64,000 bases of DNA, taken from the NCBI RefSeq assembly GCF_016918035.1, contig NZ_JAERWK010000025.1:1-64000 (forward strand), given 5' to 3'. Below are positions 1-64,000 of the stretch, one piece after another (positions within the stretch are counted from its first letter, which is position 1; each line of letters opens with the position of its first letter). The DNA is from Nakamurella leprariae. GTDB lineage: Bacteria; Actinomycetota; Actinomycetes; Mycobacteriales; Nakamurellaceae. Made by a program: the position numbers and the translations under genes. The notes below the pieces were generated by a model. It was not told the origin of the DNA. It was given only the letters and a program-made list of their open reading frames with translations, and made no database searches.

Positions 1-107
1 ACCGCCTCGTCCACCACGCCGAGGTCCTCACCCTCACCGGCGACTCCTACCGCACCCGCCAACGCCGCGAACTGCTGGCCAAACAGAACCGGGCGAACCG
101 GGACTGA
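1..107 (+). CDS. istB: IstB helper ATPase of IS21 family, C-terminal fragment
   Basis: Only the last 34 residues are present, ending KQNRANRD. The segment with HHAEVLTLTGDSYR followed by an arginine-rich stretch is the typical carboxyl end of IstB, the AAA+ helper protein that assists the IstA transposase of IS21-like elements. The start and the ATP-binding motifs lie upstream of the window. The reading frame is intact up to the TGA at 105-107. Whether the complete element is active cannot be judged. Confidence 0.7.
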   Translation, partial: RLVHHAEVLTLTGDSYRTRQRRELLAKQNRANRD

Positions 108-170
108 CCAACCGCCCGGGGGTCAACATTCCCGGAACCCAGCAGGGTTGATCTTCACGATCCGTTGACA
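1..170 (+). mobile_element. Right end of an IS21-family element
   Basis: The window opens inside an insertion sequence. It holds the last codons of the istB gene and then about 60 bases of non-coding end. The element appears to stop at base 170: read on the minus strand its tip is TGTCAACGG, which fits the TG...CA termini of IS21-family elements. The next base resumes the reading frame of the interrupted NmrA-like gene (codon 100 ends at base 171). A near-copy of the tip (gtcaac at 122-127) lies further in, as expected of the repeated terminal motifs of this family. The rest of the element is outside the window. Confidence 0.7.
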
Positions 171-434
171 CGTGATCGTTCGATACACGTCACGGAATCC
201 CTCTGCCAGGGCTCCCCGCGGGGAGAGCGCACCGACGACGACGTCGGCCCCTGAAATGGCTTCGGCCAGAGTGCTCTCGTCGGAGACGTCGCCCTGCATG
301 TACGTCACCCTCTGCAGGGTGTCCTCCGGAAGGGAGCGGCTGACCGAGGTGACCTCGTGACCGCGGGCGGCCGCCTCGGCGACGATCGCGGAACCGGCGT
401 AACCGGTGCCACCAAGCACAGTGATCCGTGACAT
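123..434 (-). pseudogene. NmrA-like NAD(P)-binding reductase, truncated by IS21
   Basis: This is the amino-terminal part of an atypical short-chain reductase (NmrA/NAD(P)H-binding family). Translation starts at ATG 434, preceded by a good GAAGGAG ribosome site, and shows the dinucleotide motif VLGGTGYAGSAIV. The frame then runs through a Rossmann-like segment (DVSDESTLAEAISGADVVVG). Genuine codons end at base 171; the last 16 residues before the stop at 123 are encoded by the IS21 end. Relatives are about 210 residues long, so roughly half is missing. The gene is divergent from the HxlR regulator next to it, which normally would control it. Confidence 0.75.
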
Positions 435-524
435 TCGTGTTTCTCCTTCAACTCTTGTCGGCCAAGACACCAGCCGCTATGGTCACCGTAGGAGACCAAC
501 TCACTGTGGGGAAGAAGGCACTTT

Positions 525-902
525 GTGGTAACCACCTCGGCGACTTCTTCCGACCTGTATCGGACGGACTGTGCGGCGCGTCAGATCCTGGACCGGGTGG
601 GGGACCGGTGGACGGTGCTGATCATCGGCGTGCTGAGCGACGGCAGCGCACGCTTCTCCCAGCTTCGTCGCCGCATCGAGGGGATCTCGCAGAAGATGCT
701 CACCCAGACACTCCGCGGACTCGAGCGCGACGGACTCGTGCACCGCACCGTCTTCCCCGAGGTCCCGGTCCGCGTCGAATACGAACTCACCCAAATGGGG
801 CGCACCCTCGAAGAACCACTCCGAGCCCTCCAACGCTGGGCACTCGAGAACGAGGACCGCATCGAGGAAGCGCACGCAACCTACGATCACCGCGCTCAGT
901 GA
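525..902 (+). CDS. HxlR-family transcriptional regulator
   Basis: A 125-residue winged helix-turn-helix protein. It has the family hallmark CAARQILDRVGDRWTVLII near the amino end (the conserved cysteine is the usual redox or aldehyde sensor), then RFSQLRRRIEGISQKMLTQTL as the recognition helix and VEYELTQMGRTL as the wing. The GTG start at 525 is preceded by GAAGAAGG. It is divergent from the interrupted NmrA-like reductase, the usual arrangement for HxlR regulators of quinone or aldehyde reductases. With the reductase broken, the regulator may have lost its target. The 140 bases after it (903-1043) hold nothing recognisable. Confidence 0.85.
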   Translation: MVTTSATSSDLYRTDCAARQILDRVGDRWTVLIIGVLSDGSARFSQLRRRIEGISQKMLTQTLRGLERDGLVHRTVFPEVPVRVEYELTQMGRTLEEPLRALQRWALENEDRIEEAHATYDHRAQ

Positions 903-1043
903 CTCGCATCGCTTCCGGACCGATGAGGAGATTCGAGGCTCCTGGAGAACAGCACGGGTTCAGAGGGAGGGATTCGCGAACCCGCCCGTGCGGAAGGCGA
1001 CGCCAGACCCGCCGGCTTCCGGAAGCGGGCTGCCTGACGTGAC

Positions 1044-1724
1044 TCAGGAACGGTGCCCGCTGCTGGAAGCACTGGAATCGTAGGTGTGCACCGCGGACGG
1101 GTCTTGAACGGCCCGGAGGGTATACTCGGCGCAGTCGACGAAGGTGGCGATGCTGGTTCGGTTGCGGGAGCGGTGCAGTTGACCCTTGGACGGGCCGTCG
1201 GATCCGATGCCTGCTCGGTGGACGATCCACTCGATGTCACGTGCGTACTGGTCGAGGTATCGCATGACTGCCTCGTCCTTGTGCTGACCGATGTTCCGCC
1301 GGGCCAGGGTACTGCGCAGGACGAGCAGGGGCCAGGGAAGGCGCTTGTCAGGTGTCGCGCTGAGGCCGCCCGCCTGATAGAGCAGGCGCGACACGCCTGT
1401 GCGCCGCATCGCCGGCACGAGAGCCTGGACGAACCCCGTGTTCACTGCCCGATCATGTTGGGCGGAGGCGTTGCCGATCATAGCCACCACCGCATCAACG
1501 CCCCCCAGGAGCGCGTCGAGATCGAGCGGGCCGCTGATCGATCTCCGGAGGACCTTGAGGTCAGCATGAGGATGCTGCAGCTTGCTCGGCGTCCGGGCAA
1601 GCACCCGCACGCTGTGGCCCTGCTCGAATGCCAGGCGCACGAAGTGCTGCCCCGTGCGCCCCGTCCCTCCGAAGACCAGGAATGACAGCTTCCGTCTCAC
1701 GCCATCTCTCTGTTCATTGCTCAT
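1044..1724 (-). CDS. NAD(P)-binding NmrA-like oxidoreductase
   Basis: A 226-residue Rossmann-fold protein with the glycine motif VFGGTGRTGQHFVRLA at residues 17-32, a second strand ending in RVLARTPSKL, and VDAVVAMIGNAS. This fits the atypical SDR group of NmrA/biliverdin-reductase-B-like flavin or quinone reductases. The catalytic Tyr-x-x-x-Lys of classical SDRs is not evident. It begins 11 bases before the stop of the upstream MarR gene, so the two are probably translationally coupled and regulated together. Substrate is unknown. Confidence 0.8.
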   Translation of the reverse strand: MSNEQRDGVRRKLSFLVFGGTGRTGQHFVRLAFEQGHSVRVLARTPSKLQHPHADLKVLRRSISGPLDLDALLGGVDAVVAMIGNASAQHDRAVNTGFVQALVPAMRRTGVSRLLYQAGGLSATPDKRLPWPLLVLRSTLARRNIGQHKDEAVMRYLDQYARDIEWIVHRAGIGSDGPSKGQLHRSRNRTSIATFVDCAEYTLRAVQDPSAVHTYDSSASSSGHRS

Positions 1725-2226
1725 GAGTACCGGTCACCCGCGGACGAGAGTGCGTGCGATTGAGGCCGTCTGCCGCGGGATGGGGGAGCAGGCGGTCCTC
1801 TGAGAGGACTCGCAGGAGTTCGCGAAGGTGCATGACCTGGTCTGGGCCGAGCCGGTTGAGGAGGTGTCGTTCAAGTGCGGCCCGCAGCGACCGCTCCGCG
1901 TCGGCCCACGCAGCCTCCCCGCCGGTGGTGATGGAGACGTCGACGCCGTTGGTGAGGCGGGTACGTCGCGCGAGGCCCTGAGCCTCCATGCGGGTCAGGA
2001 GATGGGAGAGGCGGCCGCGATCCCAGCCCGTGGCGGACGCGAGCGCATTCTGCCTGAGCGTGCCGCCTGCGGCGTGCAGGTGGATGAGCACCGTGCGTTC
2101 GGGCTCCCCGACGTCGGAGTGCGCACTGACGTCACCGATGATCGCGCTGCGGAGACGCTCATTCGCCTGCTTCCAGGCCAACCACAAGTCCACGGCATCC
2201 GTCGTGGGCTCCTCGTCGCTCGTCAT
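1714..2226 (-). CDS. MarR-family transcriptional regulator
   Basis: A 170-residue winged-helix regulator. Motifs include LWLAWKQANERL (dimerisation helix), GTLRQNALASATGWDRGRLS (helix-turn-helix) and LARRTRLTNGVDVSITTGG (wing). The ATG at 2226 is chosen because GAGGAG precedes it and because an in-frame upstream extension would run through the operator and the promoter region. It is divergent from DUF2316 and the aldo/keto reductase, and co-directional with the NmrA-like gene behind it, so it can govern both arms through the operator pair at 2267-2310. Confidence 0.85.
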   Translation of the reverse strand: MTSDEEPTTDAVDLWLAWKQANERLRSAIIGDVSAHSDVGEPERTVLIHLHAAGGTLRQNALASATGWDRGRLSHLLTRMEAQGLARRTRLTNGVDVSITTGGEAAWADAERSLRAALERHLLNRLGPDQVMHLRELLRVLSEDRLLPHPAADGLNRTHSRPRVTGTHEQ

Positions 2227-2266
2227 GCCACTCCTCGTCGACCTCACTGGTCGATCCCAGCCTAAC

Positions 2267-2310
2267 TGTTGCAAGTTCAACCCAGCAGGTCTACTGTTGA
2301 ATTCGCAACA
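2267..2310. promoter_or_regulatory. Double MarR-type operator
   Basis: Two 15-base arms, TGTTGCAAGTTCAAC (2267-2281) and GTTGAATTCGCAACA (2296-2310), are inverted copies with two mismatches. Each arm also contains its own dyad (GTTG...CAAC). The pair lies between the MarR regulator and the divergent DUF2316 gene. MarR dimers usually bind dyads of this size over their own promoter, so autorepression and control of both directions is the likely role. Confidence 0.65.
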
Positions 2311-2324
2311 GCATGGAGATGTGT

Positions 2325-2636
2325 ATGTCATTGAACGCCGAAGAGCGTGAGCGCACCGGCAAGGAACTGCAGCAGAACCTCTCTCGCGTCGGGCTGGAGG
2401 CGCCGCAGCTTGCCCGTCGGCTCGGATGGTCGGCAGCTCGAGTGGAGTCCACGCTCGCAGTGGACTCCGACTCCGACCCCACCGACGTGTGGGAGGTGAG
2501 GGATTTCCTCACCGACACCGCCCGGCAACTGGGTGCGGATGCGATGCCGTTCACCGCGCTCACGCCCATGGCGCGGATGCGGGCGCGCATGTGGTTCGAA
2601 CTTCGCAAGCCGCCCCGCTACACCCCAAGTATCTGA
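2325..2636 (+). CDS. DUF2316 family protein
   Basis: A 103-residue cytoplasmic protein starting MSLNAEERERTGKEL. It resembles the DUF2316 family, whose members are small helix-turn-helix-like proteins found beside oxidoreductases in actinobacteria; the segment LEAPQLARRLGWSAARVES looks like a helix-turn-helix. The ATG at 2325 is preceded by GGAGAT at 2315; the ATG at 2313 would sit against the operator. It lies 27 bases before the aldo/keto reductase and is probably in the same transcript. Its molecular role is not known. Confidence 0.75.
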   Translation: MSLNAEERERTGKELQQNLSRVGLEAPQLARRLGWSAARVESTLAVDSDSDPTDVWEVRDFLTDTARQLGADAMPFTALTPMARMRARMWFELRKPPRYTPSI

Positions 2637-2663
2637 ACCGGACACGTGGAAAGGACACACACC

Positions 2664-3665
2664 ATGGCACACACCACAACACTTCCCACCCGCGAGCTGG
2701 GCTCGAGCGGGCTGCTCACCGGAGCGGTCGGGCTCGGGGCAGAGATGATGACGAACGAGCCGCTCAGTCGCGAGACGTCGATCGCCACCATCCGGACGGC
2801 GCTCGATGCGGGCATGACGCTTGTCGACACCGGCGACTTCTACGGGATGGGCGACAACGAAGAACTGATCTGTGAATCGCTGCGTCCCGGCGATCGGGAC
2901 AACGCGATCCTGAGCGTAAAGTTCAACGGCCTCAAGGACCCCGCCGGACGATTCGTCGGCATCGAGGGCCGCCCCGAACACGTGAAGAACTTCCTGACCT
3001 ACTCGCTGCGCCGCCTCGGCACGGACTACATCGACATCTACCGACCCTCCCGGCTCGCCCCGGACGTGCCGATCGAGGACACCGTCGGCGCGATCTCCGA
3101 ACTCATCGACGCCGGCTACGTGCGTCACCTCGGCCTGTCCGAGGTCGGCTCCGACACCATCCGCCGCGCCCACACCGTGCACCCCGTCACCGACGTGCAA
3201 CTGGAGTACTCCCTCTTCAGCCGCGTCATCGAACGCGACATCCTCAACACCACACTCGAACTCGGTATCGGAGTCACCGCATACGCCGTCCTCGGCCACG
3301 GACTCCTCACCGGCGAGTTCCAGCGCGACGCCGTCGACGACCGCTTCAAGGGCCACCTGCCCCGCTTCAACGACGAGAACCTGCCGATCAACCTCGCCCT
3401 CGTCGACAAGCTCCGCACCATCGCCACCCGACGCGGCGTCAGCGTCGCGCAACTCGCCACCGCCTGGGTCCTCGCCAAGAGCCCGAACATCGTCCCCCTC
3501 GTCGGCGCCCGCCGTCCCGAACGCATCCCCCAAGCCGTCGAGGCCGCACAGCTGAACCTCACCGCTGACGACATCGCGGAGATCGAACACGCCGCCCCAC
3601 AAGAATCCGTCGCCGGAACACGCTACGCGGCACCACTCATGGCCCTCCTTGACAGCGAACGCTGA
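2664..3665 (+). CDS. Aldo/keto reductase, atypical active site
   Basis: A 333-residue NADPH-dependent aldo/keto reductase (TIM barrel). Visible are the catalytic Asp and Tyr in LVDTGDFYGMGDNE, the Lys in SVKFNGLKDP and the carboxyl NADP-binding region (IVPLVGARRPERI). Where YakC/AKR13-type enzymes carry a His (YQHRVDP) this protein reads YRPSRLAP, so the fourth catalytic residue appears to be replaced. ATG 2664 has GGAAAGGA upstream. It shares the MarR-controlled promoter with DUF2316. Substrate unknown; reduction of a carbonyl on a xenobiotic or lipid aldehyde is plausible. Confidence 0.85.
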   Translation: MAHTTTLPTRELGSSGLLTGAVGLGAEMMTNEPLSRETSIATIRTALDAGMTLVDTGDFYGMGDNEELICESLRPGDRDNAILSVKFNGLKDPAGRFVGIEGRPEHVKNFLTYSLRRLGTDYIDIYRPSRLAPDVPIEDTVGAISELIDAGYVRHLGLSEVGSDTIRRAHTVHPVTDVQLEYSLFSRVIERDILNTTLELGIGVTAYAVLGHGLLTGEFQRDAVDDRFKGHLPRFNDENLPINLALVDKLRTIATRRGVSVAQLATAWVLAKSPNIVPLVGARRPERIPQAVEAAQLNLTADDIAEIEHAAPQESVAGTRYAAPLMALLDSER

Positions 3666-3779
3666 CCCTCTTCACGAACGTCATCGTCGCGCAGAGGGCA
3701 TGAGACATCACCGGGACTGTCGCGCTGATGGTGGAACTGGCCTGATCAGCTCGGCGTGGACCGGGCGGAGAGGGTCGTG

Positions 3780-4640
3780 ATGATCGAGACACTGGTGGTC
3801 GTGGAGCCATCGTCGGATGAACCGGGGGTCGGCCGCCGTCGGCGGCCGAGCTGGACGCGGCGCGGGAGTTGGTGTGCAGCTGGCCCGCGAGCGTGGTGTG
3901 GCGTTGACCGGCCCGGACGGGCTGCTCAAAGCGCTGACCAAGACCGTCATCGAGACGGCCTTGGACGAGGAGCTCAGCGAGCATCTGGGCTATGACAAGC
4001 ATGACGCGGTGGGCCGCAACGGCGGTAACTCCCGCAACGGCAAGCGGTCCAAGACGGTGTTGACCGATGCGGCCGGGGCGGTGCAGATCGACGTGCCCCG
4101 CGATCGGGACGGCACCTTCGAGCCGCAGCTGGTCAAGAAGCGGCAGCGGCGCCTGTCGGATGTCGACGAGGTGGTGTTGTCGTTGTACGCCAAGGGGTTG
4201 ACCACCGGCGAGATCAGCGCGCACTTCGCCGACGTGTACGGGGCCAGCGTGTCCAGCGTGTCCAGGGACACCGTCACCCGCATCATCGACCGGGTGCGCG
4301 AGGAGATGCAGGCCGGGTGGTCCCGACCGCCTGAGACCACCTATGCCGCGGTGTTCATCGACGCGATCATGGTGAAGATCCGTGACGGGCAGGTCCGCAA
4401 CCGGCCGGTCTGTGCCGCGATCGGCGTCGACTTGGACGGGCACAAGGACATCCTGGGCATGTGGGCCGGCGACGGTGACGGCGAGTCCGCGAAGTTCTCA
4501 TCTCGCCGTGCTCACCGAGCTGCGCAACCGGGGCGTGCGGGACGTGTTCTTCGTGGCCTGCGACGGCTTCAAAGGCCTGCCCGACAGCGTGTCTGCCGTG
4601 TTCCCGCTGGCCACGGTGCAGACCTCACCCGTCCACACTC
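3780..4640 (+). pseudogene. IS256-family transposase, decayed
   Basis: Pieces of one mutator-type transposase are spread over three frames: MIETLVVVEPSSDE from 3780, then ELDAARELVCS near 3848, then the long block LARERGVALTGPDG to DGESAKF (to about 4497), then LAVLTELRNRGVRDVF to TVQTS near 4630. At least three single-base frameshifts interrupt it, and the carboxyl third is absent. FIDAIMVKIRDGQV holds the first acidic catalytic region. The element is dead. It lies directly behind the aldo/keto reductase. Bases 4641-4794 between this and the next remnant show no recognisable content. Confidence 0.75.
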
Positions 4641-4794
4641 CCGTCGGCGGGAACGTCTCGCCGGTCACCGCACCACCGGGACAGGACCTCTGCAGACGCG
4701 TGCCTTCGAGGTACTCATGCAGGCCTTGTCCGTCCCGGTGGCGGCGGGCCGCGTAGTGGCCAGCGGGAGTTGCGCTTCGAGCGCCGTGGTGAGG

Positions 4795-5076
4795 TTCCAG
4801 CAGCCAGTCCGGGAAGTACGAGCCGGCCTGGAGCTTGGAGATCGCCACGTCCAGGGTGCCGGCCCGGGTGTCGAACTCCCGATGCCGGGAGCCGTTGCGC
4901 ACGTTGGTCCGCTCGGCCGAGCGGGTGCCGTACTCGGCGCCGCAGACCGAGTCGGCATCGGCCGACATCAGCGTGTTGATGAACGTGTCAACATCGAGCG
5001 CAGCAGATCAGGGCTGGCCTGGGCCAGCTGCTCGGGCAGGAAGTGGGCAGGGTCGATACTTGCTCGCAGCGGTCAT
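4795..5076 (-). pseudogene. Second IS256-family transposase, amino-terminal fragment
   Basis: On the minus strand an ATG at 5076 opens a transposase of a different IS256 subgroup: MTAAS, then LPEQLAQASPDLL, then DTFINTLMSADADSVCG, then EFDTRAGTLDVAISKL and YFPDWLLE. At least two frameshifts (near 5060 and 4990) separate these pieces, and similarity stops at about 4795. It faces the other transposase remnant. The carboxyl two thirds, including the catalytic DDE residues, are gone. Confidence 0.65.
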
Positions 5077-5200
5077 CGCGTCGGTCTCCTGGTTGGACTG
5101 TGAGAGGTCTCCACAAGATCACGCGATGGCCGCCCTTCCGTGGACGCCCCGCTGGTCACCGAGGCCGTCGCACACCACCTTGGTGGACGCCACTGAGTTC

Positions 5201-5941
5201 TCAGCGTCCGGGGAGGTTGCTCAGTGCCTGGGAGCGGGCGGCGAGGAGCTCGGCGTAGGTGTCGTCGTGCTCGGCCCAGCGCAGGGCCTTGGCCCGCTCG
5301 ACCACGAGCTCGTTCGGGGTCGGGTTCTGCGTCAGCTGACCGAGGACCTCGTCGAGGAAGTCGCCCATCGGCAGCGCGTTGGGGTTGAGCTTCTCCTGGC
5401 CGGCGTTGGCGACGGCCGGCGGAACCAGCTCGGTCACGGTGATGCCCGTACCGGCGAGGTGGGAGCGCAGCGACTCGGTGTAGGAGTGCACCGCGGCCTT
5501 CGACGCGCCATAGGTGGCCATCAGCGGGAACGGCAGGAAGCCGATGCCGGAGGAGACGGTGATGATGTCACCGGTGCCACGGCCCAGCAGGTGCGGGGTG
5601 AACGCGTCGATCACGCGGATCGTACCGAGCAGGTTCACCGCGATCGTGGTCTCGGCCTGGGTGATGTGGCCCGGGTCGCGCAGGTCCTCGGTGAGCATGA
5701 CTCCCGACATCGTCACGACCACGTCGAGCTCGGGGTGCTTGGACAGTACCTCGTCGCGAGCCGTGAGGATCGATGCGGGGTCGGTCACATCGACGCGGAC
5801 TGTCTCCAGCCCCTCGACCTGGTCGGTGTTGCGGCCTCCGACGACGACCGTGCTCCCGGCGTCCACGAAACGCTGCGCGAGGGCACGGCCGATTCCCGTG
5901 GTGCCCCCGACGATCAGAACGGTACGTGCGCTGACGTTCAT
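5201..5941 (-). CDS. Short-chain dehydrogenase/reductase
   Basis: A 246-residue classical SDR. It has the cofactor motif GGTTGIGRALAQRF, the catalytic Ser in TVSSGIGFLP and the YGASK pair (Tyr-x-x-x-Lys). An Arg in VVGGRNTDQ after the second strand favours NADPH. The start at 5941 has GAAGGAAG upstream. Relatives are annotated as DltE-like or DUF1776-type oxidoreductases. It is divergent from the XRE regulator at 6110, so that regulator is the likely controller. Substrate unknown. Confidence 0.85.
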   Translation of the reverse strand: MNVSARTVLIVGGTTGIGRALAQRFVDAGSTVVVGGRNTDQVEGLETVRVDVTDPASILTARDEVLSKHPELDVVVTMSGVMLTEDLRDPGHITQAETTIAVNLLGTIRVIDAFTPHLLGRGTGDIITVSSGIGFLPFPLMATYGASKAAVHSYTESLRSHLAGTGITVTELVPPAVANAGQEKLNPNALPMGDFLDEVLGQLTQNPTPNELVVERAKALRWAEHDDTYAELLAARSQALSNLPGR

Positions 5942-6096
5942 GAGTGCTTCCTTCATCTCTGTATCCGGCCGTCGGCCGGGTGGTCTTCGTCCGGATCGAT
6001 CACCGGCACGTCTCCATGCTCGGCCGCGCCGGGGAGGGGGGAAGGACCCGCTGATCCACGTAGTGACAGGGCACCTCTCGATCGGCCAGGACTGGC

Positions 6097-6102
6097 TACC
6101 GT
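6097..6102 (+). promoter_or_regulatory. -10 hexamer TACCGT, leaderless start
   Basis: TACCGT ends 7 bases before the ATG at 6110 and no ribosome-binding sequence is present in between. This spacing places the transcription start at or next to the start codon. Confidence 0.5.
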
Positions 6103-6109
6103 TGATCTC

Positions 6110-6934
6110 ATGGACGGCGCCAACGACAATCGTCTCGGGGAGTACCTCGGCGCGCGCCGCGCGCTGGTGACGCCCGAGCAGGCCGGCATCCCCGCCGGAT
6201 CGGGACGCCGCGTCCCCGGCCTGCGGCGCGAGGAGGTCGCACTGCTGGCCGGAATCAGCGCCGACTACTACTTCCGCCTCGAACGAGGCCGCGACAAGAA
6301 CCCCTCCACGCAGGTCCTGGAATCCCTCGCCCGCGTCCTGCACCTCGACGAAGTGGAGGCCGACTACCTGATCAGCCTCGGAAGACCCCGCCCGCGCCCC
6401 CGCCGCGCGCGGGCATCACGGCGCCCTGAGTGCGTCCCAGCCCGGCTGAAGGACCTGCTGGCGGCGCTTGACATCCCCGCGTTCATCGAGAACCGCTACT
6501 TCGACGTCCTCGCCGCCAACCCCCTCGCCACCGCATTCAGCCCACGGCTCGCGCCCGGGAACAACCGGCTGCGGTCCCTGATGCTCGACCCGGCCGAACG
6601 CGACTTCCAGGAAGACTGGGACCGCGCCGTCGACGAGTTCATCGCCTCCTTCCGGAGCTCCCTGGGCGATGACACCGCCGACCCTCGCGCGATCGAGCTC
6701 GTCGGCGAGCTGTCCCTCGCCAGTGCACGCTTCCGCGCACTCTGGGCCCGCCACGACGTCCGGCAGCTGCAAGGAGGAACCGCCGCCGTCAACCACCCGA
6801 ACCTCGGTGTGCTGCGCCTGCACCGCGAGAAGATGCCCATCGGTGACCTCATCCTCGTGCTCTACTACCCCGCCGAACACAGCGCCGACGCCGACAAGCT
6901 CGCCCTGCTCGCATCCCTCGACGCCGCGACCTGA
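6110..6934 (+). CDS. XRE-family regulator with MmyB-like ligand domain
   Basis: A 274-residue protein. The amino part is a Xre/Cro helix-turn-helix (GRRVPGLRREEVALLAGIS, then YYFRLERGRDKNPS), and the carboxyl part is an MmyB-type sensor domain (residues about 105-265; PAFIENRYFDVLAANPLA). This family is abundant in actinobacteria; MmyB domains probably bind fatty acids or similar small ligands. Divergent from the SDR gene, as is common for this pair. Probably leaderless (TACCGT 7 bases upstream). Confidence 0.85.
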   Translation: MDGANDNRLGEYLGARRALVTPEQAGIPAGSGRRVPGLRREEVALLAGISADYYFRLERGRDKNPSTQVLESLARVLHLDEVEADYLISLGRPRPRPRRARASRRPECVPARLKDLLAALDIPAFIENRYFDVLAANPLATAFSPRLAPGNNRLRSLMLDPAERDFQEDWDRAVDEFIASFRSSLGDDTADPRAIELVGELSLASARFRALWARHDVRQLQGGTAAVNHPNLGVLRLHREKMPIGDLILVLYYPAEHSADADKLALLASLDAAT

Positions 6935-7028
6935 GGGTCACGGCGTGAGGCCCGCCACGACGGTCCAGCAACACCCCCTTGGGGCGTGTCTCCCTATGGC
7001 AGCGGCGTGACGCGGGGATTGTGGCCTG

Positions 7029-7130
7029 ATGTCGCGGTTCGCGGTGCTCTCGGATGGCAAGTGGGCTCGGACGAGTCGTTGGTGCCGTCTTCGGATGGTC
7101 AGCGCGGCAGGCCATTTCGTGAGATCACCG
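7029..7130 (+). pseudogene. IS5-family transposase, amino-terminal scrap
   Basis: The frame from 7029 reads MSRFAVLSDGKWAR; after a shift the next frame reads DESLVPSSDGQRGRPFRE. Together they match the first 40 residues or so of IS5-family (IS427-group) transposases, which begin MSRFxxLSDAQWxxIEPLLPSS. Nothing of the catalytic region follows. Together with the flanking bases (6935-7130) this is an IS relic without function. Confidence 0.6.
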
Positions 7131-7159
7131 AGGCCTGGTGGACGACGTCCACCAGGCCT
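7131..7159. terminator. Strong hairpin, probable terminator of the VOC gene
   Basis: Thirteen perfectly paired bases (7131-7143 with 7147-7159) close a GAC loop. The hairpin lies 45 bases beyond the stop of the minus-strand VOC gene and after the plus-strand IS relic. No long T run follows, which is normal at this GC content. Confidence 0.55.
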
Positions 7160-7203
7160 TCGTCGTGCCCGGGCTCAGCGGTCCCGGTTGCGCCGGAGCC
7201 GCC

Positions 7204-7593
7204 TCAGCCGTGGAACTGAGCCAGCTGCACCAGGTTCCCGCACGTGTCGTCGAGCACCGCGACGGTCACCGGTCCCATCGGCGTCGGCGGTTGCGTGAAG
7301 GTGACGCCGAGCCCGACGAGCCGCTCGTACTCGGCCTGCACGTCGTCGACGCCGAACACGCACACCGGGATGCCGTCTGCGAGCAGGGCGTCGGTGAACG
7401 GCCGGACCGCCGGGTGACCCTTCGGCTCCAGGGAGATCTGGGTGCCGTCCGGGCGCCCCGCCTCGACGACGGTGAGCCAGCGGTGCTCGCCCATGGGGAC
7501 GTCCGCCGCGATCGCGAACCCCAGGGTCAGGGTGTAGAAGTCGGCGGCCCGTTGCTGGTCGTCGACGAAGATGCTGACGGTCTGGAGCTTCAC
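7204..7593 (-). CDS. VOC (glyoxalase-fold) family protein
   Basis: A 129-residue protein of the vicinal-oxygen-chelate fold, starting VKLQTVSIFVDDQQRAADFY. Two beta-alpha-beta-beta-beta modules are visible, ending in TVAVLDDTCGNLVQLAQF. Such proteins include glyoxalase I, antibiotic-binding proteins and dioxygenases; the function cannot be told apart here. The GTG start overlaps the ArsR stop by four bases (GTGA), so the two are translationally coupled. ArsR-VOC pairs of this kind are common in actinobacteria. Confidence 0.75.
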   Translation of the reverse strand: MKLQTVSIFVDDQQRAADFYTLTLGFAIAADVPMGEHRWLTVVEAGRPDGTQISLEPKGHPAVRPFTDALLADGIPVCVFGVDDVQAEYERLVGLGVTFTQPPTPMGPVTVAVLDDTCGNLVQLAQFHG

Positions 7594-7883
7594 GGGTCTG
7601 CCTTCCGGATGGGCCACCGCTCGGCGATCTGCGCGAGCGGAGAGGGGTCGATGGTGTGGAGCTTGTAGCGGCCGCGCCGCTCGGTGCGGACCAGGCCGGC
7701 GGAGGCCAGGACGTCCAGGTGCTGCGAGACCGCCTGCCGGCTCGGCGTCAGGTCGTGGTGCATGGCCAGCCGGGAGCACAGCTCGAACAGCGTCTGCTCG
7801 TCCCGCTGCAGCAGCTCGTCGAGCAGCGCCCGTCTGGTTCCGTCGGCGATCGCCTGGTAGACGTCGGCCACGTCGGCCACCAT
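7590..7883 (-). CDS. ArsR-family transcriptional regulator
   Basis: A 97-residue winged-helix protein: DVYQAIADGTRRALLDELL, then TPSRQAVSQHLDVLASAGLV (recognition helix), then RRGRYKLHTIDPSPL. No cysteine pair for metal sensing is seen in the helix, so this is the metal-independent type often linked to VOC or SRPBCC proteins. ATG 7883 is used; a TTG 6 bases earlier is less likely. A perfect dyad at 7885-7902 touches the start codon and suggests autoregulation. Confidence 0.85.
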   Translation of the reverse strand: MVADVADVYQAIADGTRRALLDELLQRDEQTLFELCSRLAMHHDLTPSRQAVSQHLDVLASAGLVRTERRGRYKLHTIDPSPLAQIAERWPIRKADP

Positions 7884-7884
7884 A

Positions 7885-7902
7885 GGCAAGTCACCACTTG
7901 CC
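7885..7902. promoter_or_regulatory. ArsR operator candidate
   Basis: GGCAAGT-CACC-ACTTGCC is a perfect seven-base dyad with a four-base spacer, lying directly upstream of the arsR-like start codon. ArsR proteins bind such dyads over their own promoters. Confidence 0.55.
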
Positions 7903-7912
7903 TGACAAGGGT

Positions 7913-7939
7913 CAGTCCGTCAGTCCGTCAGTCCGTCAG
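7913..7939. repeat. Tandem octamer repeat at the tetR stop codon
   Basis: CAGTCCGT is repeated three times plus three bases. The repeat starts inside the last codons and stop of the minus-strand TetR gene and extends into the intergenic space, so it looks like slippage duplication across a stop codon. Confidence 0.8.
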
Positions 7940-8503
7940 CACGGCGCGCAGGGCCGTCAGTCCGTCCAATTGCAGGTCGACCAGGCCGCGGTCCTCGTCC
8001 GGGCCGATCCAGCGGGTGAACGCCGTGACGAACACCGCGACGATCAGTTCGGCGGTCATCCGGGCCGACAGCTCGTCCAGGCCGCGGGTGCGCAGCGCGC
8101 CGGCCAGGGCGCCGGCCAGCTTGGCCATCTTCAGCAGCTCGCGTTCCTGCAGCGCGTCGTTGGCCGCCAGGATCTCGGCCCGGATGCGCGGGAAGTGCCG
8201 GTCCGCCGACCGGCGCTGCTCCAGGAAGCCGCCGCCGGCGGCCAGGGCCGCATCGATCACCGCGGTGGTCGAGGCCCCGGCCGGTGCGGCAGCGACCGCG
8301 TCGACGAACGCCCGCTGCAGGCCGTCCTCGCCGTCGAAGAGCACCTCACGCTTGTCGGCGTAGTACCGGAAGAAGGTCCGCTCGGTCACCCCGGCGCGGG
8401 CGGCGATGTCGGCGACGGTGGTGGCGTCGAAGCCACGCTCGGCGAACAGCTCCAGCGCGGCCTGCTGCAGGCGCTGCTGCGCGCCCGGTTGCCACCGCCC
8501 CAT
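7928..8503 (-). CDS. TetR-family transcriptional regulator
   Basis: A 191-residue protein. The amino-terminal helix-turn-helix is clear: [39 protein letters not shown] (residues 12-50, shown in pieces [20 protein letters not shown] and [14 protein letters not shown]). The rest is a variable ligand-binding helical domain. It is divergent from the epimerase-like gene at 8587 and separated from it by 83 bases rich in TGACATCA half-sites, so it most likely represses that gene and itself. Confidence 0.9.
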
Positions 8504-8530
8504 GCGAGGGAGTCTAGGCGATGACAGTGT

Positions 8531-8572
8531 CTGACATCGGTGCTACCGTACTGATGTCAGCTCATGACATCA
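8531..8572. promoter_or_regulatory. TetR operator array
   Basis: A dyad TGATGTCA-gctca-TGACATCA occupies 8552-8572. A further inverted half-site CTGACATC lies at 8531-8538, pairing with GATGTCAG at 8553-8560. TACCGT at 8544-8549 is a likely -10 for the epimerase gene, so a bound TetR dimer would block it. Confidence 0.6.
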
Positions 8573-8586
8573 CGGGAGGTTCCACC

Positions 8587-9480
8587 ATGCGGGTCTTCGT
8601 CACCGGAGCATCCGGGTTCATCGGCCAGGCCGTCGTCGCCGAACTCGTCGCGGCCGGGCACCAGGTGACCGGACTGGCCCGCTCGGATGCGGCCGCTGCC
8701 CGCATCGAGCAGCTCGGTGCCGTGGTCCGCCGCGGTGATCTGGACGACCTGCCGGGGATCCGGACCGGTGCCGAGAAGGCCGACGGCGTAGTGCATCTGG
8801 CCAACAAGCACGACTTCGTCGACCTCGCCGCCTCGAACCGGGCCGAACGTGCCGCGGTCGAGACGATCAGCCAGGCGCTGGCCGGGTCGGACCGGCCGTT
8901 CGTGCTGGCCGCCGGCCTGGTCTTCTTCGGGCTGGGCCGTCCGGCCACCGAGGTGGACCGCGCGCCGTACCACGGAGTCGACTCGCCGCGCGGCGGCGCC
9001 GAGAACCTGGCGCTGGAGTTCGTCGACCGCGGGGTCCGGGTGGTGAGCGCGCGGTTCGCGCCCACCGTCCACGGCGAGGGCGACCACGGGTTCGTCGCCG
9101 TCGTCGCCGACGCCGCCCGCCGGCGCGGCACCTCGGTGCACCCCGGCGACGGGGTCAACCGGTGGCCGGCCGTGCACCGCTCGGACGCCGCGCGACTGGT
9201 GCGGCTGGGGCTGGAGCAGGCGCCGGCGGGATCGGTGCTGCACGCGGTGGCCGAGGAGGGGATCCCGGTCCGGGTCATCGCCGAGGCGCTGGCTGCCCGG
9301 CTCGGGGTGCCGACGGGGTCCGTGCCGGCCGAGCAGCTGGCCGAGGAGCTCGGCTTCATCGGCGCCGTCCTGGCCGCGGACGTCCCGGCCTCGAGCGTGG
9401 CGACCCGCGCGCTGCTGGACTGGGCGCCGACCGGCCCGACGCTGCTCGAGGACATCGCGGCCGGGCACTACGACCGCTGA
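8587..9480 (+). CDS. NAD-dependent epimerase/dehydratase family protein
   Basis: A 297-residue extended SDR. It opens with VFVTGASGFIGQAVVAEL (NAD(P) motif GxxGxxG), followed by GLARSDAAAARIEQLGA and GDLDDL. Proteins of this subgroup act on small substrates and lack a strict Tyr-x-x-x-Lys; here the region around residue 130 reads APYHGVDSPRGGAENLAL. The ATG at 8587 has GGGAGG upstream. It is probably induced when the divergent TetR protein is released. Substrate unknown. Confidence 0.8.
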   Translation: MRVFVTGASGFIGQAVVAELVAAGHQVTGLARSDAAAARIEQLGAVVRRGDLDDLPGIRTGAEKADGVVHLANKHDFVDLAASNRAERAAVETISQALAGSDRPFVLAAGLVFFGLGRPATEVDRAPYHGVDSPRGGAENLALEFVDRGVRVVSARFAPTVHGEGDHGFVAVVADAARRRGTSVHPGDGVNRWPAVHRSDAARLVRLGLEQAPAGSVLHAVAEEGIPVRVIAEALAARLGVPTGSVPAEQLAEELGFIGAVLAADVPASSVATRALLDWAPTGPTLLEDIAAGHYDR

Positions 9481-9579
9481 GCGACCGCCGCGAGCCGTCG
9501 CCGTGCGTGGGTGCCGTGCCCCTCCCGGCACCGCAGCGGACAGAGTGATCGGCTGACCGCCACCGCTGATGCCGACCTG

Positions 9580-9904
9580 AGCAGCACCGGGACGACCACC
9601 ACCGCCTTCGGTTCGACGCACCGCCTCCCGGTCATCGATCCGGAGGCGATCACCGCCCGGTCGGTGCCGGTGCCGTCCCTGCAGCCGCACGACCTGCTGG
9701 TCGAGGTCCGGGCGGTCGCCGGGTGGTGCGTGCGGTGGGCGAGGCGGTCGCGCGGTTCACACCGCCCTGATCGACGACGCCACCTTGCGACCGACCACCG
9801 CCACCGGAATCCGGCCGTCCGACGCCGACGCCCTCCGGGAGGGACACCGCCCGAAGACCGGGCGGACGGTGGGCGAGGTGGTGATCACCAGCGAGATCGA
9901 CTGA
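9580..9904 (+). pseudogene. Zinc-type alcohol dehydrogenase/quinone reductase relic
   Basis: Three collinear blocks of one medium-chain dehydrogenase remain, each in a different frame: the amino end (FGSTHRLPVIDPEAI to LLVEVRAVA, 9607-9720), VVRAVGEAVARF (9723-9758), and the last residues LIDDATLRPT to TVGEVVITSEID ending at the TGA 9902-9904. Intact relatives are about 335 residues, so some 220 residues including the cofactor domain are deleted. The gene is non-functional. Confidence 0.65.
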
Positions 9905-9937
9905 CGGGTGGCAGCTCTCGCACGGTGTGGCGCACGG

Positions 9938-11362
9938 TCAGAAGACCGAGTGGGTGATCACGCCGCGGTAGGTGCCGGCCGGTTGGTCGAGCGGCACCGC
10001 GACGGTCACGGTCGGGCGCCAGGTGACCCAGCTGGCCGGTCCGCCGCCGGTCCAGCGCGCGGCCAGCCCGGGCGTCGCTGCGGACACCAGATCGCTGCCG
10101 GTGAAGGCGCCCAGGCCTGCTCGGGCGGCGACCGGACCGGGCGAGTAGGCCAGCCGGTCGGCCGGGATGGTGCGCCCGGAGCCGGCGGTGAACGCGGTCG
10201 CGGAGACCTCGACCGACCACTGGGCGTCGGACAGCGCCCGCTCGTCGACGACGGTGACCGGGCCCAGCTGCGCGGTCACGGACGTCCCCGGGGTGGCGCC
10301 ACCGAGTTCGGCCACACCGGGCACCGTCACCGACAGGGCGCCGGTGGCGACGGACACCTCGAGGCGCAGGTCGACCTGCTCGCCGGCGGGGTCGGTGGCC
10401 CGGGCGGTGAAGGAGTAGGCACCGGACTCGGCCGGCGTCCCGGTGATCGTGCCGGCCGGGTCCAGATCGAGCCCCGCCGGCGGGTGGTCCGCGGTCACCG
10501 TCCACGTCCACGGCCCGGGGCCGTCGGGTTCCGGCAGTGCCGCCGTGTAGGCCGTTCCGAGCCGGCCCGGCGGCAGGGTGACCAGGGCGGCGGTGCTCGC
10601 GCCGCGCAACGACATCGTCTGTGCCGCAGCAATGACGGCAGTGACGACGGTCGTTGGCTCGTCCGGGGCCGGTGTCGGGCCGGGCGGTCCCGGCGGTGGC
10701 GTGGAGACGGGGGCGGATGCGGGCGAGGCGCCGGCGACCGGGTCGGCGTCGGCTGGCTGATCGGGGAGTTGATCGCCGGGCTGGTGGGCGGACGTCACGG
10801 CATGGCCCGGTTCCGCCACCAACGGGTCGTGGATGTCGCTCGTTCCGGGTGGACCGGTCACGGTGGGTGGCGTTGCGATGATCACCGACGGTGACGACGG
10901 GGTGGACCCGGTCGGCGTGTCGACAGATGTGTCGCCCGTCGTCGTCGCGACGGCCGTGGTCTCGATCGGCGCAGTGGTGACGATCCCGTCCGTTGCTTCC
11001 GGCCGGTCGTCAGTACCCAGGGACAGCCCAGGAGCCGGCGCGCTCGGGGTGGTGGTCGACGGCGTGGTTGTGGCCGAGGCGGGTGCGGTGGACGACGACC
11101 CGTCGGGGACGGCCGCGGCGACCCAGCCGGTGCCGGTGACCAGCGCGATCACGACCATGGCGGTGGTCACCGCGAGTGTGCGGCGTCCGTTCCCGGGACG
11201 AGGTGGTGACGGCAGTGGGTGCCCGTGACGCCGTGTGGCGGCAGTCGGTGCAGCGAGGGGATGCGAGCCGGTGGGTCGGTCCGTGACGGAAGATCCTGCG
11301 CTCGCGGCCGGCGACCGGACCGGGCGGGCGCGGCGCCCGGTGGCGTCCTCGCTGTCGGTCAT
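9938..11362 (-). CDS. Membrane-anchored WxL-like surface protein
   Basis: A 474-residue protein. Residues 1-62 are basic and presumably cytoplasmic. One membrane segment follows at about 63-87 (TLAVTTAMVVIALVTGTGWV), then a low-complexity Ser/Thr/Pro stretch to about 245. An Ig-like putative domain follows (AGLDLDPAGTITGTPAESGA). The last 135 residues resemble the partner protein at 11522: both share a start like ALSVTVP, a mid part TIPxxxLxYxPG and the end WxPxxxVxVP...GTYxxxxTHS. This last block fits actinobacterial WxL-like domains. It is divergent from the two genes that complete the system. Surface attachment is inferred. Confidence 0.6.
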   Translation of the reverse strand: MTDSEDATGRRARPVRSPAASAGSSVTDRPTGSHPLAAPTAATRRHGHPLPSPPRPGNGRRTLAVTTAMVVIALVTGTGWVAAAVPDGSSSTAPASATTTPSTTTPSAPAPGLSLGTDDRPEATDGIVTTAPIETTAVATTTGDTSVDTPTGSTPSSPSVIIATPPTVTGPPGTSDIHDPLVAEPGHAVTSAHQPGDQLPDQPADADPVAGASPASAPVSTPPPGPPGPTPAPDEPTTVVTAVIAAAQTMSLRGASTAALVTLPPGRLGTAYTAALPEPDGPGPWTWTVTADHPPAGLDLDPAGTITGTPAESGAYSFTARATDPAGEQVDLRLEVSVATGALSVTVPGVAELGGATPGTSVTAQLGPVTVVDERALSDAQWSVEVSATAFTAGSGRTIPADRLAYSPGPVAARAGLGAFTGSDLVSAATPGLAARWTGGGPASWVTWRPTVTVAVPLDQPAGTYRGVITHSVF

Positions 11363-11521
11363 GGCGCCTCCTCCCCCGGATGGTGTTGATCACTATCATC
11401 ACCATGAGTGATTGATCAGCTACTGGCAAGAGGGGACGCTTCATGGCGATGGGCCGAGGTCTCGGCGCAGGGCCGCTGGTGGTACCGGCAGGCCATCTTC
11501 CTCTCACTGGAGTTCCTGATC

Positions 11522-12046
11522 ATGAAGAAGAGTGTGTTCGCCGTGGCCGGAATCGCCGCGGCCTCGATGGTCCTGTTCGCCCTGCCCGCCGCCGCCGAGG
11601 ACACCGAGGTGACCCTCGAGGTGACCGGCGGCGCTCTGGAGATCACGGTGCCGACGACCGCCGATCTGGGCACCTGGTCGATCACGGGCGCGGACCAGAC
11701 CGTGTCCGTCTCGCTCGGCAGCGTCTCCGTGGCCGATCTGCGTGGCGGTACGGCCGACTACGAGGTGCAGGTCGGCATGACCCCGCTGACCGACACGGTC
11801 GGTGGTGGCACCCTGCCGGAGAGCCTGGTCACCTACGACCCGGGTGCGGTGAACGCGACCACCGGCGGCGTGACCGTCGGTACGGCGAGCGTCATCACCA
11901 TGGACAACATCGCCCAGACGGTCTTCGACGTCAGCGGAGTGAACGGCTACAACGTGGTCAGCTGGACGCCCGAGCTGAGTGTCGACGTCCCGGCCGGGGT
12001 GCTCGCCGGCAGCTACGAGATGACCTTCACGCACTCGACCCTCTGA
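11522..12046 (+). CDS. Secreted WxL-like domain protein
   Basis: A 174-residue exported protein. Its signal peptide runs from MKKSVFAVAGIAAASMVLFA to a cut after PAAA. The mature part is a single beta-rich domain with SWTPELSVDVPAG and a closing MTFTHSTL, the arrangement of WxL-like domains found beside DUF916 proteins. ATG 11522 is preceded by GGAG at the right distance and the signal peptide begins there; upstream in-frame codons lack export features. It is 46 bases ahead of the DUF916 gene and likely in one operon with it. Confidence 0.7.
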   Translation: MKKSVFAVAGIAAASMVLFALPAAAEDTEVTLEVTGGALEITVPTTADLGTWSITGADQTVSVSLGSVSVADLRGGTADYEVQVGMTPLTDTVGGGTLPESLVTYDPGAVNATTGGVTVGTASVITMDNIAQTVFDVSGVNGYNVVSWTPELSVDVPAGVLAGSYEMTFTHSTL

Positions 12047-12092
12047 TCCATCCACCCGTCCCGAACTCGATCAGACTCGGGGGAGTCCGCTG

Positions 12093-13220
12093 ATGCGGGG
12101 TCGAGTCCGTCCACTCGCTGCGCTCGTCGCCCTGGTGCTCGGGAGCCTGCTCCTGGCACCAGGGCTCTCGGGTGCGACGGGGCCTGCCGCTGGGCCTGTC
12201 GCCGCCGCGCCGACCGGCGGACCCGGCACCGAGCCGTCGGGTGATGCCGCGGGGTCGAGCGGCTCCTTCGGGATCCGGCTGGCCGAGGTGCCCGCGGCCG
12301 CGGCCGACGATCCCCGGGCGCGCGTCTATCTGATCGACCACCTGGCTCCCGGGGCGTCGATCACCCGGCGCGTCGAGGTGTCGAACTCGACCACCACCGA
12401 ACAGACCATCGCCCTCGCGCCGGGCGGGGCCCGGGTGGTCGACGGACGGTTCACCCCCGACGATGCACCCGACGGGCAGGCGTCCGAACAGCTGGTCAGC
12501 TGGATGCGGCTGGAACCCAGCGCGGTGACCGTGCCGGCCGGCGGCCGGGCCGACGCGCAGCTGACCATCGACGTCCCCACCGACGCTCCACCCGGAGAGC
12601 AGTACGCCGCCGCGTGGGCGTCCATCACCAGCGCCTCCACGGCGGACGGAGGGGTGGCCACCACCAACCGGGTCGGGGTGCGCGTCTACCTCTCGGTCGG
12701 TCCGGGCGGTGCGCCCGCGTCGGACTTCACCGTCGACACCCTCACCGCCGAACGTGGCACCGACGGACGCCCGGCGGTGACCGCGGCCGTGCACAACACC
12801 GGCGGGCGGGCGTTGGACCTGCAGGGCACCGTCTCCCTGAGCGACGGCCCCGCGGGTCTGTCGGCCGGACCGTTCGCCATCACCCGGGCGACGACGCTGG
12901 CGCCGGGGGAGACCGGCACCGTCACCGTGCCGCTCGACCAGGGTCTGCCGGACGGCCCCTGGCAGGCCGAGGTCGAGGTGGCCAGCGGCTCGCTCACCCG
13001 CACCGCAGCGGCCACCATCACCTTCCCGCAGATCGGCGCGGCCGCCCCGGTCGCCGCCGAGCCGGTCGCCGACTCATCGGGATTCCTGGAGCGGAACTGG
13101 GGCTGGCTGGTCGCGGCCGCCGCGGTGATCGTCGTCCTGCTGGTCATGGTGATCGTGCTGCTGCTGCGCCGCCGGCCCGCCGAGCGCGCCGACGCCCCGA
13201 CGCGTGAGCCGGTCTCCTGA
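12093..13220 (+). CDS. DUF916-like membrane-anchored surface protein
   Basis: A 375-residue protein with a signal peptide (residues 1-28), a first beta domain (FGIRLAEVPAAAADDPRARV, LAPGASITRRVEVSNSTTTE), a second beta domain ending PAVTAAVHNTGGRALDLQG, a transmembrane helix at about 333-355 and a short basic tail (LLLRRRPAE). This layout is that of DUF916/WxL-interacting proteins, which in Firmicutes sit in operons with WxL proteins and tie them to peptidoglycan. GGGGGAG precedes the ATG. A hairpin follows directly after the stop. Confidence 0.7.
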   Translation: MRGRVRPLAALVALVLGSLLLAPGLSGATGPAAGPVAAAPTGGPGTEPSGDAAGSSGSFGIRLAEVPAAAADDPRARVYLIDHLAPGASITRRVEVSNSTTTEQTIALAPGGARVVDGRFTPDDAPDGQASEQLVSWMRLEPSAVTVPAGGRADAQLTIDVPTDAPPGEQYAAAWASITSASTADGGVATTNRVGVRVYLSVGPGGAPASDFTVDTLTAERGTDGRPAVTAAVHNTGGRALDLQGTVSLSDGPAGLSAGPFAITRATTLAPGETGTVTVPLDQGLPDGPWQAEVEVASGSLTRTAAATITFPQIGAAAPVAAEPVADSSGFLERNWGWLVAAAAVIVVLLVMVIVLLLRRRPAERADAPTREPVS

Positions 13221-13240
13221 GGGATCGCCTCATCGATCCC
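13221..13240 (+). terminator. Hairpin after DUF916 gene
   Basis: GGGATCG-cctcat-CGATCCC, a perfect seven-base stem, starts at the base after the stop codon. It probably ends the WxL/DUF916 transcript. Confidence 0.45.
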
Positions 13241-13334
13241 TCACCGTCTGCCGTTCTGCCGTTACGCTCCGCTGGTCATGCCGGTGTCGCCGACCTTCCG
13301 TGGGCAGCCGGCAGTCGGCGGTGAGGAGCGAGGC

Positions 13335-14276
13335 GTGACCGACCAGCGGACCCGGCGCCGGGCCGTCCTGCTCACCGCCGGGATGCTGACGCTGCTGCTC
13401 TCCGGGTGCGGGCGACCGGCCGACCCGGCCGTGGCGCCCACGCCTCCGGCGCCCACCGCGAGCTCGCCCACCGCGAGCTCGCCCACCGCGAGCTCGCCGA
13501 CCGTCAGCACGGCCGCCACCGTCGCCTCCACGGCGGCCCCCCTGCGCGAGTGCACCGCGGCCGCACTGCCCACCCGCATCGCCGGGGTGCTGACGGTGGC
13601 CACCGGGGCGTCCCGCGAGGCGCCATGGGTGCTCGGCGATCCGGCCGACGGTCAGGGCCTGGACGTCGAGCTCGTCGACCGGCTGGCCGCCTCGCTGGGT
13701 TGGACCGCAGACCAGGTCAGCTGGATCACCGCGTCGACGTCGGACGTCGACGCGTTCGACGTGCTGGTCGACCGGCACACCGCTGCCGAGGTGCAGGCGG
13801 CCGGGCTGGAACCATCGTCCGGCTACGCCGCCGACGCGGACGTGGTGCTGGTGGCGGCCGCGTCCGGCGCCGGTGCCGGTGGCCTCACCGCCGCCGACCT
13901 GGCCGACCAGCGCCTCGGGGCAGTCGCCGGCGCGGCCTCGGTCACCGACCCACAGGCGGTGGACACCCCGGGCGCCGTCGCGGTGCGCTACGGCTCGGTC
14001 GAGCAGGCCGCGGTCGGGATCGGCGCCGGCGAGGTGGACGCGGTGTTGGTCCCGCTCGCCCAGGCGTTCGATCCGTCGGTCGCGGCCGTGGGACTGACCG
14101 TGGCCGGCCGGCTCCCCGCCGGACAGTGGCAGCCCGAGCAGCTGGTGCTGGCGCTGCCGCCGGACTCGCCGCTCACCGCCTGCGTCTCGGCCACCCTCGA
14201 CAAGTTCCGCATCGAAGGAACGCTCGACGAGCTCGTCGCCATCTGGATCGACCCGGTGGCCCCCGAACTGTCCTGA
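13335..14276 (+). CDS. Orphan solute-binding lipoprotein (SBP_bac_3-like)
   Basis: A 313-residue lipoprotein: basic amino end RTRRRAVLLT, hydrophobic core, lipobox LLSGC, then a Thr/Ser/Pro linker. The body resembles periplasmic amino-acid-binding proteins (IAGVLTVATGASREAP, GLDVELVDRLAASLGW, LDELVAIW at the end). No permease or ATPase is nearby, so it may act as a sensor or scavenger rather than a transporter part. GTG 13335 has GAGGAG upstream and gives a normal signal length; ATG 13278, 9 bases after a TACGCT hexamer, is the alternative. Confidence 0.65.
   Translation: MTDQRTRRRAVLLTAGMLTLLLSGCGRPADPAVAPTPPAPTASSPTASSPTASSPTVSTAATVASTAAPLRECTAAALPTRIAGVLTVATGASREAPWVLGDPADGQGLDVELVDRLAASLGWTADQVSWITASTSDVDAFDVLVDRHTAAEVQAAGLEPSSGYAADADVVLVAAASGAGAGGLTAADLADQRLGAVAGAASVTDPQAVDTPGAVAVRYGSVEQAAVGIGAGEVDAVLVPLAQAFDPSVAAVGLTVAGRLPAGQWQPEQLVLALPPDSPLTACVSATLDKFRIEGTLDELVAIWIDPVAPELS
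13451..13495 (+). repeat. Three perfect 15-bp repeats in the lipoprotein linker
   Basis: The unit gcccaccgcgagctc occurs three times without a mismatch and encodes a repeated five-residue Thr-Ala-Ser-Ser-Pro unit just after the lipobox. Because the unit is a multiple of three, copy number can vary without breaking the frame. Confidence 0.85.
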
Positions 14277-14362
14277 GATCCCGGTCGGGGACCGCTGGCG
14301 CACGGTGCCGCGGGAACGTCGCAGCCACGGGCCGTCAGCGAGCGGACACGGAGCGCCGGGAA

Positions 14363-14382
14363 GGCGTTGCCGCGGCAACGCC
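14363..14382. terminator. Palindromic terminator between convergent genes
   Basis: GGCGTTGC-CGCG-GCAACGCC is a perfect eight-base stem. It lies between the end of the lipoprotein gene and the end of the minus-strand hydrolase, where a bidirectional terminator is expected. Confidence 0.5.
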
Positions 14383-14534
14383 CTGCCGGTGAGGCCCGAC
14401 CCTCGAGGGCCGGGTTCGACCCTGGTTGAACGGGCCGGACCCGTCACCACGGGGTCGGACCGGCGAAGAGCTCGGACCGCCACCGCGCGAGTGGGGCGCC
14501 GATCGGTGCGCGTGCCGGGCCGGCTCACCTGTGC

Positions 14535-16454
14535 TCAGCTGGTGACCGTGCGGCAGCCCAGCAGCACCGACGGCTCGCCGCCACCCGGGACCGCGAACAC
14601 GCACACCTGGTGCGACCCGCGCGATCCGGCCGGGACGGCGACCGAGAATCCGGGTGTCGAACCGGCATCCGGGAACACCCGCCCGACGTCCGGACGGCTC
14701 CGGTCGGTGACGGAGCCGGAGAACCCGCGGGTCCCGTCCGGTCCGAAGTCGTACACGTGCACGGGCAGCCCGCCGCCCGGCCGCCGCGGGTCGAACGCCC
14801 AGCCGCTCGCGGTCAGCGTGCCGCCGCTGATCCGCACGTCGTCCAGCACTCCGGTCGGCCCGGGCACCTGCACCTCGCGGCAGCCGAGCAGCGGATTGCC
14901 GGCGCCGCCGCCGACGGTGATCGCGAACGCGCACACCGTGTGGCGTCCGGACCGCCCGGCCGGGACGGAGAGGTCGAAGCCGTGGGACGGACCGACCCCG
15001 AACACCGCCGACACGTCCGGGCGGGACGAGTCGGCCCAGTTCCCGGCGTACCCGGTGGTCGTGCCGTCCGGAGCCTGGTCGTACACGTGGATCTCGGAGG
15101 CGCGCCCGGGCGCGTTCGGATCGACGGCCCAACCTGTGAGTCGCATCCGGTCCCCGGTGACCGACAGCCCGTCGAACGCTCCGAACGCGTCCCGCACCTC
15201 GACGTCCCGGCAACCCAACAGCGTGTTCCCGGCCGCCGGATCGGCGGCGATGGCGAAGGCACACACCGTGTTCCGGCCGGCGCCCATGGCCGGTACCTCG
15301 GCGCTGAAGCCGGTGCTGTCGCCCGCCCACGGATGGACACCGGCCACATCCGGCCGTCCAGCGCCGGCGATCACCCCGGCGGTGCCGCGGGTGCCGGCCG
15401 GACCCGTCACGTACACGTGCACCTCGACGTCGCGGCCCGGGGTGGCCGGGTCGGCCGCCCACCCGTCCACCATGAGCCGGCCCACCCCGGACGACCGGGC
15501 GCCGTCCAGCGCGCCGATCGGCGGCGGGACCAGGACCGACGCCTGGATCCGCTGTGCGGCAACGGTCGCTGTGGCCCGCATCGGGTCCGGGTAGCCGTTG
15601 CTCAACTGCAGCACGGCCACGAACCACCGGTCCGTGTACCCGACCGAGTGCACCGCGCACCGCGGCGTGGTCCAGAAACTGTCGCAGCCCCAGCCCTGCT
15701 TGGACCCGTGATCACCGCCGAGCGTGTTGAGCCCGAAGAACTGGTCGAAGGACGCGTCCGCGCCGCTGCCGGTCCGGGCGGTCTGCGCCAGCACCGGCAG
15801 CAGCCACGGGCCGACCATCGGATCGGCCGCCGCCCGGGAGAGGAAGGTGGTCACGTCCCGGGCCGTGATCCGCGCCGCGCCCCAGTGGCCGACCCGGTCG
15901 GTCGCGTTGATGGTGTTCGGCATGCCGTACCGCGCCGCCACCGTGGGGATGGCCGACGCGGTGAACAGCGAACTCGCCGTGGCGTCGTCGGAGAACCGCA
16001 GCATGTAGGACAGCCGGTCCTTCACCGAGGCGGGCGTCACGTCAGCGCCGCCGTAGAGGGTCAGGTAGTACGCGGCCAGGAACAGCTTCATGATCGACTC
16101 GGACGCGACCTGTCGGTCGGCACCGGGGGTCTCGGCCACCACGCCACCACCGGCCCGGTCCACCACGCTGATGTGCGCGGTGACGCCGTTCGCCGCGGCG
16201 TGGGCCGCGGCGTCGGCGACCGCCTGGCCCGGGGTCGCGGCGACGGTCGCGGCCCGCAGGACGGCCGGCTGACCGGCGATCGGGGGCGTGGCGGTCGGGC
16301 CGGTGGCGGCGCCGGCCGGGCCGGCGCCGCTGGTCGCGGCGCCGGACAGCACGACGACGAAGGCCAGCAGGAGGGCGATCGCGGTGCGAGACCGTCGGCC
16401 GGACCGCCGTCCTGTCGCGCTGCCCGTTCCGGCCTGTGGCGTCGGCTCGATCAC
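14535..16454 (-). CDS. Exported serine hydrolase (beta-lactamase fold) with three surface repeats
   Basis: A 639-residue exported protein. A basic stretch and hydrophobic helix (AIALLLAFVVVLSGAATSGA) form the signal. Residues about 70-300 look like a class A beta-lactamase or D,D-peptidase fold: SxxK in SESIMK (Ser about 120), an SDN-like SDD in RFSDDATA, and a KTG-like KQG in GSKQGWGC. Three repeats of about 105 residues follow, each with a core like GWAxDPxxPG, VHVYxxGPxGT, SRPDV and a closing NTVCAFAI...LLGCRxVxV. GTG 16454 has GAGGGGG upstream; an in-frame start at 16559 lacks export sense. Peptidoglycan or a cell-wall ester may be the substrate. Confidence 0.65.
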   Translation of the reverse strand: MIEPTPQAGTGSATGRRSGRRSRTAIALLLAFVVVLSGAATSGAGPAGAATGPTATPPIAGQPAVLRAATVAATPGQAVADAAAHAAANGVTAHISVVDRAGGGVVAETPGADRQVASESIMKLFLAAYYLTLYGGADVTPASVKDRLSYMLRFSDDATASSLFTASAIPTVAARYGMPNTINATDRVGHWGAARITARDVTTFLSRAAADPMVGPWLLPVLAQTARTGSGADASFDQFFGLNTLGGDHGSKQGWGCDSFWTTPRCAVHSVGYTDRWFVAVLQLSNGYPDPMRATATVAAQRIQASVLVPPPIGALDGARSSGVGRLMVDGWAADPATPGRDVEVHVYVTGPAGTRGTAGVIAGAGRPDVAGVHPWAGDSTGFSAEVPAMGAGRNTVCAFAIAADPAAGNTLLGCRDVEVRDAFGAFDGLSVTGDRMRLTGWAVDPNAPGRASEIHVYDQAPDGTTTGYAGNWADSSRPDVSAVFGVGPSHGFDLSVPAGRSGRHTVCAFAITVGGGAGNPLLGCREVQVPGPTGVLDDVRISGGTLTASGWAFDPRRPGGGLPVHVYDFGPDGTRGFSGSVTDRSRPDVGRVFPDAGSTPGFSVAVPAGSRGSHQVCVFAVPGGGEPSVLLGCRTVTS

Positions 16455-16559
16455 CCGGCCCCCTCGCTGGTGCTCCGTCCGTCGACTGGCTCGACGATCG
16501 GTGACCGGAGCGTAACCGCGCGCGACCGGCCCGGGGCGCCAGCGGCTGGGCGTGGTCAC

Positions 16560-16595
16560 CCCTGACTGTCCCTGACTGCCCCTGACTGCCCCTGA
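16560..16595. repeat. Ten-base tandem repeat
   Basis: CCCTGACTGY is present three times plus six bases. The period equals one helical turn. It lies 105 bases upstream of the hydrolase start codon, between that gene and the end of the LLM oxidoreductase gene. Confidence 0.75.
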
Positions 16596-16643
16596 TCACC
16601 GCACCGTTGCGGCATCTGGCGGGGAGCTTCCCCGTCCGGTCCC

Positions 16644-17534
16644 TCACCGGCCCGGCGGGCCGGCCTCGATCCGCCGCCGCAGCCGGGCCACCAGGTCGGC
16701 CGTCCCGCCGTCCATCGACCAGTCCGACTCGATCCACCAGGTGGCACCGGCCGTCGCCCACTCGCCGACCAGTCGGTCAGCGGTCGGTCCCGGCTCGGTG
16801 ACCCCCTCGGCGACGACGTCGTACCCCGCCCAGGGCAGCCCGGCCGCCTCGCGCAACGGCCGCACCGCGTCGACCACCTCGGCCAGATCGGCCGGGCCGA
16901 ACGGCGTCTGCTCGGTCCAGCCGACCTTGGTGGGCAGGATCCCGTCCCAGCGGGCGGCCCGGCCGAGTGACCGGCGGGACGGATGTGCACCGACCACCCA
17001 CACCGGGACGCGGGGCCGCTGCACCGGCGGCGGCGCCGGGACGAACGTGGTGGGGCGCACCGACCAGTGCCGGCCGGTGTGCGCGAACGGCTGCCCGCGC
17101 ATCAGGCCGTCATAGACGGCCAGCCCCTCGTCGAGCTTCTCGGCCCGCACCCGCCGCCCCTCGTCCGGCTCGAACGCCGTCCAGCCGTCGTGGATCGCGC
17201 CCAGGCCCACCGCCACCTGCACGCGACCGCCGGAGAGCACGTCCACCGTGGCCACCCGCCCGGCGAAGTCCCACGGCCGGATCCGGGGCAGCGGACTGAG
17301 CATGGTGCCCAGTCGGATCCGCTCGGTGACCATCGCGGCCGCCGCCAGAGTGGCCCACGCGTCCTGCCCCCAGACCGATTCCCAGGTGAAGATCCCGTCC
17401 CACCCGGCCCGGTCGGCGGCGGTGGCCAGCTCCGCGAACGCCCGCGGCTCGGCCACACTCACCACGATGCCGGCCCGGACCCCGGGCGTGCTTCCGGTGC
17501 TGTTGGCGGGGGTGCCATCCGTCTGTCCGGTCAT
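16644..17534 (-). CDS. LLM-class (F420/FMN-dependent) oxidoreductase
   Basis: A 296-residue TIM-barrel protein of the luciferase-like monooxygenase class. Typical segments are RAGIVVSVAEPRAFAELA, GWDGIFTWESVWGQDAWATL, RIRLGTMLSPLPRIRPWDFA, DVLSGGRVQVAVGLG and VPVWVVGAHP. Actinobacterial members usually use coenzyme F420 or flavin; the choice cannot be made from the sequence alone. The ATG at 17534 is used. The gene is divergent from osmC, from which it is separated by about 200 bases. Substrate unknown. Confidence 0.8.
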   Translation of the reverse strand: MTGQTDGTPANSTGSTPGVRAGIVVSVAEPRAFAELATAADRAGWDGIFTWESVWGQDAWATLAAAAMVTERIRLGTMLSPLPRIRPWDFAGRVATVDVLSGGRVQVAVGLGAIHDGWTAFEPDEGRRVRAEKLDEGLAVYDGLMRGQPFAHTGRHWSVRPTTFVPAPPPVQRPRVPVWVVGAHPSRRSLGRAARWDGILPTKVGWTEQTPFGPADLAEVVDAVRPLREAAGLPWAGYDVVAEGVTEPGPTADRLVGEWATAGATWWIESDWSMDGGTADLVARLRRRIEAGPPGR

Positions 17535-17735
17535 GGCGCGGACTGTCCCACCGACCACCGACACCGGCCCGTCGAGCGGCGCTCCGGAGGCGCTCGGCAG
17601 GATGGGGCCCGGCCCACCCGCCGTCTCCCCGGTGGCGGGCGGGGTACAGGGGACCGGTCGGGACCGATCGACCGTGATCAGCACTGATCGACCCCCGTCA
17701 CACCGGACGAACCGATCGAAGCGAGGAGAACGCTC

Positions 17736-18176
17736 ATGCCCACACGCAAGGCGCGCACCGAGTGGAGTGGTGGCCTGCAGGACGGCTCCGGCCGCGTCGA
17801 GCTGGTCAGCTCGGGAGTCGGCACCTACGACGTGTCGTTCCCGCGGCGGTCGGCCGACTCCGCGGGCGGCGTCACCAGCCCGGAGGAGCTCATCGCCGCC
17901 GCGCACACCTCCTGCTACGCCATGCAGCTCTCGGCGCTGCTGGGCGACGCCGGCGGGACCATCAACCGGCTGACCGTCGAGGCCGAGGTCGGCCTCGGCC
18001 CGGACGAGGACGCGGGCGGTTTCAAGATCACCGGGATCGCGCTCACCGTCCGCGGCGACGTCGACGGGGTCGACGCCGACGGCTTCCGTCAGGCGGCCGA
18101 GAGCGCCAAGGTCGGCTGCCCGGTGTCCAAGGCGCTGGCCGCCGTGGACATCACCCTGGACGCCGCCCTGGCCTGA
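17736..18176 (+). CDS. OsmC-family peroxiredoxin-like protein
   Basis: A 146-residue protein that detoxifies organic hydroperoxides with thiols. The two reactive cysteines are in HTSCYAMQL and VGCPVSKAL, at the positions used by OsmC/Ohr proteins; SPEELIAAAHTSC is the family signature. The ATG is preceded by GAGGAGAA. Length is normal. It stands alone between the LLM oxidoreductase and the UDP-glucose pyrophosphorylase, with 147 bases after it. Confidence 0.9.
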   Translation: MPTRKARTEWSGGLQDGSGRVELVSSGVGTYDVSFPRRSADSAGGVTSPEELIAAAHTSCYAMQLSALLGDAGGTINRLTVEAEVGLGPDEDAGGFKITGIALTVRGDVDGVDADGFRQAAESAKVGCPVSKALAAVDITLDAALA

Positions 18177-18323
18177 CGGCCGACCGGTCTGGTGCGGATG
18201 CCCGGCGGGCGTCCGCACTGGACCCGCGGCGTCCGCGCGGGCTCGCGGGCCGGCTGCGCACCGCGACCACCAGGACGCGGAGCGCGTCCGGACCGTCGCC
18301 GGCCCGGCCCTACGCTGGGCGCC

Positions 18324-19736
18324 GTGACGAGCCCCGAGACGAGCACCGAGACGAGCCCCGACGGGCTGACCCGCGCGCGCGAGCTGATGGTCGAGGCCGG
18401 GGTCCACCCCAGCGCCATCAACGTCTTCGCCCACTCCTACCGGGCCCTGGCCGGCGGCGACACCGGGCTGTTCGACGAACGCGACCTGGAGCCGGTGCCG
18501 GAGCTGACCCGGCTGGACGACCTGACCGTCGACGACGAGCAGGCCCGCGACGCGCTCGCCGTCACCGCGGTGGTCAGGCTGAACGGTGGCCTGGGCACCT
18601 CGATGGGCATGCAGCAGGCGAAGTCGCTCCTGCCGGTGCGGAACTCGAGCACCTTCCTGGATCTCATCGTCGACCAGGTGCGGGCGCTGCGGCAGCAGTA
18701 CGGCGTCCGGCTGCCCGTGCTGTTCATGAACTCCTTCGCCACCAGTGCCGACACCATGGCCGCGCTGGCCACTCACCCGGACCTGGCGGTGGACGGGCTG
18801 CCACTGGAGTTCCGGCAGAACTCGGAGCCCAAGCTGGTGGCCACCGACCTGACCCCGGTCGAGTGGCCGGCCGATCCACGGCTGCAGTGGTGCCCGCCCG
18901 GCCACGGCGACCTGTACCCGGCCCTGGACGCCTCCGGCGTGCTGGACGCGCTGCTGGCAGCCGGCTACCGGTACCTGTTCGTCTCGAACGCCGACAACCT
19001 CGGCGCCCGGCCCGATCCGCGGCTGGCCGGCTGGTTCGCCGCGACCGGCAGCCCGTTCGGCGCCGAGTTCTGCCGGCGCACCGAGGCCGACCGCAAGGGC
19101 GGTCACTTGGCCCGCCGACGGGCGGACGGGCAACTGGTGCTCCGCGAGTCGGCGCAGACCCGACCGGAAGATCAGGACGCGTTCGGCGACATCGAACGGC
19201 ACCGCTTCTTCAACACCAACAACCTGTGGCTGGACCTGCCCGCGCTGCGGCAGCGGCTGGACGAGGGCGAGGGGGTGCTGGGCCTGCCGATCATCCGCAA
19301 CGTCAAGACCGTCGACCCCACCGACGCCTCGAGCCCGCAGGTCATCCAGATCGAGACGGCCATGGGCGCGGCCATCGGGGTGTTCGAGGGCGCCACCGCC
19401 GTCGAAGTGCCGCGGTCCCGGTTCCTGCCGGTGAAGACGACCAGCGACCTGCTGGTGGTCCGCTCGGACGCCTACGTGCTGGACGACGACGCGGCGCTGC
19501 ACCTGGACCACCGTCGCGCCGCGGCCCCGCTGGTCGGGCTGTCCGGGAGCTACAAGCTGGTCGCCGAGTTCGAGCGGCGCTTCCCGGTAGGTCCGCCGTC
19601 CCTGGTGGCCTGCGACCGGCTGACCGTGCAGGGGGACTGGACCTTCGGTGCCGACGTCCGCGTCGAGGGCACGGTCACGGTGTCCGAGGACGGCTCGCCC
19701 GGTCGTATCGACGACGGGACGGTGCTGCGCGGCTGA
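18324..19736 (+). CDS. UTP--glucose-1-phosphate uridylyltransferase, eukaryotic-type (UDPGP)
   Basis: A 470-residue enzyme making UDP-glucose from UTP and glucose 1-phosphate. The signature LNGGLGTSMGMQQAKSLLPV holds the nucleotide loop and catalytic Lys. FVSNADNLGARPDP carries the metal-binding Asp, and NVKTVDPTD and TTSDLLVVRSDAYVL are further family blocks. This is the UDPGP family (as in yeast Ugp1), unrelated to bacterial GalU. It starts at GTG 18324, 7 bases after a TACGCT hexamer with no ribosome site, so it is probably leaderless. Confidence 0.85.
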   Translation: MTSPETSTETSPDGLTRARELMVEAGVHPSAINVFAHSYRALAGGDTGLFDERDLEPVPELTRLDDLTVDDEQARDALAVTAVVRLNGGLGTSMGMQQAKSLLPVRNSSTFLDLIVDQVRALRQQYGVRLPVLFMNSFATSADTMAALATHPDLAVDGLPLEFRQNSEPKLVATDLTPVEWPADPRLQWCPPGHGDLYPALDASGVLDALLAAGYRYLFVSNADNLGARPDPRLAGWFAATGSPFGAEFCRRTEADRKGGHLARRRADGQLVLRESAQTRPEDQDAFGDIERHRFFNTNNLWLDLPALRQRLDEGEGVLGLPIIRNVKTVDPTDASSPQVIQIETAMGAAIGVFEGATAVEVPRSRFLPVKTTSDLLVVRSDAYVLDDDAALHLDHRRAAAPLVGLSGSYKLVAEFERRFPVGPPSLVACDRLTVQGDWTFGADVRVEGTVTVSEDGSPGRIDDGTVLRG

Positions 19737-19744
19737 CTGTCTCG

Positions 19745-20809
19745 CTAGCCGGCTCGGCCGCCGGCCAGCGAGAGCAACCGCGCCGCCTTGAGTTCCGTCT
19801 CGGCCCACTCGTCGTCCGGGTCCGAGGCGATGGTGATGCCGGCGCCGGTGCCGAAGGTCAGCCGGCGACCGGCCGGGTCATCGGGGTGCGGCCCGGCCGA
19901 GGCGAACGTGCGGATGCCGACGGCCAGTCGTGCGCTGCCGCGGTCGGCGTCGACCCACCCCACGGCGCCGCAGTAGACACCGCGGCGCTCCGGTTCCAAC
20001 TCGGAGATCACCTGCAGCGCGGTGTGTTTCGGTGCCCCGCTGACCGAGCCGGGCGGCAGGGTGGCGGCCAGCAGGTCCGTCCAGCCCACCCCAGGGCGCA
20101 GCCGCGCCTGCACCGTCGAGACCAGGTGGGCCAGCCCCGGGTGCTCTTCGCGGACGGCCAGTCCGGTCACCTGCACGGTGCCCGGGCGGGCCACCCGGCC
20201 CAGGTCGTTGCGGACCAGGTCGGTGATCATGATGTTCTCCGGCAGATCCTTGGCCGCGAACGGCATGCGCGGGCCGGTGGTGCCCTTGATCGGCGCGCTG
20301 CTCACCACCTCGCCGTCCCGGGCCAGGAACAGCTCCGGCGACGCGGTGACCACCCAGTCGGTGCCGGCCCGGACGACGCCCTGGAACGGTGCCGGGTTGC
20401 CCGCCGCCAGGCGCGCCGCGAGGGCCAACGGATCCGCGTCGTCGGGGATCGCAGCGTGCAGCATCCGGCACAGGTTGACCTGGTAGACCCGACCGGCCCG
20501 GATGTCCTGCTGGATCCGGCGCACGCCGGCGACGTAGGCGGCGCGGTCCAGTGAGGAGACCCAACCGGTGGGTGGGGCCCATGCCCGGACGGGGGCCGGC
20601 AGCGGAGCCGGGCGCACCGTGGCGAACCGGTGCCCGACGACCCGGCCCCCGAACTCGGCGACCACCGCCCACCAGCCTCCGCCGTCCAGCGGCGAGGCAT
20701 CCGCGGTCAGGTCCACCGACTCGAGCAGGCCGGTGGCGAGCGTGCCGCCGAACCAGGCGAGATCGCCGTCGCCGGGTGCGGGCTGGGCGGGCGGGACGGC
20801 GGGAGGCAC
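19745..20809 (-). CDS. pabB: Aminodeoxychorismate synthase component I (PabB)
   Basis: A 354-residue chorismate-binding enzyme that forms aminodeoxychorismate for folate synthesis. Diagnostic motifs are PIKGTTGPR (the PIKGT lysine marks PabB rather than TrpE), ENIMITDLVRNDLGRVARPG, PPGSVSGAPK and TFGTGAGITIASDP. The amino-terminal domain is short. A glutaminase partner (PabA) is not in the window. GTG 20809 follows AGGA at 8 bases. The gene is convergent with the UDPGP gene, with eight bases between the stops. Confidence 0.8.
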   Translation of the reverse strand: MPPAVPPAQPAPGDGDLAWFGGTLATGLLESVDLTADASPLDGGGWWAVVAEFGGRVVGHRFATVRPAPLPAPVRAWAPPTGWVSSLDRAAYVAGVRRIQQDIRAGRVYQVNLCRMLHAAIPDDADPLALAARLAAGNPAPFQGVVRAGTDWVVTASPELFLARDGEVVSSAPIKGTTGPRMPFAAKDLPENIMITDLVRNDLGRVARPGTVQVTGLAVREEHPGLAHLVSTVQARLRPGVGWTDLLAATLPPGSVSGAPKHTALQVISELEPERRGVYCGAVGWVDADRGSARLAVGIRTFASAGPHPDDPAGRRLTFGTGAGITIASDPDDEWAETELKAARLLSLAGGRAG

Positions 20810-20933
20810 CGCGGCATCCTAGGAGTCCGGTACCGGTGCCCCGGTGGTCCCGGTCCGGGTCACCGGGGCGTGGGTGACCGCCCGGTGCCCAGGCGGTCGG
20901 TGGTCGGAAGCGGTGCCGTGGTCCCATGGTCCG

Positions 20934-21533
20934 GTGCCGAGTCATCAGCCTGCCGACCCCGGTGCCCCGCACGTCCCGTCCGACCAACCGGGCGAGCTGC
21001 GGGCGCTGACCAGCCGCGTCGTGTACGCCAATCCCTGGATGACCGTCCGGGAGGACGTCGTGGAACGCGCCGACGGCGCCCGCGCCGTCTGGGGTGTGGT
21101 GGACAAGCCGGACTTCGCCGTGGTCATCGCCGAGTCCCCGGAGGGGGTGCACCTGGTCGAACAGTTCCGGTACCCGACCGGACGCCGCTCCTGGGAACTG
21201 CCGATGGGGACCTGGAGCGCGGGCACCCCGGAGTCGGTGACCGCGGGCGGGCCGCTGGCCCTGGCCCAGGCCGAGCTGGCCGAGGAGACCGGGATGCGCG
21301 CCGACCGGTGGGAGCGGCTCGGGGAACTGTTCGCCGCGGGTGGGTTCTGCTCGCAGCGTGGCCACGTCTTCGTGGCCACCGGCCTGACGCCGGGGGCGCA
21401 CGCCCGCGAGGACAGCGAGGCCGACATGGTCCACGAGGTGGTGCCCGTGGCCCGGATGCGCGAGATGATGCAGGACGGCCGGATCGTCGACAGCATCACC
21501 ATGGCTGCGTTCGCCATGTGGTCGGTGCGCTGA
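20934..21533 (+). CDS. NUDIX hydrolase
   Basis: About 199 residues. The region GTWSAGTPESV to LAQAELAEETGMRADRWERLGEL is a Nudix box; the metal-binding Glu residues of ELAEETG are present, while the usual Arg before them reads Ala. VVDKPDFAVVIAES and HLVEQFRYPTGRRSWELPMG fit ADP-ribose pyrophosphatase-like members. The start is uncertain: GTG 20934 is used, but no clear ribosome site precedes it. It is followed after 82 bases by the phosphatidyltransferase operon. Confidence 0.75.
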   Translation: MPSHQPADPGAPHVPSDQPGELRALTSRVVYANPWMTVREDVVERADGARAVWGVVDKPDFAVVIAESPEGVHLVEQFRYPTGRRSWELPMGTWSAGTPESVTAGGPLALAQAELAEETGMRADRWERLGELFAAGGFCSQRGHVFVATGLTPGAHAREDSEADMVHEVVPVARMREMMQDGRIVDSITMAAFAMWSVR

Positions 21534-21615
21534 CTCGCCACGGCCGAGCACGACCCGCCGGTCGGCCGGACCACCGGCGCCGGACCCACCGAGCAGGACG
21601 GAGCGGACCACCGCG

Positions 21616-22281
21616 ATGCCACCGACCGACTCCGCCCCCTCCACGCAGCACGGCAGCCCCGCCGGTGGGACCGATCCGGCCGGGTCGGCCGCGGAGGGCC
21701 TGGGACGCATCTGGACCGTGCCCAACCTGCTGTCGGTGCTGCGGCTGCTCGGGGTGCCGCTGTTCCTGTGGCTGCTGCTCGGTCCGCACGCCGACGGCTG
21801 GGCGCTGGTCGTGCTCGCGGTCAGTGCCATCACCGACTGGGCGGACGGCAAGCTGGCCCGGCTGCTGAACCAGTACAGCCGGCTGGGCGAGCTGCTCGAT
21901 CCGGCCGCCGACCGCCTGTACATCCTGGCCACCCTGGTCGCCTTCGTGATCCGCGACTTCATCCCGTGGTGGGTGGCCGCGCTCATCATCGGCCGCGACC
22001 TGGTGCTGGCCGTCGGGCTGCGGCTGGTCCGCCGGCACGGGTACACCGCGCTGCCCGTGCACTACCTCGGCAAGGCGGCCACCTTCTGTCTGCTGTACGC
22101 GCTGCCGATGCTGCTGCTGGCCCAGGGTGACTCGGTCTTCGCCGCCGTCGCCCTGCCCACCGGGTACGCGTTCATCACCTGGGGCGTGCTGCTGTACCTG
22201 TGGTCCGGTGTGCTCTACCTGCACCAGGTGGCCTGGGTGGTGCGCAGCACCCCCGTCCTGACCGGAGCAGCACGACCGTGA
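21616..22281 (+). CDS. CDP-alcohol phosphatidyltransferase
   Basis: A 221-residue integral membrane enzyme with about six helices. The active site is DWADGKLARLLNQYSRLGEL followed by LDPAADRL, which gives the family pattern D-x2-DG-x2-AR-x8-G-x3-D-x3-D. It transfers a phosphatidyl group from CDP-diacylglycerol to an alcohol. By position it corresponds to mycobacterial PgsA2 (Rv1822). Substrate not certain (glycerol phosphate or another polyol). Its stop overlaps the next gene start by four bases. Confidence 0.85.
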   Translation: MPPTDSAPSTQHGSPAGGTDPAGSAAEGLGRIWTVPNLLSVLRLLGVPLFLWLLLGPHADGWALVVLAVSAITDWADGKLARLLNQYSRLGELLDPAADRLYILATLVAFVIRDFIPWWVAALIIGRDLVLAVGLRLVRRHGYTALPVHYLGKAATFCLLYALPMLLLAQGDSVFAAVALPTGYAFITWGVLLYLWSGVLYLHQVAWVVRSTPVLTGAARP

Positions 22282-23261
22282 CCGACCACGGCGCGGACGG
22301 CCCGGACGCCGGCGGTCAGGCACCGGTCGAGCCGGCCACCGGGCCGCCGCGGGTGCGCCGGTTCCCGCCGCCGGCGCTGCTGGAATCGCTGAACCACGAC
22401 CACCTGGACCCCGGGTACGCCGCAGCGGCCCGGCGCCGGGCCGCCCGGGACGCCGCCCGGTCCACCGGTGGCCGCCCGCCCCGGAACCGCGGGCGCGATC
22501 TCGCCCTGGTCGGGCTGACCGTGGCCGTCATCGGTGTCATCTGGGGCGCGGCCGCCCGGGCCACCGAGCAGGACGCGGTCGGCGCCGAGGCGGCCCGCGC
22601 CGGGCTGCTCAGCGAGGTGCAGGACCGTCGGAGCCGCGCCGAGGCGCTGGCCGGCAGCGTCACCTCGCTCGCCGCGGAGGTGCGCACCGCCCAGCAGGAG
22701 CTCGGGCTGGACGCGCCGCTGGCCTCGGTGAGTGCCCTGCAGATGGCGGCCGGCAGCATCGCGGTGTCCGGGCCGGGCATCCGCATCGAGGTGGGACCGG
22801 CTCCGGCCGCCGCGGACGCCGGCAGTGGCGCGGACGCCCAGGACGCCGGATCGGACGTGCAGATCCTGGACCGGGACCTGCAGCTGCTGGCCAACAGCCT
22901 GTGGGCCAGCGGCGCGGAGGCCGTCGCCGTCGGGGGAGTCCGGTTGCGGCCGACCAGCACGATCCGGCAGGCCGGGAGCGCCATCCTGGTCGACAACCGA
23001 CCGGTGGCCTGGCCGATCGCCTTCGAGGCGGTCGGCGACCCCAGCGCGATGCAGATCGTGTTGATCGACACCACCGGGTTCGGCCGGTTCTCCTCCTTCG
23101 CCCAGCTGTACGGCATCCGGTTCGACGTGACCGTGGCCGACCGGCTGGACCTGCCCGCCGGCTCCGGTCCGGCGCCGCGCGCCGCCACCGCGCTGACCGA
23201 TCCGACGACCGGGAGCCCGGTCCCGACCCCGACCGTCGCTCCGGTGCCGCCGACCCGGTGA
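22278..23261 (+). CDS. DUF881 family membrane protein (Rv1823-like)
   Basis: A 327-residue protein. A cytoplasmic basic segment precedes one membrane helix at about residues 77-95 (LALVGLTVAVIGVIWGAAA). After it comes a coiled-coil-like stretch (LLSEVQDRRSRAEALAGSV) and the DUF881 domain (VSGPGIRIEVGPAP, LQLLANSLWASGAEAVAVGG, AFEAVGDPSAMQIVL). GTG 22278 overlaps the upstream stop. DUF881 proteins cluster with division and lipid genes in many Gram-positive bacteria; their biochemical role is unknown. Confidence 0.8.
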   Translation: MTDHGADGPDAGGQAPVEPATGPPRVRRFPPPALLESLNHDHLDPGYAAAARRRAARDAARSTGGRPPRNRGRDLALVGLTVAVIGVIWGAAARATEQDAVGAEAARAGLLSEVQDRRSRAEALAGSVTSLAAEVRTAQQELGLDAPLASVSALQMAAGSIAVSGPGIRIEVGPAPAAADAGSGADAQDAGSDVQILDRDLQLLANSLWASGAEAVAVGGVRLRPTSTIRQAGSAILVDNRPVAWPIAFEAVGDPSAMQIVLIDTTGFGRFSSFAQLYGIRFDVTVADRLDLPAGSGPAPRAATALTDPTTGSPVPTPTVAPVPPTR

Positions 23262-23430
23262 CGCGCCCGGCCGGGCCGCGACCGCCGGCGCTCCGGGCCA
23301 GTACGGTCGGCGGGTCGGGACAGAGGGTCGGAATGCCCCGGCGCCGGGGCGCGCGACACCCTGGTGACCGACGCCCGACTCGAGCCGGCCCCGAGGCCGG
23401 CACCGGGGGAGCACCGCAGGAGGACGCACC

Positions 23431-23763
23431 GTGTACGCCGTGATCGCCCTGGCCATCGGGGTCGTGGCCGGGCTGTTCCTGCAGCCGACCGTGCCCGACT
23501 GGATGGCGCCGTATCTGCCGATCGCGGTCATCGCCGCCCTCGACGCGGTGTTCGGCGGCGTCCGAGCCCGGCTCGACCACATCTTCGACGCCAAGGTGTT
23601 CGTCGTGTCGTTCGTGGCCAACGTGCTGGTCGCCGCGCTGATCGTCTTCCTCGGCGACCAGCTCGGCGTCGGCTCACAGCTGTCCACCGCGGTGGTCGTC
23701 GTCCTGGGCATCCGCATCTTCGGCAACGCCGCCGCCATCCGGCGGCACGTCTTCAAGGCCTGA
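23431..23763 (+). CDS. DUF1290 small basic membrane protein (Rv1824-like)
   Basis: A 110-residue protein with three hydrophobic helices (VIALAIGVVAGLFLQP, APYLPIAVIAALDAVFGG, VVSFVANVLVAALIVFLG). DUF1290 (small basic protein) is almost always flanked by two DUF881 genes, as here. The GTG start has AGGAGGA upstream. It begins 169 bases after the first DUF881 gene and its stop is directly followed by the second one. Function unknown; a membrane complex with both DUF881 proteins is likely. Confidence 0.85.
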   Translation: MYAVIALAIGVVAGLFLQPTVPDWMAPYLPIAVIAALDAVFGGVRARLDHIFDAKVFVVSFVANVLVAALIVFLGDQLGVGSQLSTAVVVVLGIRIFGNAAAIRRHVFKA

Positions 23764-23764
23764 C

Positions 23765-24508
23765 ATGACCCGTGCGAACGGCAGTCCGGCCGGCGGTCCG
23801 GACGGGGCGCGACGACCGGCCGGCCGGCGCACCGGCCCGGGCAGCAAGGCCGTGGTCGCCGTGCTGTGCGCCCTGCTGGGCCTGGGACTGGCCGTGCAGG
23901 TGCAGCGCACCGCCGAGGGCGACACGCTCGCCACCGCCCGCCCGGACGACCTGGTGCAACTGCTCGACGGGCTGCAACGGCAGGAGGACGAGCTGAACGC
24001 CGAGGTCGTGCAGCTGCAGGACACGCTGGCCCGGCTTCGGCGCAGCGGCGCGACCTCGGCCGAGGCGCTGGCCGAGGCCGAGCGGCAGGCGACCGCGCTC
24101 GGCATCCTGACCGGGGCGGTCGCGGCCGGAGGTCCCGGAGTCGTCGTCACCGTCGAGGACCCGTCCGGCCGCGTGTCACCGGAGGTGCTGCTGGACGCCG
24201 TCCAGGAACTGCGCAACGCGGGCGCCGAGGCGTTCCAGGTCGGCCCGGTGCGGATCGGCGTCGACTCGGCGTTCACCGGCACCGCGGGCGCGGTCGATCT
24301 CGACGGCACCGCGCTGACCGCGCCGTACACGGTGCTGGCCATCGGCGACCCGCCCACCCTCTCGGCCGCGCTGGCCATCCCGGGCGGCGTGGTCGACTCG
24401 GTGCGCCGGGCCGGCGGCACGGTCACGGTCGAGCAGTCCCAGCAGGTCCGGATCGACGCCTTGCGACCGCCGCGGACGCCCCAATACGCTCGCCCGGCCG
24501 ACGGCTGA
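23765..24508 (+). CDS. DUF881 family membrane protein (Rv1825-like)
   Basis: A 247-residue paralogue of the protein at 22278. One membrane helix at about residues 28-45 (KAVVAVLCALLGLGLAVQV) is followed by a coiled-coil segment (LLDGLQRQEDELNAEVVQLQ) and the DUF881 domain (GGPGVVVTVEDPSG, VQELRNAGAEAFQVGPVRI, LAIGDPPTLSAALAIPGGV). The ATG lies one base after the DUF1290 stop, so translation is coupled. The three genes form the conserved DUF881-DUF1290-DUF881 block. Confidence 0.85.
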   Translation: MTRANGSPAGGPDGARRPAGRRTGPGSKAVVAVLCALLGLGLAVQVQRTAEGDTLATARPDDLVQLLDGLQRQEDELNAEVVQLQDTLARLRRSGATSAEALAEAERQATALGILTGAVAAGGPGVVVTVEDPSGRVSPEVLLDAVQELRNAGAEAFQVGPVRIGVDSAFTGTAGAVDLDGTALTAPYTVLAIGDPPTLSAALAIPGGVVDSVRRAGGTVTVEQSQQVRIDALRPPRTPQYARPADG

Positions 24509-24567
24509 CCGGGTCCACGCCGCGGCGCTCCCGGCGGGTCACACCCACCGGACCGGCGCCCTGGACC

Positions 24568-24573
24568 TAGGTT
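24568..24573 (+). promoter_or_regulatory. -10 hexamer TAGGTT upstream of gcvH
   Basis: TAGGTT lies 71 bases before the gcvH start, in the gap after the DUF881 gene. The same hexamer occurs before garA (25126-25131) and before the bifunctional nuclease gene (26509-26514), so three genes in this cluster seem to have own promoters of one type. Confidence 0.45.
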
Positions 24574-24644
24574 CGCAGGCGGGGCCGGCGCCGACGCCCG
24601 GTCCGCCGGACTCCCCGACATCCCGCTGCAGGAAGGTGCGCCCC

Positions 24645-25043
24645 GTGATCCCTGAGGAACTGCGCTACAGCCGGGATCACGAATGGGTGCGTACCGGGCA
24701 GGAGGGCCCCGGGACCGGCGAGGTCTACCGGGTCGGCATCACCGACCACGCCCAGTCCGAGCTCGGGGACATCGTGTTCGTGCAGCTGGCCGAGCCCGGC
24801 ACCACGGTGAGCGCGGGGGAGTCGATCGGGGAGGTGGAGTCGACCAAGTCGGTGTCCGACCTGTTCGCCCCGGTCGGGGGCACCGTGGTGGCGCGCAACG
24901 CCGCGCTCGAGGACAACCCGGAACTGGTCAACAGCGATCCCTACGGCGCGGGCTGGCTGCTGGACCTGCAGCCGGACGACCCGGCCCAGCTGGACGACCT
25001 GCTCGATGCGGCCGGGTACGCCGAGGTCACCGCGGGGAACTGA
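24645..25043 (+). CDS. gcvH: Glycine cleavage system H protein
   Basis: A 132-residue lipoyl carrier that shuttles the aminomethyl group among the P, T and L proteins. The lipoylated Lys is in GEVESTKSVSDLFAPVGG. The amino end RYSRDHEWV and the block HAQSELGDIVFVQLAE are typical. GTG 24645 is chosen because AGGAAGG ends at a suitable distance; an in-frame GTG nine bases earlier is too close to it. gcvP lies 5.6 kb downstream, while gcvT is not in the window. Confidence 0.95.
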   Translation: MIPEELRYSRDHEWVRTGQEGPGTGEVYRVGITDHAQSELGDIVFVQLAEPGTTVSAGESIGEVESTKSVSDLFAPVGGTVVARNAALEDNPELVNSDPYGAGWLLDLQPDDPAQLDDLLDAAGYAEVTAGN

Positions 25044-25253
25044 GCGGCCGGACGCGGTCGGCGGGTCGGGGCACCGTGTGGGAGCGCGGTGGACCCGATG
25101 CATGCACCCGACCGGTGCCGCACGGTAGGTTCTCAGCAACGGAACGTGGATGTGTCCGGTGGATGTGGTGCGGCGAGGCCGCCCCGCGTCCGGATCGGGT
25201 CCGGCAGCGGGCGGGTCCCGTCGGCGCTGGGTGATGCGGGTGAGGAGCGACGG

Positions 25254-25688
25254 GTGACCAGCAGTGACCGCGAGCAGGGGTCGGATCAGACCTCGATCTT
25301 CTCGACCGGGTTGTTCCCGACGGGGGAGACCGAGACGGCCGACGAACTCCTCGGAGTGGAGTCGCTGTCCGCCGGGTCGGCCCTGCTGGTGGTGAAGCGG
25401 GGACCCAACGCCGGTTCCCGGTTCCACCTGGACAAGGACCTGACCACCGCCGGGCGTCACCCGGAGAGCGACATCTTCCTCGACGACGTCACCGTCTCCC
25501 GACGGCACGCCGAGTTCCGCCGCACCGCCGAGGGTTTCGAGGTGGCCGACGTGGGGTCGCTGAACGGCACCTACGTGAACCGGGAACCCATCGAGGTCTC
25601 CCCACTGGCCAACCAGGACGAGGTCCAGATCGGCAAGTTCCGGCTGGTCTTCCTGTCCGGTGACCAGGCCGGCACCGCGTCGTCATGA
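25254..25688 (+). CDS. garA: FHA-domain metabolic regulator GarA/OdhI-like
   Basis: A 144-residue protein. The carboxyl part is an FHA domain with the phosphothreonine-binding residues in AGRHPESDIFLDDVTVSRRH and GSLNGTYVN. In mycobacteria and corynebacteria this protein inhibits 2-oxoglutarate dehydrogenase and glutamate dehydrogenase unless its amino-terminal ETTSVF motif is phosphorylated. Here the motif reads DQTSIF, so only one Thr of the usual pair remains. GTG 25254 follows GAGGAG. Position between gcvH and ftsR matches Rv1827. Confidence 0.85.
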   Translation: MTSSDREQGSDQTSIFSTGLFPTGETETADELLGVESLSAGSALLVVKRGPNAGSRFHLDKDLTTAGRHPESDIFLDDVTVSRRHAEFRRTAEGFEVADVGSLNGTYVNREPIEVSPLANQDEVQIGKFRLVFLSGDQAGTASS

Positions 25689-26422
25689 CCGCGGCAGGGG
25701 TGGCCGACGAGCCGACCTGGTCGAGCATCGGCGTGGTGATGGCGCGGCTCAAGCCGGACTTCCCCGACGTCACGATCTCCAAGATCCGGTTCCTGGAGTC
25801 CGAGGGTCTCATCACGCCGCGCCGCACACCGTCCGGCTACCGGCAGTTCTCGGACTCCGACGTCGACCGGCTCAAGTTCGTCCTGGCCGCGCAGCGCGAC
25901 CACTACCTGCCGCTCAAGGTCATCAAGGAGCAGCTGGACGCGATCGACCGCGGGCAGGAGCCCGCCGGTCCGCCGGTGCGAATGTCCCGGACGTCGAGCG
26001 TGGCGGCTGCTCCGGCGGACGACGCAGCACCGGCGGCGCCCGCCTCCGGCGTGCGGATGACTCGCGCCGAGCTGCTCGCCGGCACCGGACTCACCGCCAC
26101 CCAGCTGGTCGAGCTCGAGCACTACGGGTTGCTGGCCCCGGCCCCGGGTGACTGGTTCGAGGCCGAGGCCGTGCAGATCGCCGCGGTGGTGGCCGAGCTG
26201 CTGGCCGCCGGTCTGGAGGCCCGGCACCTGCGTTCGCTGCGCACCGCAGCCGAGCGGGAGGCATCCCTGGTCGCCCAGCTGGTCGCCGCCCAGGCGCGGC
26301 AGCAGCGGGATCCGGACGCGCGGGAACGGGCCGGCGCGGCCGCCGCCGGCCTGGCCGCCACCACCTCGCGGCTGCACGGCCACCTCGTCCGTGCCTCGCT
26401 GCGCCGCGAGCTCGGTCGCTGA
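25685..26422 (+). CDS. ftsR: MerR-family regulator FtsR
   Basis: A 245-residue MerR-type regulator (Rv1828-like). The amino-terminal helix-turn-helix is in TISKIRFLESEGLITPRRT and SGYRQFSDSDVDRLKFVLAA. A second, carboxyl winged-helix-like part follows a variable linker (MTRAELLAGTGLTATQLVEL). In corynebacteria FtsR activates ftsZ. The ATG overlaps the garA stop by four bases, so the genes are coupled. Confidence 0.8.
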   Translation: MTAAGVADEPTWSSIGVVMARLKPDFPDVTISKIRFLESEGLITPRRTPSGYRQFSDSDVDRLKFVLAAQRDHYLPLKVIKEQLDAIDRGQEPAGPPVRMSRTSSVAAAPADDAAPAAPASGVRMTRAELLAGTGLTATQLVELEHYGLLAPAPGDWFEAEAVQIAAVVAELLAAGLEARHLRSLRTAAEREASLVAQLVAAQARQQRDPDARERAGAAAAGLAATTSRLHGHLVRASLRRELGR

Positions 26423-26584
26423 CTCGTCCCGACCCGGGCCGGGTGCCCGCGCGACCGGCGCCAGCGGGGCCCCGACCAGCGGTTGCACGCACCGGGCGCA
26501 GCATTCGGTAGGTTCGGCAGCGAGCGGTGGAACGCCCGCGGGGCCGGGTCGTACACCGTTCGGACAGAGCAGAAAGGCACCGGG

Positions 26585-27100
26585 ATGATCGAGATGCGCA
26601 TCGTCGGCGTCCGTGTCGAGATGCCCAATCAGCAGCCAGTTCTGGTGCTCACCGAGGTCGAGGGCAACCGGAGTCTGCCGATCCTCATCGGGTCGGCCGA
26701 AGCCACCGCGATCGCCATGCACCTGCAGGGGGTCCGACCCAGCCGGCCGCTCACCCACGACCTGCTCGGTCACGTCATCGCCGCCCTGGGGCACGCCGTC
26801 AGTCAGGTCCGGGTGGTCGACTTCCGCGAGGGCACCTTCTACGGCGAACTCGCCTTCGAGAACGGCACCACCGTCTCGGCCCGCCCGTCCGACGCCATCG
26901 CGCTCGCCGTCCGCGTGGAGATCCCGGTGTTCGTCGAGGAAGCCGTGCTGGCCGACGCCGGCATCGTCATGGGCGAGGACGGCGAGGAGGCGGCCGACGA
27001 CGCCGGCGCGTCCGGCGACGCCGTCAGCGACGAGGTGGAACGGTTCCGGGAGTTCCTGGACACCATCTCGCCCGAGGACTTCGGCGGTCAGAAGCCCTGA
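26585..27100 (+). CDS. Bifunctional nuclease family protein (DUF151)
   Basis: A 171-residue protein with the DUF151 domain: MRIVGVRVEMPNQQPVLVL, LPILIGSAEATAIAMHLQG, RPLTHDLLGHVIAALG, ARPSDAIALAVRVEIPVFV. Plant relatives have both RNase and DNase activity; the bacterial role is open. The acidic tail (MGEDGEEAADDAG) is typical for actinobacteria. ATG 26585 has GAAAGG before it. It equals Rv1829 by order. A TAGGTT hexamer at 26509 is probably its promoter. Confidence 0.85.
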   Translation: MIEMRIVGVRVEMPNQQPVLVLTEVEGNRSLPILIGSAEATAIAMHLQGVRPSRPLTHDLLGHVIAALGHAVSQVRVVDFREGTFYGELAFENGTTVSARPSDAIALAVRVEIPVFVEEAVLADAGIVMGEDGEEAADDAGASGDAVSDEVERFREFLDTISPEDFGGQKP

Positions 27101-27332
27101 TCGGCCGGTCGCCCGGCCGACCGACGGTGATCGCCGGGTAGTTGCCGGATGATGGCCGTCAGCCCGTTCGGGTGGAGGTTGCCGGTCGCGCACCGGACAC
27201 GCCGCCGCCAGCGTTGACGCTGCCCCGCCGCCCACCTACCGTGCCGAACTGCATGGTTGTCATTCCTCGGTCCCGCTCGGGACCGGGCGGTGCGGCGTGC
27301 GGACCGGTTGACGCGGCGGACGGGGGAGCACC

Positions 27333-27881
27333 ATGGGTGACGGCCAGGACGCGCTCTTCCCGTCCCCGGACGCGGCGAAGCAGGACGATTCGCTCGGCTA
27401 CCGCGGCACCACCGCCTGGCAGGCCGCCGGCATCACCTACCGCCAGCTCGACTACTGGGCCCGTACCGGCCTGGTCGTGCCCAGCGTGCGCAGCGCGTCG
27501 GGGTCGGGCACCCAGCGGCTGTACTCCTTCAAGGACATCCTGGTCCTCAAGGTGGTGAAGCGGTTGCTGGACACCGGCGTCTCTCTGCAGAACATCCGCG
27601 TCGCCGTCGACCACCTGCGCGCCCGCGGGGTCGAGGACCTGGCCGGGGTCACCCTGTTCTCCGACGGCACCACCGTCTACGAGTGCACCTCGCCGGAGGA
27701 GATCGTCGACCTGCTGCAGGGCGGCCAGGGCGTCTTCGGCATCGCCATCGGCGGCACCATGCGCGAGGTGACCGGATCACTGGCCGAGTTCCCGGCCGAG
27801 CGGATCGAGGGCGGCGAGGTGTGGGTGCCGCCGACGCAGGACGAGCTGTCCCGGCGCCGCAACGCCCGCAACGCCGGCTGA
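27333..27881 (+). CDS. MerR-family regulator (Rv1830-like)
   Basis: A 182-residue protein with a MerR helix-turn-helix (GITYRQLDYWARTGLVVPS, then SGSGTQRLYSFKDILVLKVV) and a short carboxyl domain (GVTLFSDGTTVYECTSPEEI, then GVFGIAIGGTMREVTGSL). It is the third regulator of the gcvH-garA-ftsR cluster. GGGGGAG precedes the ATG. In mycobacteria the equivalent gene is linked with growth control; target genes here are unknown. Confidence 0.8.
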   Translation: MGDGQDALFPSPDAAKQDDSLGYRGTTAWQAAGITYRQLDYWARTGLVVPSVRSASGSGTQRLYSFKDILVLKVVKRLLDTGVSLQNIRVAVDHLRARGVEDLAGVTLFSDGTTVYECTSPEEIVDLLQGGQGVFGIAIGGTMREVTGSLAEFPAERIEGGEVWVPPTQDELSRRRNARNAG

Positions 27882-27957
27882 CCCGTCCCGCAGACCTTCC
27901 GAGCCCGCCGTCCCGTTCCGGGGTGGTGGGCTCGCTGCGTCTTGGCGATCGACCCTT

Positions 27958-27989
27958 TCGTTAGTCGCGGTAAAGAGTTAGACTAACGA
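27958..27989. promoter_or_regulatory. MarR operator and leaderless promoter
   Basis: TCGTTAGTC (27958-27966) and GACTAACGA (27981-27989) are a perfect nine-base dyad. The -10 hexamer TAGACT (27979-27984) lies inside it and ends 6 bases before the ATG at 27991. A bound MarR dimer would therefore cover the promoter of its own gene and the co-transcribed exporter. Confidence 0.7.
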
Positions 27990-27990
27990 C

Positions 27991-28461
27991 ATGTCCGGTC
28001 TGCCTGCCCCCACCGCCCCCGTCCGCGCGGCCGGGCCGGCGCCGAACCCCGACACCATCAACACCCTGCGCGCCGCGGTCCTGGTCCTGGGCCGCCGGCT
28101 GCGCTACCAGACCGCCGACGGCGACATCTCCGCGACCGAGGGCGCGGTGCTCGGCCGGCTGTGCCGGGAGGGCGCCCTGACGCCCGGGGACCTGGCCCGC
28201 GGCGAGCACGTGCAGCCGCCGTCGATGTCCCGGATCATCGAGCGGCTCGAACAGCGTGGCCTCGTCACCCGCCGACCTCACCCGGAGGACCGCCGTCAGG
28301 TGCTCATCGAGCGCACCCCGGAGGGTGTGGCCTTCGCCGAGCGGTCGACGGCGGTGCGGACCGAGTGGCTCACCCGGCAGTTCGACCGGCTCTCGCCCCC
28401 GGACCAGCAGGCCCTGACCCGCGCCGCCGACGCCTTGCGACGGTTGTCGACCCTGTCATGA
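27991..28461 (+). CDS. MarR-family transcriptional regulator
   Basis: A 156-residue winged-helix regulator: NTLRAAVLVLGRRLRYQTAD, SATEGAVLGRLCREGALTPG, VQPPSMSRIIERLEQRGLVT (recognition helix), RRPHPEDRRQVLIERTPEG (wing). It shares four bases with the start of the MFS exporter gene, so it most likely represses an efflux operon. The mRNA is probably leaderless. Confidence 0.9.
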   Translation: MSGLPAPTAPVRAAGPAPNPDTINTLRAAVLVLGRRLRYQTADGDISATEGAVLGRLCREGALTPGDLARGEHVQPPSMSRIIERLEQRGLVTRRPHPEDRRQVLIERTPEGVAFAERSTAVRTEWLTRQFDRLSPPDQQALTRAADALRRLSTLS

Positions 28462-29900
28462 CCGACCAGCTCACTGACCGACCCACTGACCGCTCGGTAC
28501 CGTCCCGTCCCCAGGAGATGACCAGCACACCACCCTTCACCAGCACGCCCGCCCTCGCCACCACGCCCGCCGGCAGCGCCGCCTCCGCCACCACGCCGGA
28601 ACCGACGTCCGAGCCCGCGCGTCGCCCCTCCACGTTCGCCGCCCTGCGGATCCGCAACTACCGGCTGTACTTCGGCGGCCAGGTCGTCTCCAACACCGGC
28701 ACCTGGATCTCCCGCATCGCCCAGGACTGGCTCGTGCTGCAGCTCACCGGGTCGCCGCTGGCCGTCGGCATCACCACCGCGCTGCAGTTCGCGCCGATGG
28801 CCTTCTTCGGGTTGTGGGGCGGGCTCATCGCGGACCGGTACTCCAAACGCCGGCTGCTGATGATCACCCAGGTGGTGATGGCGGTCCTGGCCACCGTGCT
28901 GGCCGTGCTGGCGTTGACCGGCGCCGTCCAGGTCTGGCACGTCTACGCCGTGGCCCTCGGCATCGGCCTGGTCACCGTGGTCGACAACCCGGCCCGGCAG
29001 ACGTTCGTGAACGAGATGGTGCCGCGCGACCTGGTCCGCAACGCGGTCAGCCTGAACGTGGGCAACTTCCAGATGGCCCGGTTGGTCGGCCCGGCCGTCG
29101 CCGGGGTACTGATCAGTGCGGTCGGCGTGGGGCTGGCCTTCGCCGTCAATGCGGTGACGTTCGTGGCCGTGTTCTGTGCGCTGGCCGCCATCCGGTCTCG
29201 GGACCTGGTGCCGTCCGCGGTCGCGCCGAGGGGTCGCGGCCAGGTCCGGGAGGCGCTGCGGTACGCCGTGGCCGAACCCCGGGTGCGGTGGCCGATCGTG
29301 CTGATCTTCTTCGTGGGCACCTTCGGGTTCAACTGGCCGATCATCCTGTCCGCCTACACGCAGCAGGAGTTCGGCGGGCAGGCGCAGGTCTACGGGTGGC
29401 TGAACACCGCGCTGGCGGTCGGGTCGCTGGCCGGTGCGCTGCTGGCCGCGCGCACCACCTCGTCGCGGCTGTGGGTGCAGTTCGCCGCCGCGCTCGGCGT
29501 GGGGCTGCTGATCCTGGCCATGGGCCTGGCCCCGGGCATCGCCGTGTTCGTGGTGCTGCTGGTGGCCACCGGTGTGGTGTCCATCATGTTCAACAGCCTG
29601 AACAACTCCACCGTGCAGCTGGCCACCGATCCGGTGCTGCGCGGGCGGGTGATGAGCATCTACATGCTGGTCTTCATGGGCGGCATCCCGGTCGGCTCGC
29701 TCATCATCGGGGCGGTCACCGACGCGTTCGGACCGGCGGTCTCGCAGACGATCTCGGGTGTGATCATCGTGGTCGCCGCGCTGGCGTCCGGCGTCATCGC
29801 GATGCGCCAGGCCGGGCTGCGGCCGCACCTGGACCTGCACCGGGAGTCCGGTCACCTGATGACGATCACCCCGGTCGACGAGCGGGTCCGGGCCGCCTGA
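28458..29900 (+). CDS. MFS efflux transporter (MFS_3/EntS-like)
   Basis: A 480-residue transporter with a long Thr/Pro-rich cytoplasmic amino end and about eleven to twelve membrane helices. Typical motifs are RNYRLYFGGQVVSNTGTWI, GGLIADRYSKRRLL (motif A between helices 2 and 3) and VDNPARQTFVNEMVPRDLV. This subgroup exports siderophores or drugs. The ATG overlaps the MarR stop by four bases. Substrate unknown. It ends seven bases from the convergent VOC gene. Confidence 0.85.
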   Translation: MTDQLTDRPTDRSVPSRPQEMTSTPPFTSTPALATTPAGSAASATTPEPTSEPARRPSTFAALRIRNYRLYFGGQVVSNTGTWISRIAQDWLVLQLTGSPLAVGITTALQFAPMAFFGLWGGLIADRYSKRRLLMITQVVMAVLATVLAVLALTGAVQVWHVYAVALGIGLVTVVDNPARQTFVNEMVPRDLVRNAVSLNVGNFQMARLVGPAVAGVLISAVGVGLAFAVNAVTFVAVFCALAAIRSRDLVPSAVAPRGRGQVREALRYAVAEPRVRWPIVLIFFVGTFGFNWPIILSAYTQQEFGGQAQVYGWLNTALAVGSLAGALLAARTTSSRLWVQFAAALGVGLLILAMGLAPGIAVFVVLLVATGVVSIMFNSLNNSTVQLATDPVLRGRVMSIYMLVFMGGIPVGSLIIGAVTDAFGPAVSQTISGVIIVVAALASGVIAMRQAGLRPHLDLHRESGHLMTITPVDERVRAA

Positions 29901-29906
29901 TCCGGG

Positions 29907-30320
29907 TCAGCCGGGCCCGCCAGCACCGCCCGGCTGTCCGAGGTGCACGGTGAGCCCGTCGGGGTCGCGCACCTGCGCCGTCCGCTCACCCCAGGGCTGG
30001 TCCTGCGGTTCCTCCACCACCGGCACCCCGGCGGCCCGCAGCCGCTCGACGAGCACGTCGCAGTCGTCGGTGTACAACCAGATCGCGGCCGGGGCGTCGG
30101 ACGCGGGGCCGGCATCGGGGTTCGCGCCCAGCCCGAGGTGCGAGGCGCCCAGGGTCAGGCTCACGTAGTCGGCCGGGCCGGACTCGGGAAACCGGTACTC
30201 GACCACGCCGCCCAGCAGGTCGCGCCAGAAGGTCAGCGAGCGGTCCAGGTCCGGGGTGTTCAGGATCGGGAAGGCGGATGCGATCACGCCCCGCGTCGGT
30301 GCGGTGGTCGGTTCGGACAT
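29907..30320 (-). CDS. VOC (glyoxalase-fold) family protein
   Basis: A 137-residue protein: [73 protein letters not shown]. It fits the bleomycin-resistance/dioxygenase branch of the VOC superfamily. Its role is open. It is divergent from the gcvP riboswitch transcript. Confidence 0.75.
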
Positions 30321-30409
30321 GGCGTCAGCGTCCCGCGGTCGATCGGCGGGCGCATCCCGGCCGGCACCGCTGGCACGGCCCTTGGCAGGGTGCTCGGGTG
30401 GGCCCTTGG

Positions 30410-30560
30410 TAGATTGGCCGGCGTCGACGACCCCCGGCGGGAGAGTCCGAGCCCCCGATCAGCGTGAGCGATCGGTCGGGCCGGACGCCGAAGGAGCAAG
30501 CTCTCCCCGCCAATCTCTCAGGCCACAGAACCGCCGGGTCGAGACACCTCTGGAGCACCG
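30410..30560 (+). promoter_or_regulatory. gcvP promoter and glycine riboswitch
   Basis: TAGATT at 30410-30415 is a plausible -10. The transcript then contains the conserved core of the glycine aptamer: GCGGGAGAG near 30437, CGCCGAAGGAGCAA near 30487, AATCTCTCAGGC near 30511, and a partner segment ACACCTCTGGAG near 30544. The layout suggests a single full aptamer with a reduced second unit. Glycine binding would switch on gcvP. About 70 bases separate it from the gcvP start. Confidence 0.85.
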
Positions 30561-30630
30561 TCACGCGGGCGCGACAGAGGGGGAGGCGCCGGCGTCGACC
30601 GCGCCGCGCTCACCCTGGCGGAGGAGACGC

Positions 30631-33507
30631 ATGCACCCCGAACACTCGGCCGACCATCTGGCCCAGCAGTTCGCCGACCGGCACATCGGCCCCGACCAGG
30701 CCGGGCTGCAGGCCATCCTGGACGCCCTCGGGCAGCCGGACCTGGACGCGCTGGAGAAGGCCGTGGTCCCGGCCGTCATCCGCACCGGGCGGGCCGCCCG
30801 CCCGCTCGATCTGCCCGAGCCCGTCGGCGAGTCCGAGGCGGTGGCCGAGCTGCGCGCCCTGGCCGGCCGCAACCGCCCGATGGTGCAGATGATCGGGCTC
30901 GGCTACCACGACACCGTGGTGCCGCCGGTGATCGCCCGGAACGTGCTGGAGAACCCGGCCTGGTACACGGCCTACACGCCGTACCAGCCGGAGATCTCGC
31001 AGGGCCGGCTCGAGGCGCTGCTCAACTTCCAGACCGCGGTGGCCGACCTGACCGGGCTGCCGGTGGCCAACGCCTCCATGCTCGACGAGGGCACCGCGGC
31101 CGCCGAGGCGATGACCCTGCTGCGCAGGACCATGCGGTCCAAGTCGTCCCGCTTCCTCGTCGACGCGGACACCCTGCCGCAGACCAAGGCCGTGCTGGCC
31201 ACCCGGGCCGAGCCGCTGGGGATCGAACTGGTCGAGGCCGATCTCTCCGGCGGCATCGAGGAGTTCGGAGTCGGCGACTGCTTCGGGCTGCTCATCAGCT
31301 ACCCGGCCGCGTCCGGCGCGCTGCGCGACCACCGGGCGATCATCGACGCGGTGCACGCCCGCGAGGCCGGCGTCGTGATGGCCACCGACCTGCTGGCCCT
31401 GACCATGATCACGCCGCCCGGCGAGGTGGGGGCCGACATCGCCGTGGGCTCCTCCCAGCGGTTCGGCGTGCCGCTGGGCTTCGGTGGCCCGCACGCCGGG
31501 TTCATCGCCGTCCGGCCGGAACTGCAGCGGCAGCTGCCCGGCCGGTTGGTCGGCGTGTCCAAGGACGACGCCGGCGCGCCCGCGTACCGGCTGGCCCTGC
31601 AGACCCGCGAGCAGCACATCCGCCGGGAGAAGGCGACCAGCAACATCTGCACCGCGCAGGTGTTGCTGGCCGTGATGGCCGGGATGTACGCCGTCTACCA
31701 CGGGCCGGCCGGGCTGCGCCGGATCGCCGACCGGGTGCACCGGCAGGCCCGGTTGCTCGCGGTCATGCTCGGGGCCGCGGGCGTCGAGCTCGAGCACGAC
31801 GCGTGGTTCGACACCCTGCGGCTGCGCGTCCCCGGCCGGGCCCGGGCGATCGGGGCCGAGGCCCGGCGCAACGGTGTCAACGTCTGGGTCGACGGCGAGG
31901 ACGCGGTCCAGGTGTCGGTGTCGGAGGCGACGACCGAAGAGCACCTGAGCGCCGTGCTGGCCGCGGTCACCGCGGACCGGGTCAACTGGGGACTCGCGCC
32001 GGGGACGGCGGTGCCGCACTCGCTGCGCCGGACCTCGCCGTACCTGACCCACCCGGTGTTCTCCGCCCACCACAGCGAGACGTCGATGCTGCGGTATCTG
32101 CGCCGGCTGTCCGACAGCGACCTGGCGCTGGACCGGACCATGATCCCGCTCGGCTCCTGCACGATGAAGCTGAACGCGACCAGCGAGATGCTGGCCATCA
32201 GCTGGCCCGAGTTCGCCGGCATCCACCCGTTCGCGCCCGCCGAGGACAGCGCCGGCTACCGCGAGCTGATCGACCAGCTCAGCGCGTGGCTGTGCGAGAT
32301 CACCGGGTACGCCGCGGTGTCGTTGCAGCCCAACGCCGGGTCGCAGGGCGAGCTGGCCGGCCTGCTGGCCATCCGCGCCTACCACCGTTCTCGCGGCGAC
32401 GAGCACCGCACCGTCTGCCTCATCCCGGCGTCCGCCCACGGCACGAACGCGGCCAGCGCCGTCATGGCCGGCATGAAGGTGGTCGTCGTCCGCACCACCG
32501 ACTCCGGGGACGTCGATCTCGAGGACCTGCGCGCCAAGGTCGGGCAGCACCGGGCCGAGCTGGCCGCCATCATGATCACCTACCCGTCCACCCACGGGGT
32601 GTTCGAGGACTCGGTGAGCGAGCTGGCCGAGCTGGTGCACGAGGCCGGAGGGCAGGTGTACGTCGACGGGGCGAACCTCAACGCCCTGGTCGGGGTGGCC
32701 CGTCCGGGCGCGTTCGGTGGCGACGTCTCGCACCTCAACCTGCACAAGACCTTCTGCATCCCCCACGGCGGCGGGGGACCCGGGGTCGGTCCGGTCGCGG
32801 TGGCCGAGCACCTGGCGCCCTTCCTGCCCAACCATCCGCTGGACCCGGGCGCGGGCCCGGCCACCGGAGTCGGCGCGATCGCCGCGGCCCCGTTCGGATC
32901 GGCTTCGATCCTGCCCATCTCGTGGGCCTACATCCGGATGATGGGCGCCGACGGCCTGCGGCGCGCCACGCTCACCGCGATCGCCTCGGCCAACTGGCTG
33001 GCCCGGCGCCTCGACCCGGTGTTCCCGGTGCTCTACACCGGAGCGGCCGGCGCGGTGGCGCACGAGTGCATCCTCGACCTGCGGCCGTTGACCAGGGCGA
33101 CCGGTGTGACCGTCGACGACGTGGCCAAGCGACTGGCCGACTTCGGCTTCCACGCACCGACCATGTCCTTCCCGGTGGCCGGCACGCTCATGGTCGAGCC
33201 GACCGAGAGCGAGGACCTGGCCGAGCTGGAGCGGTTCGTCGACGCGATGACAGCCATCCGTGCTGAGATCGACGAGATCGCCGCTGGCGCCTGGCCGGTC
33301 GAGCAGAGCCCGCTGCGGCGCGCACCGCACACCGCGGCCGTGCTGGCCGGCGACTGGGACCGGCCGTACAGCCGCGCCCAGGCCGTGTTCCCGCACGGGG
33401 TCGACCCGGCGCACAAGTACTTCCCGCCGGTGGGCCGCATCGACGGGGCCTTCGGCGACCGCAACCTGGTGTGCTCCTGCCCGCCGCCGGAGGCCTTCGA
33501 GTCCTGA
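30631..33507 (+). CDS. gcvP: Glycine dehydrogenase (decarboxylating), P protein
   Basis: A 958-residue single-chain P protein that decarboxylates glycine and passes the aminomethyl group to GcvH. The amino half starts [20 protein letters not shown]. The carboxyl half carries the pyridoxal phosphate lysine in [17 protein letters not shown]. Other landmarks are [18 protein letters not shown] and [27 protein letters not shown] precedes the ATG. It is controlled by the glycine riboswitch upstream. Confidence 0.95.
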
Positions 33508-33604
33508 TCGCCGGTCCGGGCGCCCGAGGTGATGACGAACCGTGGTCACCCGTGTTTCGTCCGGATGACGCGTCACTCAGAAGTGATGTCGATCACACTG
33601 CCGC

Positions 33605-33610
33605 TAGGGT
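33605..33610 (+). promoter_or_regulatory. -10 hexamer TAGGGT, leaderless start
   Basis: TAGGGT ends 6 bases before the ATG at 33617 and no ribosome-binding sequence is present. Confidence 0.5.
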
Positions 33611-33616
33611 GTGGTC

Positions 33617-34624
33617 ATGGTCCGACGGTGGGCAGGGTGGCTCGCGTTCGCCGTCGTCGGCGTGCTCGTGCTCATCAGGCCCGGGGTCACCGGGCGGCCG
33701 GTGGGCGGCACGGCCGAGGCCATGGTGCTGCCGGCGGCGCCGGTGTCCGGTGCCTGTCTGGACGCCGACGGGACCCCCGGCTCGCTGGCCGGCGTGACCC
33801 CGGTCGGCTGGGCCGGCTTCGTCGCCTGCGCCGAGGCCAAGTCCGGCGAGGTGGTGTGGGTGCGCGACCTGCCGGCCGGCACGCCATTGACCGAGTACCA
33901 GCAGCTGGCCCGCAGTCTCGGATCGCGCTGTACCGAGAGCGCCGAGGACTTCGTCGGCGCCGGGACGCTGCGCACCGTGGTTCCGGCCGATGCCGCCGGG
34001 GGCGATGGCTCCGGGGTCGACGCCGTCACAGCCGGCGCGGGACGGCTCGGGTTCGATCCGGCCGGGGACGCGGCGGCCGGCGGGCTCGACGCGTCGGCCG
34101 TCGGGCCGCGCACGACGGTGGTCGAGTGGACGCCCGGGATGTCGCTGAGCACCCGGTGGGTGATCCCCGACCGGGTGCAGCGCGCGGCCGGTCGCGGCTG
34201 GCTGGCCTGCGTGGTCGAGCCCACCTGGCGCGGCAGCTACACCGGGGCGGCCCGGGGGGCGCTGGCCGGCGGTCGGCTGCCGGCGGCGTTCGGGGTGTGC
34301 TGGTCGCAGCTGTCCAGCGGCTCCGGCCGGTCGTTGGAGCACTGCCGCCAGCCGCACCAGGCGCAACTGCTGGCGACCACCTCCGTGCCCGAGGACACCG
34401 CCGCGGACGGGGTGGCGGTGACCCGAGCCTGCCGGGCGGTGGCCACCCGGCTGCTCGGTCGGGCCGACCCGACCATGGGCGGAGCCGTGCGGATCGCGAC
34501 CGCGGACGGCGGCGCGGACGGGTCGGACACGCGGGTGCTGACCTGTTCGGTGACCGCGCCGACCGGCCGCCTGGTGGACGGCGTGGTCGGGCTGGGTGAT
34601 GCCCCGGTGCCGCTGCTGCGCTGA
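33617..34624 (+). CDS. Septum-formation-family-like exported protein
   Basis: A 335-residue protein with a signal or anchor helix (WLAFAVVGVLVLIRPGV). Two Cys-containing beta-rich halves follow: GACLDADGTPGSLAG with FVACAEAKSGEVVWV, and WLACVVEPTWRGSYTGAARG with AFGVCWSQLSSGSGRS and LEHCRQPHQAQLLAT. The cysteine spacing and the CxxPHxxQ motif resemble the Septum_form domain of mycobacteria. The assignment is tentative. The mRNA is probably leaderless (TAGGGT 6 bases before the ATG). Confidence 0.5.
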   Translation: MVRRWAGWLAFAVVGVLVLIRPGVTGRPVGGTAEAMVLPAAPVSGACLDADGTPGSLAGVTPVGWAGFVACAEAKSGEVVWVRDLPAGTPLTEYQQLARSLGSRCTESAEDFVGAGTLRTVVPADAAGGDGSGVDAVTAGAGRLGFDPAGDAAAGGLDASAVGPRTTVVEWTPGMSLSTRWVIPDRVQRAAGRGWLACVVEPTWRGSYTGAARGALAGGRLPAAFGVCWSQLSSGSGRSLEHCRQPHQAQLLATTSVPEDTAADGVAVTRACRAVATRLLGRADPTMGGAVRIATADGGADGSDTRVLTCSVTAPTGRLVDGVVGLGDAPVPLLR

Positions 34625-34647
34625 GCGGTGCCGGCGGTCCGGTCGGG

Positions 34648-35802
34648 TCAGCCGGCGAAGGGCTCCAGCGCCGCGGTGCGGGCCGCGCCGGTGGCGGCCG
34701 GGACGGCGGCGGCCCCGCCCACCGGACCGAGCAGCGCCGGCCAGGACACCGTGGCGGTGGTGTCCGGCACCTGCAGGCCCGCGTCGGCCAGCACCTGACG
34801 TCCGGGCGCCGAGCGGAGGAACGCCGCGAACTGCGCGGCCGCCTCCCGGGCCGTGGCGTCGACCCAGTCCGCGGACAGTTGCACGACCAGCACGGTGTCG
34901 CCGACGGCCGGGCCGGCCGGCCGGACCGCGGCCAGCGGCTCGTCGGCCGTGGAGTTCCAGGCGACCAGGTCGGTCTCGACGACCGGGACGACGGGAACCG
35001 GCCCGGCCGGATCGGCGTCGCCCGCCGTGGCCAGGCCGGTGAGCGCCTCGGCGGTGGTGCCGGCGGCGTCCGGTCCGCGGGACGCGGCGGTCGCCGCGGC
35101 CAGCCGGTCGAGCAGCGGCAGGGCGCCGGTGACGGCGGACTCGTCCACCGCCTCCGGGGATCCGTCCGCGGTCGCGGTCGTCCCGTCCTGCGCGGCCAGC
35201 ACGACCGACTCGACCAGGTAGGCGCTGGCGCGGTTGCCGGCCGGATCGGGCAGGGCCAGGGCCAGCGGACCCGCTGTCGTGCCGTCGCCCACCAGCTGGA
35301 CCAGGTCAGCCCAGCCGCCGCCGGCCAGCGCGTCCGCCACCCGGTCCGCGTCGTCCGGTCGGACGGCCAGGACCACGGGTGAGCTGGCCTCCGGATCGTC
35401 GTCCCGGCCGGCGGTGACCGCCGAGTCGTGCTCCTCGAGGGCGGCCAGATCGGCGGGGGAATCGACGACCAGCACCGCGGGCGGCGGCTGCAGGGTGCCG
35501 AGCTCGCCGGCGTCCTCGGGCGTCGCGGCGGCGGTCACGGTGGACGAGACGCAGGCGGACCGGGCCACCGGACGCGTGGCGTCGAAGGCGGCGGCCGCGG
35601 CGGTCAGGGCGGCCGCCTGGGCCGGCGTCGCGGTCACGGCCAGCTCGGCCTGCTGGGTGCACACGGTGGCCGGGTCGGGATCGTCCTGACCGACGATCGC
35701 CACGTACCCGACGACGGCCAGGGCGGCGACCACCGCCACCGCGACGGTCACCCAGACCCACCGGGCGATGCCGCGCCGACCCTCACCGGCGTGCCGCGCC
35801 AC
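34648..35802 (-). CDS. Membrane-anchored orphan substrate-binding-like protein
   Basis: A 384-residue protein with one amino-terminal membrane helix (RWVWVTVAVAVVAALAVVGY). The rest resembles the extracellular binding domain found with VWA domains in actinobacteria: AVLVVDSPADLAALEEHDSA, PVVPVVETDLVAWNSTAD, WVDATAREAAAQFAAFLRSA, GRQVLADAGLQVPD. No VWA domain follows, and no transporter genes are near. GTG 35802 has GGAGGTG upstream. Function unknown. Confidence 0.55.
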   Translation of the reverse strand: MARHAGEGRRGIARWVWVTVAVAVVAALAVVGYVAIVGQDDPDPATVCTQQAELAVTATPAQAAALTAAAAAFDATRPVARSACVSSTVTAAATPEDAGELGTLQPPPAVLVVDSPADLAALEEHDSAVTAGRDDDPEASSPVVLAVRPDDADRVADALAGGGWADLVQLVGDGTTAGPLALALPDPAGNRASAYLVESVVLAAQDGTTATADGSPEAVDESAVTGALPLLDRLAAATAASRGPDAAGTTAEALTGLATAGDADPAGPVPVVPVVETDLVAWNSTADEPLAAVRPAGPAVGDTVLVVQLSADWVDATAREAAAQFAAFLRSAPGRQVLADAGLQVPDTTATVSWPALLGPVGGAAAVPAATGAARTAALEPFAG

Positions 35803-36127
35803 GGTCCACCTCCGTCCGTTGTGTCCGGGCCGGGAGCGGCGACGCTCCGCCGGCGGGAGCGCGACGGCGCGGCGACCGGACAGGGCACTGTAGCCAGGGC
35901 CCACCGGCGGGCGGGACGGCGGCCACCGGGGTCCGGACGATCCGGGCGCCCGACCCGGGGTCGACCCCGGAGATGCTCCGGGACGGACCGTACGGCACCC
36001 GGAACTCGTCCCGGATTTCCGGCCCGCCGGTCCATGATCCGGTGGATCACCGTCGGAACACCTGCAACGATGGGCGTACCGGTCGCCCGAACGGCGCGCC
36101 GGTCAGGCACGCGAGAGGACCGGATCG
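35803..36127. other. Intergenic region between the binding protein and pspA
   Basis: No gene is seen in these 325 bases. A short dyad TGATCC-ggt-GGATCA at 36035-36049 lies about 80 bases before pspA and could be a regulator site. The ClgR regulator gene that precedes pspA in mycobacteria is not here. Confidence 0.4.
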
Positions 36128-36961
36128 ATGGCCAATCCCTTCACCAAGGCGTGGAAGTACCTGATGGCGCTGTTCTCCTCCAAGGTGGACGAGTACGCCG
36201 ACCCGAAGGTGCAGATCCAGCAGGCCATCGAGGACGCGCAACGGCAGCACGCCGCGCTGTCCCAGCAGGCCGCGGCGGTCATCGGCAACCAGCGCCAGCT
36301 GGAGATGAAGCTGACCCGCCAGATGGGCGACGTGGAACGGCTGCAGTCCTCGGCCCGCCAGGCGCTGGTGCTGGCCGACGAGGCCCGGGCCAAGGGCGAC
36401 GCGGTCAAGGCCGGTCAGTACGAGCAGACCGCGCAGGCCTTCGCCACCCAACTGGTCGCCGCCGAACAGCAGATGGAAGACCTCAAGGCCATGCACGACC
36501 AGGCCCTGCAGGCCGCCGAGCAGGCCAAGAAGGCCGTCGAGAACAACGCCATGACGCTGCAGACCAAGCTGGCCGAGCGGACCAAGCTGCTCTCCCAGCT
36601 GGAACAGGCCAAGATGCAGGAGCAGGTCTCGGCCTCGCTGCAGTCGATGTCGCAGCTGTCCGCGCCGGGCAACACTCCGTCGCTGGACGAGGTGCGGGAC
36701 AAGATCGAGCGGCGCTACGCCAATGCCCTGGGCTCGGCCGAGCTGCACGCCAACTCGGTCGAGGGCCGGATGCTCGAGGTGCAGAAGTCAACGCTGGACA
36801 TGGCCGGTGCGAGCCGGCTCGACCAACTGCGCGCGCAGCTGCACCCGGAGCTGGCCAACCAGAACTCCCGCGCCATCGACCCCGCCACCAACGGGGTGGC
36901 CGGCCCGGCCGACCTGACCAAGCCGGCCCAGCAGTCGACGCCGAACCAGCAGCAGAACTGA
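36128..36961 (+). CDS. pspA: Phage shock protein A (PspA/IM30)
   Basis: A 277-residue peripheral membrane protein that stabilises the membrane during envelope stress. It opens with the amphipathic helix [19 protein letters not shown] and is almost wholly coiled coil ([40 protein letters not shown]). A Gln/Asn-rich tail ends it. GAGAGGA precedes the ATG. Order pspA, pspM, DUF3046, recA matches the mycobacterial neighbourhood, but clgR is absent upstream. Confidence 0.9.
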
Positions 36962-37092
36962 CCGTCCGCGGGACCAGTCCCGCTGCGCAGACTCGTGCTT
37001 CCGACCCCGTCCGGGACGTTCCGGGTGGGGTCGGGGTGCACTCGGGGTCCGACCCCCGCCGCGACCCGGCCCGTCGAGGGGACAATGTCCGC

Positions 37093-38001
37093 ATGACGTC
37101 CAGCAGGTCACGCAAGACGGTCCAGGCCGGGCTGCAGACGGGGTCCGCCCTGGTGCGCAGCGCGTCCGAGCTCGCCGCCCGCAACGCGCCGCAGGTGATG
37201 GCGGCCGGCGGTGAGCTGGCCGGCACCGTGTCGAACGCGGCGACCGAGCTGGTGCGGACCCGCCGCGACGCATCGGCCGTGGCCGCCCGGCGGCACCGTG
37301 CCGCCCGTCGCCGGGTGCAGGTGTGGTCGGTGGGCACGGGCGTGGGGCTGGCCGGGACGGCCGGCGCCACGGTCGGGCTGCTCACCCCCGGCGCCGAACT
37401 GGTCATCCCCGCGCTGCTGCTGGTCGGCTTCCTGGCCGTGCTCATCTGGTCGATCGGCGGCCTGGTCCGCGCCGTCCGGGACGCCCGTGAGCGGTCCCGG
37501 GCGCTGGCCGCCCTGCCGCCGCCGCAGCCCCGACGCCCCGCGGTGGCCGCCGCTGTCCGCCCGTCGATGGTCGAGCTGAACGGGTACTCCGACAGCCTGC
37601 GCCAACTGGTCGGTCTGCTGGCCGCCGGGGACGCCGGCCGGTCGACGGTGGACCTGCGGCAGGACGTCGTCCGGGTGGCCGACGACGCCGAGGTGAGCCT
37701 GCGGGAGCGCTCGGTGGAGCTGTCCGCCTTGATCCGCACGCGGTCGGCCGCGCCGGCCGATGCCCAGCCCGGACTGGACGGGGCCATCCGGCTGCTCACC
37801 GAGGACATCCGGGCCGGGGTCGCCTCGTACGGCCAGCTGGTCGCGGTGACCGCCGAGACGGTGGCCGCGGCCCGCGAGTTGCACGGGTCCGCCCCCGGGG
37901 GCGGGATCGCCGGGGCGGGAGCGCCCGCGGTGGCCGCGCTGCAGGACGCCACCGACCGGCTCCGCGGGCTGACCATGGGCCTGCGCGAACTGACCGACTG
38001 A
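37093..38001 (+). CDS. pspM: PspM-like phage-shock membrane protein
   Basis: A 302-residue protein with a basic amino end, two adjacent membrane helices at about residues 78-120 (VGTGVGLAGTAGATVGLLTP, LVIPALLLVGFLAVLIWSIG) and a helical carboxyl domain (LRQDVVRVADDAEVSLRERS, LLTEDIRAGVASYGQLVAVT). Its position behind pspA and its layout match PspM (Rv2743c type), which recruits PspA. ATG 37093 follows a GACAAT hexamer by 6 bases, so it may be leaderless. Confidence 0.6.
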   Translation: MTSSRSRKTVQAGLQTGSALVRSASELAARNAPQVMAAGGELAGTVSNAATELVRTRRDASAVAARRHRAARRRVQVWSVGTGVGLAGTAGATVGLLTPGAELVIPALLLVGFLAVLIWSIGGLVRAVRDARERSRALAALPPPQPRRPAVAAAVRPSMVELNGYSDSLRQLVGLLAAGDAGRSTVDLRQDVVRVADDAEVSLRERSVELSALIRTRSAAPADAQPGLDGAIRLLTEDIRAGVASYGQLVAVTAETVAAARELHGSAPGGGIAGAGAPAVAALQDATDRLRGLTMGLRELTD

Positions 38002-38048
38002 TCCCCGGCCGGTGAAGCGGGACCGGAACGCCACTACAGTCGGCGGGC

Positions 38049-38258
38049 GTGCGACTGACCGAGTTCCGCAAGCTGATGGTGGCCCACTTCGGTGAGTACC
38101 GCGCCGACTCGGTCGCGCAGGACCACGTGTTCAGCGCGCTGGACGGGATGACCGCGGCGCAGGCGCTGGAGTCGGGACGGGATCCGAAGGTGATCTGGGC
38201 CGCCGTGTGCGACTCCTTCGAGGTGCCGGAGTCCTTGCGGTACGGCCTGCCGGACTGA
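38049..38258 (+). CDS. DUF3046 family protein
   Basis: A 69-residue protein, MRLTEFRKLMVAHFGEYRAD, with the DUF3046 signature VFSALDGMTAAQALESG and DPKVIWAAVCDSFEVPE. It is nearly always located just upstream of recA in actinobacteria (Rv2738c). GTG 38049 is 8 bases after a TACAGT hexamer and has no ribosome site, so the mRNA is probably leaderless. Function unknown. Confidence 0.85.
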   Translation: MRLTEFRKLMVAHFGEYRADSVAQDHVFSALDGMTAAQALESGRDPKVIWAAVCDSFEVPESLRYGLPD

Positions 38259-38260
38259 CC

Positions 38261-38290
38261 GGGACCGATCGCGACCGATCGCGACCGATG
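38261..38290. repeat. Ten-base tandem repeat before a small ORF
   Basis: Three copies of a 10-base unit (GSGACCGATS, each with the palindromic core CGATCG or a variant) lie between DUF3046 and the 34-residue membrane protein. Confidence 0.7.
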
Positions 38291-38321
38291 GGGTGGCTGA
38301 CGAGGACGGGGAGGAACTCGC

Positions 38322-38426
38322 ATGACCGAGCCGGGCAGTCCGCTGTTCCAGGTCGTGGTGCTGGTCATGCTGCTCACCTCGCTGGCCTTCGCGCTGGTGG
38401 CCTGGCGGCGCAACCGCCGCAAGTGA
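38322..38426 (+). CDS. Small single-pass membrane protein, 34 residues
   Basis: The ORF starts at ATG 38322 with GGGGAGGAA eight bases upstream. It encodes MTEPGSPLFQ, one hydrophobic helix (VVVLVMLLTSLAFALVAW) and a basic tail RRNRRK. Such single-pass microproteins often bind a larger membrane partner. Neighbours are DUF3046 and the recA leader, so a stress role is possible but not shown. Confidence 0.55.
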   Translation: MTEPGSPLFQVVVLVMLLTSLAFALVAWRRNRRK

Positions 38427-38492
38427 TGGCGGTCCGCCCGGGCCACTCGGTGCTGCCCAGGCCGCTGCGACACGCCGTGCGACCTGCCGGTG

Positions 38493-38508
38493 TCGAACGT
38501 GTGTACGG
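38493..38508. promoter_or_regulatory. LexA box of recA
   Basis: TCGAAC-gtgt-GTACGG matches the actinobacterial LexA box TCGAAC-N4-GTTCGA in one half fully and in the other at four of six bases. It lies directly upstream of the -10 hexamer TAGGGT (38510-38515). Confidence 0.65.
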
Positions 38509-38509
38509 G

Positions 38510-38515
38510 TAGGGT
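38510..38515 (+). promoter_or_regulatory. -10 of the LexA-controlled recA promoter
   Basis: TAGGGT ends 7 bases before the ATG at 38523, so the transcript begins at or near the first codon of the small leader ORF. Confidence 0.55.
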
Positions 38516-38522
38516 TGTCCCC

Positions 38523-38651
38523 ATGCGGTCGAGTTGTGCACAGCCGCGGCCGGCGGACGGGCGTTGTCGGTGCCTCGTCCTAGCGTCGTTCTCGACAACC
38601 ACACCTGACGACACGGCAGGCAGCTTCCACCGGATGGGATCCATCCGGTGA
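38523..38651 (+). CDS. Leaderless 42-residue upstream ORF in the recA leader
   Basis: An ORF of 42 codons begins 7 bases after the LexA-controlled -10 and ends 25 bases before the recA start. It reads [13 protein letters not shown] with three cysteines (RCRCLV), then a Thr-rich part and the end FHRMGSIR. No ribosome site precedes it, as expected for a leaderless start. It spans the second recA promoter and its stop codon lies at the foot of a hairpin. It could be a leader peptide that couples translation to recA expression, or simply a passing frame. Confidence 0.4.
38564..38586 (+). promoter_or_regulatory. RecA-NDp (PafBC-type) promoter of recA
   Basis: TTGTCGGTG, eight bases, then TAGCGT is an exact match to the RecA-NDp consensus TTGTCRGTG-N8-TANNNT known from mycobacterial recA P1. 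This promoter is induced by DNA damage without LexA, through PafBC. Transcription would start near 38593, inside the leader ORF. Confidence 0.8.
38628..38650 (+). promoter_or_regulatory. Hairpin in the recA leader
   Basis: CACCGGATGG-gat-CCATCCGGTG is a perfect ten-base stem. It ends 5 bases before the recA ribosome site GAGGAAAGG and contains the last codons and stop of the leader ORF. It has no T run, so a plain terminator is unlikely. Confidence 0.6.
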
Positions 38652-38676
38652 CCCGAGGAAAGGCACGGGACAGGTC

Positions 38677-39711
38677 ATGAGTGCACCGGATCGCGAGAAG
38701 GCGCTCAGCATCGCGCTCGCCCAGATCGAGAAGCAGTACGGCAAGGGCACGGTGATGCGGCTCGGCGACGAGGGTCGGGCCCCGATCGAGGTCATCCCCA
38801 CCGGCTCCATCGCGCTCGACGTCGCGCTGGGCATCGGCGGACTGCCCCGTGGCCGGATCATCGAGATCTACGGCCCGGAGTCCTCCGGCAAGACGACGGT
38901 CACGCTGCACGCGGTGGCCAGCGTCCAGGCCGCCGGCGGCATCGCCGCCTTCATCGACGCCGAGCACGCGCTCGATCCCGAGTACGCCAAGGCGCTCGGC
39001 GTGGACACCGACTCGCTGCTGGTCTCCCAGCCCGACACCGGTGAGCAGGCGCTCGAGATCGCCGACATGCTGATCCGGTCGGGCGCGATCGACCTGGTCG
39101 TGGTCGACTCGGTGGCCGCGCTGGTGCCCCGCGCCGAGATCGAGGGCGAGATGGGCGACAGCCACGTCGGTCTGCAGGCCCGTCTGATGTCGCAGGCGCT
39201 CCGCAAGATCGCCGGTGCGCTCAACAACACCGGCACCACGATGATCTTCATCAACCAGCTGCGCGAGAAGATCGGCGTCATGTTCGGCTCGCCGGAGACC
39301 ACGACCGGTGGCAAGGCGCTGAAGTTCTACGCCTCCGTCCGGATGGACATCCGCCGCATCGAGGCCCTCAAGGACGGTACCGACGTCGTCGGCAACCGGA
39401 CCCGGGTCAAGGTCGTGAAGAACAAGGTCGCCCCGCCGTTCAAGCAGGCGGAGTTCGACATCATCTACGGCCAGGGCATCTCCCGGGAGGGCTCGCTGAT
39501 CGACGTCGGCGTGGAGCAGGGCCTCGTCCGCAAGGCGGGCGCCTGGTACACGTACGACGGCGAGCAGCTGGGTCAGGGCAAGGAGAACGTCCGCACCTAC
39601 CTGCGGGACAACCCGGACATCGCCGACGAGATCGACAAGCGCATCAAGGAGAAGCTGGGCGTCGGTGCTCGCATCGATGCCGAGCCGGCCCCGGCGGCCG
39701 TGGAGTTCTGA
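38677..39711 (+). CDS. recA: Recombinase RecA
   Basis: A 344-residue RecA. Walker A is [16 protein letters not shown], Walker B is [12 protein letters not shown], and the L2 region reads [20 protein letters not shown]. It has normal length, and no intein interrupts it, unlike in M. tuberculosis. RecA directs strand exchange and triggers LexA self-cleavage. GAGGAAAGG precedes the ATG. Two damage-inducible promoters lie upstream. Confidence 0.97.
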
Positions 39712-39713
39712 CC

Positions 39714-40385
39714 GTGGAGGCCGACCGGTCGGCCGTACTCGCCCAGCTGGCCGACCGGATCGCCGCCGTCGAGCAGACGGCACCACCGGCTGGCTCCCCG
39801 GCCGGCCCGACCGGGGACTCGAGGTCGCGGCCACCGCGGCGCCGACGCGGTCCGGACACCGAACCGGCCGCGACGCCCGGTCATCCGGAGGACGATCCGG
39901 GTGACCCGGTCGCGGTGGCCAAGGCGGTCTGTCTGCGACTACTGGCCGTGTCGGCCCGGACCCGGGCCGGACTGGCCGAGGCGCTGCAGCGGCGGGGTGT
40001 CCCGGACGACGCGGCGCGCATCGCGCTGGACCGCCTCACTGAGGTCGGGCTCATCGACGACGCGGCCTACGCCGAGGCGTTCGTCCGCACCAAGCACCGG
40101 GACCGAGGTCTGGGTCGGACCGCACTCGCCGCCGAGCTGCGTCGCAAGGGCGTCGACGGGGCGATGGCCGCCGAGGCCGCCGCCGCGGTCGATCCGGACG
40201 ATGAGCGCCGCCGGGCCACCGAGCTGGTGCGGCGTCGGCTCGACTCGGTGATGGCGGCCGGGCCGGAGGCCGCGCGCCGTCGGCTGGCCGGGCTGCTGGC
40301 CCGCCGCGGCTACCCGCCGGGCCTGGTGTACGAGGTGGTCGACCGGGCCGTCCAGGGGCATCTGGACCGGCAGCCCGACGAGTGA
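39714..40385 (+). CDS. recX: Regulatory protein RecX
   Basis: A 223-residue protein. After a variable basic linker it shows the three-helix repeats of RecX: CLRLLAVSARTRAGLAEALQ, GLIDDAAYAEAFVRTKHRDR, GRTALAAELRRKGVDG, and ARRRLAGLLARRGYPPGLVY. RecX limits RecA filaments. The GTG start is two bases after the recA stop, so the pair is coupled. Confidence 0.9.
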   Translation: MEADRSAVLAQLADRIAAVEQTAPPAGSPAGPTGDSRSRPPRRRRGPDTEPAATPGHPEDDPGDPVAVAKAVCLRLLAVSARTRAGLAEALQRRGVPDDAARIALDRLTEVGLIDDAAYAEAFVRTKHRDRGLGRTALAAELRRKGVDGAMAAEAAAAVDPDDERRRATELVRRRLDSVMAAGPEAARRRLAGLLARRGYPPGLVYEVVDRAVQGHLDRQPDE

Positions 40386-40482
40386 GGTGGCGACCGTCCG
40401 GGCGATGTGCCCGTTCTGTCCGGTGACGCCCGATCCGGCATCCGGACCCGGGTCCCGACCGGTACGGCGCGCGCCGCGGCGC

Positions 40483-40511
40483 TTGCTTCCGCTCCGGCGG
40501 CTCCTTAACCT
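40483..40511 (+). promoter_or_regulatory. Promoter of rny
   Basis: TTGCTT (40483-40488), 17 bases, TAACCT (40506-40511) is a well-spaced sigma-70-type promoter. It implies a leader of about 180 bases before the rny ATG. The surrounding gap 40386-40698 holds no gene. Confidence 0.55.
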
Positions 40512-40698
40512 CGGGTCACCGGAGATGATGACGCACACGGACTGACCGTGCGCGCACCGCGATATCTGTTCGATCAGCACGCCGGCTCGCCGCGACCCGG
40601 TACCACAGAGGCCACCGCCGTTCGGTTCGTCGACCGGCGGCGCTGACGCACCGTCCGACAGTCCCATCGTCTCCGGCCGGAACGACGAGGGAGGGTTC

Positions 40699-42696
40699 AT
40701 GCCGGACATCGTGCTGGCGATCCTCCTGGCCGCCGTGTTGGCGGCGTTGGTGGTCGCCATCGTGGTGGTGGCGCGTCGCCGCCCGTCCGCAGGGATGGAC
40801 GAGGCGGCGCTGCGCCGGCTGCTGGACGAGTTCGTCCGTCGGCAGGGCGGCGACCGCCCCACGGCCACCCGAGCCGACGCTGCCGGCGCCGGGTCCGCAA
40901 CCGGCGCGGCACCGGCGATGACCCGGACGGCGACGTCGACCACGGTCGTCGATGTGTCCGGCAGCGCGCCGGGCGGTGCACCGGGTCGCCCGTCCGTGCC
41001 GGATCCGTCGGCGGTTCCGGTCACCCGGCCGTCCCTGACGGCGCCCGCGCCGGCGGGGGAGTCCGTCGCGCTGGTGCCGGTCGGATCCGCGACCGGTGCG
41101 GTGCCCGACCCGGTGCGGCGGGCGGCGGAACGGCTCCGGCAGGACGCCGAGGAGGAGGCCCGGCAGGTGCTCGACGCGGCCCGGGCCCAGGTCGCCCGGC
41201 TGCGGGCCGGGCTCGACGAGGAACGGCAGGCGCTGCGGGCGGAGGTCGAGCAGAGCCTGGCCCAGGAGCGCAGCGCTTTGGACCGGACCCAGACCCGGTT
41301 GCGGGAGTCGGGCGCCGCCCTGTCCGAGCAGCAGACCGCGCTCGCGGCCCAGCAGCAGGCGTTGGCCGACCAGCAGCGGTCCGTGCTGGCCGAGCGCACC
41401 CGGATCACCGCCGACCGCGAGCAGATGGCCGGTCTGCGCACCGACCTGGAGCGCCGGATGCGGGACCTGACCGAGGAGAACCGACGGGTCCAGCAGCAGT
41501 GGGACGAGGTGACCGCCCGCGTCGAGGAGCTGGACCGGCGTTCCGAGGCGGTGGAGCGCGAGCTGAGCCGGGTCAGTGGTCTGTCCACCCAGCAGGCCCG
41601 GACCGAACTGCTCGCCCGTCAGGCGCGGGAGCTGCGCCGGGAGCTGGCCCTGGACGCCCGGCGGCTGGAGCAGGAGGCGCAGGCCACCGCTCAGCAGCGG
41701 GCCCGGGCCATCGTCGCCGACGCCATCCAGCGGGTGGCCAGCGACCAGACCGCGCAGACCGTTGTCACCGTCATGCCGCTGCCGTCCGACGACCTCAAGG
41801 GCCGGATCATCGGCCGTGAGGGCCGCAACATCCGCGCCTTCGAGACCGTCACCGGCGTCAACGTCATCATCGACGACACCCCCGAGGCGGTGCTGCTGTC
41901 CTGCTTCGACCCGGTGCGCCGGGAGATCGGACGGATCACCCTGCAACTGCTCGTCGATGACGGTCGCATCCACCCGCACCGCATCGAGGAGGCCTACGAG
42001 CGGGCCAAGGACGAGGTGGACGTGCTGTGCCGGCGGGCCGCCGAGGACGCCGTCGTCGACGCCGACGTCGCGCCGTTGCACCCGGAGCTGATGAGCCTGA
42101 TCGGGCACCTCAAGTACCGGGTCTCGTACGGGCAGAACGTGCTCGGCCACCTGGTCGAGTGCGCGCACATCGCCCGGGCCATGGCCCTGGAGCTGGGTAT
42201 CGACCCGGAGATCGCCGCCCGGGGCGCCTTCCTGCACGACATCGGCAAGGCCCTCACCCACGAGGCCCAGGGATCGCACGCCATCGTCGGCGCCGAGCTG
42301 GCCCGTCGGTACGGCGAGTCGGAGGCGGTCGCGCACTGCATCGAGGCGCACCACGACGAGGTCCAGCCCAGCACCGTCGAGGCCGTGCTCACCCAGGCGG
42401 CCGACGCCTGCTCCGGCGGTCGTCCCGGCGCCCGGCGCGAGTCGCTGGAGTCCTACGTGCAGCGGCTGGAGCGGATCGAGGCCATCGCCGCGGCCAAGAA
42501 GGGCGTCGAGAAGGTCTTCGCCATGCAGGCCGGTCGTGAGGTCCGGGTGATGGTCAAGCCCGAGGTGGTCGACGACCTGGAGACGCACGTGCTGGCCCGC
42601 GAGGTGGCCAAGCAGATCGAGGAGGAGCTGACCTATCCCGGTCAGGTCCGCGTCACCGTCATCCGCGAGTCCCGGGCCACCGAGATCGCCCGCTGA
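40699..42696 (+). CDS. rny: Ribonuclease Y
   Basis: A 665-residue membrane-bound endoribonuclease that starts mRNA decay. Order of parts: membrane helix (VLAILLAAVLAALVVAIVVV), a variable Thr/Pro-rich region, a long coiled coil (residues about 130-330), a KH domain (PSDDLKGRIIGREGRNIRAF), and an HD domain with GAFLHDIGKALTHEAQG and metal-binding histidines in CIEAHHDEVQP. The long disordered insert makes it larger than the usual 520 residues. GAGGGAGGG precedes the ATG. Confidence 0.9.
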   Translation: MPDIVLAILLAAVLAALVVAIVVVARRRPSAGMDEAALRRLLDEFVRRQGGDRPTATRADAAGAGSATGAAPAMTRTATSTTVVDVSGSAPGGAPGRPSVPDPSAVPVTRPSLTAPAPAGESVALVPVGSATGAVPDPVRRAAERLRQDAEEEARQVLDAARAQVARLRAGLDEERQALRAEVEQSLAQERSALDRTQTRLRESGAALSEQQTALAAQQQALADQQRSVLAERTRITADREQMAGLRTDLERRMRDLTEENRRVQQQWDEVTARVEELDRRSEAVERELSRVSGLSTQQARTELLARQARELRRELALDARRLEQEAQATAQQRARAIVADAIQRVASDQTAQTVVTVMPLPSDDLKGRIIGREGRNIRAFETVTGVNVIIDDTPEAVLLSCFDPVRREIGRITLQLLVDDGRIHPHRIEEAYERAKDEVDVLCRRAAEDAVVDADVAPLHPELMSLIGHLKYRVSYGQNVLGHLVECAHIARAMALELGIDPEIAARGAFLHDIGKALTHEAQGSHAIVGAELARRYGESEAVAHCIEAHHDEVQPSTVEAVLTQAADACSGGRPGARRESLESYVQRLERIEAIAAAKKGVEKVFAMQAGREVRVMVKPEVVDDLETHVLAREVAKQIEEELTYPGQVRVTVIRESRATEIAR

Positions 42697-42741
42697 GCCG
42701 GCGGGGACGCCGCCGCCGCGACGGTCGGAGCCGGAACACCG

Positions 42742-43674
42742 CTACCGGCGCTGTTCGGGCTCCATGCCCGGCGCGTTCGGGTCCGGCAGGACGGCCGCGT
42801 TGCGGGCCCCGCCCGCCATCGGTCCCTCCAGCCCCGACAGCAGCACCGTGGCCGTCCGTCCACCGCGCCGGTTCCGCAGCGTGCGCTCCAGCGCGCCGGC
42901 GCCCCAGCTCAACGCCAGGTTGACCAGGATGAAGATCACCGCGACGACCGTGTAGGTGGCGAGCAGGTTGCCGTAGAAGCTGCCCATGGTGTTGGCCGTG
43001 CGGCGGAGCTCGACGTAGCCGATGAGCAGGCCGCCCAGCGCGGTGTCCTTGACGATGACCACCAGCTGGCTGACCACGGCCGGCAGCATCGAGGTGACCG
43101 CCTGCGGCAGCAGGACCGACAGCATGGTCTGTGACTTGCTGAGCCCGATCGCCTGGGCCGCCTCGGTCTGCCCCTTGGGCAGGGCCAGGATCCCGGCCCG
43201 GAACACCTCGGCCAGGACCGAGCCGTTGTAGAGGACCAGGCCGATGACCACGCCGGCGAGCGGGCTCGAGACGCCGGTGACCAGGAACCAGAACTGGAAC
43301 GCGAACAGCATCAGGATCAGCACGGGCACGGCGCGGAAGAACTCCACGATGATGCCGGACGGCCAACGGACCCAAGCATGGTCGGACAGCCGGGCGATGC
43401 CGAACAGGGCGCCCAGCGGCAGCGCGATGATCAGGGCCAGGAACGCCGCCTTCAGCGTGTTCCACAGCCCCGGCAGCAGGTAGGTCTCCCAGTTCTGCCA
43501 GTCGACGATCGGCGACCACTTCGCCGCGGTCAGCTGCTGCTTGTCGATGAGGGTGTCGACCACCCACCACACACCCAGCACCAGCAGGATGCCGAACAGC
43601 ACGGACAGCACCAGGTTGCGGGCCTTCGCCCGGGGGCCGGGGTGGTCGTAGAGGACCGTGGCGTTGCCGCTCAT
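42742..43674 (-). CDS. gluD: Glutamate ABC transporter permease GluD
   Basis: A 310-residue permease with five to six membrane helices and the HisMQ-type coupling loop EVFRAGILALPKGQTEAAQA. The amino end is long and cytoplasmic. Its start overlaps the gluC stop by four bases. It is the last gene of gluABCD. Regions such as WNTLKAAFLALIIALPLGAL and FFRAVPVLILMLFAFQFW fit the polar amino acid uptake family. Confidence 0.85.
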   Translation of the reverse strand: MSGNATVLYDHPGPRAKARNLVLSVLFGILLVLGVWWVVDTLIDKQQLTAAKWSPIVDWQNWETYLLPGLWNTLKAAFLALIIALPLGALFGIARLSDHAWVRWPSGIIVEFFRAVPVLILMLFAFQFWFLVTGVSSPLAGVVIGLVLYNGSVLAEVFRAGILALPKGQTEAAQAIGLSKSQTMLSVLLPQAVTSMLPAVVSQLVVIVKDTALGGLLIGYVELRRTANTMGSFYGNLLATYTVVAVIFILVNLALSWGAGALERTLRNRRGGRTATVLLSGLEGPMAGGARNAAVLPDPNAPGMEPEQRR

Positions 43675-44372
43675 CGCTTCACTCCCACCTTCTTGGCCCA
43701 GGCGCCGAACAGCAGCCCGATGGGCAGGGTGATGATCACGAACCCGACCGCGATGGCCAGGAAGGTGGCCGGGAACTTGTCGGCCTCGTTCTCGATGTAG
43801 AGATTCATCAGTGCTGCGGCCTCGAACACCCCGATGGCCGACGCCACCGTGGTGTTCTTGATCAATGCGATGAGCACCGAGCCCAGCGGTGCGATGACCG
43901 CGCGGATGGCCTGCGGCAGGATGACGATCCCCAGCACCTGGGTGAACCGCAGCCCGATCGCCCGGGCCGCCTCGGCCTGACCGGGCGGCACCGTGTTGAT
44001 CCCGGACCGGACCGCCTCGCAGACAAAGGTGGCCGTGTAGAGGATGAAGCCGAGCACGGCGAGCCGGAAGTTCTGCGAGTCGAGGAAGCCCTGCGGGTTC
44101 ACGCCCGGCTCACGGACTGCCAGTCGCAGGCCCAGCGTGCCGGCGATGACCTGGCTCATCACGATGATGATCACCGTGAGTGGGATGTTGCGGACGATGT
44201 TCACGTAGGCGGTGCCGAACCCGCGCATCAACGGCACCGGCGACACCCGCATGGCGGCCAGCACCACGCCCAGGACGAACGCCCCGAGCGCCGACCAGAA
44301 CGACAACTGGATCGTCATCCAGAACGCGCCCAGGAAGTCGTACCTGGGATCGGTGAGGAAGCTGAAGTCCAC
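43671..44372 (-). CDS. gluC: Glutamate ABC transporter permease GluC
   Basis: A 233-residue permease of the same family: FWMTIQLSFWSALGAFVLGV, YVNIVRNIPLTVIIIVMSQ, and the ATPase-coupling loop EAVRSGINTVPPGQAEAARA. It pairs with GluD to form the channel. It starts 111 bases after the binding-protein gene and overlaps gluD. Confidence 0.85.
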   Translation of the reverse strand: MDFSFLTDPRYDFLGAFWMTIQLSFWSALGAFVLGVVLAAMRVSPVPLMRGFGTAYVNIVRNIPLTVIIIVMSQVIAGTLGLRLAVREPGVNPQGFLDSQNFRLAVLGFILYTATFVCEAVRSGINTVPPGQAEAARAIGLRFTQVLGIVILPQAIRAVIAPLGSVLIALIKNTTVASAIGVFEAAALMNLYIENEADKFPATFLAIAVGFVIITLPIGLLFGAWAKKVGVKR

Positions 44373-44483
44373 GCTCGACCTCCTGCCTGCCAGTGGTGGC
44401 GCCGGGGAACCGCGGCGTCGCGGGCGCGGCGCCGGGCATGAACGCGGCCCCCGACCCGGAGGGGTCAGGGGCCGCGGTGGGGA

Positions 44484-45428
44484 TCAGGCGTCGCCGGGGG
44501 TCGGCGGCTCGGGGATGGTGTAGCCCGACGGGCCGACGGTCGACTCGAGCGCGGCGGCCCAGCTGCCGTCGTCGATCATCGCCTGGATGGCGTCGTTGAT
44601 CGCCTGGGTGCCGGCGGTGTCGCCCTTGCTCAGGCCGATGCCGTAGTTCTCGTCGGAGAACCCGTTGCCGACGAGCTTGAGCTCACCGGGGAACTGGGCG
44701 GCGTAGCCGGCCAGGATGACGTCGTCGGTGGTGACGGCGTCGACCGCACCGTTGCGCAGCGCCTCGACGCACTCGGTGTAGGTGCCGTACTCCTGCAGCG
44801 CCACGTCCTGGGCGTAGTTGTCCTTGACCTTCTGCGCCGGGGTGGAACCGCTCACCGAGCACAGGATCGCGCCGCCCATGCTCTCCGGGCCGGTGATGGT
44901 GTCGTTGTCGGCGCGGACCAGCAGGTCCTGGTGGGCCACGAAGTACGGCCCGGCGAAGTTGACCTTCTCCTTGCGGGCGTCGGTGATCGAGTAGGTGGCG
45001 ACGATCAAGTCGACCTCTCCGCGCTCGATCAGGCCTTCGCGCTCGGCCGACTTGGCCTCCTTGAAGGTGACACCGGTCTCCGGCACGCCGAGCTGCTCGG
45101 CCACGTACTTGGCCACCTCGACGTCGAACCCGGAGAACGAGCCGTCCGGGTTCTGCTGCCCGAGGCCGGGCTGGTCGTACTTGATGCCGACGACGAGCGT
45201 GCCGCCGTCGGCGTCGGAGAGCACCTTGGAGTCGCCGGCGGCCGCACTCGAGGTGGCCGAGCCGGACGACGAGGAGCCGGCGGACGAGGAGGCCGCCGCC
45301 GACGACGCAGCGCTGGACGAGGTGCTGGTGGCGTCCACGGCGCTGCCACTGCCCCCGCCGCCACAGGCTGCGAGTACGAACGCGGCGGCGGCGACGCCGA
45401 CCGCGGTGGACAACTTCCGGTACCTCAT
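44484..45428 (-). CDS. gluB: Glutamate-binding lipoprotein GluB
   Basis: A 314-residue lipoprotein. Signal and lipobox: AVGVAAAAFVLAACGGGG. After a Ser/Ala-rich linker comes the SBP_bac_3 domain: GGTLVVGIKYDQPGLGQQN, FSGFDVEVAKYVAEQLGVP, EVDLIVATYSITDARKEKV, NYGIGLSKGDTAGTQAIND. It delivers glutamate (or a related amino acid) to the permeases. The ATG at 45428 follows GAGAGGA. Confidence 0.85.
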   Translation of the reverse strand: MRYRKLSTAVGVAAAAFVLAACGGGGSGSAVDATSTSSSAASSAAASSSAGSSSSGSATSSAAAGDSKVLSDADGGTLVVGIKYDQPGLGQQNPDGSFSGFDVEVAKYVAEQLGVPETGVTFKEAKSAEREGLIERGEVDLIVATYSITDARKEKVNFAGPYFVAHQDLLVRADNDTITGPESMGGAILCSVSGSTPAQKVKDNYAQDVALQEYGTYTECVEALRNGAVDAVTTDDVILAGYAAQFPGELKLVGNGFSDENYGIGLSKGDTAGTQAINDAIQAMIDDGSWAAALESTVGPSGYTIPEPPTPGDA

Positions 45429-45553
45429 CAAGCCGGTTCCTCTCGGATCGTTGACGGCGGGACAGTCCCGTCGCCGGTGGACCTTCCTGGGCCAGGTGGG
45501 GGAGCCGGGGCGGTGCCGGCGGGACGAGCCGGCCGCGGGCGCTCCCGGGTGGG

Positions 45554-46282
<729 letters not shown>

Positions 46283-46606
46283 CGGTCCGGACCCGCCGGT
46301 GCCCGAGGACGCCGGTCCTGCTCCTACTGCCGCCACCCGTCCTCCGCTCCTGCACACCCGTCCGTCGGCCGGCCGGTCGCCGGGTCCACTCGTCACAGCG
46401 CGTGACGGACCGCCCGGTGTGGACGCAGCCTGCCACACCGGTTCACCGCTCGCTCCCAGGAGCGTCCAGGCGTGATCGAAGCTTTACGTGATCGACCCCG
46501 ATCCGCCGGTCGATCTTCGTCCCACCCGGGCGGCGACGAGGCTCCCTCCTCGTCGGTGCGCGGAACGCCGGAGGTGTGGCAGGGCCGCCGTACCCTGTCG
46601 TGCGTG
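46283..46606. other. Divergent promoter region gluA/miaB
   Basis: No gene is seen. On the plus strand TACCCT at 46591-46596 ends 7 bases before GTG 46604 and 10 before ATG 46607, giving miaB a leaderless start. The gluA promoter was not found. Confidence 0.4.
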
Positions 46607-48145
46607 ATGTCGACCGTGTCCGCCGCCCCTGCCGCCGAGCCGAGCGCGTCCCCGCAGGAGGCCCCCCGCACCTACCAGGTGCGGACGTACGGCTGCCAGA
46701 TGAACGTGCACGACTCGGAGCGCCTGTCCGGGCTGCTGGAGCAGGCCGGCCTGGTCCCCGCCGCCGCGGACGCCGCGCCCGGGGCGGCCGACGTGGTCGT
46801 GCTGAACACCTGCGCGGTGCGGGAGAACGCGGACAACAAGCTGTACGGGAACCTCGGGCATCTGGCCCCGCTGAAGGTGACCCGGCCCGGGATGCAGATC
46901 GCCGTCGGTGGCTGCCTGGCCCAGAAGGACCGGGGCGAGATCCTGCGACGGGCCCCCTGGGTCGACGTCGTGTTCGGCACCCACAACGTCGGCTCGTTGC
47001 CGACGCTGCTGGAGCGGGCCCGGCACAACGGCGACGCCCAGCTGGAGATCCTGGAGTCGCTCGAGGTCTTCCCGTCCTCGCTGCCGGCCAAGCGTGAGTC
47101 GACCTACGCGTCGTGGGTGTCGATCTCGGTGGGCTGCAACAACACCTGCACGTTCTGCATCGTGCCGTCGCTGCGCGGCAAGGAGCAGGACCGCCGGCCC
47201 GGCGACATCCTGGCCGAGGTGCAGATGCTGGTCGACGACGGTGTCCTGGAGGTCACCCTGCTCGGCCAGAACGTGAACTCCTACGGCGTGCAGTTCGGCG
47301 ACCGGCAGGCGTTCGGCAAGCTGCTGCGCTCCTGCGGCGACATCGACGGTCTGGAGCGGGTCCGGTTCACCTCGCCGCACCCCAAGGACTTCACCCCGGA
47401 CGTCATCGCGGCGATGGCCGAGACGCCGAACGTCTGCCACCAGCTGCACATGCCACTGCAGTCCGGGTCGGACCGGGTGCTCAAGGCGATGCGCCGCTCG
47501 TACCGGTCCGGGCGCTACCTGGGCATCCTGGACGAGGTGCGCGCGGCCATGCCGGACGCCGCCATCACCACCGACATCATCGTCGGGTTCCCGGGGGAGA
47601 CCGAGGAGGACTTCCAGGCCACGCTCGACGTGGTGCGCGAGTCCCGTTTCTCCGGCGCGTTCACCTTCCAGTACTCGCCCCGCCCCGGGACGCCGGCCGC
47701 GGCCCTGCCCGACCAGGTGCCGGCCGAGGTGGTCAAGGAGCGGTACCTGCGGCTGGCGGAGCTGGTGCAGGCCTCGTCCCTGGCCGGCAACCAGGCGCTG
47801 GTCGGCAGCACCGTCGAGGTGCTGGTCGCGGCCGGCGAGGGCCGCAAGGACGAGGCCACCCAGCGGATGAGCGGACGCGCCCGGGACGGCCGGCTGGTGC
47901 ACTTCCGGCCGACCGGGGCCGTCGACCGGACGGTGCGACCGGGCGACGTGCTGCAGGTGCGCATCGACCAGGCCGCGCCGCACCACCTGGTCGCCGACGG
48001 TCCGGTGCTGACGCACCGCCGCACCCGGGCGGGGGACCGGTTCGAGGCCGGCACCCGCACGACGACGCCGGGCGTGGGCCTGGGACTGCCCGGCTTCGGC
48101 CGCCCGGCCCCGGCGCAGCCGGCGTCGGCCTGCGCCGTCGGCTGA
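46607..48145 (+). CDS. miaB: tRNA-2-methylthio-N6-dimethylallyladenosine synthase MiaB
   Basis: A 512-residue radical-SAM methylthiotransferase that converts i6A37 to ms2i6A37 in tRNA. The amino-terminal cluster cysteines lie in [29 protein letters not shown] and [12 protein letters not shown]. The radical-SAM motif CNNTCTFC follows. A carboxyl TRAM domain ([13 protein letters not shown]) binds RNA. The start may be GTG 46604 or ATG 46607 on a leaderless mRNA. miaA, which makes the i6A substrate, is 3.1 kb downstream. Confidence 0.93.
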
Positions 48146-48180
48146 TCCCGCCCAGCCCACAGCCCCTTGCGGACGCGGAC

Positions 48181-48208
48181 GGGGGCCGGCCCTCTCGGCC
48201 GGACCCCC
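48181..48208. terminator. Bidirectional terminator miaB/DUF349
   Basis: GGGGGCCGGCC-ctctc-GGCCGGACCCCC forms a long GC stem with one bulge. It lies between the convergent miaB and DUF349 genes. Confidence 0.6.
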
Positions 48209-48266
48209 GTGCGATGCCGTGACCGCCGCGACGACTGGTCCGTCGACGGCGGCCTCAGTCCACGGT

Positions 48267-50126
48267 TCAGTCCACGGCGGCTTCCGCGGCCTTGAGCCAC
48301 TCCTGCCACTGCGCGGCCTGCGCCTCGGCCTCCTTGGCCTTGCGCTCGTTGCCGGCAGCGCGGGCCTTGGCCGCCTGGCTGGTGAAGTCGGCGACCCGGG
48401 AGCGGAACTGCTCCAGCCGGGCGGCGGTCTCCGGATCGGTGCGTCGCCAGTGCCGGTCCTCGGCCGCCTTGACCTTGTCCTCGACCGCGCGCAGCTTGCC
48501 GTCCAGCTCCCGGATGCGCTCCCGGGGGACCTTGCCGGCCGCCTCCCACCGGTCATGGAGGTCCCGGAGCTGCGCCTTGGCGCCGTCCAGGTCCTTGGCC
48601 GGATCGATCTCGGCGGCTTCGGCCAGCAGCGACTCCTTCTTGGCCGCGTTCGCCTCGAACTCGGCGTCCCGCTCGGCGAACGTCCGGTTGCGACGCGAGA
48701 AGAACCGCTCCTGGGCCGCGCGGAACCGCTGCCACAGCGCTTCCTCGGTGTCCCGCGGGGCGCGCCCGGCGGCCTTCCACTCGGTCATCAGGTCGCGGTA
48801 GGCGTGCGCGGTGGCGGTCCAGTCGGTCGCATCGGCCAGTGCCTCGGCGCGCTCGATGAGCGCCTCCTTGGCCTCCTTGGCCGCGCTGCGCTGCTTGTCC
48901 AGCTCGGCGAAGTGCGACCCGCGGTGCCGGGTGAAGGTGTCGCGGGCCTTGGCGAACCGCTTCCACAGCGCATCGTCGGTCTTGCGGTCGATCCCGCGGA
49001 TCTGCCGCCACTCCTCGACGATGGCCTTGAGCCGGTCACCGGCCGACTTCCACTGCGTCGAGGCGGCCAGCTCCTCGGCCTCCTCGCACAGCTTCTCCTT
49101 GGCCGCCACTGCCTGGGCGCGGGCCTGCGCCCGGACCTGGGCGGCCAGCGCGATGGCACCGTCCGCGCCGGTGACGATGGTCTCCAGGCGAGCCGCGCAG
49201 CCGTCGATGTCACCGATGGCCGGGAGCGTCTCGATCTGCTCGCGCAGCGCGATGGCCTGCTGCTTCGCTGCCTTCGGATCGCCCGAGCCCGACACCAGCC
49301 GGGCCTCCAGCAGCGCGACCTCGGTGGCGAAGTCGTCGAACCGGCGCCCGAAGTGGGCCAGCCCCGCCTCCGCGTCGCCGGCCTGCCAGTTGCCGACGAT
49401 CCGTTCGCCGGCGGCGGTCCGCACGTAGACCACGCCCTGCTCGTCGATGCGGCCCCACTCGTGCGGGTCGACCGGCTCGACGATCGGCTCGACGAGCGTG
49501 GTGGGCCCGTGCTCGGCCGGCGGGGTCGGCGTCGGCCGGCCACCCGGCCGGGTGCCGCGCCCCTTGTCGCCCGGCCGACCGCCCGGCCGTCCCGGCCCGC
49601 GGGACCCGGCCGGTCGCGGCCCACCCGGCCGGGTGCCGGGCGCGACGGGCGGAGCCGGGACGGGCGGAGCCACCGGCGGTGTCGTCGGCATCGGGGCCGG
49701 CGGGGTGCCGGGCTCGACCACCGGGATCGGGGCGGGCGGCACCGCACCAGCGGCCGGCGGAACCGACCCGGCCTCCGCGGGCGGGAGGTTCCCGCCGACC
49801 TGCTCATCGCGGACGGCCCCGGAGTCCGGGGCGGGGGCGATCAGGTCGGCCGGTGCGGCGAAGGAGTCGGCCGGGTCCGTCGGTCCATCGGCGGTCTCGG
49901 TCAGGCCCGGCAGGGGGCTGGTCAACCCGGACGGCTCGTCCGGCCGCTCGTACTCCCGACGCGGATCGTCACCGACGGTCGGATCGACCGGCGCCTCGAC
50001 GGTCTCGCCCTCGGTGGGACGCTCGGTCGCGGTCGGTGCGATCCCGTCCGCGTGTCCGTCAGCGGAGCCGTCGGCACGCTCGGTGGTACCGCCCGCGGCG
50101 GCGGGAGTGGTGTCGTCCTGGGTCAT
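48267..50126 (-). CDS. DUF349 domain protein
   Basis: A 619-residue protein. Residues 1-200 are acidic and then Pro/Gly-rich (low complexity). The rest holds several DUF349 helical repeats with a W-x4-G/W pattern: WKSAGDRLKAIVEEWRQI, DDALWKRFAKARDTFTRHRG, WTATAHAYRDLMTEWKAAGR, EALWQRFRAAQERFFSRRN, LHDRWEAAGKVPRE. It corresponds to Rv2731, also located between miaB and miaA. DUF349 proteins are coiled and may bind ribosomes or nucleic acid; this is not settled. ATG 50126 follows GGAAGG. Confidence 0.85.
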   Translation of the reverse strand: MTQDDTTPAAAGGTTERADGSADGHADGIAPTATERPTEGETVEAPVDPTVGDDPRREYERPDEPSGLTSPLPGLTETADGPTDPADSFAAPADLIAPAPDSGAVRDEQVGGNLPPAEAGSVPPAAGAVPPAPIPVVEPGTPPAPMPTTPPVAPPVPAPPVAPGTRPGGPRPAGSRGPGRPGGRPGDKGRGTRPGGRPTPTPPAEHGPTTLVEPIVEPVDPHEWGRIDEQGVVYVRTAAGERIVGNWQAGDAEAGLAHFGRRFDDFATEVALLEARLVSGSGDPKAAKQQAIALREQIETLPAIGDIDGCAARLETIVTGADGAIALAAQVRAQARAQAVAAKEKLCEEAEELAASTQWKSAGDRLKAIVEEWRQIRGIDRKTDDALWKRFAKARDTFTRHRGSHFAELDKQRSAAKEAKEALIERAEALADATDWTATAHAYRDLMTEWKAAGRAPRDTEEALWQRFRAAQERFFSRRNRTFAERDAEFEANAAKKESLLAEAAEIDPAKDLDGAKAQLRDLHDRWEAAGKVPRERIRELDGKLRAVEDKVKAAEDRHWRRTDPETAARLEQFRSRVADFTSQAAKARAAGNERKAKEAEAQAAQWQEWLKAAEAAVD

Positions 50127-50501
50127 CGGTGCGGGACCTTCCAACTGCTCGACGGGGAATCCTGCGATTCCGGGCCGGCCTGGACCGGCCCCGTGGTGCC
50201 ACGCTGCTCTGGGGGCTCAGAGAGCCCCAGTCTGCCCCGGATCCGCCGTCACTGGCGAGGCCGGATCGCGGCCGGGGATCAGCCTGGCAGCATGTCAGCG
50301 GCGGCGCAGGGCGATGCGACGGGCCCCGTCGGCCGGAGGTGCGGTGATGGCGTCGGCTCCGGGCCGGTGGTCCGGTCACCGCCCGACCCGGGCCGCCCCG
50401 CCGGATCGGAGGCCCGCTGGACGGTCGGTCCGGCCGACCGTCGACGGCGAGACCTGCGGCGGGACCTGCGCGCGGAACGGAGGCGGCTCGGTGAGCGGCG
50501 C
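50127..50501. other. Intergenic region with hairpin
   Basis: No gene is supported in these 375 bases. A hairpin with the arms CTGGGGGCTC and GAGCCCCAG (about 50210-50232, one bulged base) lies about 85 bases upstream of the DUF349 start codon, within its presumed leader. Confidence 0.4.
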
Positions 50502-51275
50502 GTGATCGAAGTGGTCGTCACCTGCCCCGGGGCGCCGTTCCTGCTGCCCGGAGTGGCTCCGTCGCTGCTGCCGAGGGCCGGCGAGGTGCCGGCGGCGGCG
50601 GCGTCCGCGGTGTCGGCGCTGCACGGACTGGATCGGGTGGTGGTGCTGGCCGCGGCCTGGCCCAGGCCGGACGGCACGGACGGATCCGTGGCGCGGCGGG
50701 CCGTACACGACGGTGCGCCGGGGTCGGTGTCCGCGCGGGTCGGGAGGTCGCTGCTGGCCGGCGCCGGAGTGACCGACCCGGTCGTGGTCGAGGTGGCGCC
50801 CGGGCCGGTGCCCATCCTGCGCTCGGCGGTCGGGGGAGGCCGCGGGCACCCCGGGTCGCCGCGCGCGGTGGGTGCCGCGGCGGCGGCGATCCGCGAGGCC
50901 GCGGCCGACGCCCGGACGGGGCTGCTGGTGGTGGCCGAGGGGTCGGCGTGCGCGGGGCCGAGCGCACCCGGCGGCGACCACCCGGGGGCCGCCGCCTGGG
51001 ACGCGGCCCTCACCGCCGCGGTGCGGGACGCCGATCCGGCCGCGCTGGCCGGGTGCCTGCGCCCCGACCGGTGGCCGGTGCACGATCTGCTGGTGCCGAG
51101 CGCGTCGGTCTGGGCGGTCCTGGCCGCGGTCACCGCCGAGCACCCGCCCGCCGCGGGACGGTTGCTCGCCGCCGGGGCGCCGTTCGGGGTCAGCTACCTG
51201 GTCGCGACCTGGACCTGGCCGGATCGCCGTTCGGTCGGGAGCGACCGTGCGGCCGGCAACGGCGGTCCGGCATGA
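50502..51275 (+). CDS. LigB-like class III extradiol dioxygenase family protein
   Basis: A 257-residue protein, [20 protein letters not shown], with alternating strands and helices ([46 protein letters not shown]). It corresponds to the alanine-rich Rv2728c-type protein next to miaA, and the fold resembles the LigB catalytic subunit. The metal-binding His residues of true dioxygenases are not clear, so catalysis is doubtful. Its stop overlaps the miaA start by four bases. Confidence 0.55.
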
Positions 51276-52240
51276 CCGACCGTCCGACGCCGCCGCTGGT
51301 GGTCGTGGCCGGACCGACCGGCGTGGGCAAGTCGGACCTGGCGCTCGACCTGGCCGCGGTCCTCGGCGACGACGCCAGGCTGGGCACCGCGGGCGCCGAG
51401 GTGGTGAACGCCGATTCGATGCAGCTCTACCGCGGCATGGACATCGGCACGGCCAAGCTGTCCCCGGACGAGCGGCGCGGCGTGCCGCACCACCTGCTCG
51501 ACGTCCTGGACGTCACCGAGACGGCCAGCGTGGCCGCCTACCGTGACCACGCCCGGGCGGTGATCGAGCGGATCCGGGCCGACGGCCGGCTGCCCGTGCT
51601 GGTCGGCGGGTCCGGGCTCTACATCCAGGCCGTGCTCGACGAGATCGACTTCCCCGGCACCGACCCCGCGGTCCGCCGCCGGCTCGAGGGCGAGCTCGCG
51701 GTGGTCGGCCCGGCCGAACTGCACCGGCGGGTGGCCGCGGCCGACCCGGTGGCCGCCGCCGCCATCGACCCGGCCAACGGCCGTCGGCTGGTCCGAGCCC
51801 TGGAGGTCATGGAGCTGACCGGGCGGCCGTTCACCGCCTCGATGCCGCGGCCGGGCGTGCCGCGGTACGGGGCGGTCCTGCTCCGGCTGGACCGGGCCAC
51901 CGAGGAGCTGGACCAGCGGCTCGGCGCCCGGGTCGAGGTGATGATGACGGCCGGCTGGCTGGACGAGGTGCGTCGGCTGGACGCCGCCGGCCTGCGGCGC
52001 GGGATGACCGCGCGGCGGGCGCTGGGGTACGCCCAGCTGCTGCAGGTGCTGGACGGTGAGCTCGACGTGGACACGGCGGTCACCGAGACGGTGACGGCCA
52101 CCCGCCGGTTCGTCCGCCGGCAGCGCTCCTGGTTCCGCCGGGACCACCGGATGATCGACCTGGACGCAGCCGACCCGCAGCTGGTGACCCGGGCGGCGGC
52201 GACGGTGCGCGCGGCCGCGTCGGTCCCCGGCGCTTCCTAG
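51272..52240 (+). CDS. miaA: tRNA dimethylallyltransferase MiaA
   Basis: A 322-residue enzyme that adds a dimethylallyl group to A37 of tRNA. The P loop is [32 protein letters not shown] carries the conserved Asp, and [19 protein letters not shown] and [15 protein letters not shown] are further family blocks. The ATG overlaps the stop of the LigB-like gene. The product is the substrate of MiaB. The stop codon TAG is part of the -10 of dapF. Confidence 0.93.
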
Positions 52241-52243
52241 ACT
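52238..52243 (+). promoter_or_regulatory. -10 hexamer TAGACT of dapF overlapping the miaA stop
   Basis: TAGACT ends 6 bases before the GTG start of dapF. Its first three bases are the stop codon of miaA. Confidence 0.55.
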
Positions 52244-52249
52244 GGCGCG

Positions 52250-53125
52250 GTGACCGACGTGCTGCCTGCCTACGAGGCCGGATCCGAGGATCTCGAATTC
52301 ACCGGGCCGGCCTTCCTCAAGGGGCACGGCACCGAGAACGACTTCGTGCTCCTCCCGGACCGGGACGGTCGCATCGAGCTGACCGCGGAGCGGGTCCGGG
52401 CCATCTGCGACCGGCGGGCCGGGATCGGCGCCGACGGTGTCATCCGGGTCGCGCCCGGCCGGAACACGGGGACCGGCGCCGAGTTCTTCATGGACTACTG
52501 GAACGCCGACGGCTCGCTGGCGGAGATGTGCGGCAACGGCTCGCGGGTGTTCGCCCGCTTCCTGGTCGCCGCCGGCTGGGCCGCCCCGGGGACGCTGACC
52601 TTCGACACCCGGGCCGGATTGCGCACCGCCTGGCTGGGGGAGCAGGGTCCCGTCCGGGTGGACATGGGACCGGTGACGCTCGGCGGCGCCAGCACGGCTG
52701 CGGTCGCCGGGCGTCGGTTCGAGGGCACCGCCGTCGACGTGGGCAACCCGCACCTGGCCTGCCTGACCGACGTGCCGCTGGCCGAGCTCGACCTGTCGAC
52801 CGCCCCGGACTTCGACGCGACGGTGTTCCCGTCGGGCGTGAACGTGGAGTTCGTGCACCGCCCGGCCGGTCCCGTCGCGGAGATCGCCATGCGGGTCCAC
52901 GAGCGCGGCTCCGGGGAGACCCGGTCCTGCGGGACCGGCACCGTCGCCGCCGCCGCGGTGGCGCTCGCCGCCGATGGACGGCGGGCCGGCACCCTGGGGG
53001 TGCGGGTGCCCGGCGGGCGGGTCGTGGTCACCGTCGCCGACGACGGGACGGCCACGCTGGAAGGCCCGGCCGTCCTGGTCGCGGTGGGCCGACTCGACGC
53101 CACCCTGTGGCCCGACGCCGGCTGA
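52250..53125 (+). CDS. dapF: Diaminopimelate epimerase
   Basis: A 291-residue enzyme converting LL- to meso-diaminopimelate for lysine and peptidoglycan. The two catalytic cysteines are in EMCGNGSRVFARF and TRSCGTGTVAAA. FLKGHGTENDFVLLPD is the usual amino end. GTG 52250 has no ribosome site and follows TAGACT by 6 bases, so the mRNA is probably leaderless. Confidence 0.95.
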   Translation: MTDVLPAYEAGSEDLEFTGPAFLKGHGTENDFVLLPDRDGRIELTAERVRAICDRRAGIGADGVIRVAPGRNTGTGAEFFMDYWNADGSLAEMCGNGSRVFARFLVAAGWAAPGTLTFDTRAGLRTAWLGEQGPVRVDMGPVTLGGASTAAVAGRRFEGTAVDVGNPHLACLTDVPLAELDLSTAPDFDATVFPSGVNVEFVHRPAGPVAEIAMRVHERGSGETRSCGTGTVAAAAVALAADGRRAGTLGVRVPGGRVVVTVADDGTATLEGPAVLVAVGRLDATLWPDAG

Positions 53126-53233
53126 TCGGTGTGCGGCGGCTCCGCCGTCAGGTGATCGAGGGTCGCTGATCGAGGGCCAGGACCTGGTAATTCGCTCGAA
53201 CCGCCGCGATCGGTCTGGCACCCTGGTAGCACG

Positions 53234-54841
53234 ATGACGATGCAGAACGACGCCGCACGAGCGGCACTGTCCGACGGGGCCGACGGACGGACGGACGACT
53301 CCCGTCCGATGCGCGGGACGTCGCCGAGCCACGGCTCGGCCATCCACCTCGATCCCGACGTCCGTCCTGATCCCACTCACGACGCCCGGTCCGCGACGTC
53401 CGATGCGGCGACCGACGGCGCCACAACTCTCCCCGAGCACTTCCCCGACACCCGCGGCGAGCAGGACCTGGCCGACCGGGCCGCCCTGCGCCGGGTCGTC
53501 GGGCTGTCCACCGAACTCACCGACGTCACCGAGGTCGAGTACCGCAAGCTCCAGCTGGAGCGGGTGGTGTTGGTCGGCGTGTGGGCCGGCGCCGGCGGTG
53601 CGGGCTCCCAACGCGCCGACGCGGCGGCCGCATCCATGGCGGAGCTGGCCCGGCTGGCCGAGACGGCCGGGTCCGTGGTGCTGGATGCGCTGGTGCAGCG
53701 GCGCAGCCATCCGGACGCCGCCACCTACATCGGCTCCGGCAAGGTCACCGAACTCCAGGAGATCGTCGAGTCCACCGGCGCGGACACGGTCATCTGCGAC
53801 GGCGAGCTCTCACCCGGCCAGCTGCGCAACCTCGAGGAGCGGCTGCGGGTCAAGGTGGTCGATCGGACCGCCCTCATCCTGGACATCTTCGCCCAGCACG
53901 CCCGGTCCAAGGAGGGCAAGGCCCAGGTCGAGCTGGCCCAGCTCAACTACCTGGTGCCCCGCCTGCGCGGCTGGGGTGCCGCGCTGTCCCGGCAGCGCGG
54001 TGGCCGGGTCGCCGCCGGCGCCGGCATCGGGTCCCGCGGTCCCGGTGAGACGAAGCTGGAGATCGACCGTCGCCGCATCCACCGGCGCATCGCCCAGTTG
54101 CGGGCCGAACTGGCCGCCATGACCAAGGTGCGCGACACCAAGCGGTCGCAGCGGCGGGAGAACGCCGTGCCCGCGGTGGCCATCGCCGGGTACACCAACG
54201 CCGGCAAGTCGTCGCTGCTGAACCGGATCACCGACGCCGGGGTGCTGGTCGAGGACGCGCTGTTCGCGACCCTGGACCCGACGACCCGGCGGGCGCGCAC
54301 CGCCGACGGGCGCCAGTACACCCTCACCGACACGGTCGGGTTCGTCCGGCACCTGCCGCACCAGCTGGTCGAGTCGTTCCGCTCGACGCTCGAGGAGGTC
54401 GCCGACGCGGACCTGCTCGTCCACGTGGTGGACGGATCGGATGCCGAACCGCTGGCACAGATCACCGCCGTCCGGGAGGTGCTCGCGGAGATCGATGCCG
54501 CGGCCGTGCCGGAGCTCATCGTGGTGAACAAGGTCGACGCCGCCGACCCGGTGGTACTGGCCCAGCTGCGGCACGAGCTGCCCGGCGCGATGTTCGTCTC
54601 CGCGCACACCGGGGAGGGCATCGACGCCCTGCGCGAGGTCATCGCGCGTCGGCTGCCGGACCCGGCCGTCACCGTCGAGGTGGTGGTGCCGTTCACCGAG
54701 GGCGCCCTGGTCGCCCGGGTGCACCGGGAGGGGACGGTGCTGGACGAGCGGCACACGGACGCCGGCACGCACCTGCACGCCAAGGTCAACCTGAACCTGG
54801 CCGGCCTGCTGGAGGAGTACCGGGTCGCCACGGTGCTGTGA
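53234..54841 (+). CDS. hflX: GTPase HflX
   Basis: A 535-residue ribosome-associated GTPase. Amino-terminal HflX domain: LVQRRSHPDAATYIGSGKV; glycine-rich linker: RQRGGRVAAGAGIGSRGPGE; G1 AIAGYTNAGKSSLLNRI, G3 DTVGFVRHLPHQLVESF, G4 VVNKVD. It splits stalled or stress-inactivated ribosomes. The start may be ATG 53234 or the second ATG at 53240. The first 90 residues are an unconserved polar extension. A 14-base tandem repeat starts inside its stop. Confidence 0.93.
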   Translation: MTMQNDAARAALSDGADGRTDDSRPMRGTSPSHGSAIHLDPDVRPDPTHDARSATSDAATDGATTLPEHFPDTRGEQDLADRAALRRVVGLSTELTDVTEVEYRKLQLERVVLVGVWAGAGGAGSQRADAAAASMAELARLAETAGSVVLDALVQRRSHPDAATYIGSGKVTELQEIVESTGADTVICDGELSPGQLRNLEERLRVKVVDRTALILDIFAQHARSKEGKAQVELAQLNYLVPRLRGWGAALSRQRGGRVAAGAGIGSRGPGETKLEIDRRRIHRRIAQLRAELAAMTKVRDTKRSQRRENAVPAVAIAGYTNAGKSSLLNRITDAGVLVEDALFATLDPTTRRARTADGRQYTLTDTVGFVRHLPHQLVESFRSTLEEVADADLLVHVVDGSDAEPLAQITAVREVLAEIDAAAVPELIVVNKVDAADPVVLAQLRHELPGAMFVSAHTGEGIDALREVIARRLPDPAVTVEVVVPFTEGALVARVHREGTVLDERHTDAGTHLHAKVNLNLAGLLEEYRVATVL

Positions 54842-54901
54842 ACGCGGTGCTGTGAACGCGGTGGGGTGAGCGTGGTGCTGTGAGCATGGTGCTGTGACCG
54901 G
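54832..54901 (+). repeat. Five 14-bp tandem repeats across the hflX stop codon
   Basis: The unit GGTGCTGTGAACGC (with changes in later copies) occurs five times in a row. Each copy keeps GTG-x-x-G-TGA, so four of five repeat the last two codons and stop of hflX exactly. Confidence 0.85.
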
Positions 54902-55136
54902 CCGGGGGATCTGAGCGGCGGTCACCTCGGCGATCGGGGCGAGCTGCACCACTGTGCGTGGTCTGCGCGGACACCATGAGTCCGCCGTTCGGCAACGCGC
55001 CGGTAACCTCGACCGGGGTACCCTGGAACGGTCGCCGCACGAACTGCTGTGCTCGCCCGGCTTGAGCAATCCGTCCGGAACCCGGCGACGAATGGTCCGG
55101 GCCCGGCATCGTTGTCTTCTCCGAGGAGGTCAGTTC

Positions 55137-55427
55137 ATGGGTGGCTTGTCGTGGTGGCACTGGTTGATCATCATCGCCGCCTTCATCCTTCTGTTCGGCG
55201 CCAAGAAGCTGCCGGACGCCGCTCGGGGCCTGGGGCGCTCGCTGCGCATCCTGAAGTCCGAGGTGTCGGCCATGCACGAGGACGATCCCAAGAAGGCCAC
55301 GGCCGCCGAGTCCGACGTGACCGCCAGCGTCCCGACGCCGCCCGCCCAGATCACCGCGACTCCGGTCGTGCCCGTGGTGCCGGCCGATCAGGCTGCGCCC
55401 GAGCCGCAGCGCCGCGTCGCCTCCTGA
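55137..55427 (+). CDS. tatA: Sec-independent protein translocase subunit TatA
   Basis: A 96-residue protein with the usual TatA layout: MGGLSWWHW, a membrane helix ([15 protein letters not shown]), the hinge FGAKKLPD and an amphipathic helix ([16 protein letters not shown]), then a Pro-rich tail. It forms the variable pore for folded Tat substrates. GAGGAGG lies before the ATG. tatB and tatC are not in the window. Confidence 0.93.
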
Positions 55428-55470
55428 GCGGACACCGCTGACCGCCGGGGCGGTCGGACACGATCAAGAA

Positions 55471-55503
55471 CAGGCCCGGGACCACCAGGTGGTCCCGGGC
55501 CTG
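55471..55503. terminator. Bidirectional terminator tatA/lexA
   Basis: CAGGCCCGGGACCA-ccagg-TGGTCCCGGGCCTG is a perfect 14-base stem between the convergent tatA and lexA genes. It is flanked by AAGAA on the left and TTGCTGT on the right. Confidence 0.7.
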
Positions 55504-55524
55504 TTGCTGTGCCGGGGCGGTCGG

Positions 55525-56268
55525 TCAGACCTTGCGGAGCACGGTGACGACCCGTCCCAGGATGGCCGCCTCGTCGCCGGCGATCGGCTCGTAGGCCTCG
55601 TTGTGCGGCATCAGCCAGACGTGCCCGTCGCGGCGACGGTAGGTCTTGACCGTGGCCTCGCCGTCGATCATGGCGGCGACGATGTCACCGTTCTCGGCCA
55701 CCGGCTGCTGGCGGACGACCACCCAGTCCCCGTCGGCGATGGCCGCGTCGATCATCGAGTCGCCGACCACCTTGAGCAGGAACAGGATGCCCTCGCCGAC
55801 CAACTCGCGGGGCAGCGGGAACACGTCGTCGATCTGCTGGTCGGCCAGGATCGGCCCGCCCGCGGCGATCCGCCCCACGACGGGGACGAACGCCGGCACC
55901 GGCATCACGGTCGCATCCTCGAAGTTGTCCTCCGCTGGCCGGATGTCCACCGCGCGCGGACGGTTCGGGTCCTTGCGGATGAGTCCTCGGCGCTCCAGCA
56001 CCTTGAGCTGGTGGGCCACCGATGACGGCGACTTGAGACCCACGGCGTCGCCGATCTCCCGCACGCTGGGCGGGTAGCCACGGCGCTCCACGGAGTCCCT
56101 GATGACCTGCAGGATCTTGCGCTGCCGCATGGTCAGCACGCCGGTGTGGGCGACGTCGGGGAAGACCACCACGGTGTCGCCCGTCGTGCCGCTCCCGCCG
56201 GTCGACCCGCTGACTCCTGCGGCCACGGTCCCGACGCCGCTGTCTGCTGTCGTGCGTTCCCTGGCCAC
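55525..56268 (-). CDS. lexA: SOS repressor LexA
   Basis: A 247-residue LexA. Winged-helix part: [40 protein letters not shown]. The cleavage site is the Ala-Gly in [11 protein letters not shown]; the catalytic Ser is in [15 protein letters not shown] and the Lys in [11 protein letters not shown]. RecA-DNA filaments trigger cleavage. GTG 56268 has GAAGG at 8 bases; the first 45 residues are a Gly/Thr-rich extension found in some actinobacteria. It is autoregulated by the boxes at 56368-56390. Confidence 0.95.
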
Positions 56269-56367
56269 CGCAACACCTTCCCGTGACGCCGGGACGTGTC
56301 TGCCCCGGTCCGTGTGCCGTCCGCTCGACCTGAGGCGGTGATCGACGGAGCGGCGCGCCCAGTGTAT

Positions 56368-56390
56368 TCGAACTGTGAACAATTGTTCGA
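56368..56390. promoter_or_regulatory. LexA boxes in front of lexA
   Basis: GAAC-aatt-GTTC (56377-56388), extended by GA, is a perfect LexA core. A second half TCGAAC (56368-56373) overlaps it at nine bases distance. On the minus strand TACACT (56366-56361) just downstream is a likely -10 for lexA. Confidence 0.75.
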
Positions 56391-56498
56391 GCGACACGCC
56401 CCGGATGTCGTCTGTGCAGGTCGGAGCCGATCCGACCCGGGCTGCTCCGGCTCGCGGAGGCCCGGTCCGAGGCGTTCGAGGACGTCGTCCGGACGGCG

Positions 56499-56521
56499 TT
56501 GTCGGTGCCTGGGTGTAGAAC
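56499..56521 (+). promoter_or_regulatory. RecA-NDp-like promoter of the LysM gene
   Basis: TTGTCGGTG, eight bases, then TAGAAC matches the RecA-NDp consensus except for the last base of the -10. The start would be near 56528, ten bases before a LexA box. Confidence 0.55.
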
Positions 56522-56537
56522 ATCCACGGGCGCTCGA

Positions 56538-56553
56538 TAGAACGCCCGTTCGA
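56538..56553. promoter_or_regulatory. LexA box of the LysM gene
   Basis: TAGAAC-gccc-GTTCGA matches the LexA box TCGAAC-N4-GTTCGA at 11 of 12 defined bases. Confidence 0.7.
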
Positions 56554-56651
56554 ACCGGCGGCACGCTCGCAGCGGGTGCGCGACCGGGTCGGACCACCTC
56601 GGAGCAGTCGCCGATCCCGATGACGGGACCGGCGGAGGCAGGAGAGTCCAG

Positions 56652-57446
56652 ATGGCTGACGTCCTGACGTCCGGTGTCCGTCGCTCACTGCGCACCGGTC
56701 CGGCCGGTGTGCTCGGCGGGCTCGTCCCCGCGTTCGACCGCCGGCGCGCCGACCGGCGCGCCGGCCGGTCGGTGTTCCTGGCCCCGGTCCGACCGGGGGC
56801 GCCCGTCGATGTCGCCCCGCCGCTCACCGGCCGGGCCCACCGCCCGGCAGGCTCGACGTCCTGGCTGCGGGCGGCCGGCTCGACCGTCCCGACCTGCCGG
56901 CAGTGCGCCCGCGCCGGTCGGCTGCGGCTGGCCTCGGCCCGGCCCCACGGGGTCCCGCACCGGCTCTCGTCGACCGAGGCGCCGGTCGAGCCGGCGGACG
57001 ACACCAGCCGTCGGTCCCGCCGGCGTCGCCGGGTGGCGGAGGTCCGTGCGGACCGCGCCCGACCGGCCCGCCGACGGCCCGGCACCCGGGCGGCCGACAC
57101 CGTGGCGCCCGCGGACGTCCGTTCCCCGGTCGGGTGCCCGACCGGCGCCCCCACCGCGCTCCGCGGCTACCGGATGGGGCGGTGGGCGCGCCTGGCCATG
57201 ACGACGTCGGTCGTGGTCGCCGGATCCGTCCTGCTGTGGACGCTGTTCGCACCGGTGTCGTCGCTGCGATCCGTGCCGGTGGTGGTGGAGCCGGGCGACA
57301 GCCTGTTCTCCATCGCGGTCGAGGCCGACCCGGTCCGGGACGCCGACGAGGTGGTGCAGGACATCCGGCGGATCAACGGTCTGGGCGAGTTCGCGGCAGT
57401 CACCCTGCCGGTCGGGCAGGTGCTCCAGGTACCGGTCAGTGACTGA
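56652..57446 (+). CDS. LysM-domain SOS cell-division inhibitor (Rv2719c/YneA-like)
   Basis: A 264-residue protein. An unusually long basic, Arg/Pro-rich amino part of about 175 residues precedes one membrane helix ([20 protein letters not shown]) and a LysM domain ([17 protein letters not shown] to [12 protein letters not shown]). Short LysM proteins beside lexA (YneA in Bacillus, Rv2719c in mycobacteria) halt division during the SOS response. The LexA box and RecA-NDp motif upstream support the same role. GGCAGGAGAG precedes the ATG. The basic tail on the cytoplasmic side is not typical. Confidence 0.75.
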
Positions 57447-57590
57447 CGGTGCCGCCCGTTCGCCGGGTCCGGCGGGCTCCCCGCCGCACGCACGGTGATC
57501 GACGATCACGTCGACGGCCGGGAGAGTGAATCCGTCCCGACACGCCCGTGCCGACTTGTCCGGCGGCGGGCTCCCGCCGTACCGTCACCC

Positions 57591-57635
57591 CAACATCTAG
57601 TGCTTACACTGGTGTAAGTCATCCACAAGTAGTGC
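57591..57635. promoter_or_regulatory. nrdR promoter with NrdR-type boxes
   Basis: Two boxes, CAACATCTAGTGC (57591-57603) and CCACAAGTAGTGC (57623-57635), have their TAGTG cores 32 bases apart, the three-turn spacing known for NrdR boxes. Between them lies a perfect dyad CTTACAC-tg-GTGTAAG (57603-57618) that contains the likely -10 TACACT (57605-57610). This fits NrdR autoregulation. Confidence 0.55.
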
Positions 57636-57702
57636 CCACGGATGACTGAGTTGTCCACAGGAGCAGACCGGCTGCCCACGTCCGGTCCACGCGTTGTCCA
57701 CA
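57619..57702. promoter_or_regulatory. DnaA-box cluster in the nrdR leader
   Basis: TTGTCCACA, the actinobacterial DnaA box, occurs exactly at 57651-57659 and 57694-57702. A one-strand related site TCATCCACA is at 57619-57627. All three face the same way. They lie between the -10 and the nrdR start. Confidence 0.55.
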
Positions 57703-57772
57703 TCGGGCGCGGGGACGGACAGCGGCCGGACGGTCCGGGACGCGCGCGTGAGGATCGAAGGAGGTGGCTGCG

Positions 57773-58336
57773 GTGCGGTGTCCGTTCTGCCGTCACCCCG
57801 ACTCGCGGGTCATCGACTCCCGGGAGATGGACGACGGCCAGGCGATCCGGCGTCGCCGGTCCTGCCCGCAGTGCTCCCGTCGGTTCTCCACCGTCGAGGC
57901 CGCGGTGCTCATGGTGGTCAAGCGCAGTGGCGTGACCGAGCCGTTCCAGCGCTCCAAGGTCATCACCGGGGTACGCCGGGCCTGCCAGGGGCGCCCCGTG
58001 GGGGACGACGATCTGGCCCAGCTGGCCCAGCAGGTGGAGGAGACGATCCGGGCCTGGGGCATGGCGGAGGTCGCCAGCCAGCAGGTCGGGCTGGCCATCC
58101 TCGACCCGCTGCGCGAACTGGACGAGGTCGCCTACCTGCGGTTCGCGTCGGTGTACCGCTCCTACACGTCGGCGGAGGACTTCGCCGCCGAGATCGCCGA
58201 CATGCGGCGCCGGGCCAAGGGCGGTGACGCCGGTCCGGGCGACGACACCGAGCCGGCCGACGGCACCGGGCCCGGCACGGCCCGGGGCCGACCCGAGACG
58301 GGACGCCCCCGAGCACGTGGTGTGCCGGTGAGCTGA
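57773..58336 (+). CDS. nrdR: Transcriptional repressor NrdR
   Basis: A 187-residue repressor of ribonucleotide reductase genes. The zinc ribbon is [13 protein letters not shown] with [13 protein letters not shown], and the ATP-cone covers about residues 45-140 ([20 protein letters not shown]). GTG 57773 is chosen because GGAGG lies 8 bases before it; an in-frame GTG at 57764 lies inside that site. An acidic, then basic tail extends it beyond the usual 155 residues. It is followed by nrdJ. Confidence 0.93.
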
Positions 58337-58570
58337 CCGCTCGTCGCCCGTCAGTCCTGCACCTCGAACCCGCCGAGCAGCGTCGCCCGGCCGTCACCAC
58401 CGTCGGCGACCCGGTCCACCCGGCGCCGGCCGGCCGCGGCTCCTGCAGCCGGGGCCGCTCCACGGCAGCACCGCACGCACCACCGCAGCACGGCACCACA
58501 GCGCCACCCGCAAGCCCGCCGGTCGTCCTCGACCGTGCGGCATCGTGATCCAGGGGAAGGGACACGCTCC

Positions 58571-61500
58571 ATGACCGAGACCGCCACCAACGGCAACTCG
58601 CCGGACGCCGGTGCCGGGCAGCCCGCGCAGGGTTCCCGCAGTCGCCGCGCCCGCTCCGGCGCCGGCCAGTCCACGACGAGCGCCGGACTGCGGTTGGAGC
58701 GGTTGTTCACCACGCCCGGCGTGCACCCGTACGACGAGGTGACCTGGGAGCGGCGCGACGTCGTCATGACCAACTGGCGCGACGGGTCGATCAACTTCGA
58801 GCAGCGCGGTGTCGAGTTCCCGGACTTCTGGTCGGTGAACGCCACGAACATCGTGACCAGCAAGTACTTCCGCGGCGCGGTGGGCACCCCGGTGCGGGAG
58901 AGCAGCCTGCGGCAGCTCATCGACCGCGTGGTGCTGACCTACACCCGGGCCGGGACCGAGCACGGCTACTTCGCCGGTGAGGAGGACCGCGAGGTCTTCG
59001 AGCACGAGCTGACCTGGATGCTGCTGCACCAGGTGTTCGCGTTCAACTCGCCGGTCTGGTTCAACGTGGGAACGGCGTCCCCGCAGCAGGTCTCGGCCTG
59101 TTTCATCCTGTCGGTGGACGACACGATGGACTCGATCCTGAACTGGTACCGCGAGGAGGGCCTGATCTTCAAGGGCGGCTCCGGCGCCGGGCTGAACCTG
59201 TCCCGCATCCGGTCGTCCAAGGAGTTGCTGTCCTCCGGTGGCACCGCGTCCGGCCCCGTGTCCTTCATGCGCGGCGCCGACGCGTCGGCCGGCACCATCA
59301 AGTCCGGTGGCGCGACCCGCCGCGCGGCCAAGATGGTCGTGCTGGACGTCGACCACCCGGACATCGCCGAGTTCGTCGAGACCAAGGCCAAGGAGGAGCA
59401 CAAGATCCGTGCCCTCCGTGACGCCGGGTTCGACATGGACCTGGGCGGCGACGACATCGTCTCCGTGCAGTACCAGAACGCCAACAACTCGGTCCGCGTC
59501 TCCGACGAATTCATGCGTGCCGTGGAGGGGGCAGGCCCCAACGGCACCGACTTCGGTCTGCGGAGCCGGATGACCGGCGAGGTCATCGAGACCGTCGACG
59601 CCGCCGATCTGTTCGGCAAGATCACCCAGGCCGCGTGGGAGTGCGCCGACCCGGGCATCCAGTACGACGACACCATCAACGACTGGCACACCTCGCCCGA
59701 GTCGGGACGGATCAACGCGTCCAACCCGTGCAGCGAGTACATGCACCTGGACAACTCGTCCTGCAACCTGGCCTCGCTGAACCTGCTGAAGTTCCTCAGC
59801 GACGACGGCGTGTTCCAGGCCGAGCGGTTCGCCAAGGCCGTCGAGTTCGTCATCACCGCCATGGACATCTCGATCTGCTTCGCCGACTTCCCGACCGAGC
59901 CGATCACCGAGACCACCCGGGCGTTCCGTCAGCTGGGCATCGGGTACGCCAACCTGGGCGCGCTGCTGATGGCCACCGGGCACGCCTACGACTCCGAGGG
60001 TGGCCGGTCGCTGGCCGCCGCCATCACCTCGCTCATGCAGGCCTCCGCCTACGGCCGGTCCGCCGAGCTGGCCGCCGCAGTCGGCGCCTACGAGGGCTAC
60101 GCCCGCAACGCCGAGGCGCACAAGCGGGTCATCCGCAAGCACGCCGCGGCCAACGACCAGATCCGCGTGCTGCACACCAACGACGCCGTCGCGCTGAAGC
60201 TGGCCACCGCCGCCTGGGCGCGCACGGTGGAGCTGGGGCAACAGCACGGCTACCGCAACGCCCAGGCCTCGGTGCTCGCTCCGACCGGCACCATCGGCCT
60301 CATGATGGACTGCGACACCACCGGTGTGGAACCCGATCTCGCGCTGGTGAAGTTCAAGAAGCTGGTCGGCGGCGGCTCCATGCAGATCGTCAACCAGACG
60401 GTGCCGCGCGCCCTCAAGGCGCTGGGCTACCAGGACGAGCAGGTCGAGGCCGTCGTCGAGTACATCGCGGAGCACGGCCACGTCGTCGACGCCCCCGGTC
60501 TGCGGCGCGAGCACTACGAGGTCTTCGACTGCGCGATGGGGGAGCGATCCATCGCCCCGATGGGTCACGTCCGGATGATGGCGGCCATCCAGCCGTTCAT
60601 CTCGGGTGCCATCTCCAAGACGGTGAACATGCCGGAGGACGCGTCCGTCGCCGACGTGGCCGAGATCTACCAGCAGGGCTGGAAGATGGGTCTCAAGGCG
60701 CTGGCCATCTACCGGGACAACTGCAAGGTCGGTCAGCCGCTGTCCGCGGCCGGCAAGAACAAGACCACCCAGCAGACCCCGGTCGAGCCGGCCGCTCCCG
60801 CGCCGGTCGCCGCAGCGCCGGTGCACACCGGTCCGGTCCGCCGCCGACTGCCCAAGAAGCGGCCGTCGCAGACGGTCTCGTTCACCGTCGGCGGGGCCGA
60901 GGGCTACCTGACCACCGGTTCCTACCCGGACGACGGCCTCGGCGAGGTGTTCATCAAGCTGGGCAAGCAGGGTTCCACCCTGGCCGGCGTGATGGACGCG
61001 TTCTCCATCGCGGTCTCGGTGGGCCTGCAGTACGGCATCCCGCTGGAGTCCTACGTCGCCAAGTTCACCAACCTGCGCTTCGAGCCGGCCGGCATGACCG
61101 ACGACCCGGACGTCCGCATCGCGACCTCGGTGATGGACTACCTGTTCCGTCGCATCGCGCTGGACTACCTGCCGGTCGACAAGCGCGCCGAGCTGGGCAT
61201 CTTCTCGGCCGAGGAGCGCTCCGCGCATCTGGACAACACCTACGGCGGTGGGTCCTCGTCGGCGCAGGAGGAGGTCGTCGAGGAGCTGCGCACCTCGGTC
61301 GACGCCACCCCGGTGGTCCGCCCGGCCGTCGAGCAGGGCGGGTCCGGCGTGCAGCCGGGTGCCGCTGAGGGCACCGCCACCGATCCGGTGGTCGCCCCGG
61401 CCCCGTCGTCCGGTCTCGCGCCGGTGGCGGCGCCGGCCGGCCGCGCCGGCTCGTCGACCGAGCTGCTCGAGCTGGTCATCGGCAAGTCGGCCGACGCCCC

Positions 61501-61588
61501 GCTCTGCTTCACCTGCGGCACCAAGATGCGCCCATCCGGTGCCTGCTACGTGTGCGAGGGCTGCGGCAGCACCTCAGGCTGCAGCTGA
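58571..61588 (+). CDS. nrdJ: Vitamin B12-dependent ribonucleotide reductase
   Basis: A 1005-residue class II (adenosylcobalamin) reductase. Signature parts: [59 protein letters not shown] (active-site NPCSE), [20 protein letters not shown]. The carboxyl end carries a zinc-ribbon with the redox cysteines ([23 protein letters not shown]). It makes deoxyribonucleotides without oxygen. A loosely conserved Ala/Pro linker (about 905-965) joins the two. GGGGAAGGG precedes the ATG. No cobalamin riboswitch is seen upstream (58337-58570). Confidence 0.95.
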   Translation: [1005 protein letters not shown]

Positions 61589-61602
61589 CGCCGCAGCGAC
61601 GC

Positions 61603-61640
61603 GTCCCGGGACTCGGCCCGATCCGGTCGGGCCCCGGGAC
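61603..61640 (+). terminator. Terminator of nrdJ
   Basis: GTCCCGGG pairs with the closing CCCGGGAC, and inside it GGCCCGA pairs with TCGGGCC around a tccgg loop. The structure lies 15 bases after the nrdJ stop. Confidence 0.6.
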
Positions 61641-61780
61641 GTGTCGCGTCCGGCGAGGCCGACGCCTGACCGACTCCATCGCCGACCCGGTCTGCTCTGG
61701 CAGGCTGGGCGACGTCAGCGTCATGCCACCGGGACCGGCGTCCGTCCTGCCCGTCCCGTGAACGCCTGGAGGGAACCGCG

Positions 61781-61870
61781 ATGCGAGCCCTGATGAACCT
61801 GGTGCACCGGATCGTCGATGCGCTCGCGCGGCGCAAGGTCCGTCGCGACGAGACTCCCGGCGGCCGCTGA
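61781..61870 (+). CDS. Possible 29-residue small basic protein
   Basis: ATG 61781 follows GGAGGG at a good distance and opens 29 codons: MRALMNLVHRIVDALARRKV, then a basic polar end. The first twenty residues would form an amphipathic helix. No relatives are recalled. It lies alone between nrdJ and mrpA. The strong ribosome site is the main support. Confidence 0.35.
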   Translation: MRALMNLVHRIVDALARRKVRRDETPGGR

Positions 61871-61971
61871 CCCGGTCGCGGTCGGCGGCACCGTGGGCCG
61901 ACCGGCTCGTCGGTCGTGTCCCTGACACCGATTCCCGCAGGCCCGGGGCGGGAAGGCCGCCCGGCGGACGG

Positions 61972-61977
61972 TAAAGT
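61972..61977 (+). promoter_or_regulatory. -10 hexamer TAAAGT upstream of mrpA
   Basis: TAAAGT stands out in a GC-rich stretch and lies 36 bases before the small leader ORF that precedes mrpA. Confidence 0.4.
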
Positions 61978-62012
61978 GGACGTCACACCCACCGTCGAGC
62001 CCTGGGAGAAGT

Positions 62013-62099
62013 GTGCGCGTTTCCGGATGTCTCGCCTCGGCGCCCCCGAGACCGTCCGAACACGCCCTGTTCCCGGTTGATCACCACGGGTCCCGCTGA
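62013..62099 (+). CDS. Leader ORF of 28 codons coupled to mrpA
   Basis: GTG 62013 is preceded by GGGAGAA and opens 28 codons (VRVSGCLASAPPRPSEHALF, then VDHHGSR). The stop and the mrpA start share bases in TGATG. mrpA itself has only a weak ribosome site, so translation of the leader would carry ribosomes onto mrpA. Confidence 0.4.
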   Translation: MRVSGCLASAPPRPSEHALFPVDHHGSR

Positions 62100-64000
62100 T
62101 GGGGACCTCCGGAGCCTTCGCGGCGGCCCCCTGGTTCCTGCTGGCGTACCTCGTCCTCGGCCTGCTCGGTCCCGCCTGCTGCCGGTGGTGGGACCGCAGC
62201 GCGCTCATCGTCCTGTCCGCCCTGCCGGCCGCCACCACGGTGTGGGCCGCGGCCATGCTGCCGTCCGTGCTGGACGGCGGCAGCCGCACCGTCACGATCA
62301 GCTGGATCCCGGTCCTGTCGCTGGATCTCGACTTCCGGCTCGACGCGCTGTCCATGATCATGACCCTGGTCATCGCGGGCATCGGCACGTTGGTGCTGCT
62401 CTACTCCAGCCGGTACTTCCCCCGTGGGGACGACGGCCTGGGCAAGTACCTCGGCTCGATGCTGGTCTTCGCCGGTTCCATGCTCGGCCTGGTCTGGGCC
62501 GACAACCTGTTGCTGCTGGTCATCTTCTGGGAGCTGACCGGTCTGCTGTCGTACCTGCTCATCGCGCACCGGGCGGGCAAGCAGAGTTCCCGGTCGGCCG
62601 CGTCGCAGGCGTTCCTGACCACCACCGCCGGTGGTCTGGTCATGCTGATCGGGGCGGTGCTGCTCGGCGAACTGGCCGATACGTACCGCATCTCGGAGAT
62701 CATCGCCGACCCGCCGCAGGGTGGCTGGGTGACCGCCGCGGTGATCATGCTGATCGTCGGTGGCATCACCAAGTCGGCGATCGTGCCGTTCTCGTTCTGG
62801 CTGCCCGGCGCGATGGCCGCGCCCACCCCGGCCAGCGCGTACCTGCACGCGGCGACCATGGTCAAGGCCGGTCTGTACCTGTTCGCCCGGCTGGCGCCCG
62901 CGTTCGCGTTGCCCGACGGTTCGCCGACCTTCTGGCAGCCGCTGCTGATCCTGCTGGGTGGGGCGACCCTGCTGTACGGCGCGGTGCAGGCGCTGCGGCA
63001 GCGCGACCTCAAGCTGTTGCTCGCCTACGGCACCGTCTCGCAGCTCGGCCTGATGACCCTGCTGCTCGGCGCCGGCAACGCCGACGCACTGCTCGGCGGC
63101 ATGGCCATGCTGCTGGCCCACGCCAGCTTCAAGGCACCACTGTTCTTCGTGGTCGGCATCATCGACGAGACCACCGGCACCCGGGACCTGACCAGGCTCA
63201 GCGGTCTGCGCCGCCGGCTGCCGGTGCCGTTCTGGGTGGCGGTCGCCGCCGGCGTCTCCATGGCCGGTGTCCCGCCCATGCTCGGGTTCGCGACCAAGGA
63301 GGCCGGGTACGCCGGGCTGCTGGACGGCGGCACTTGGGGCGTGGTGGCGGTGGCGCTGATGGCGGTCGGGTCGGCGCTGACCGTCACGTACACGATCCGG
63401 TTCCTCTGGGGCGCGTTCGGCGACAAGGACGGCGTGGAGCCGGTCCGGCCGAAGCGGGCGCCCGCCCTGATGACTGGTCCGGCGGTACTGCTCGCGGTCC
63501 TCGGTCTGATCTTCGGTGTCGTACCGCAGGTCCTGGAGGGTCTGCTGCAGTCCTACGCCCGCACCGCGGGGGAGACGCACGCCGACGCGCTGGCCCTCTG
63601 GCACGGGTTCAACCTGCCGCTGCTGCTGTCGGTGACCGGCTGGGTGGTGGGCACCGGCGTGTTCCTGGCCCAGCGCGGGATCGAACGGGCCCGCGCCGCC
63701 ATCGCCGCTCCTGGCGCTGCGCCGGGCGGCAGCTACCGGGCCACCACCCGCGCAGTGGACTTCATCGCCTTCGGGGTCACCTCGGCCACCCAGCGCGGCT
63801 CGCTGCCGGCCTCGATGGGCGCGATCCTGCTCGTCCTCATCGTCTTCCCGGGGCTCAACCTGCTGCACTCCGGCGAGGTCGCCGGCGACGTGGTGCTCGG
63901 CGATCCCGCCGAGGTGGCCGTCGGAGCCGTCGTGCTGGTGCTGGCGGTCAGCCTGCTGAAGATCCGTCGCGCCCTGGTGGCGGTGCTGGTCGTCGGCGGC
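62099..64000 (+). CDS. mrpA: Na+/H+ antiporter subunit MrpA, partial
   Basis: The first 634 residues of the large antiporter subunit are present; the gene runs off the window. It is a multi-helix protein related to NADH dehydrogenase subunit 5 (NuoL). Diagnostic parts: RLDALSMIMTLVIAGIGTLV, NLLLLVIFWELTGLLSYLLI (the key Glu in WELT), KSAIVPFSFWLPGAMAAPTP with the nearby SAYLHAATMVKAGLYLFAR (key Lys), and HASFKAPLFFVVGIIDE. The ATG at 62099 is the only in-frame start after a stop at 62078. The MnhB-like domain and partner genes lie beyond the window. Confidence 0.9.
   Translation, partial: MGTSGAFAAAPWFLLAYLVLGLLGPACCRWWDRSALIVLSALPAATTVWAAAMLPSVLDGGSRTVTISWIPVLSLDLDFRLDALSMIMTLVIAGIGTLVLLYSSRYFPRGDDGLGKYLGSMLVFAGSMLGLVWADNLLLLVIFWELTGLLSYLLIAHRAGKQSSRSAASQAFLTTTAGGLVMLIGAVLLGELADTYRISEIIADPPQGGWVTAAVIMLIVGGITKSAIVPFSFWLPGAMAAPTPASAYLHAATMVKAGLYLFARLAPAFALPDGSPTFWQPLLILLGGATLLYGAVQALRQRDLKLLLAYGTVSQLGLMTLLLGAGNADALLGGMAMLLAHASFKAPLFFVVGIIDETTGTRDLTRLSGLRRRLPVPFWVAVAAGVSMAGVPPMLGFATKEAGYAGLLDGGTWGVVAVALMAVGSALTVTYTIRFLWGAFGDKDGVEPVRPKRAPALMTGPAVLLAVLGLIFGVVPQVLEGLLQSYARTAGETHADALALWHGFNLPLLLSVTGWVVGTGVFLAQRGIERARAAIAAPGAAPGGSYRATTRAVDFIAFGVTSATQRGSLPASMGAILLVLIVFPGLNLLHSGEVAGDVVLGDPAEVAVGAVVLVLAVSLLKIRRALVAVLVVGG

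Follow-up and report, generated by a model that had tools for sequence, protein, structure and literature searches.

A probable WxL/WxLIP surface-protein locus in Nakamurella leprariae that represents a divergent actinobacterial branch

Three adjoining genes of Nakamurella leprariae, of which P0001 is oriented divergently to P0002 and P0003, probably constitute a surface-protein locus of the WxL/WxLIP type from a divergent branch in Actinomycetota; P0003 would capture P0002 and P0001 for display. The genes are located in a window of 64,000 nt, the whole stretch of DNA that was analysed. The computational analyses revealed homology to the known system, a conserved neighbourhood, the predicted fold of P0003, its C-terminal helix, and modular cargo.

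The three genes

The original prediction had described a secreted WxL-like protein, a DUF916-like protein with a C-terminal helix, and a divergent, stalked WxL-like protein, and all three open reading frames (ORFs) are present as claimed (Table 1). P0002 starts with the ATG at 11522, which is preceded by GGAG, while the ORF list placed the start upstream at 11408. The start ATG of P0001 is preceded by GGGGGAGGAGG. The GC contents at the three codon positions are coding-like for P0001 (0.70/0.69/0.86), P0002 (0.62/0.51/0.92), and P0003 (0.75/0.62/0.89), and not coding-like for residues 1-62 of P0001 (0.74/0.79/0.73). The possibility that P0001 is a spurious ORF was rejected on the basis of its overall value of 0.86 at codon position 3 and its domain homologies. 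An opposite-strand ORF (10833-11228) that was favoured by a crude gene caller was not adopted in view of the two recognised domains in P0001.

Table 1. Features of the locus (positions in the window)
Feature	Position	Strand	Basis and remarks
P0001	9938..11362	-	large (stalked) WxL-like protein, 474 aa
P0001 C-terminal WxL-like domain	9941..10348	-	preceding strand is part of He_PIG, not of the WxL core
P0001 He_PIG (Ig-like) domain	10349..10564	-	PF05345, E 6.3e-12, 46.2 bits, cut-off 24
P0001 Ser/Thr/Pro/Ala-rich stalk, residues 86-262	10577..11107	-	177 residues, S+T+P+A = 63%
P0001 hydrophobic segment, residues 67-85	11108..11164	-	Kyte-Doolittle 19-residue maximum 1.92; candidate signal anchor or signal peptide
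Divergent intergenic region, P0001/P0002	11363..11521
P0002	11522..12046	+	small WxL-like protein, 174 aa; N-terminus signal-peptide-like (by eye)
P0002 N-terminal alternating stretch, residues 28-36, candidate donor strand	11603..11629	+	pattern in 80/81 WxL genes directly upstream of WxLIP
P0003	12093..13220	+	WxLIP-like (DUF916-like) protein, 375 aa
P0003 first beta-sandwich (DUF916/PGBD position; PapD-like domain 1), residues ~59-205	12267..12707	+	model secondary structure, fold matches; boundary approximate
P0003 strand, residues 191-202, with invariant R193	12663..12698	+	strand in model; place of the chaperone G1 strand inferred
P0003 second beta-sandwich (DUF3324/HBD position), residues ~206-313	12708..13031	+	model secondary structure
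P0003 C-terminal helix, residues 336-359, then basic tail	13098..13169	+	model

The WxL-like domains

P0002 and P0003 do match the Pfam models for WxL (PF13731) and DUF916 (PF06030, WxLIP_PGBD), but both remained below the cut-offs, with 16.5 bits versus 25 and 16.1 bits versus 27.3, respectively. P0001 did not match PF13731, either as the whole protein or with its WxL-like domain alone, and an NCBIfam scan yielded nothing useful. A profile of 52 small WxL-like proteins, with P0002 as its first row, was aligned with hhalign to eight reference WxL proteins, which resulted in a probability of 98.7% and an E value of 1.7e-16. Two of the references were from Paenibacillus plasmids, used in place of Lactobacillales sequences, and six were from four genomes of the same phylum; six of the eight score above Pfam's cut-off. 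In addition, a profile of the close relatives of P0002 (small ORF set, 17 loci) retrieved a Paenibacillus "WxL domain-containing protein" (E 1.4e-9) that reaches 30.1 bits in the Pfam WxL model, above the cut-off, and in one related locus the WxL protein, with a WxLIP beside it, passes the PF13731 cut-off with 28.7 bits. Judged from sequence, the WxL homology of the P0002 and P0001 domains is firm despite the sub-cut-off Pfam scores. The original assignment to WxL and DUF916 is thus upheld by homology, i.e. by the hhalign result and the WxLIP structure match described below, but not by the direct Pfam scores or the literal motifs.

The two literal Trp-x-Leu motifs are absent from P0001 and P0002. 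Instead, P0001 contains W-S-V and H-S-V, and P0002 contains Y-E-V and H-S-T. The corresponding family motifs are W-x-A and H-S-V: at motif 1, W is present in 114 of 115 rows and Ala replaces Leu in 90, and at motif 2, H, S, and V are present in 102, 106, and 102 of 115, respectively. Because of these motifs, the WxL-like domains represent a divergent branch and not a textbook member. P0002 is atypical in having Y for W at motif 1, which is the sole case among 81 genes in the same position. The register of family motif 2 (Y-x-x-x-x-T-H-S-x) was taken from the canonical pattern YXXX(L/I/V)TWXLXXXP, which extends by further residues to a Pro (PMC5817068); 109 of 115 domains stop exactly two residues past the Ser of H-S-V. 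An Asp-x-Arg ahead of motif 1 is a known WxL feature (PMC1534035; PMC9772566), and it was found in nearly all operonic genes (D 81/81, R 79/81) and in most others (D 28/34, R 27/34). These motif counts, like the strand and tree counts below, refer to 115 WxL rows that were retained after 5 of 120 had been dropped as truncated or ambiguous ORFs, and the longest-frame ORF calls may include false N-terminal extensions.

The WxL-like domains of P0001 and P0002 align with each other, as had been proposed, with 34% identity over 154 aligned columns (E 2e-6), and the P0001 domain, which is not part of the profile of 52 proteins, matches it with an E value of 4.6e-36. The whole P0001 protein did not match any Pfam model, and its He_PIG match was obtained with a fragment scanned alone. 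The N-terminal helix ends with WVAAAVPDG, and both an uncleaved anchor and a signal peptide are candidates. With P0001 as the query, P0001 itself was the only match in its own genome. In two genomes of the same genus that contain the locus, one WxL ORF each was found, and therefore a P0001 counterpart is missing there. In Bacillota clusters, the equivalent of P0001 is the "large WxL" component (PMC9772566), and several named actinobacterial loci also include a large WxL protein. In related loci, the cargo ahead of C-terminal WxL-like domains comprises HtaA, RCC1, laminin-G, FG-GAP, ice-binding-like, propeller, and Ig domains. The view that a stalked WxL protein is an unusual member had to be abandoned, as stalked or cargo-bearing WxL proteins are regular in such clusters (PMC9772566) and in several actinobacterial loci.

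The WxLIP-like partner

Besides its sub-threshold PF06030 score, P0003 did not match PF11797 (DUF3324). Two further WxLIP-like proteins of the same genome are above the PF06030 cut-off with 30.1 and 41.1 bits. The N-terminal WxLIP motif NQIDKxxxYFDLK is absent from P0003, which reads DDPRARVYLIDHL. R75, Y79, and D82 are invariant in a 12-row alignment with P0003, and of these only R75 is invariant in a 42-row alignment of WxLIP-like proteins. In all 42 rows of the latter, R193 is also invariant, and a hydrophobic C-terminal stretch is followed by at least two K/R.

The predicted model of P0003 (pLDDT 85.2, pTM 0.73) contains two beta-sandwiches, as read from its strands. Its best PDB matches were 9i25_C and 9i1y, the WxLIP of E. 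faecium (E 4.5e-11), and in a second structure search this protein was aligned over 240 residues (Z 15.7). Yet the identity was only 18% and the rmsd 7.3, and therefore the domain packing of P0003 differs from that of 9i25/9i1y or is mispredicted. At the sequence level, 9i25/9i1y were reached by only one profile, the distant WxLIP alignment; searches of the PDB sequences with the 12-row P0003 alignment, the eight WxL proteins, and one further alignment did not retrieve a WxL or WxLIP chain.

According to the model, P0003 has a PapD-like two-domain chaperone fold. After the WxLIP, the next 36 entries in the structure search (rows 3-38) are all pilus chaperones or complexes containing them (Z 12.5-10.8), including YadV, CupB2, SafB, Caf1M, FimC, SfaE, DraB, PapD, and CsuC; both domains are aligned, and length and range point to the chaperone as the matched chain. 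The P0003 profile did not match any chaperone among the PDB sequences. The similarity of its fold to pilus helper proteins hints at a possible mode of assembly of the system.

Assembly of the complex and alternative explanations

In the most likely scenario, all three proteins would be exported, and P0003 would be kept in the bacterium's own membrane via its C-terminal helix. As the membrane-tethered WxLIP partner of the small WxL-like subunit P0002, it would capture P0002 and P0001 via their WxL-like domains on the outer side of this membrane, perhaps by inserting a WxLIP strand into the WxL domain. P0001, as the large WxL, would hold its stalk and Ig-like domain apart from its WxL-like domain, and the complex would display it in the same way as the other cargo domains in related loci. 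Physical binding is consistent with a membrane protein of an E. faecium WxL cluster that binds two WxL proteins in vitro, as cited in PMC9772566 and PMC5817068. In an AlphaFold2 model of the Bacillota complex, a WxLIP strand enters a gap in parallel and completes the WxL sandwich (PMC10599100). The helix with the basic tail behind it, present in all 42 rows, resembles a normal anchor in the membrane of the bacterium itself, which runs counter to the published idea of insertion into the host membrane.

Three other readings of the same components have to be weighed against this one. A classical wall anchor, to which we give somewhat less than an even chance, would mean that the WxL-like domains bind peptidoglycan non-covalently and that P0003 merely stabilises them, without strand exchange or a polymer. 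This view is taken by PMC9772566 and PMC10599100. Bacillota WxL domains are reported to bind the wall non-covalently, to be present in the medium, and to bind other cells in trans (PMC4449606; PMC5817068, citing Brinster 2007), and an anchoring role would agree with the C-terminal location of the domain after cargo of various kinds. However, wall binding alone leaves the conserved WxLIP partner, the PapD-like fold, and the fixed WxL C-terminus (109/115) unexplained. Wall anchoring and strand exchange are mutually compatible. A resemblance by chance of unrelated secreted Ig-like proteins to WxL and DUF916 would be in line with the sub-threshold Pfam scores and the low-complexity sequence, but it is highly improbable and was rejected in view of the profile-profile match (E 1.7e-16), the WxLIP structure match, and the co-occurrence of the two families (p 1.4e-15, see below).

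The fold matches taken together raise the direct question of whether a WxLIP strand is donated to WxL subunits as by pilus chaperones. We regard it as possible but rather unlikely that the locus is a chaperone/pilin-like assembly system without an usher, in which P0003 would hold WxL subunits by donor-strand complementation, P0002 would form chains via its N-terminal strand, and P0001 would be a tip-like terminal subunit without a free strand. The tentative generalisation would be that WxL/WxLIP loci of Actinomycetota and Bacillota alike are such systems of monoderms, with the WxLIP as a PapD-type chaperone tethered to the membrane, the small WxL as a pilin-like protein with an N-terminal donor strand, and the large or stalked WxL as the tip, without a free strand of this kind. 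Tip adhesins presumably carry extra N-terminal domains, as the P0001 paralogue does. In addition to the chaperone matches of P0003 and the AlphaFold2 complex, 33 of 50 structure matches of P0002 are chaperone-usher pilins, with a borderline Z of up to 8.3, and six of 50 are archaeal tube or TLP filaments, among them TLP-1a, which we take to be TasA-like. The entries 6k73 and 6fqa each contain a chain that matches P0002 and a different one that matches P0003. A Z score of about 8 may, however, reflect the common beta-sandwich only, the tool labels this level as possibly generic, and the P0002 matches also include GH123-type enzymes (8/50) and integrins (2/50); P0003 likewise has matches to GH123 and RbmA chains. 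Among the P0002 matches listed, the WxL chain of 9i25 is absent.

The N-terminal stretch of P0002 is present in the operonic class that includes P0002 (80 of 81 genes), whereas 14 of the 34 other genes, P0001 among them, do not have it, and the strandless label (21 rows) requires 11 changes on the tree. However, the operonic class served as the training set for the leave-one-out score, the rows are related, the 81 genes include one large protein, and several of the remaining 20 genes with the pattern encode small single-domain proteins. In a cruder count, with a partly mis-set anchor, at least two alternating hydrophobic residues were found in 68 of the 81 operonic genes and in 18 of 39 others, and P0001 itself has three of three because the last He_PIG strand falls there. 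The AlphaFold2 monomer of P0002 has no DSSP strand at residues 28-36. Binding of Bacillota WxL proteins to cell surfaces in trans, reported in PMC5817068, also argues against a polymer-forming system.

PapD/FimC-type chaperones and pilins resemble P0003 in the two-domain fold (Z up to 12.5) and P0002 in its pilin-like matches. In contrast to them, P0003 is predicted to be membrane-tethered, and donor-strand exchange is a candidate mechanism here; no usher is expected in bacteria without an outer membrane. As precedents, TasA/TapA of Bacillus subtilis and archaeal threads show strand complementation in one Gram-positive bacterium and one archaeon, but they belong to different families and have different partner proteins. 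To our knowledge, no WxL filament has been described.

Distribution in Actinomycetota

The neighbourhood is conserved, and the two families co-occur across Actinomycetota. Of the 78 loci that best matched the WxLIP alignment, 76 contain a WxL-like ORF; these loci are the best of 325 relatives and not a sample. In one of the two remaining loci, the WxLIP ORF starts at a contig end. Among 296 Actinomycetota genomes, 26 matched the WxL-like profile, 58 the WxLIP-like profile, and 23 both (Fisher p 1.4e-15), and these counts are lower bounds because only the best-ranked candidates per genome were scored. Of 43 WxL places, 38 have a WxLIP place no more than 5 kb away, in 33 cases on the same strand. 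Three of the 26 WxL genomes lack a WxLIP match, and 35 of the 58 WxLIP genomes lack a match to the 52-protein WxL profile, one of them in spite of a strong WxLIP-like match.

The WxL system has been assigned to Firmicutes for more than 91%, mainly to gut commensals, and has been described as a host-adhesion system (PMC9772566). To the statement that such operons are mainly known from Firmicutes it has to be added that the divergent form was found across many actinobacterial families. This branch, mostly missed by the Pfam WxL model, indicates a wider range of the system and offers models beyond enterococci and listeriae. Bacillota WxL/WxLIP (Csc) clusters, e.g. E. faecium locus A and L. plantarum cscA-D, have in common with it small and large WxL forms, the C-terminal WxL domain, the D-x-R before motif 1, and a WxLIP in which two beta-sandwiches are followed by a C-terminal helix. 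The actinobacterial branch differs in its W-x-A and H-S-V motifs, in being mostly missed by the Pfam WxLIP model as well, and in its cargo. As a minor observation, EAL/GGDEF genes were noticed by pattern and, with the match at one locus unconfirmed, were counted post hoc.

Architecture and family assignment of the locus

The small WxL-like gene P0002 and the WxLIP-like (DUF916-like) gene P0003 are co-directional and separated by 46 bases, and the gene of the large stalked WxL-like protein P0001 is divergent from P0002, with 159 bases in between. P0001 begins with a 62-residue N-terminus and a hydrophobic segment; a stalk and a He_PIG domain (46.2 bits with Pfam, scanned as a fragment) lie between these and the C-terminal WxL-like domain. 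As had been predicted, the latter aligns with the WxL-like domain of P0002 (E 2e-6).

Coordinates of the locus, its surroundings, and features of related loci
Feature	Location	Strand	Description
P0001	window 9938-11362	minus	large stalked WxL-like protein
P0002	window 11522-12046	plus	small WxL-like protein
P0003	window 12093-13220	plus	WxLIP-like protein
Downstream gene	window 13278-14276	plus	lipoprotein-like, directly downstream; weak solute-binding family 3 match (22.0 bits, cut-off 26.4)
ORF	window 3817-5103	plus	start presumably resembles mutator-type (IS256-like) transposase
L047	G000:C5 ~184893-190897		further WxLIP-like cluster, window's genome
L046	G000:C6 ~27059-31900		further WxLIP-like cluster, window's genome
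L049	4634-6139		HtaA domain fused to C-terminal WxL-like domain, adjoining WxLIP gene
L056 (Cryobacterium)	7434-9926		ice-binding-like domain with a WxL-like domain at the C-terminus; gene lies between those of small WxL and WxLIP
L147 (Cohnella plasmid)	7896-8867		DUF916 gene in one run with TadA pilus ATPase

The original prediction had also assigned the proteins to the WxL and DUF916 families. Direct Pfam scores did not reach the cut-offs (P0002 against WxL, 16.5 bits; P0003 against WxLIP_PGBD, 16.1 bits), and Pfam found nothing in the full-length sequence of P0001. At E <= 0.1, the WxL model was touched by 6 of 19 P0002 relatives (P0002 included), and PF06030 was touched by 5 of the 12 members of a P0003 alignment (P0003 included). 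However, both assignments stood when profiles and structures were compared: the best PDB matches of P0003 were WxLIPs, and profile-profile comparison of 52 small WxL-like proteins (A3) with eight WxL proteins yielded a probability of 98.7 and an E of 1.7e-16. Of the latter eight, two came from Paenibacillus and the other six from four genomes of the window's phylum; six of the eight are above the Pfam WxL cut-off, and those of L137 and L143 are below it. In addition, the profile of P0002 relatives matched C-terminal domains of larger proteins adjoining more distant WxLIP genes, including the L046 protein from the same genome (38.7 bits, above the Pfam WxL cut-off), and a WxL protein of a Paenibacillus plasmid (30.1 bits with Pfam), matched at E 1.4e-9 when a small set of ORFs was searched. 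We conclude that the locus belongs to a genuine and conserved branch of a known system, one whose motifs have diverged.

The divergence was quantified using 115 usable WxL-like domains. In the first motif, Trp was kept in 114 of them and Ala replaced Leu in 90; P0002 is the one protein, of the 81 encoded immediately before a WxLIP gene, with Tyr in place of the first Trp. The second motif, near the C-terminus, is given in a review as YXXX(L/I/V)TWXLXXXP (PMC5817068), and reads Y-x-x-x-x-T-H-S-V in the same register in this branch (Tyr kept in 114/115, His for Trp and Val for Leu each in 102/115). In 109 of the 115 domains the chain ends exactly two residues past the Ser. The D-x-R preceding the first motif, described as conserved in WxL proteins (PMC9772566, PMC1534035), is kept.

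Distribution and neighbourhood

The WxLIP alignment was used to scan named genomes, and 325 relatives were found. The 78 loci with the best of these matches belong to many families, e.g. Pseudonocardiaceae, Frankiaceae, Streptosporangiaceae, Micrococcaceae, and Nocardiaceae, and include one record titled Bacillota (L074). A WxL-like ORF was present in 76 of these 78 loci, and 32 contained at least two (raw count, including a doubtful 95-residue ORF in L107). Of 296 Actinomycetota genomes, 5 had a score above the cut-off of the Pfam WxL model, at least 26 a match to the A3 profile, and at least 58 one to the profile of 42 WxLIP-like proteins (A4). Both profiles matched in 23 genomes, compared with about 5 expected (Fisher p 1.4e-15), and 38 of 43 WxL places had a WxLIP place no more than 5 kb away. 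The predicted conservation of the neighbourhood was thereby confirmed. A WxLIP-like match alone was found in 35 genomes, mostly weak, with a strong one in G281. Among 61 nearer genomes, 8 had a match to P0002 and 15 to P0003, the latter with E below 1e-57 in 11 cases; 3 of the 17 genomes of the genus, the window's own included, had a P0002 match.

WxL proteins have been placed mainly in Lactobacillales and Bacillales (PMC5817068) and mentioned for Lactobacillus (PMC4449606). PLSDB labels some actinobacterial relatives "DUF916 domain-containing protein", so that the DUF916 half of the system was already known. In a search of open-licence papers, no title or abstract opening dealt with WxL clusters of Actinomycetota or with donor strands in WxL proteins.

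The larger WxL-like proteins of related loci bear HtaA, lactonase-like propeller, Ig, ice-binding-like, RCC1, laminin-G, FG-GAP, fn3, and He_PIG domains; HtaA is a haem-binding domain. In a Paenibacillus plasmid cluster, one RCC1 protein has a C-terminal region that matches WxL weakly (20.8 bits, short of the cut-off). The stalked protein had been regarded as an unusual member, but L090, L115, and L124 also encode a low-complexity stalk joined to a WxL-like domain, and P0001 therefore belongs to a recurring kind. The WxLIPs of L046 and L047 pass PF06030, and the large WxL proteins encoded with them are 379 to 1127 aa long; no small WxL-like ORF was found within the retrieved stretches. In the stretch shown around the DUF916 gene of L147, a WxL annotation is absent.

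Predicted structures and a possible assembly mechanism

The P0003 model (42 sequences; pLDDT 85.2, pTM 0.73) comprises two beta-sandwiches and a C-terminal helix. Its best structural match is the E. faecium WxLIP, which accounted for the top three Foldseek matches in the PDB (one of them, by its title, in complex with long WxL) and for Z scores of 15.7 and 15.5 in a second comparison. Rows 3 to 38 of the latter were all periplasmic pilus chaperone entries or their complexes, aligned over both domains (Z 12.5 to 10.8); from chain length, we infer that the matched chain is the chaperone. The likeness to PapD-type chaperones lies in the two-domain fold of the model. For the P0002 model (52 sequences; mean pLDDT 89.2, pTM 0.76), pilin entries of chaperone-usher systems accounted, by title, for 33 of the 50 best PDB rows, followed by GH123-type enzymes (8), archaeal tubes or TLP filaments (6), integrins (2), and a fibrillar-adhesin domain (1). 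With a Foldseek E of 7e-3 at best and Z of at most 8.3, the pilin-type matches taken alone would be a weak indication, and chains of GH123 and RbmA are likewise among the matches of P0003. Entries 6k73 and 6fqa each contain two partner chains, one of which matches P0002 and the other P0003; combined, the modelled folds are suggestive of a chaperone/pilin likeness.

For a donor strand, retention of a T-x-T-F-x-V-T-G stretch between signal peptide and core was analysed with a leave-one-out score. It was kept in 80 of the 81 WxL genes that immediately precede a WxLIP gene (P0002 and the large L056 protein counted) and absent from 14 of 34 others, including P0001, in which the alternating stretch before the core is the last He_PIG strand (3/3 by a cruder count). 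Of the 20 others that keep it, five owe their score to the final strand of an Ig domain in front, another to a Thr-rich stalk, and a further case is doubtful. When these seven were included, 21 rows were labelled as lacking a free strand, and this label requires 11 changes on a poorly resolved tree, so the type seems to have more than one origin. Judged from sequence, a strand-bearing subunit and a strandless terminal subunit would be the pair required for a donor-strand polymer. Plain fusion of domains to the front would also produce the strandless pattern, but several of the 14 strandless proteins are single-domain.

Most likely, P0003 would be membrane-held and capture exported WxL-like domains, with export, binding, display, and strand exchange as the putative steps. 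A chaperone/pilin mechanism is a possible, testable reading. For Bacillota, AlphaFold2 models have a WxLIP strand lying parallel in a gap of WxL, thereby completing the sandwich (PMC10599100), and two papers cite in-vitro experiments in which the membrane protein bound both WxL forms, small and large (PMC9772566, PMC5817068). A role confined to assembly is countered by reports that WxL domains of Bacillota attach to peptidoglycan and, in trans, to foreign cells (PMC5817068). Insertion of the WxLIP helix into host membranes has also been proposed (PMC10599100). In all 42 A4 rows a hydrophobic stretch is followed by basic residues, an arrangement that would fit an ordinary stop-transfer anchor.

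Neighbouring c-di-GMP genes

EAL/GGDEF genes were counted by pattern, after first being noticed at these loci, and in 12 of the 78 best loci they lay no more than 3 kb from the cluster (14 of 360 near genes versus 4 of 472 farther genes, p 0.0034), which hints at regulation. None was seen among the genes read beside the window's cluster. Pfam confirmed six scanned actinobacterial genes, one of them at L106, outside the 12 loci. EAL/GGDEF genes adjoin WxL/WxLIP at L057, L063, L064, L066, L072, L092, L094, L098, L099, L100 (pattern match only), L102, and L118, and genes for c-di-GMP enzymes adjoin the WxL/WxLIP loci of Paenibacillus and Arthrobacter plasmids (L144-L146).
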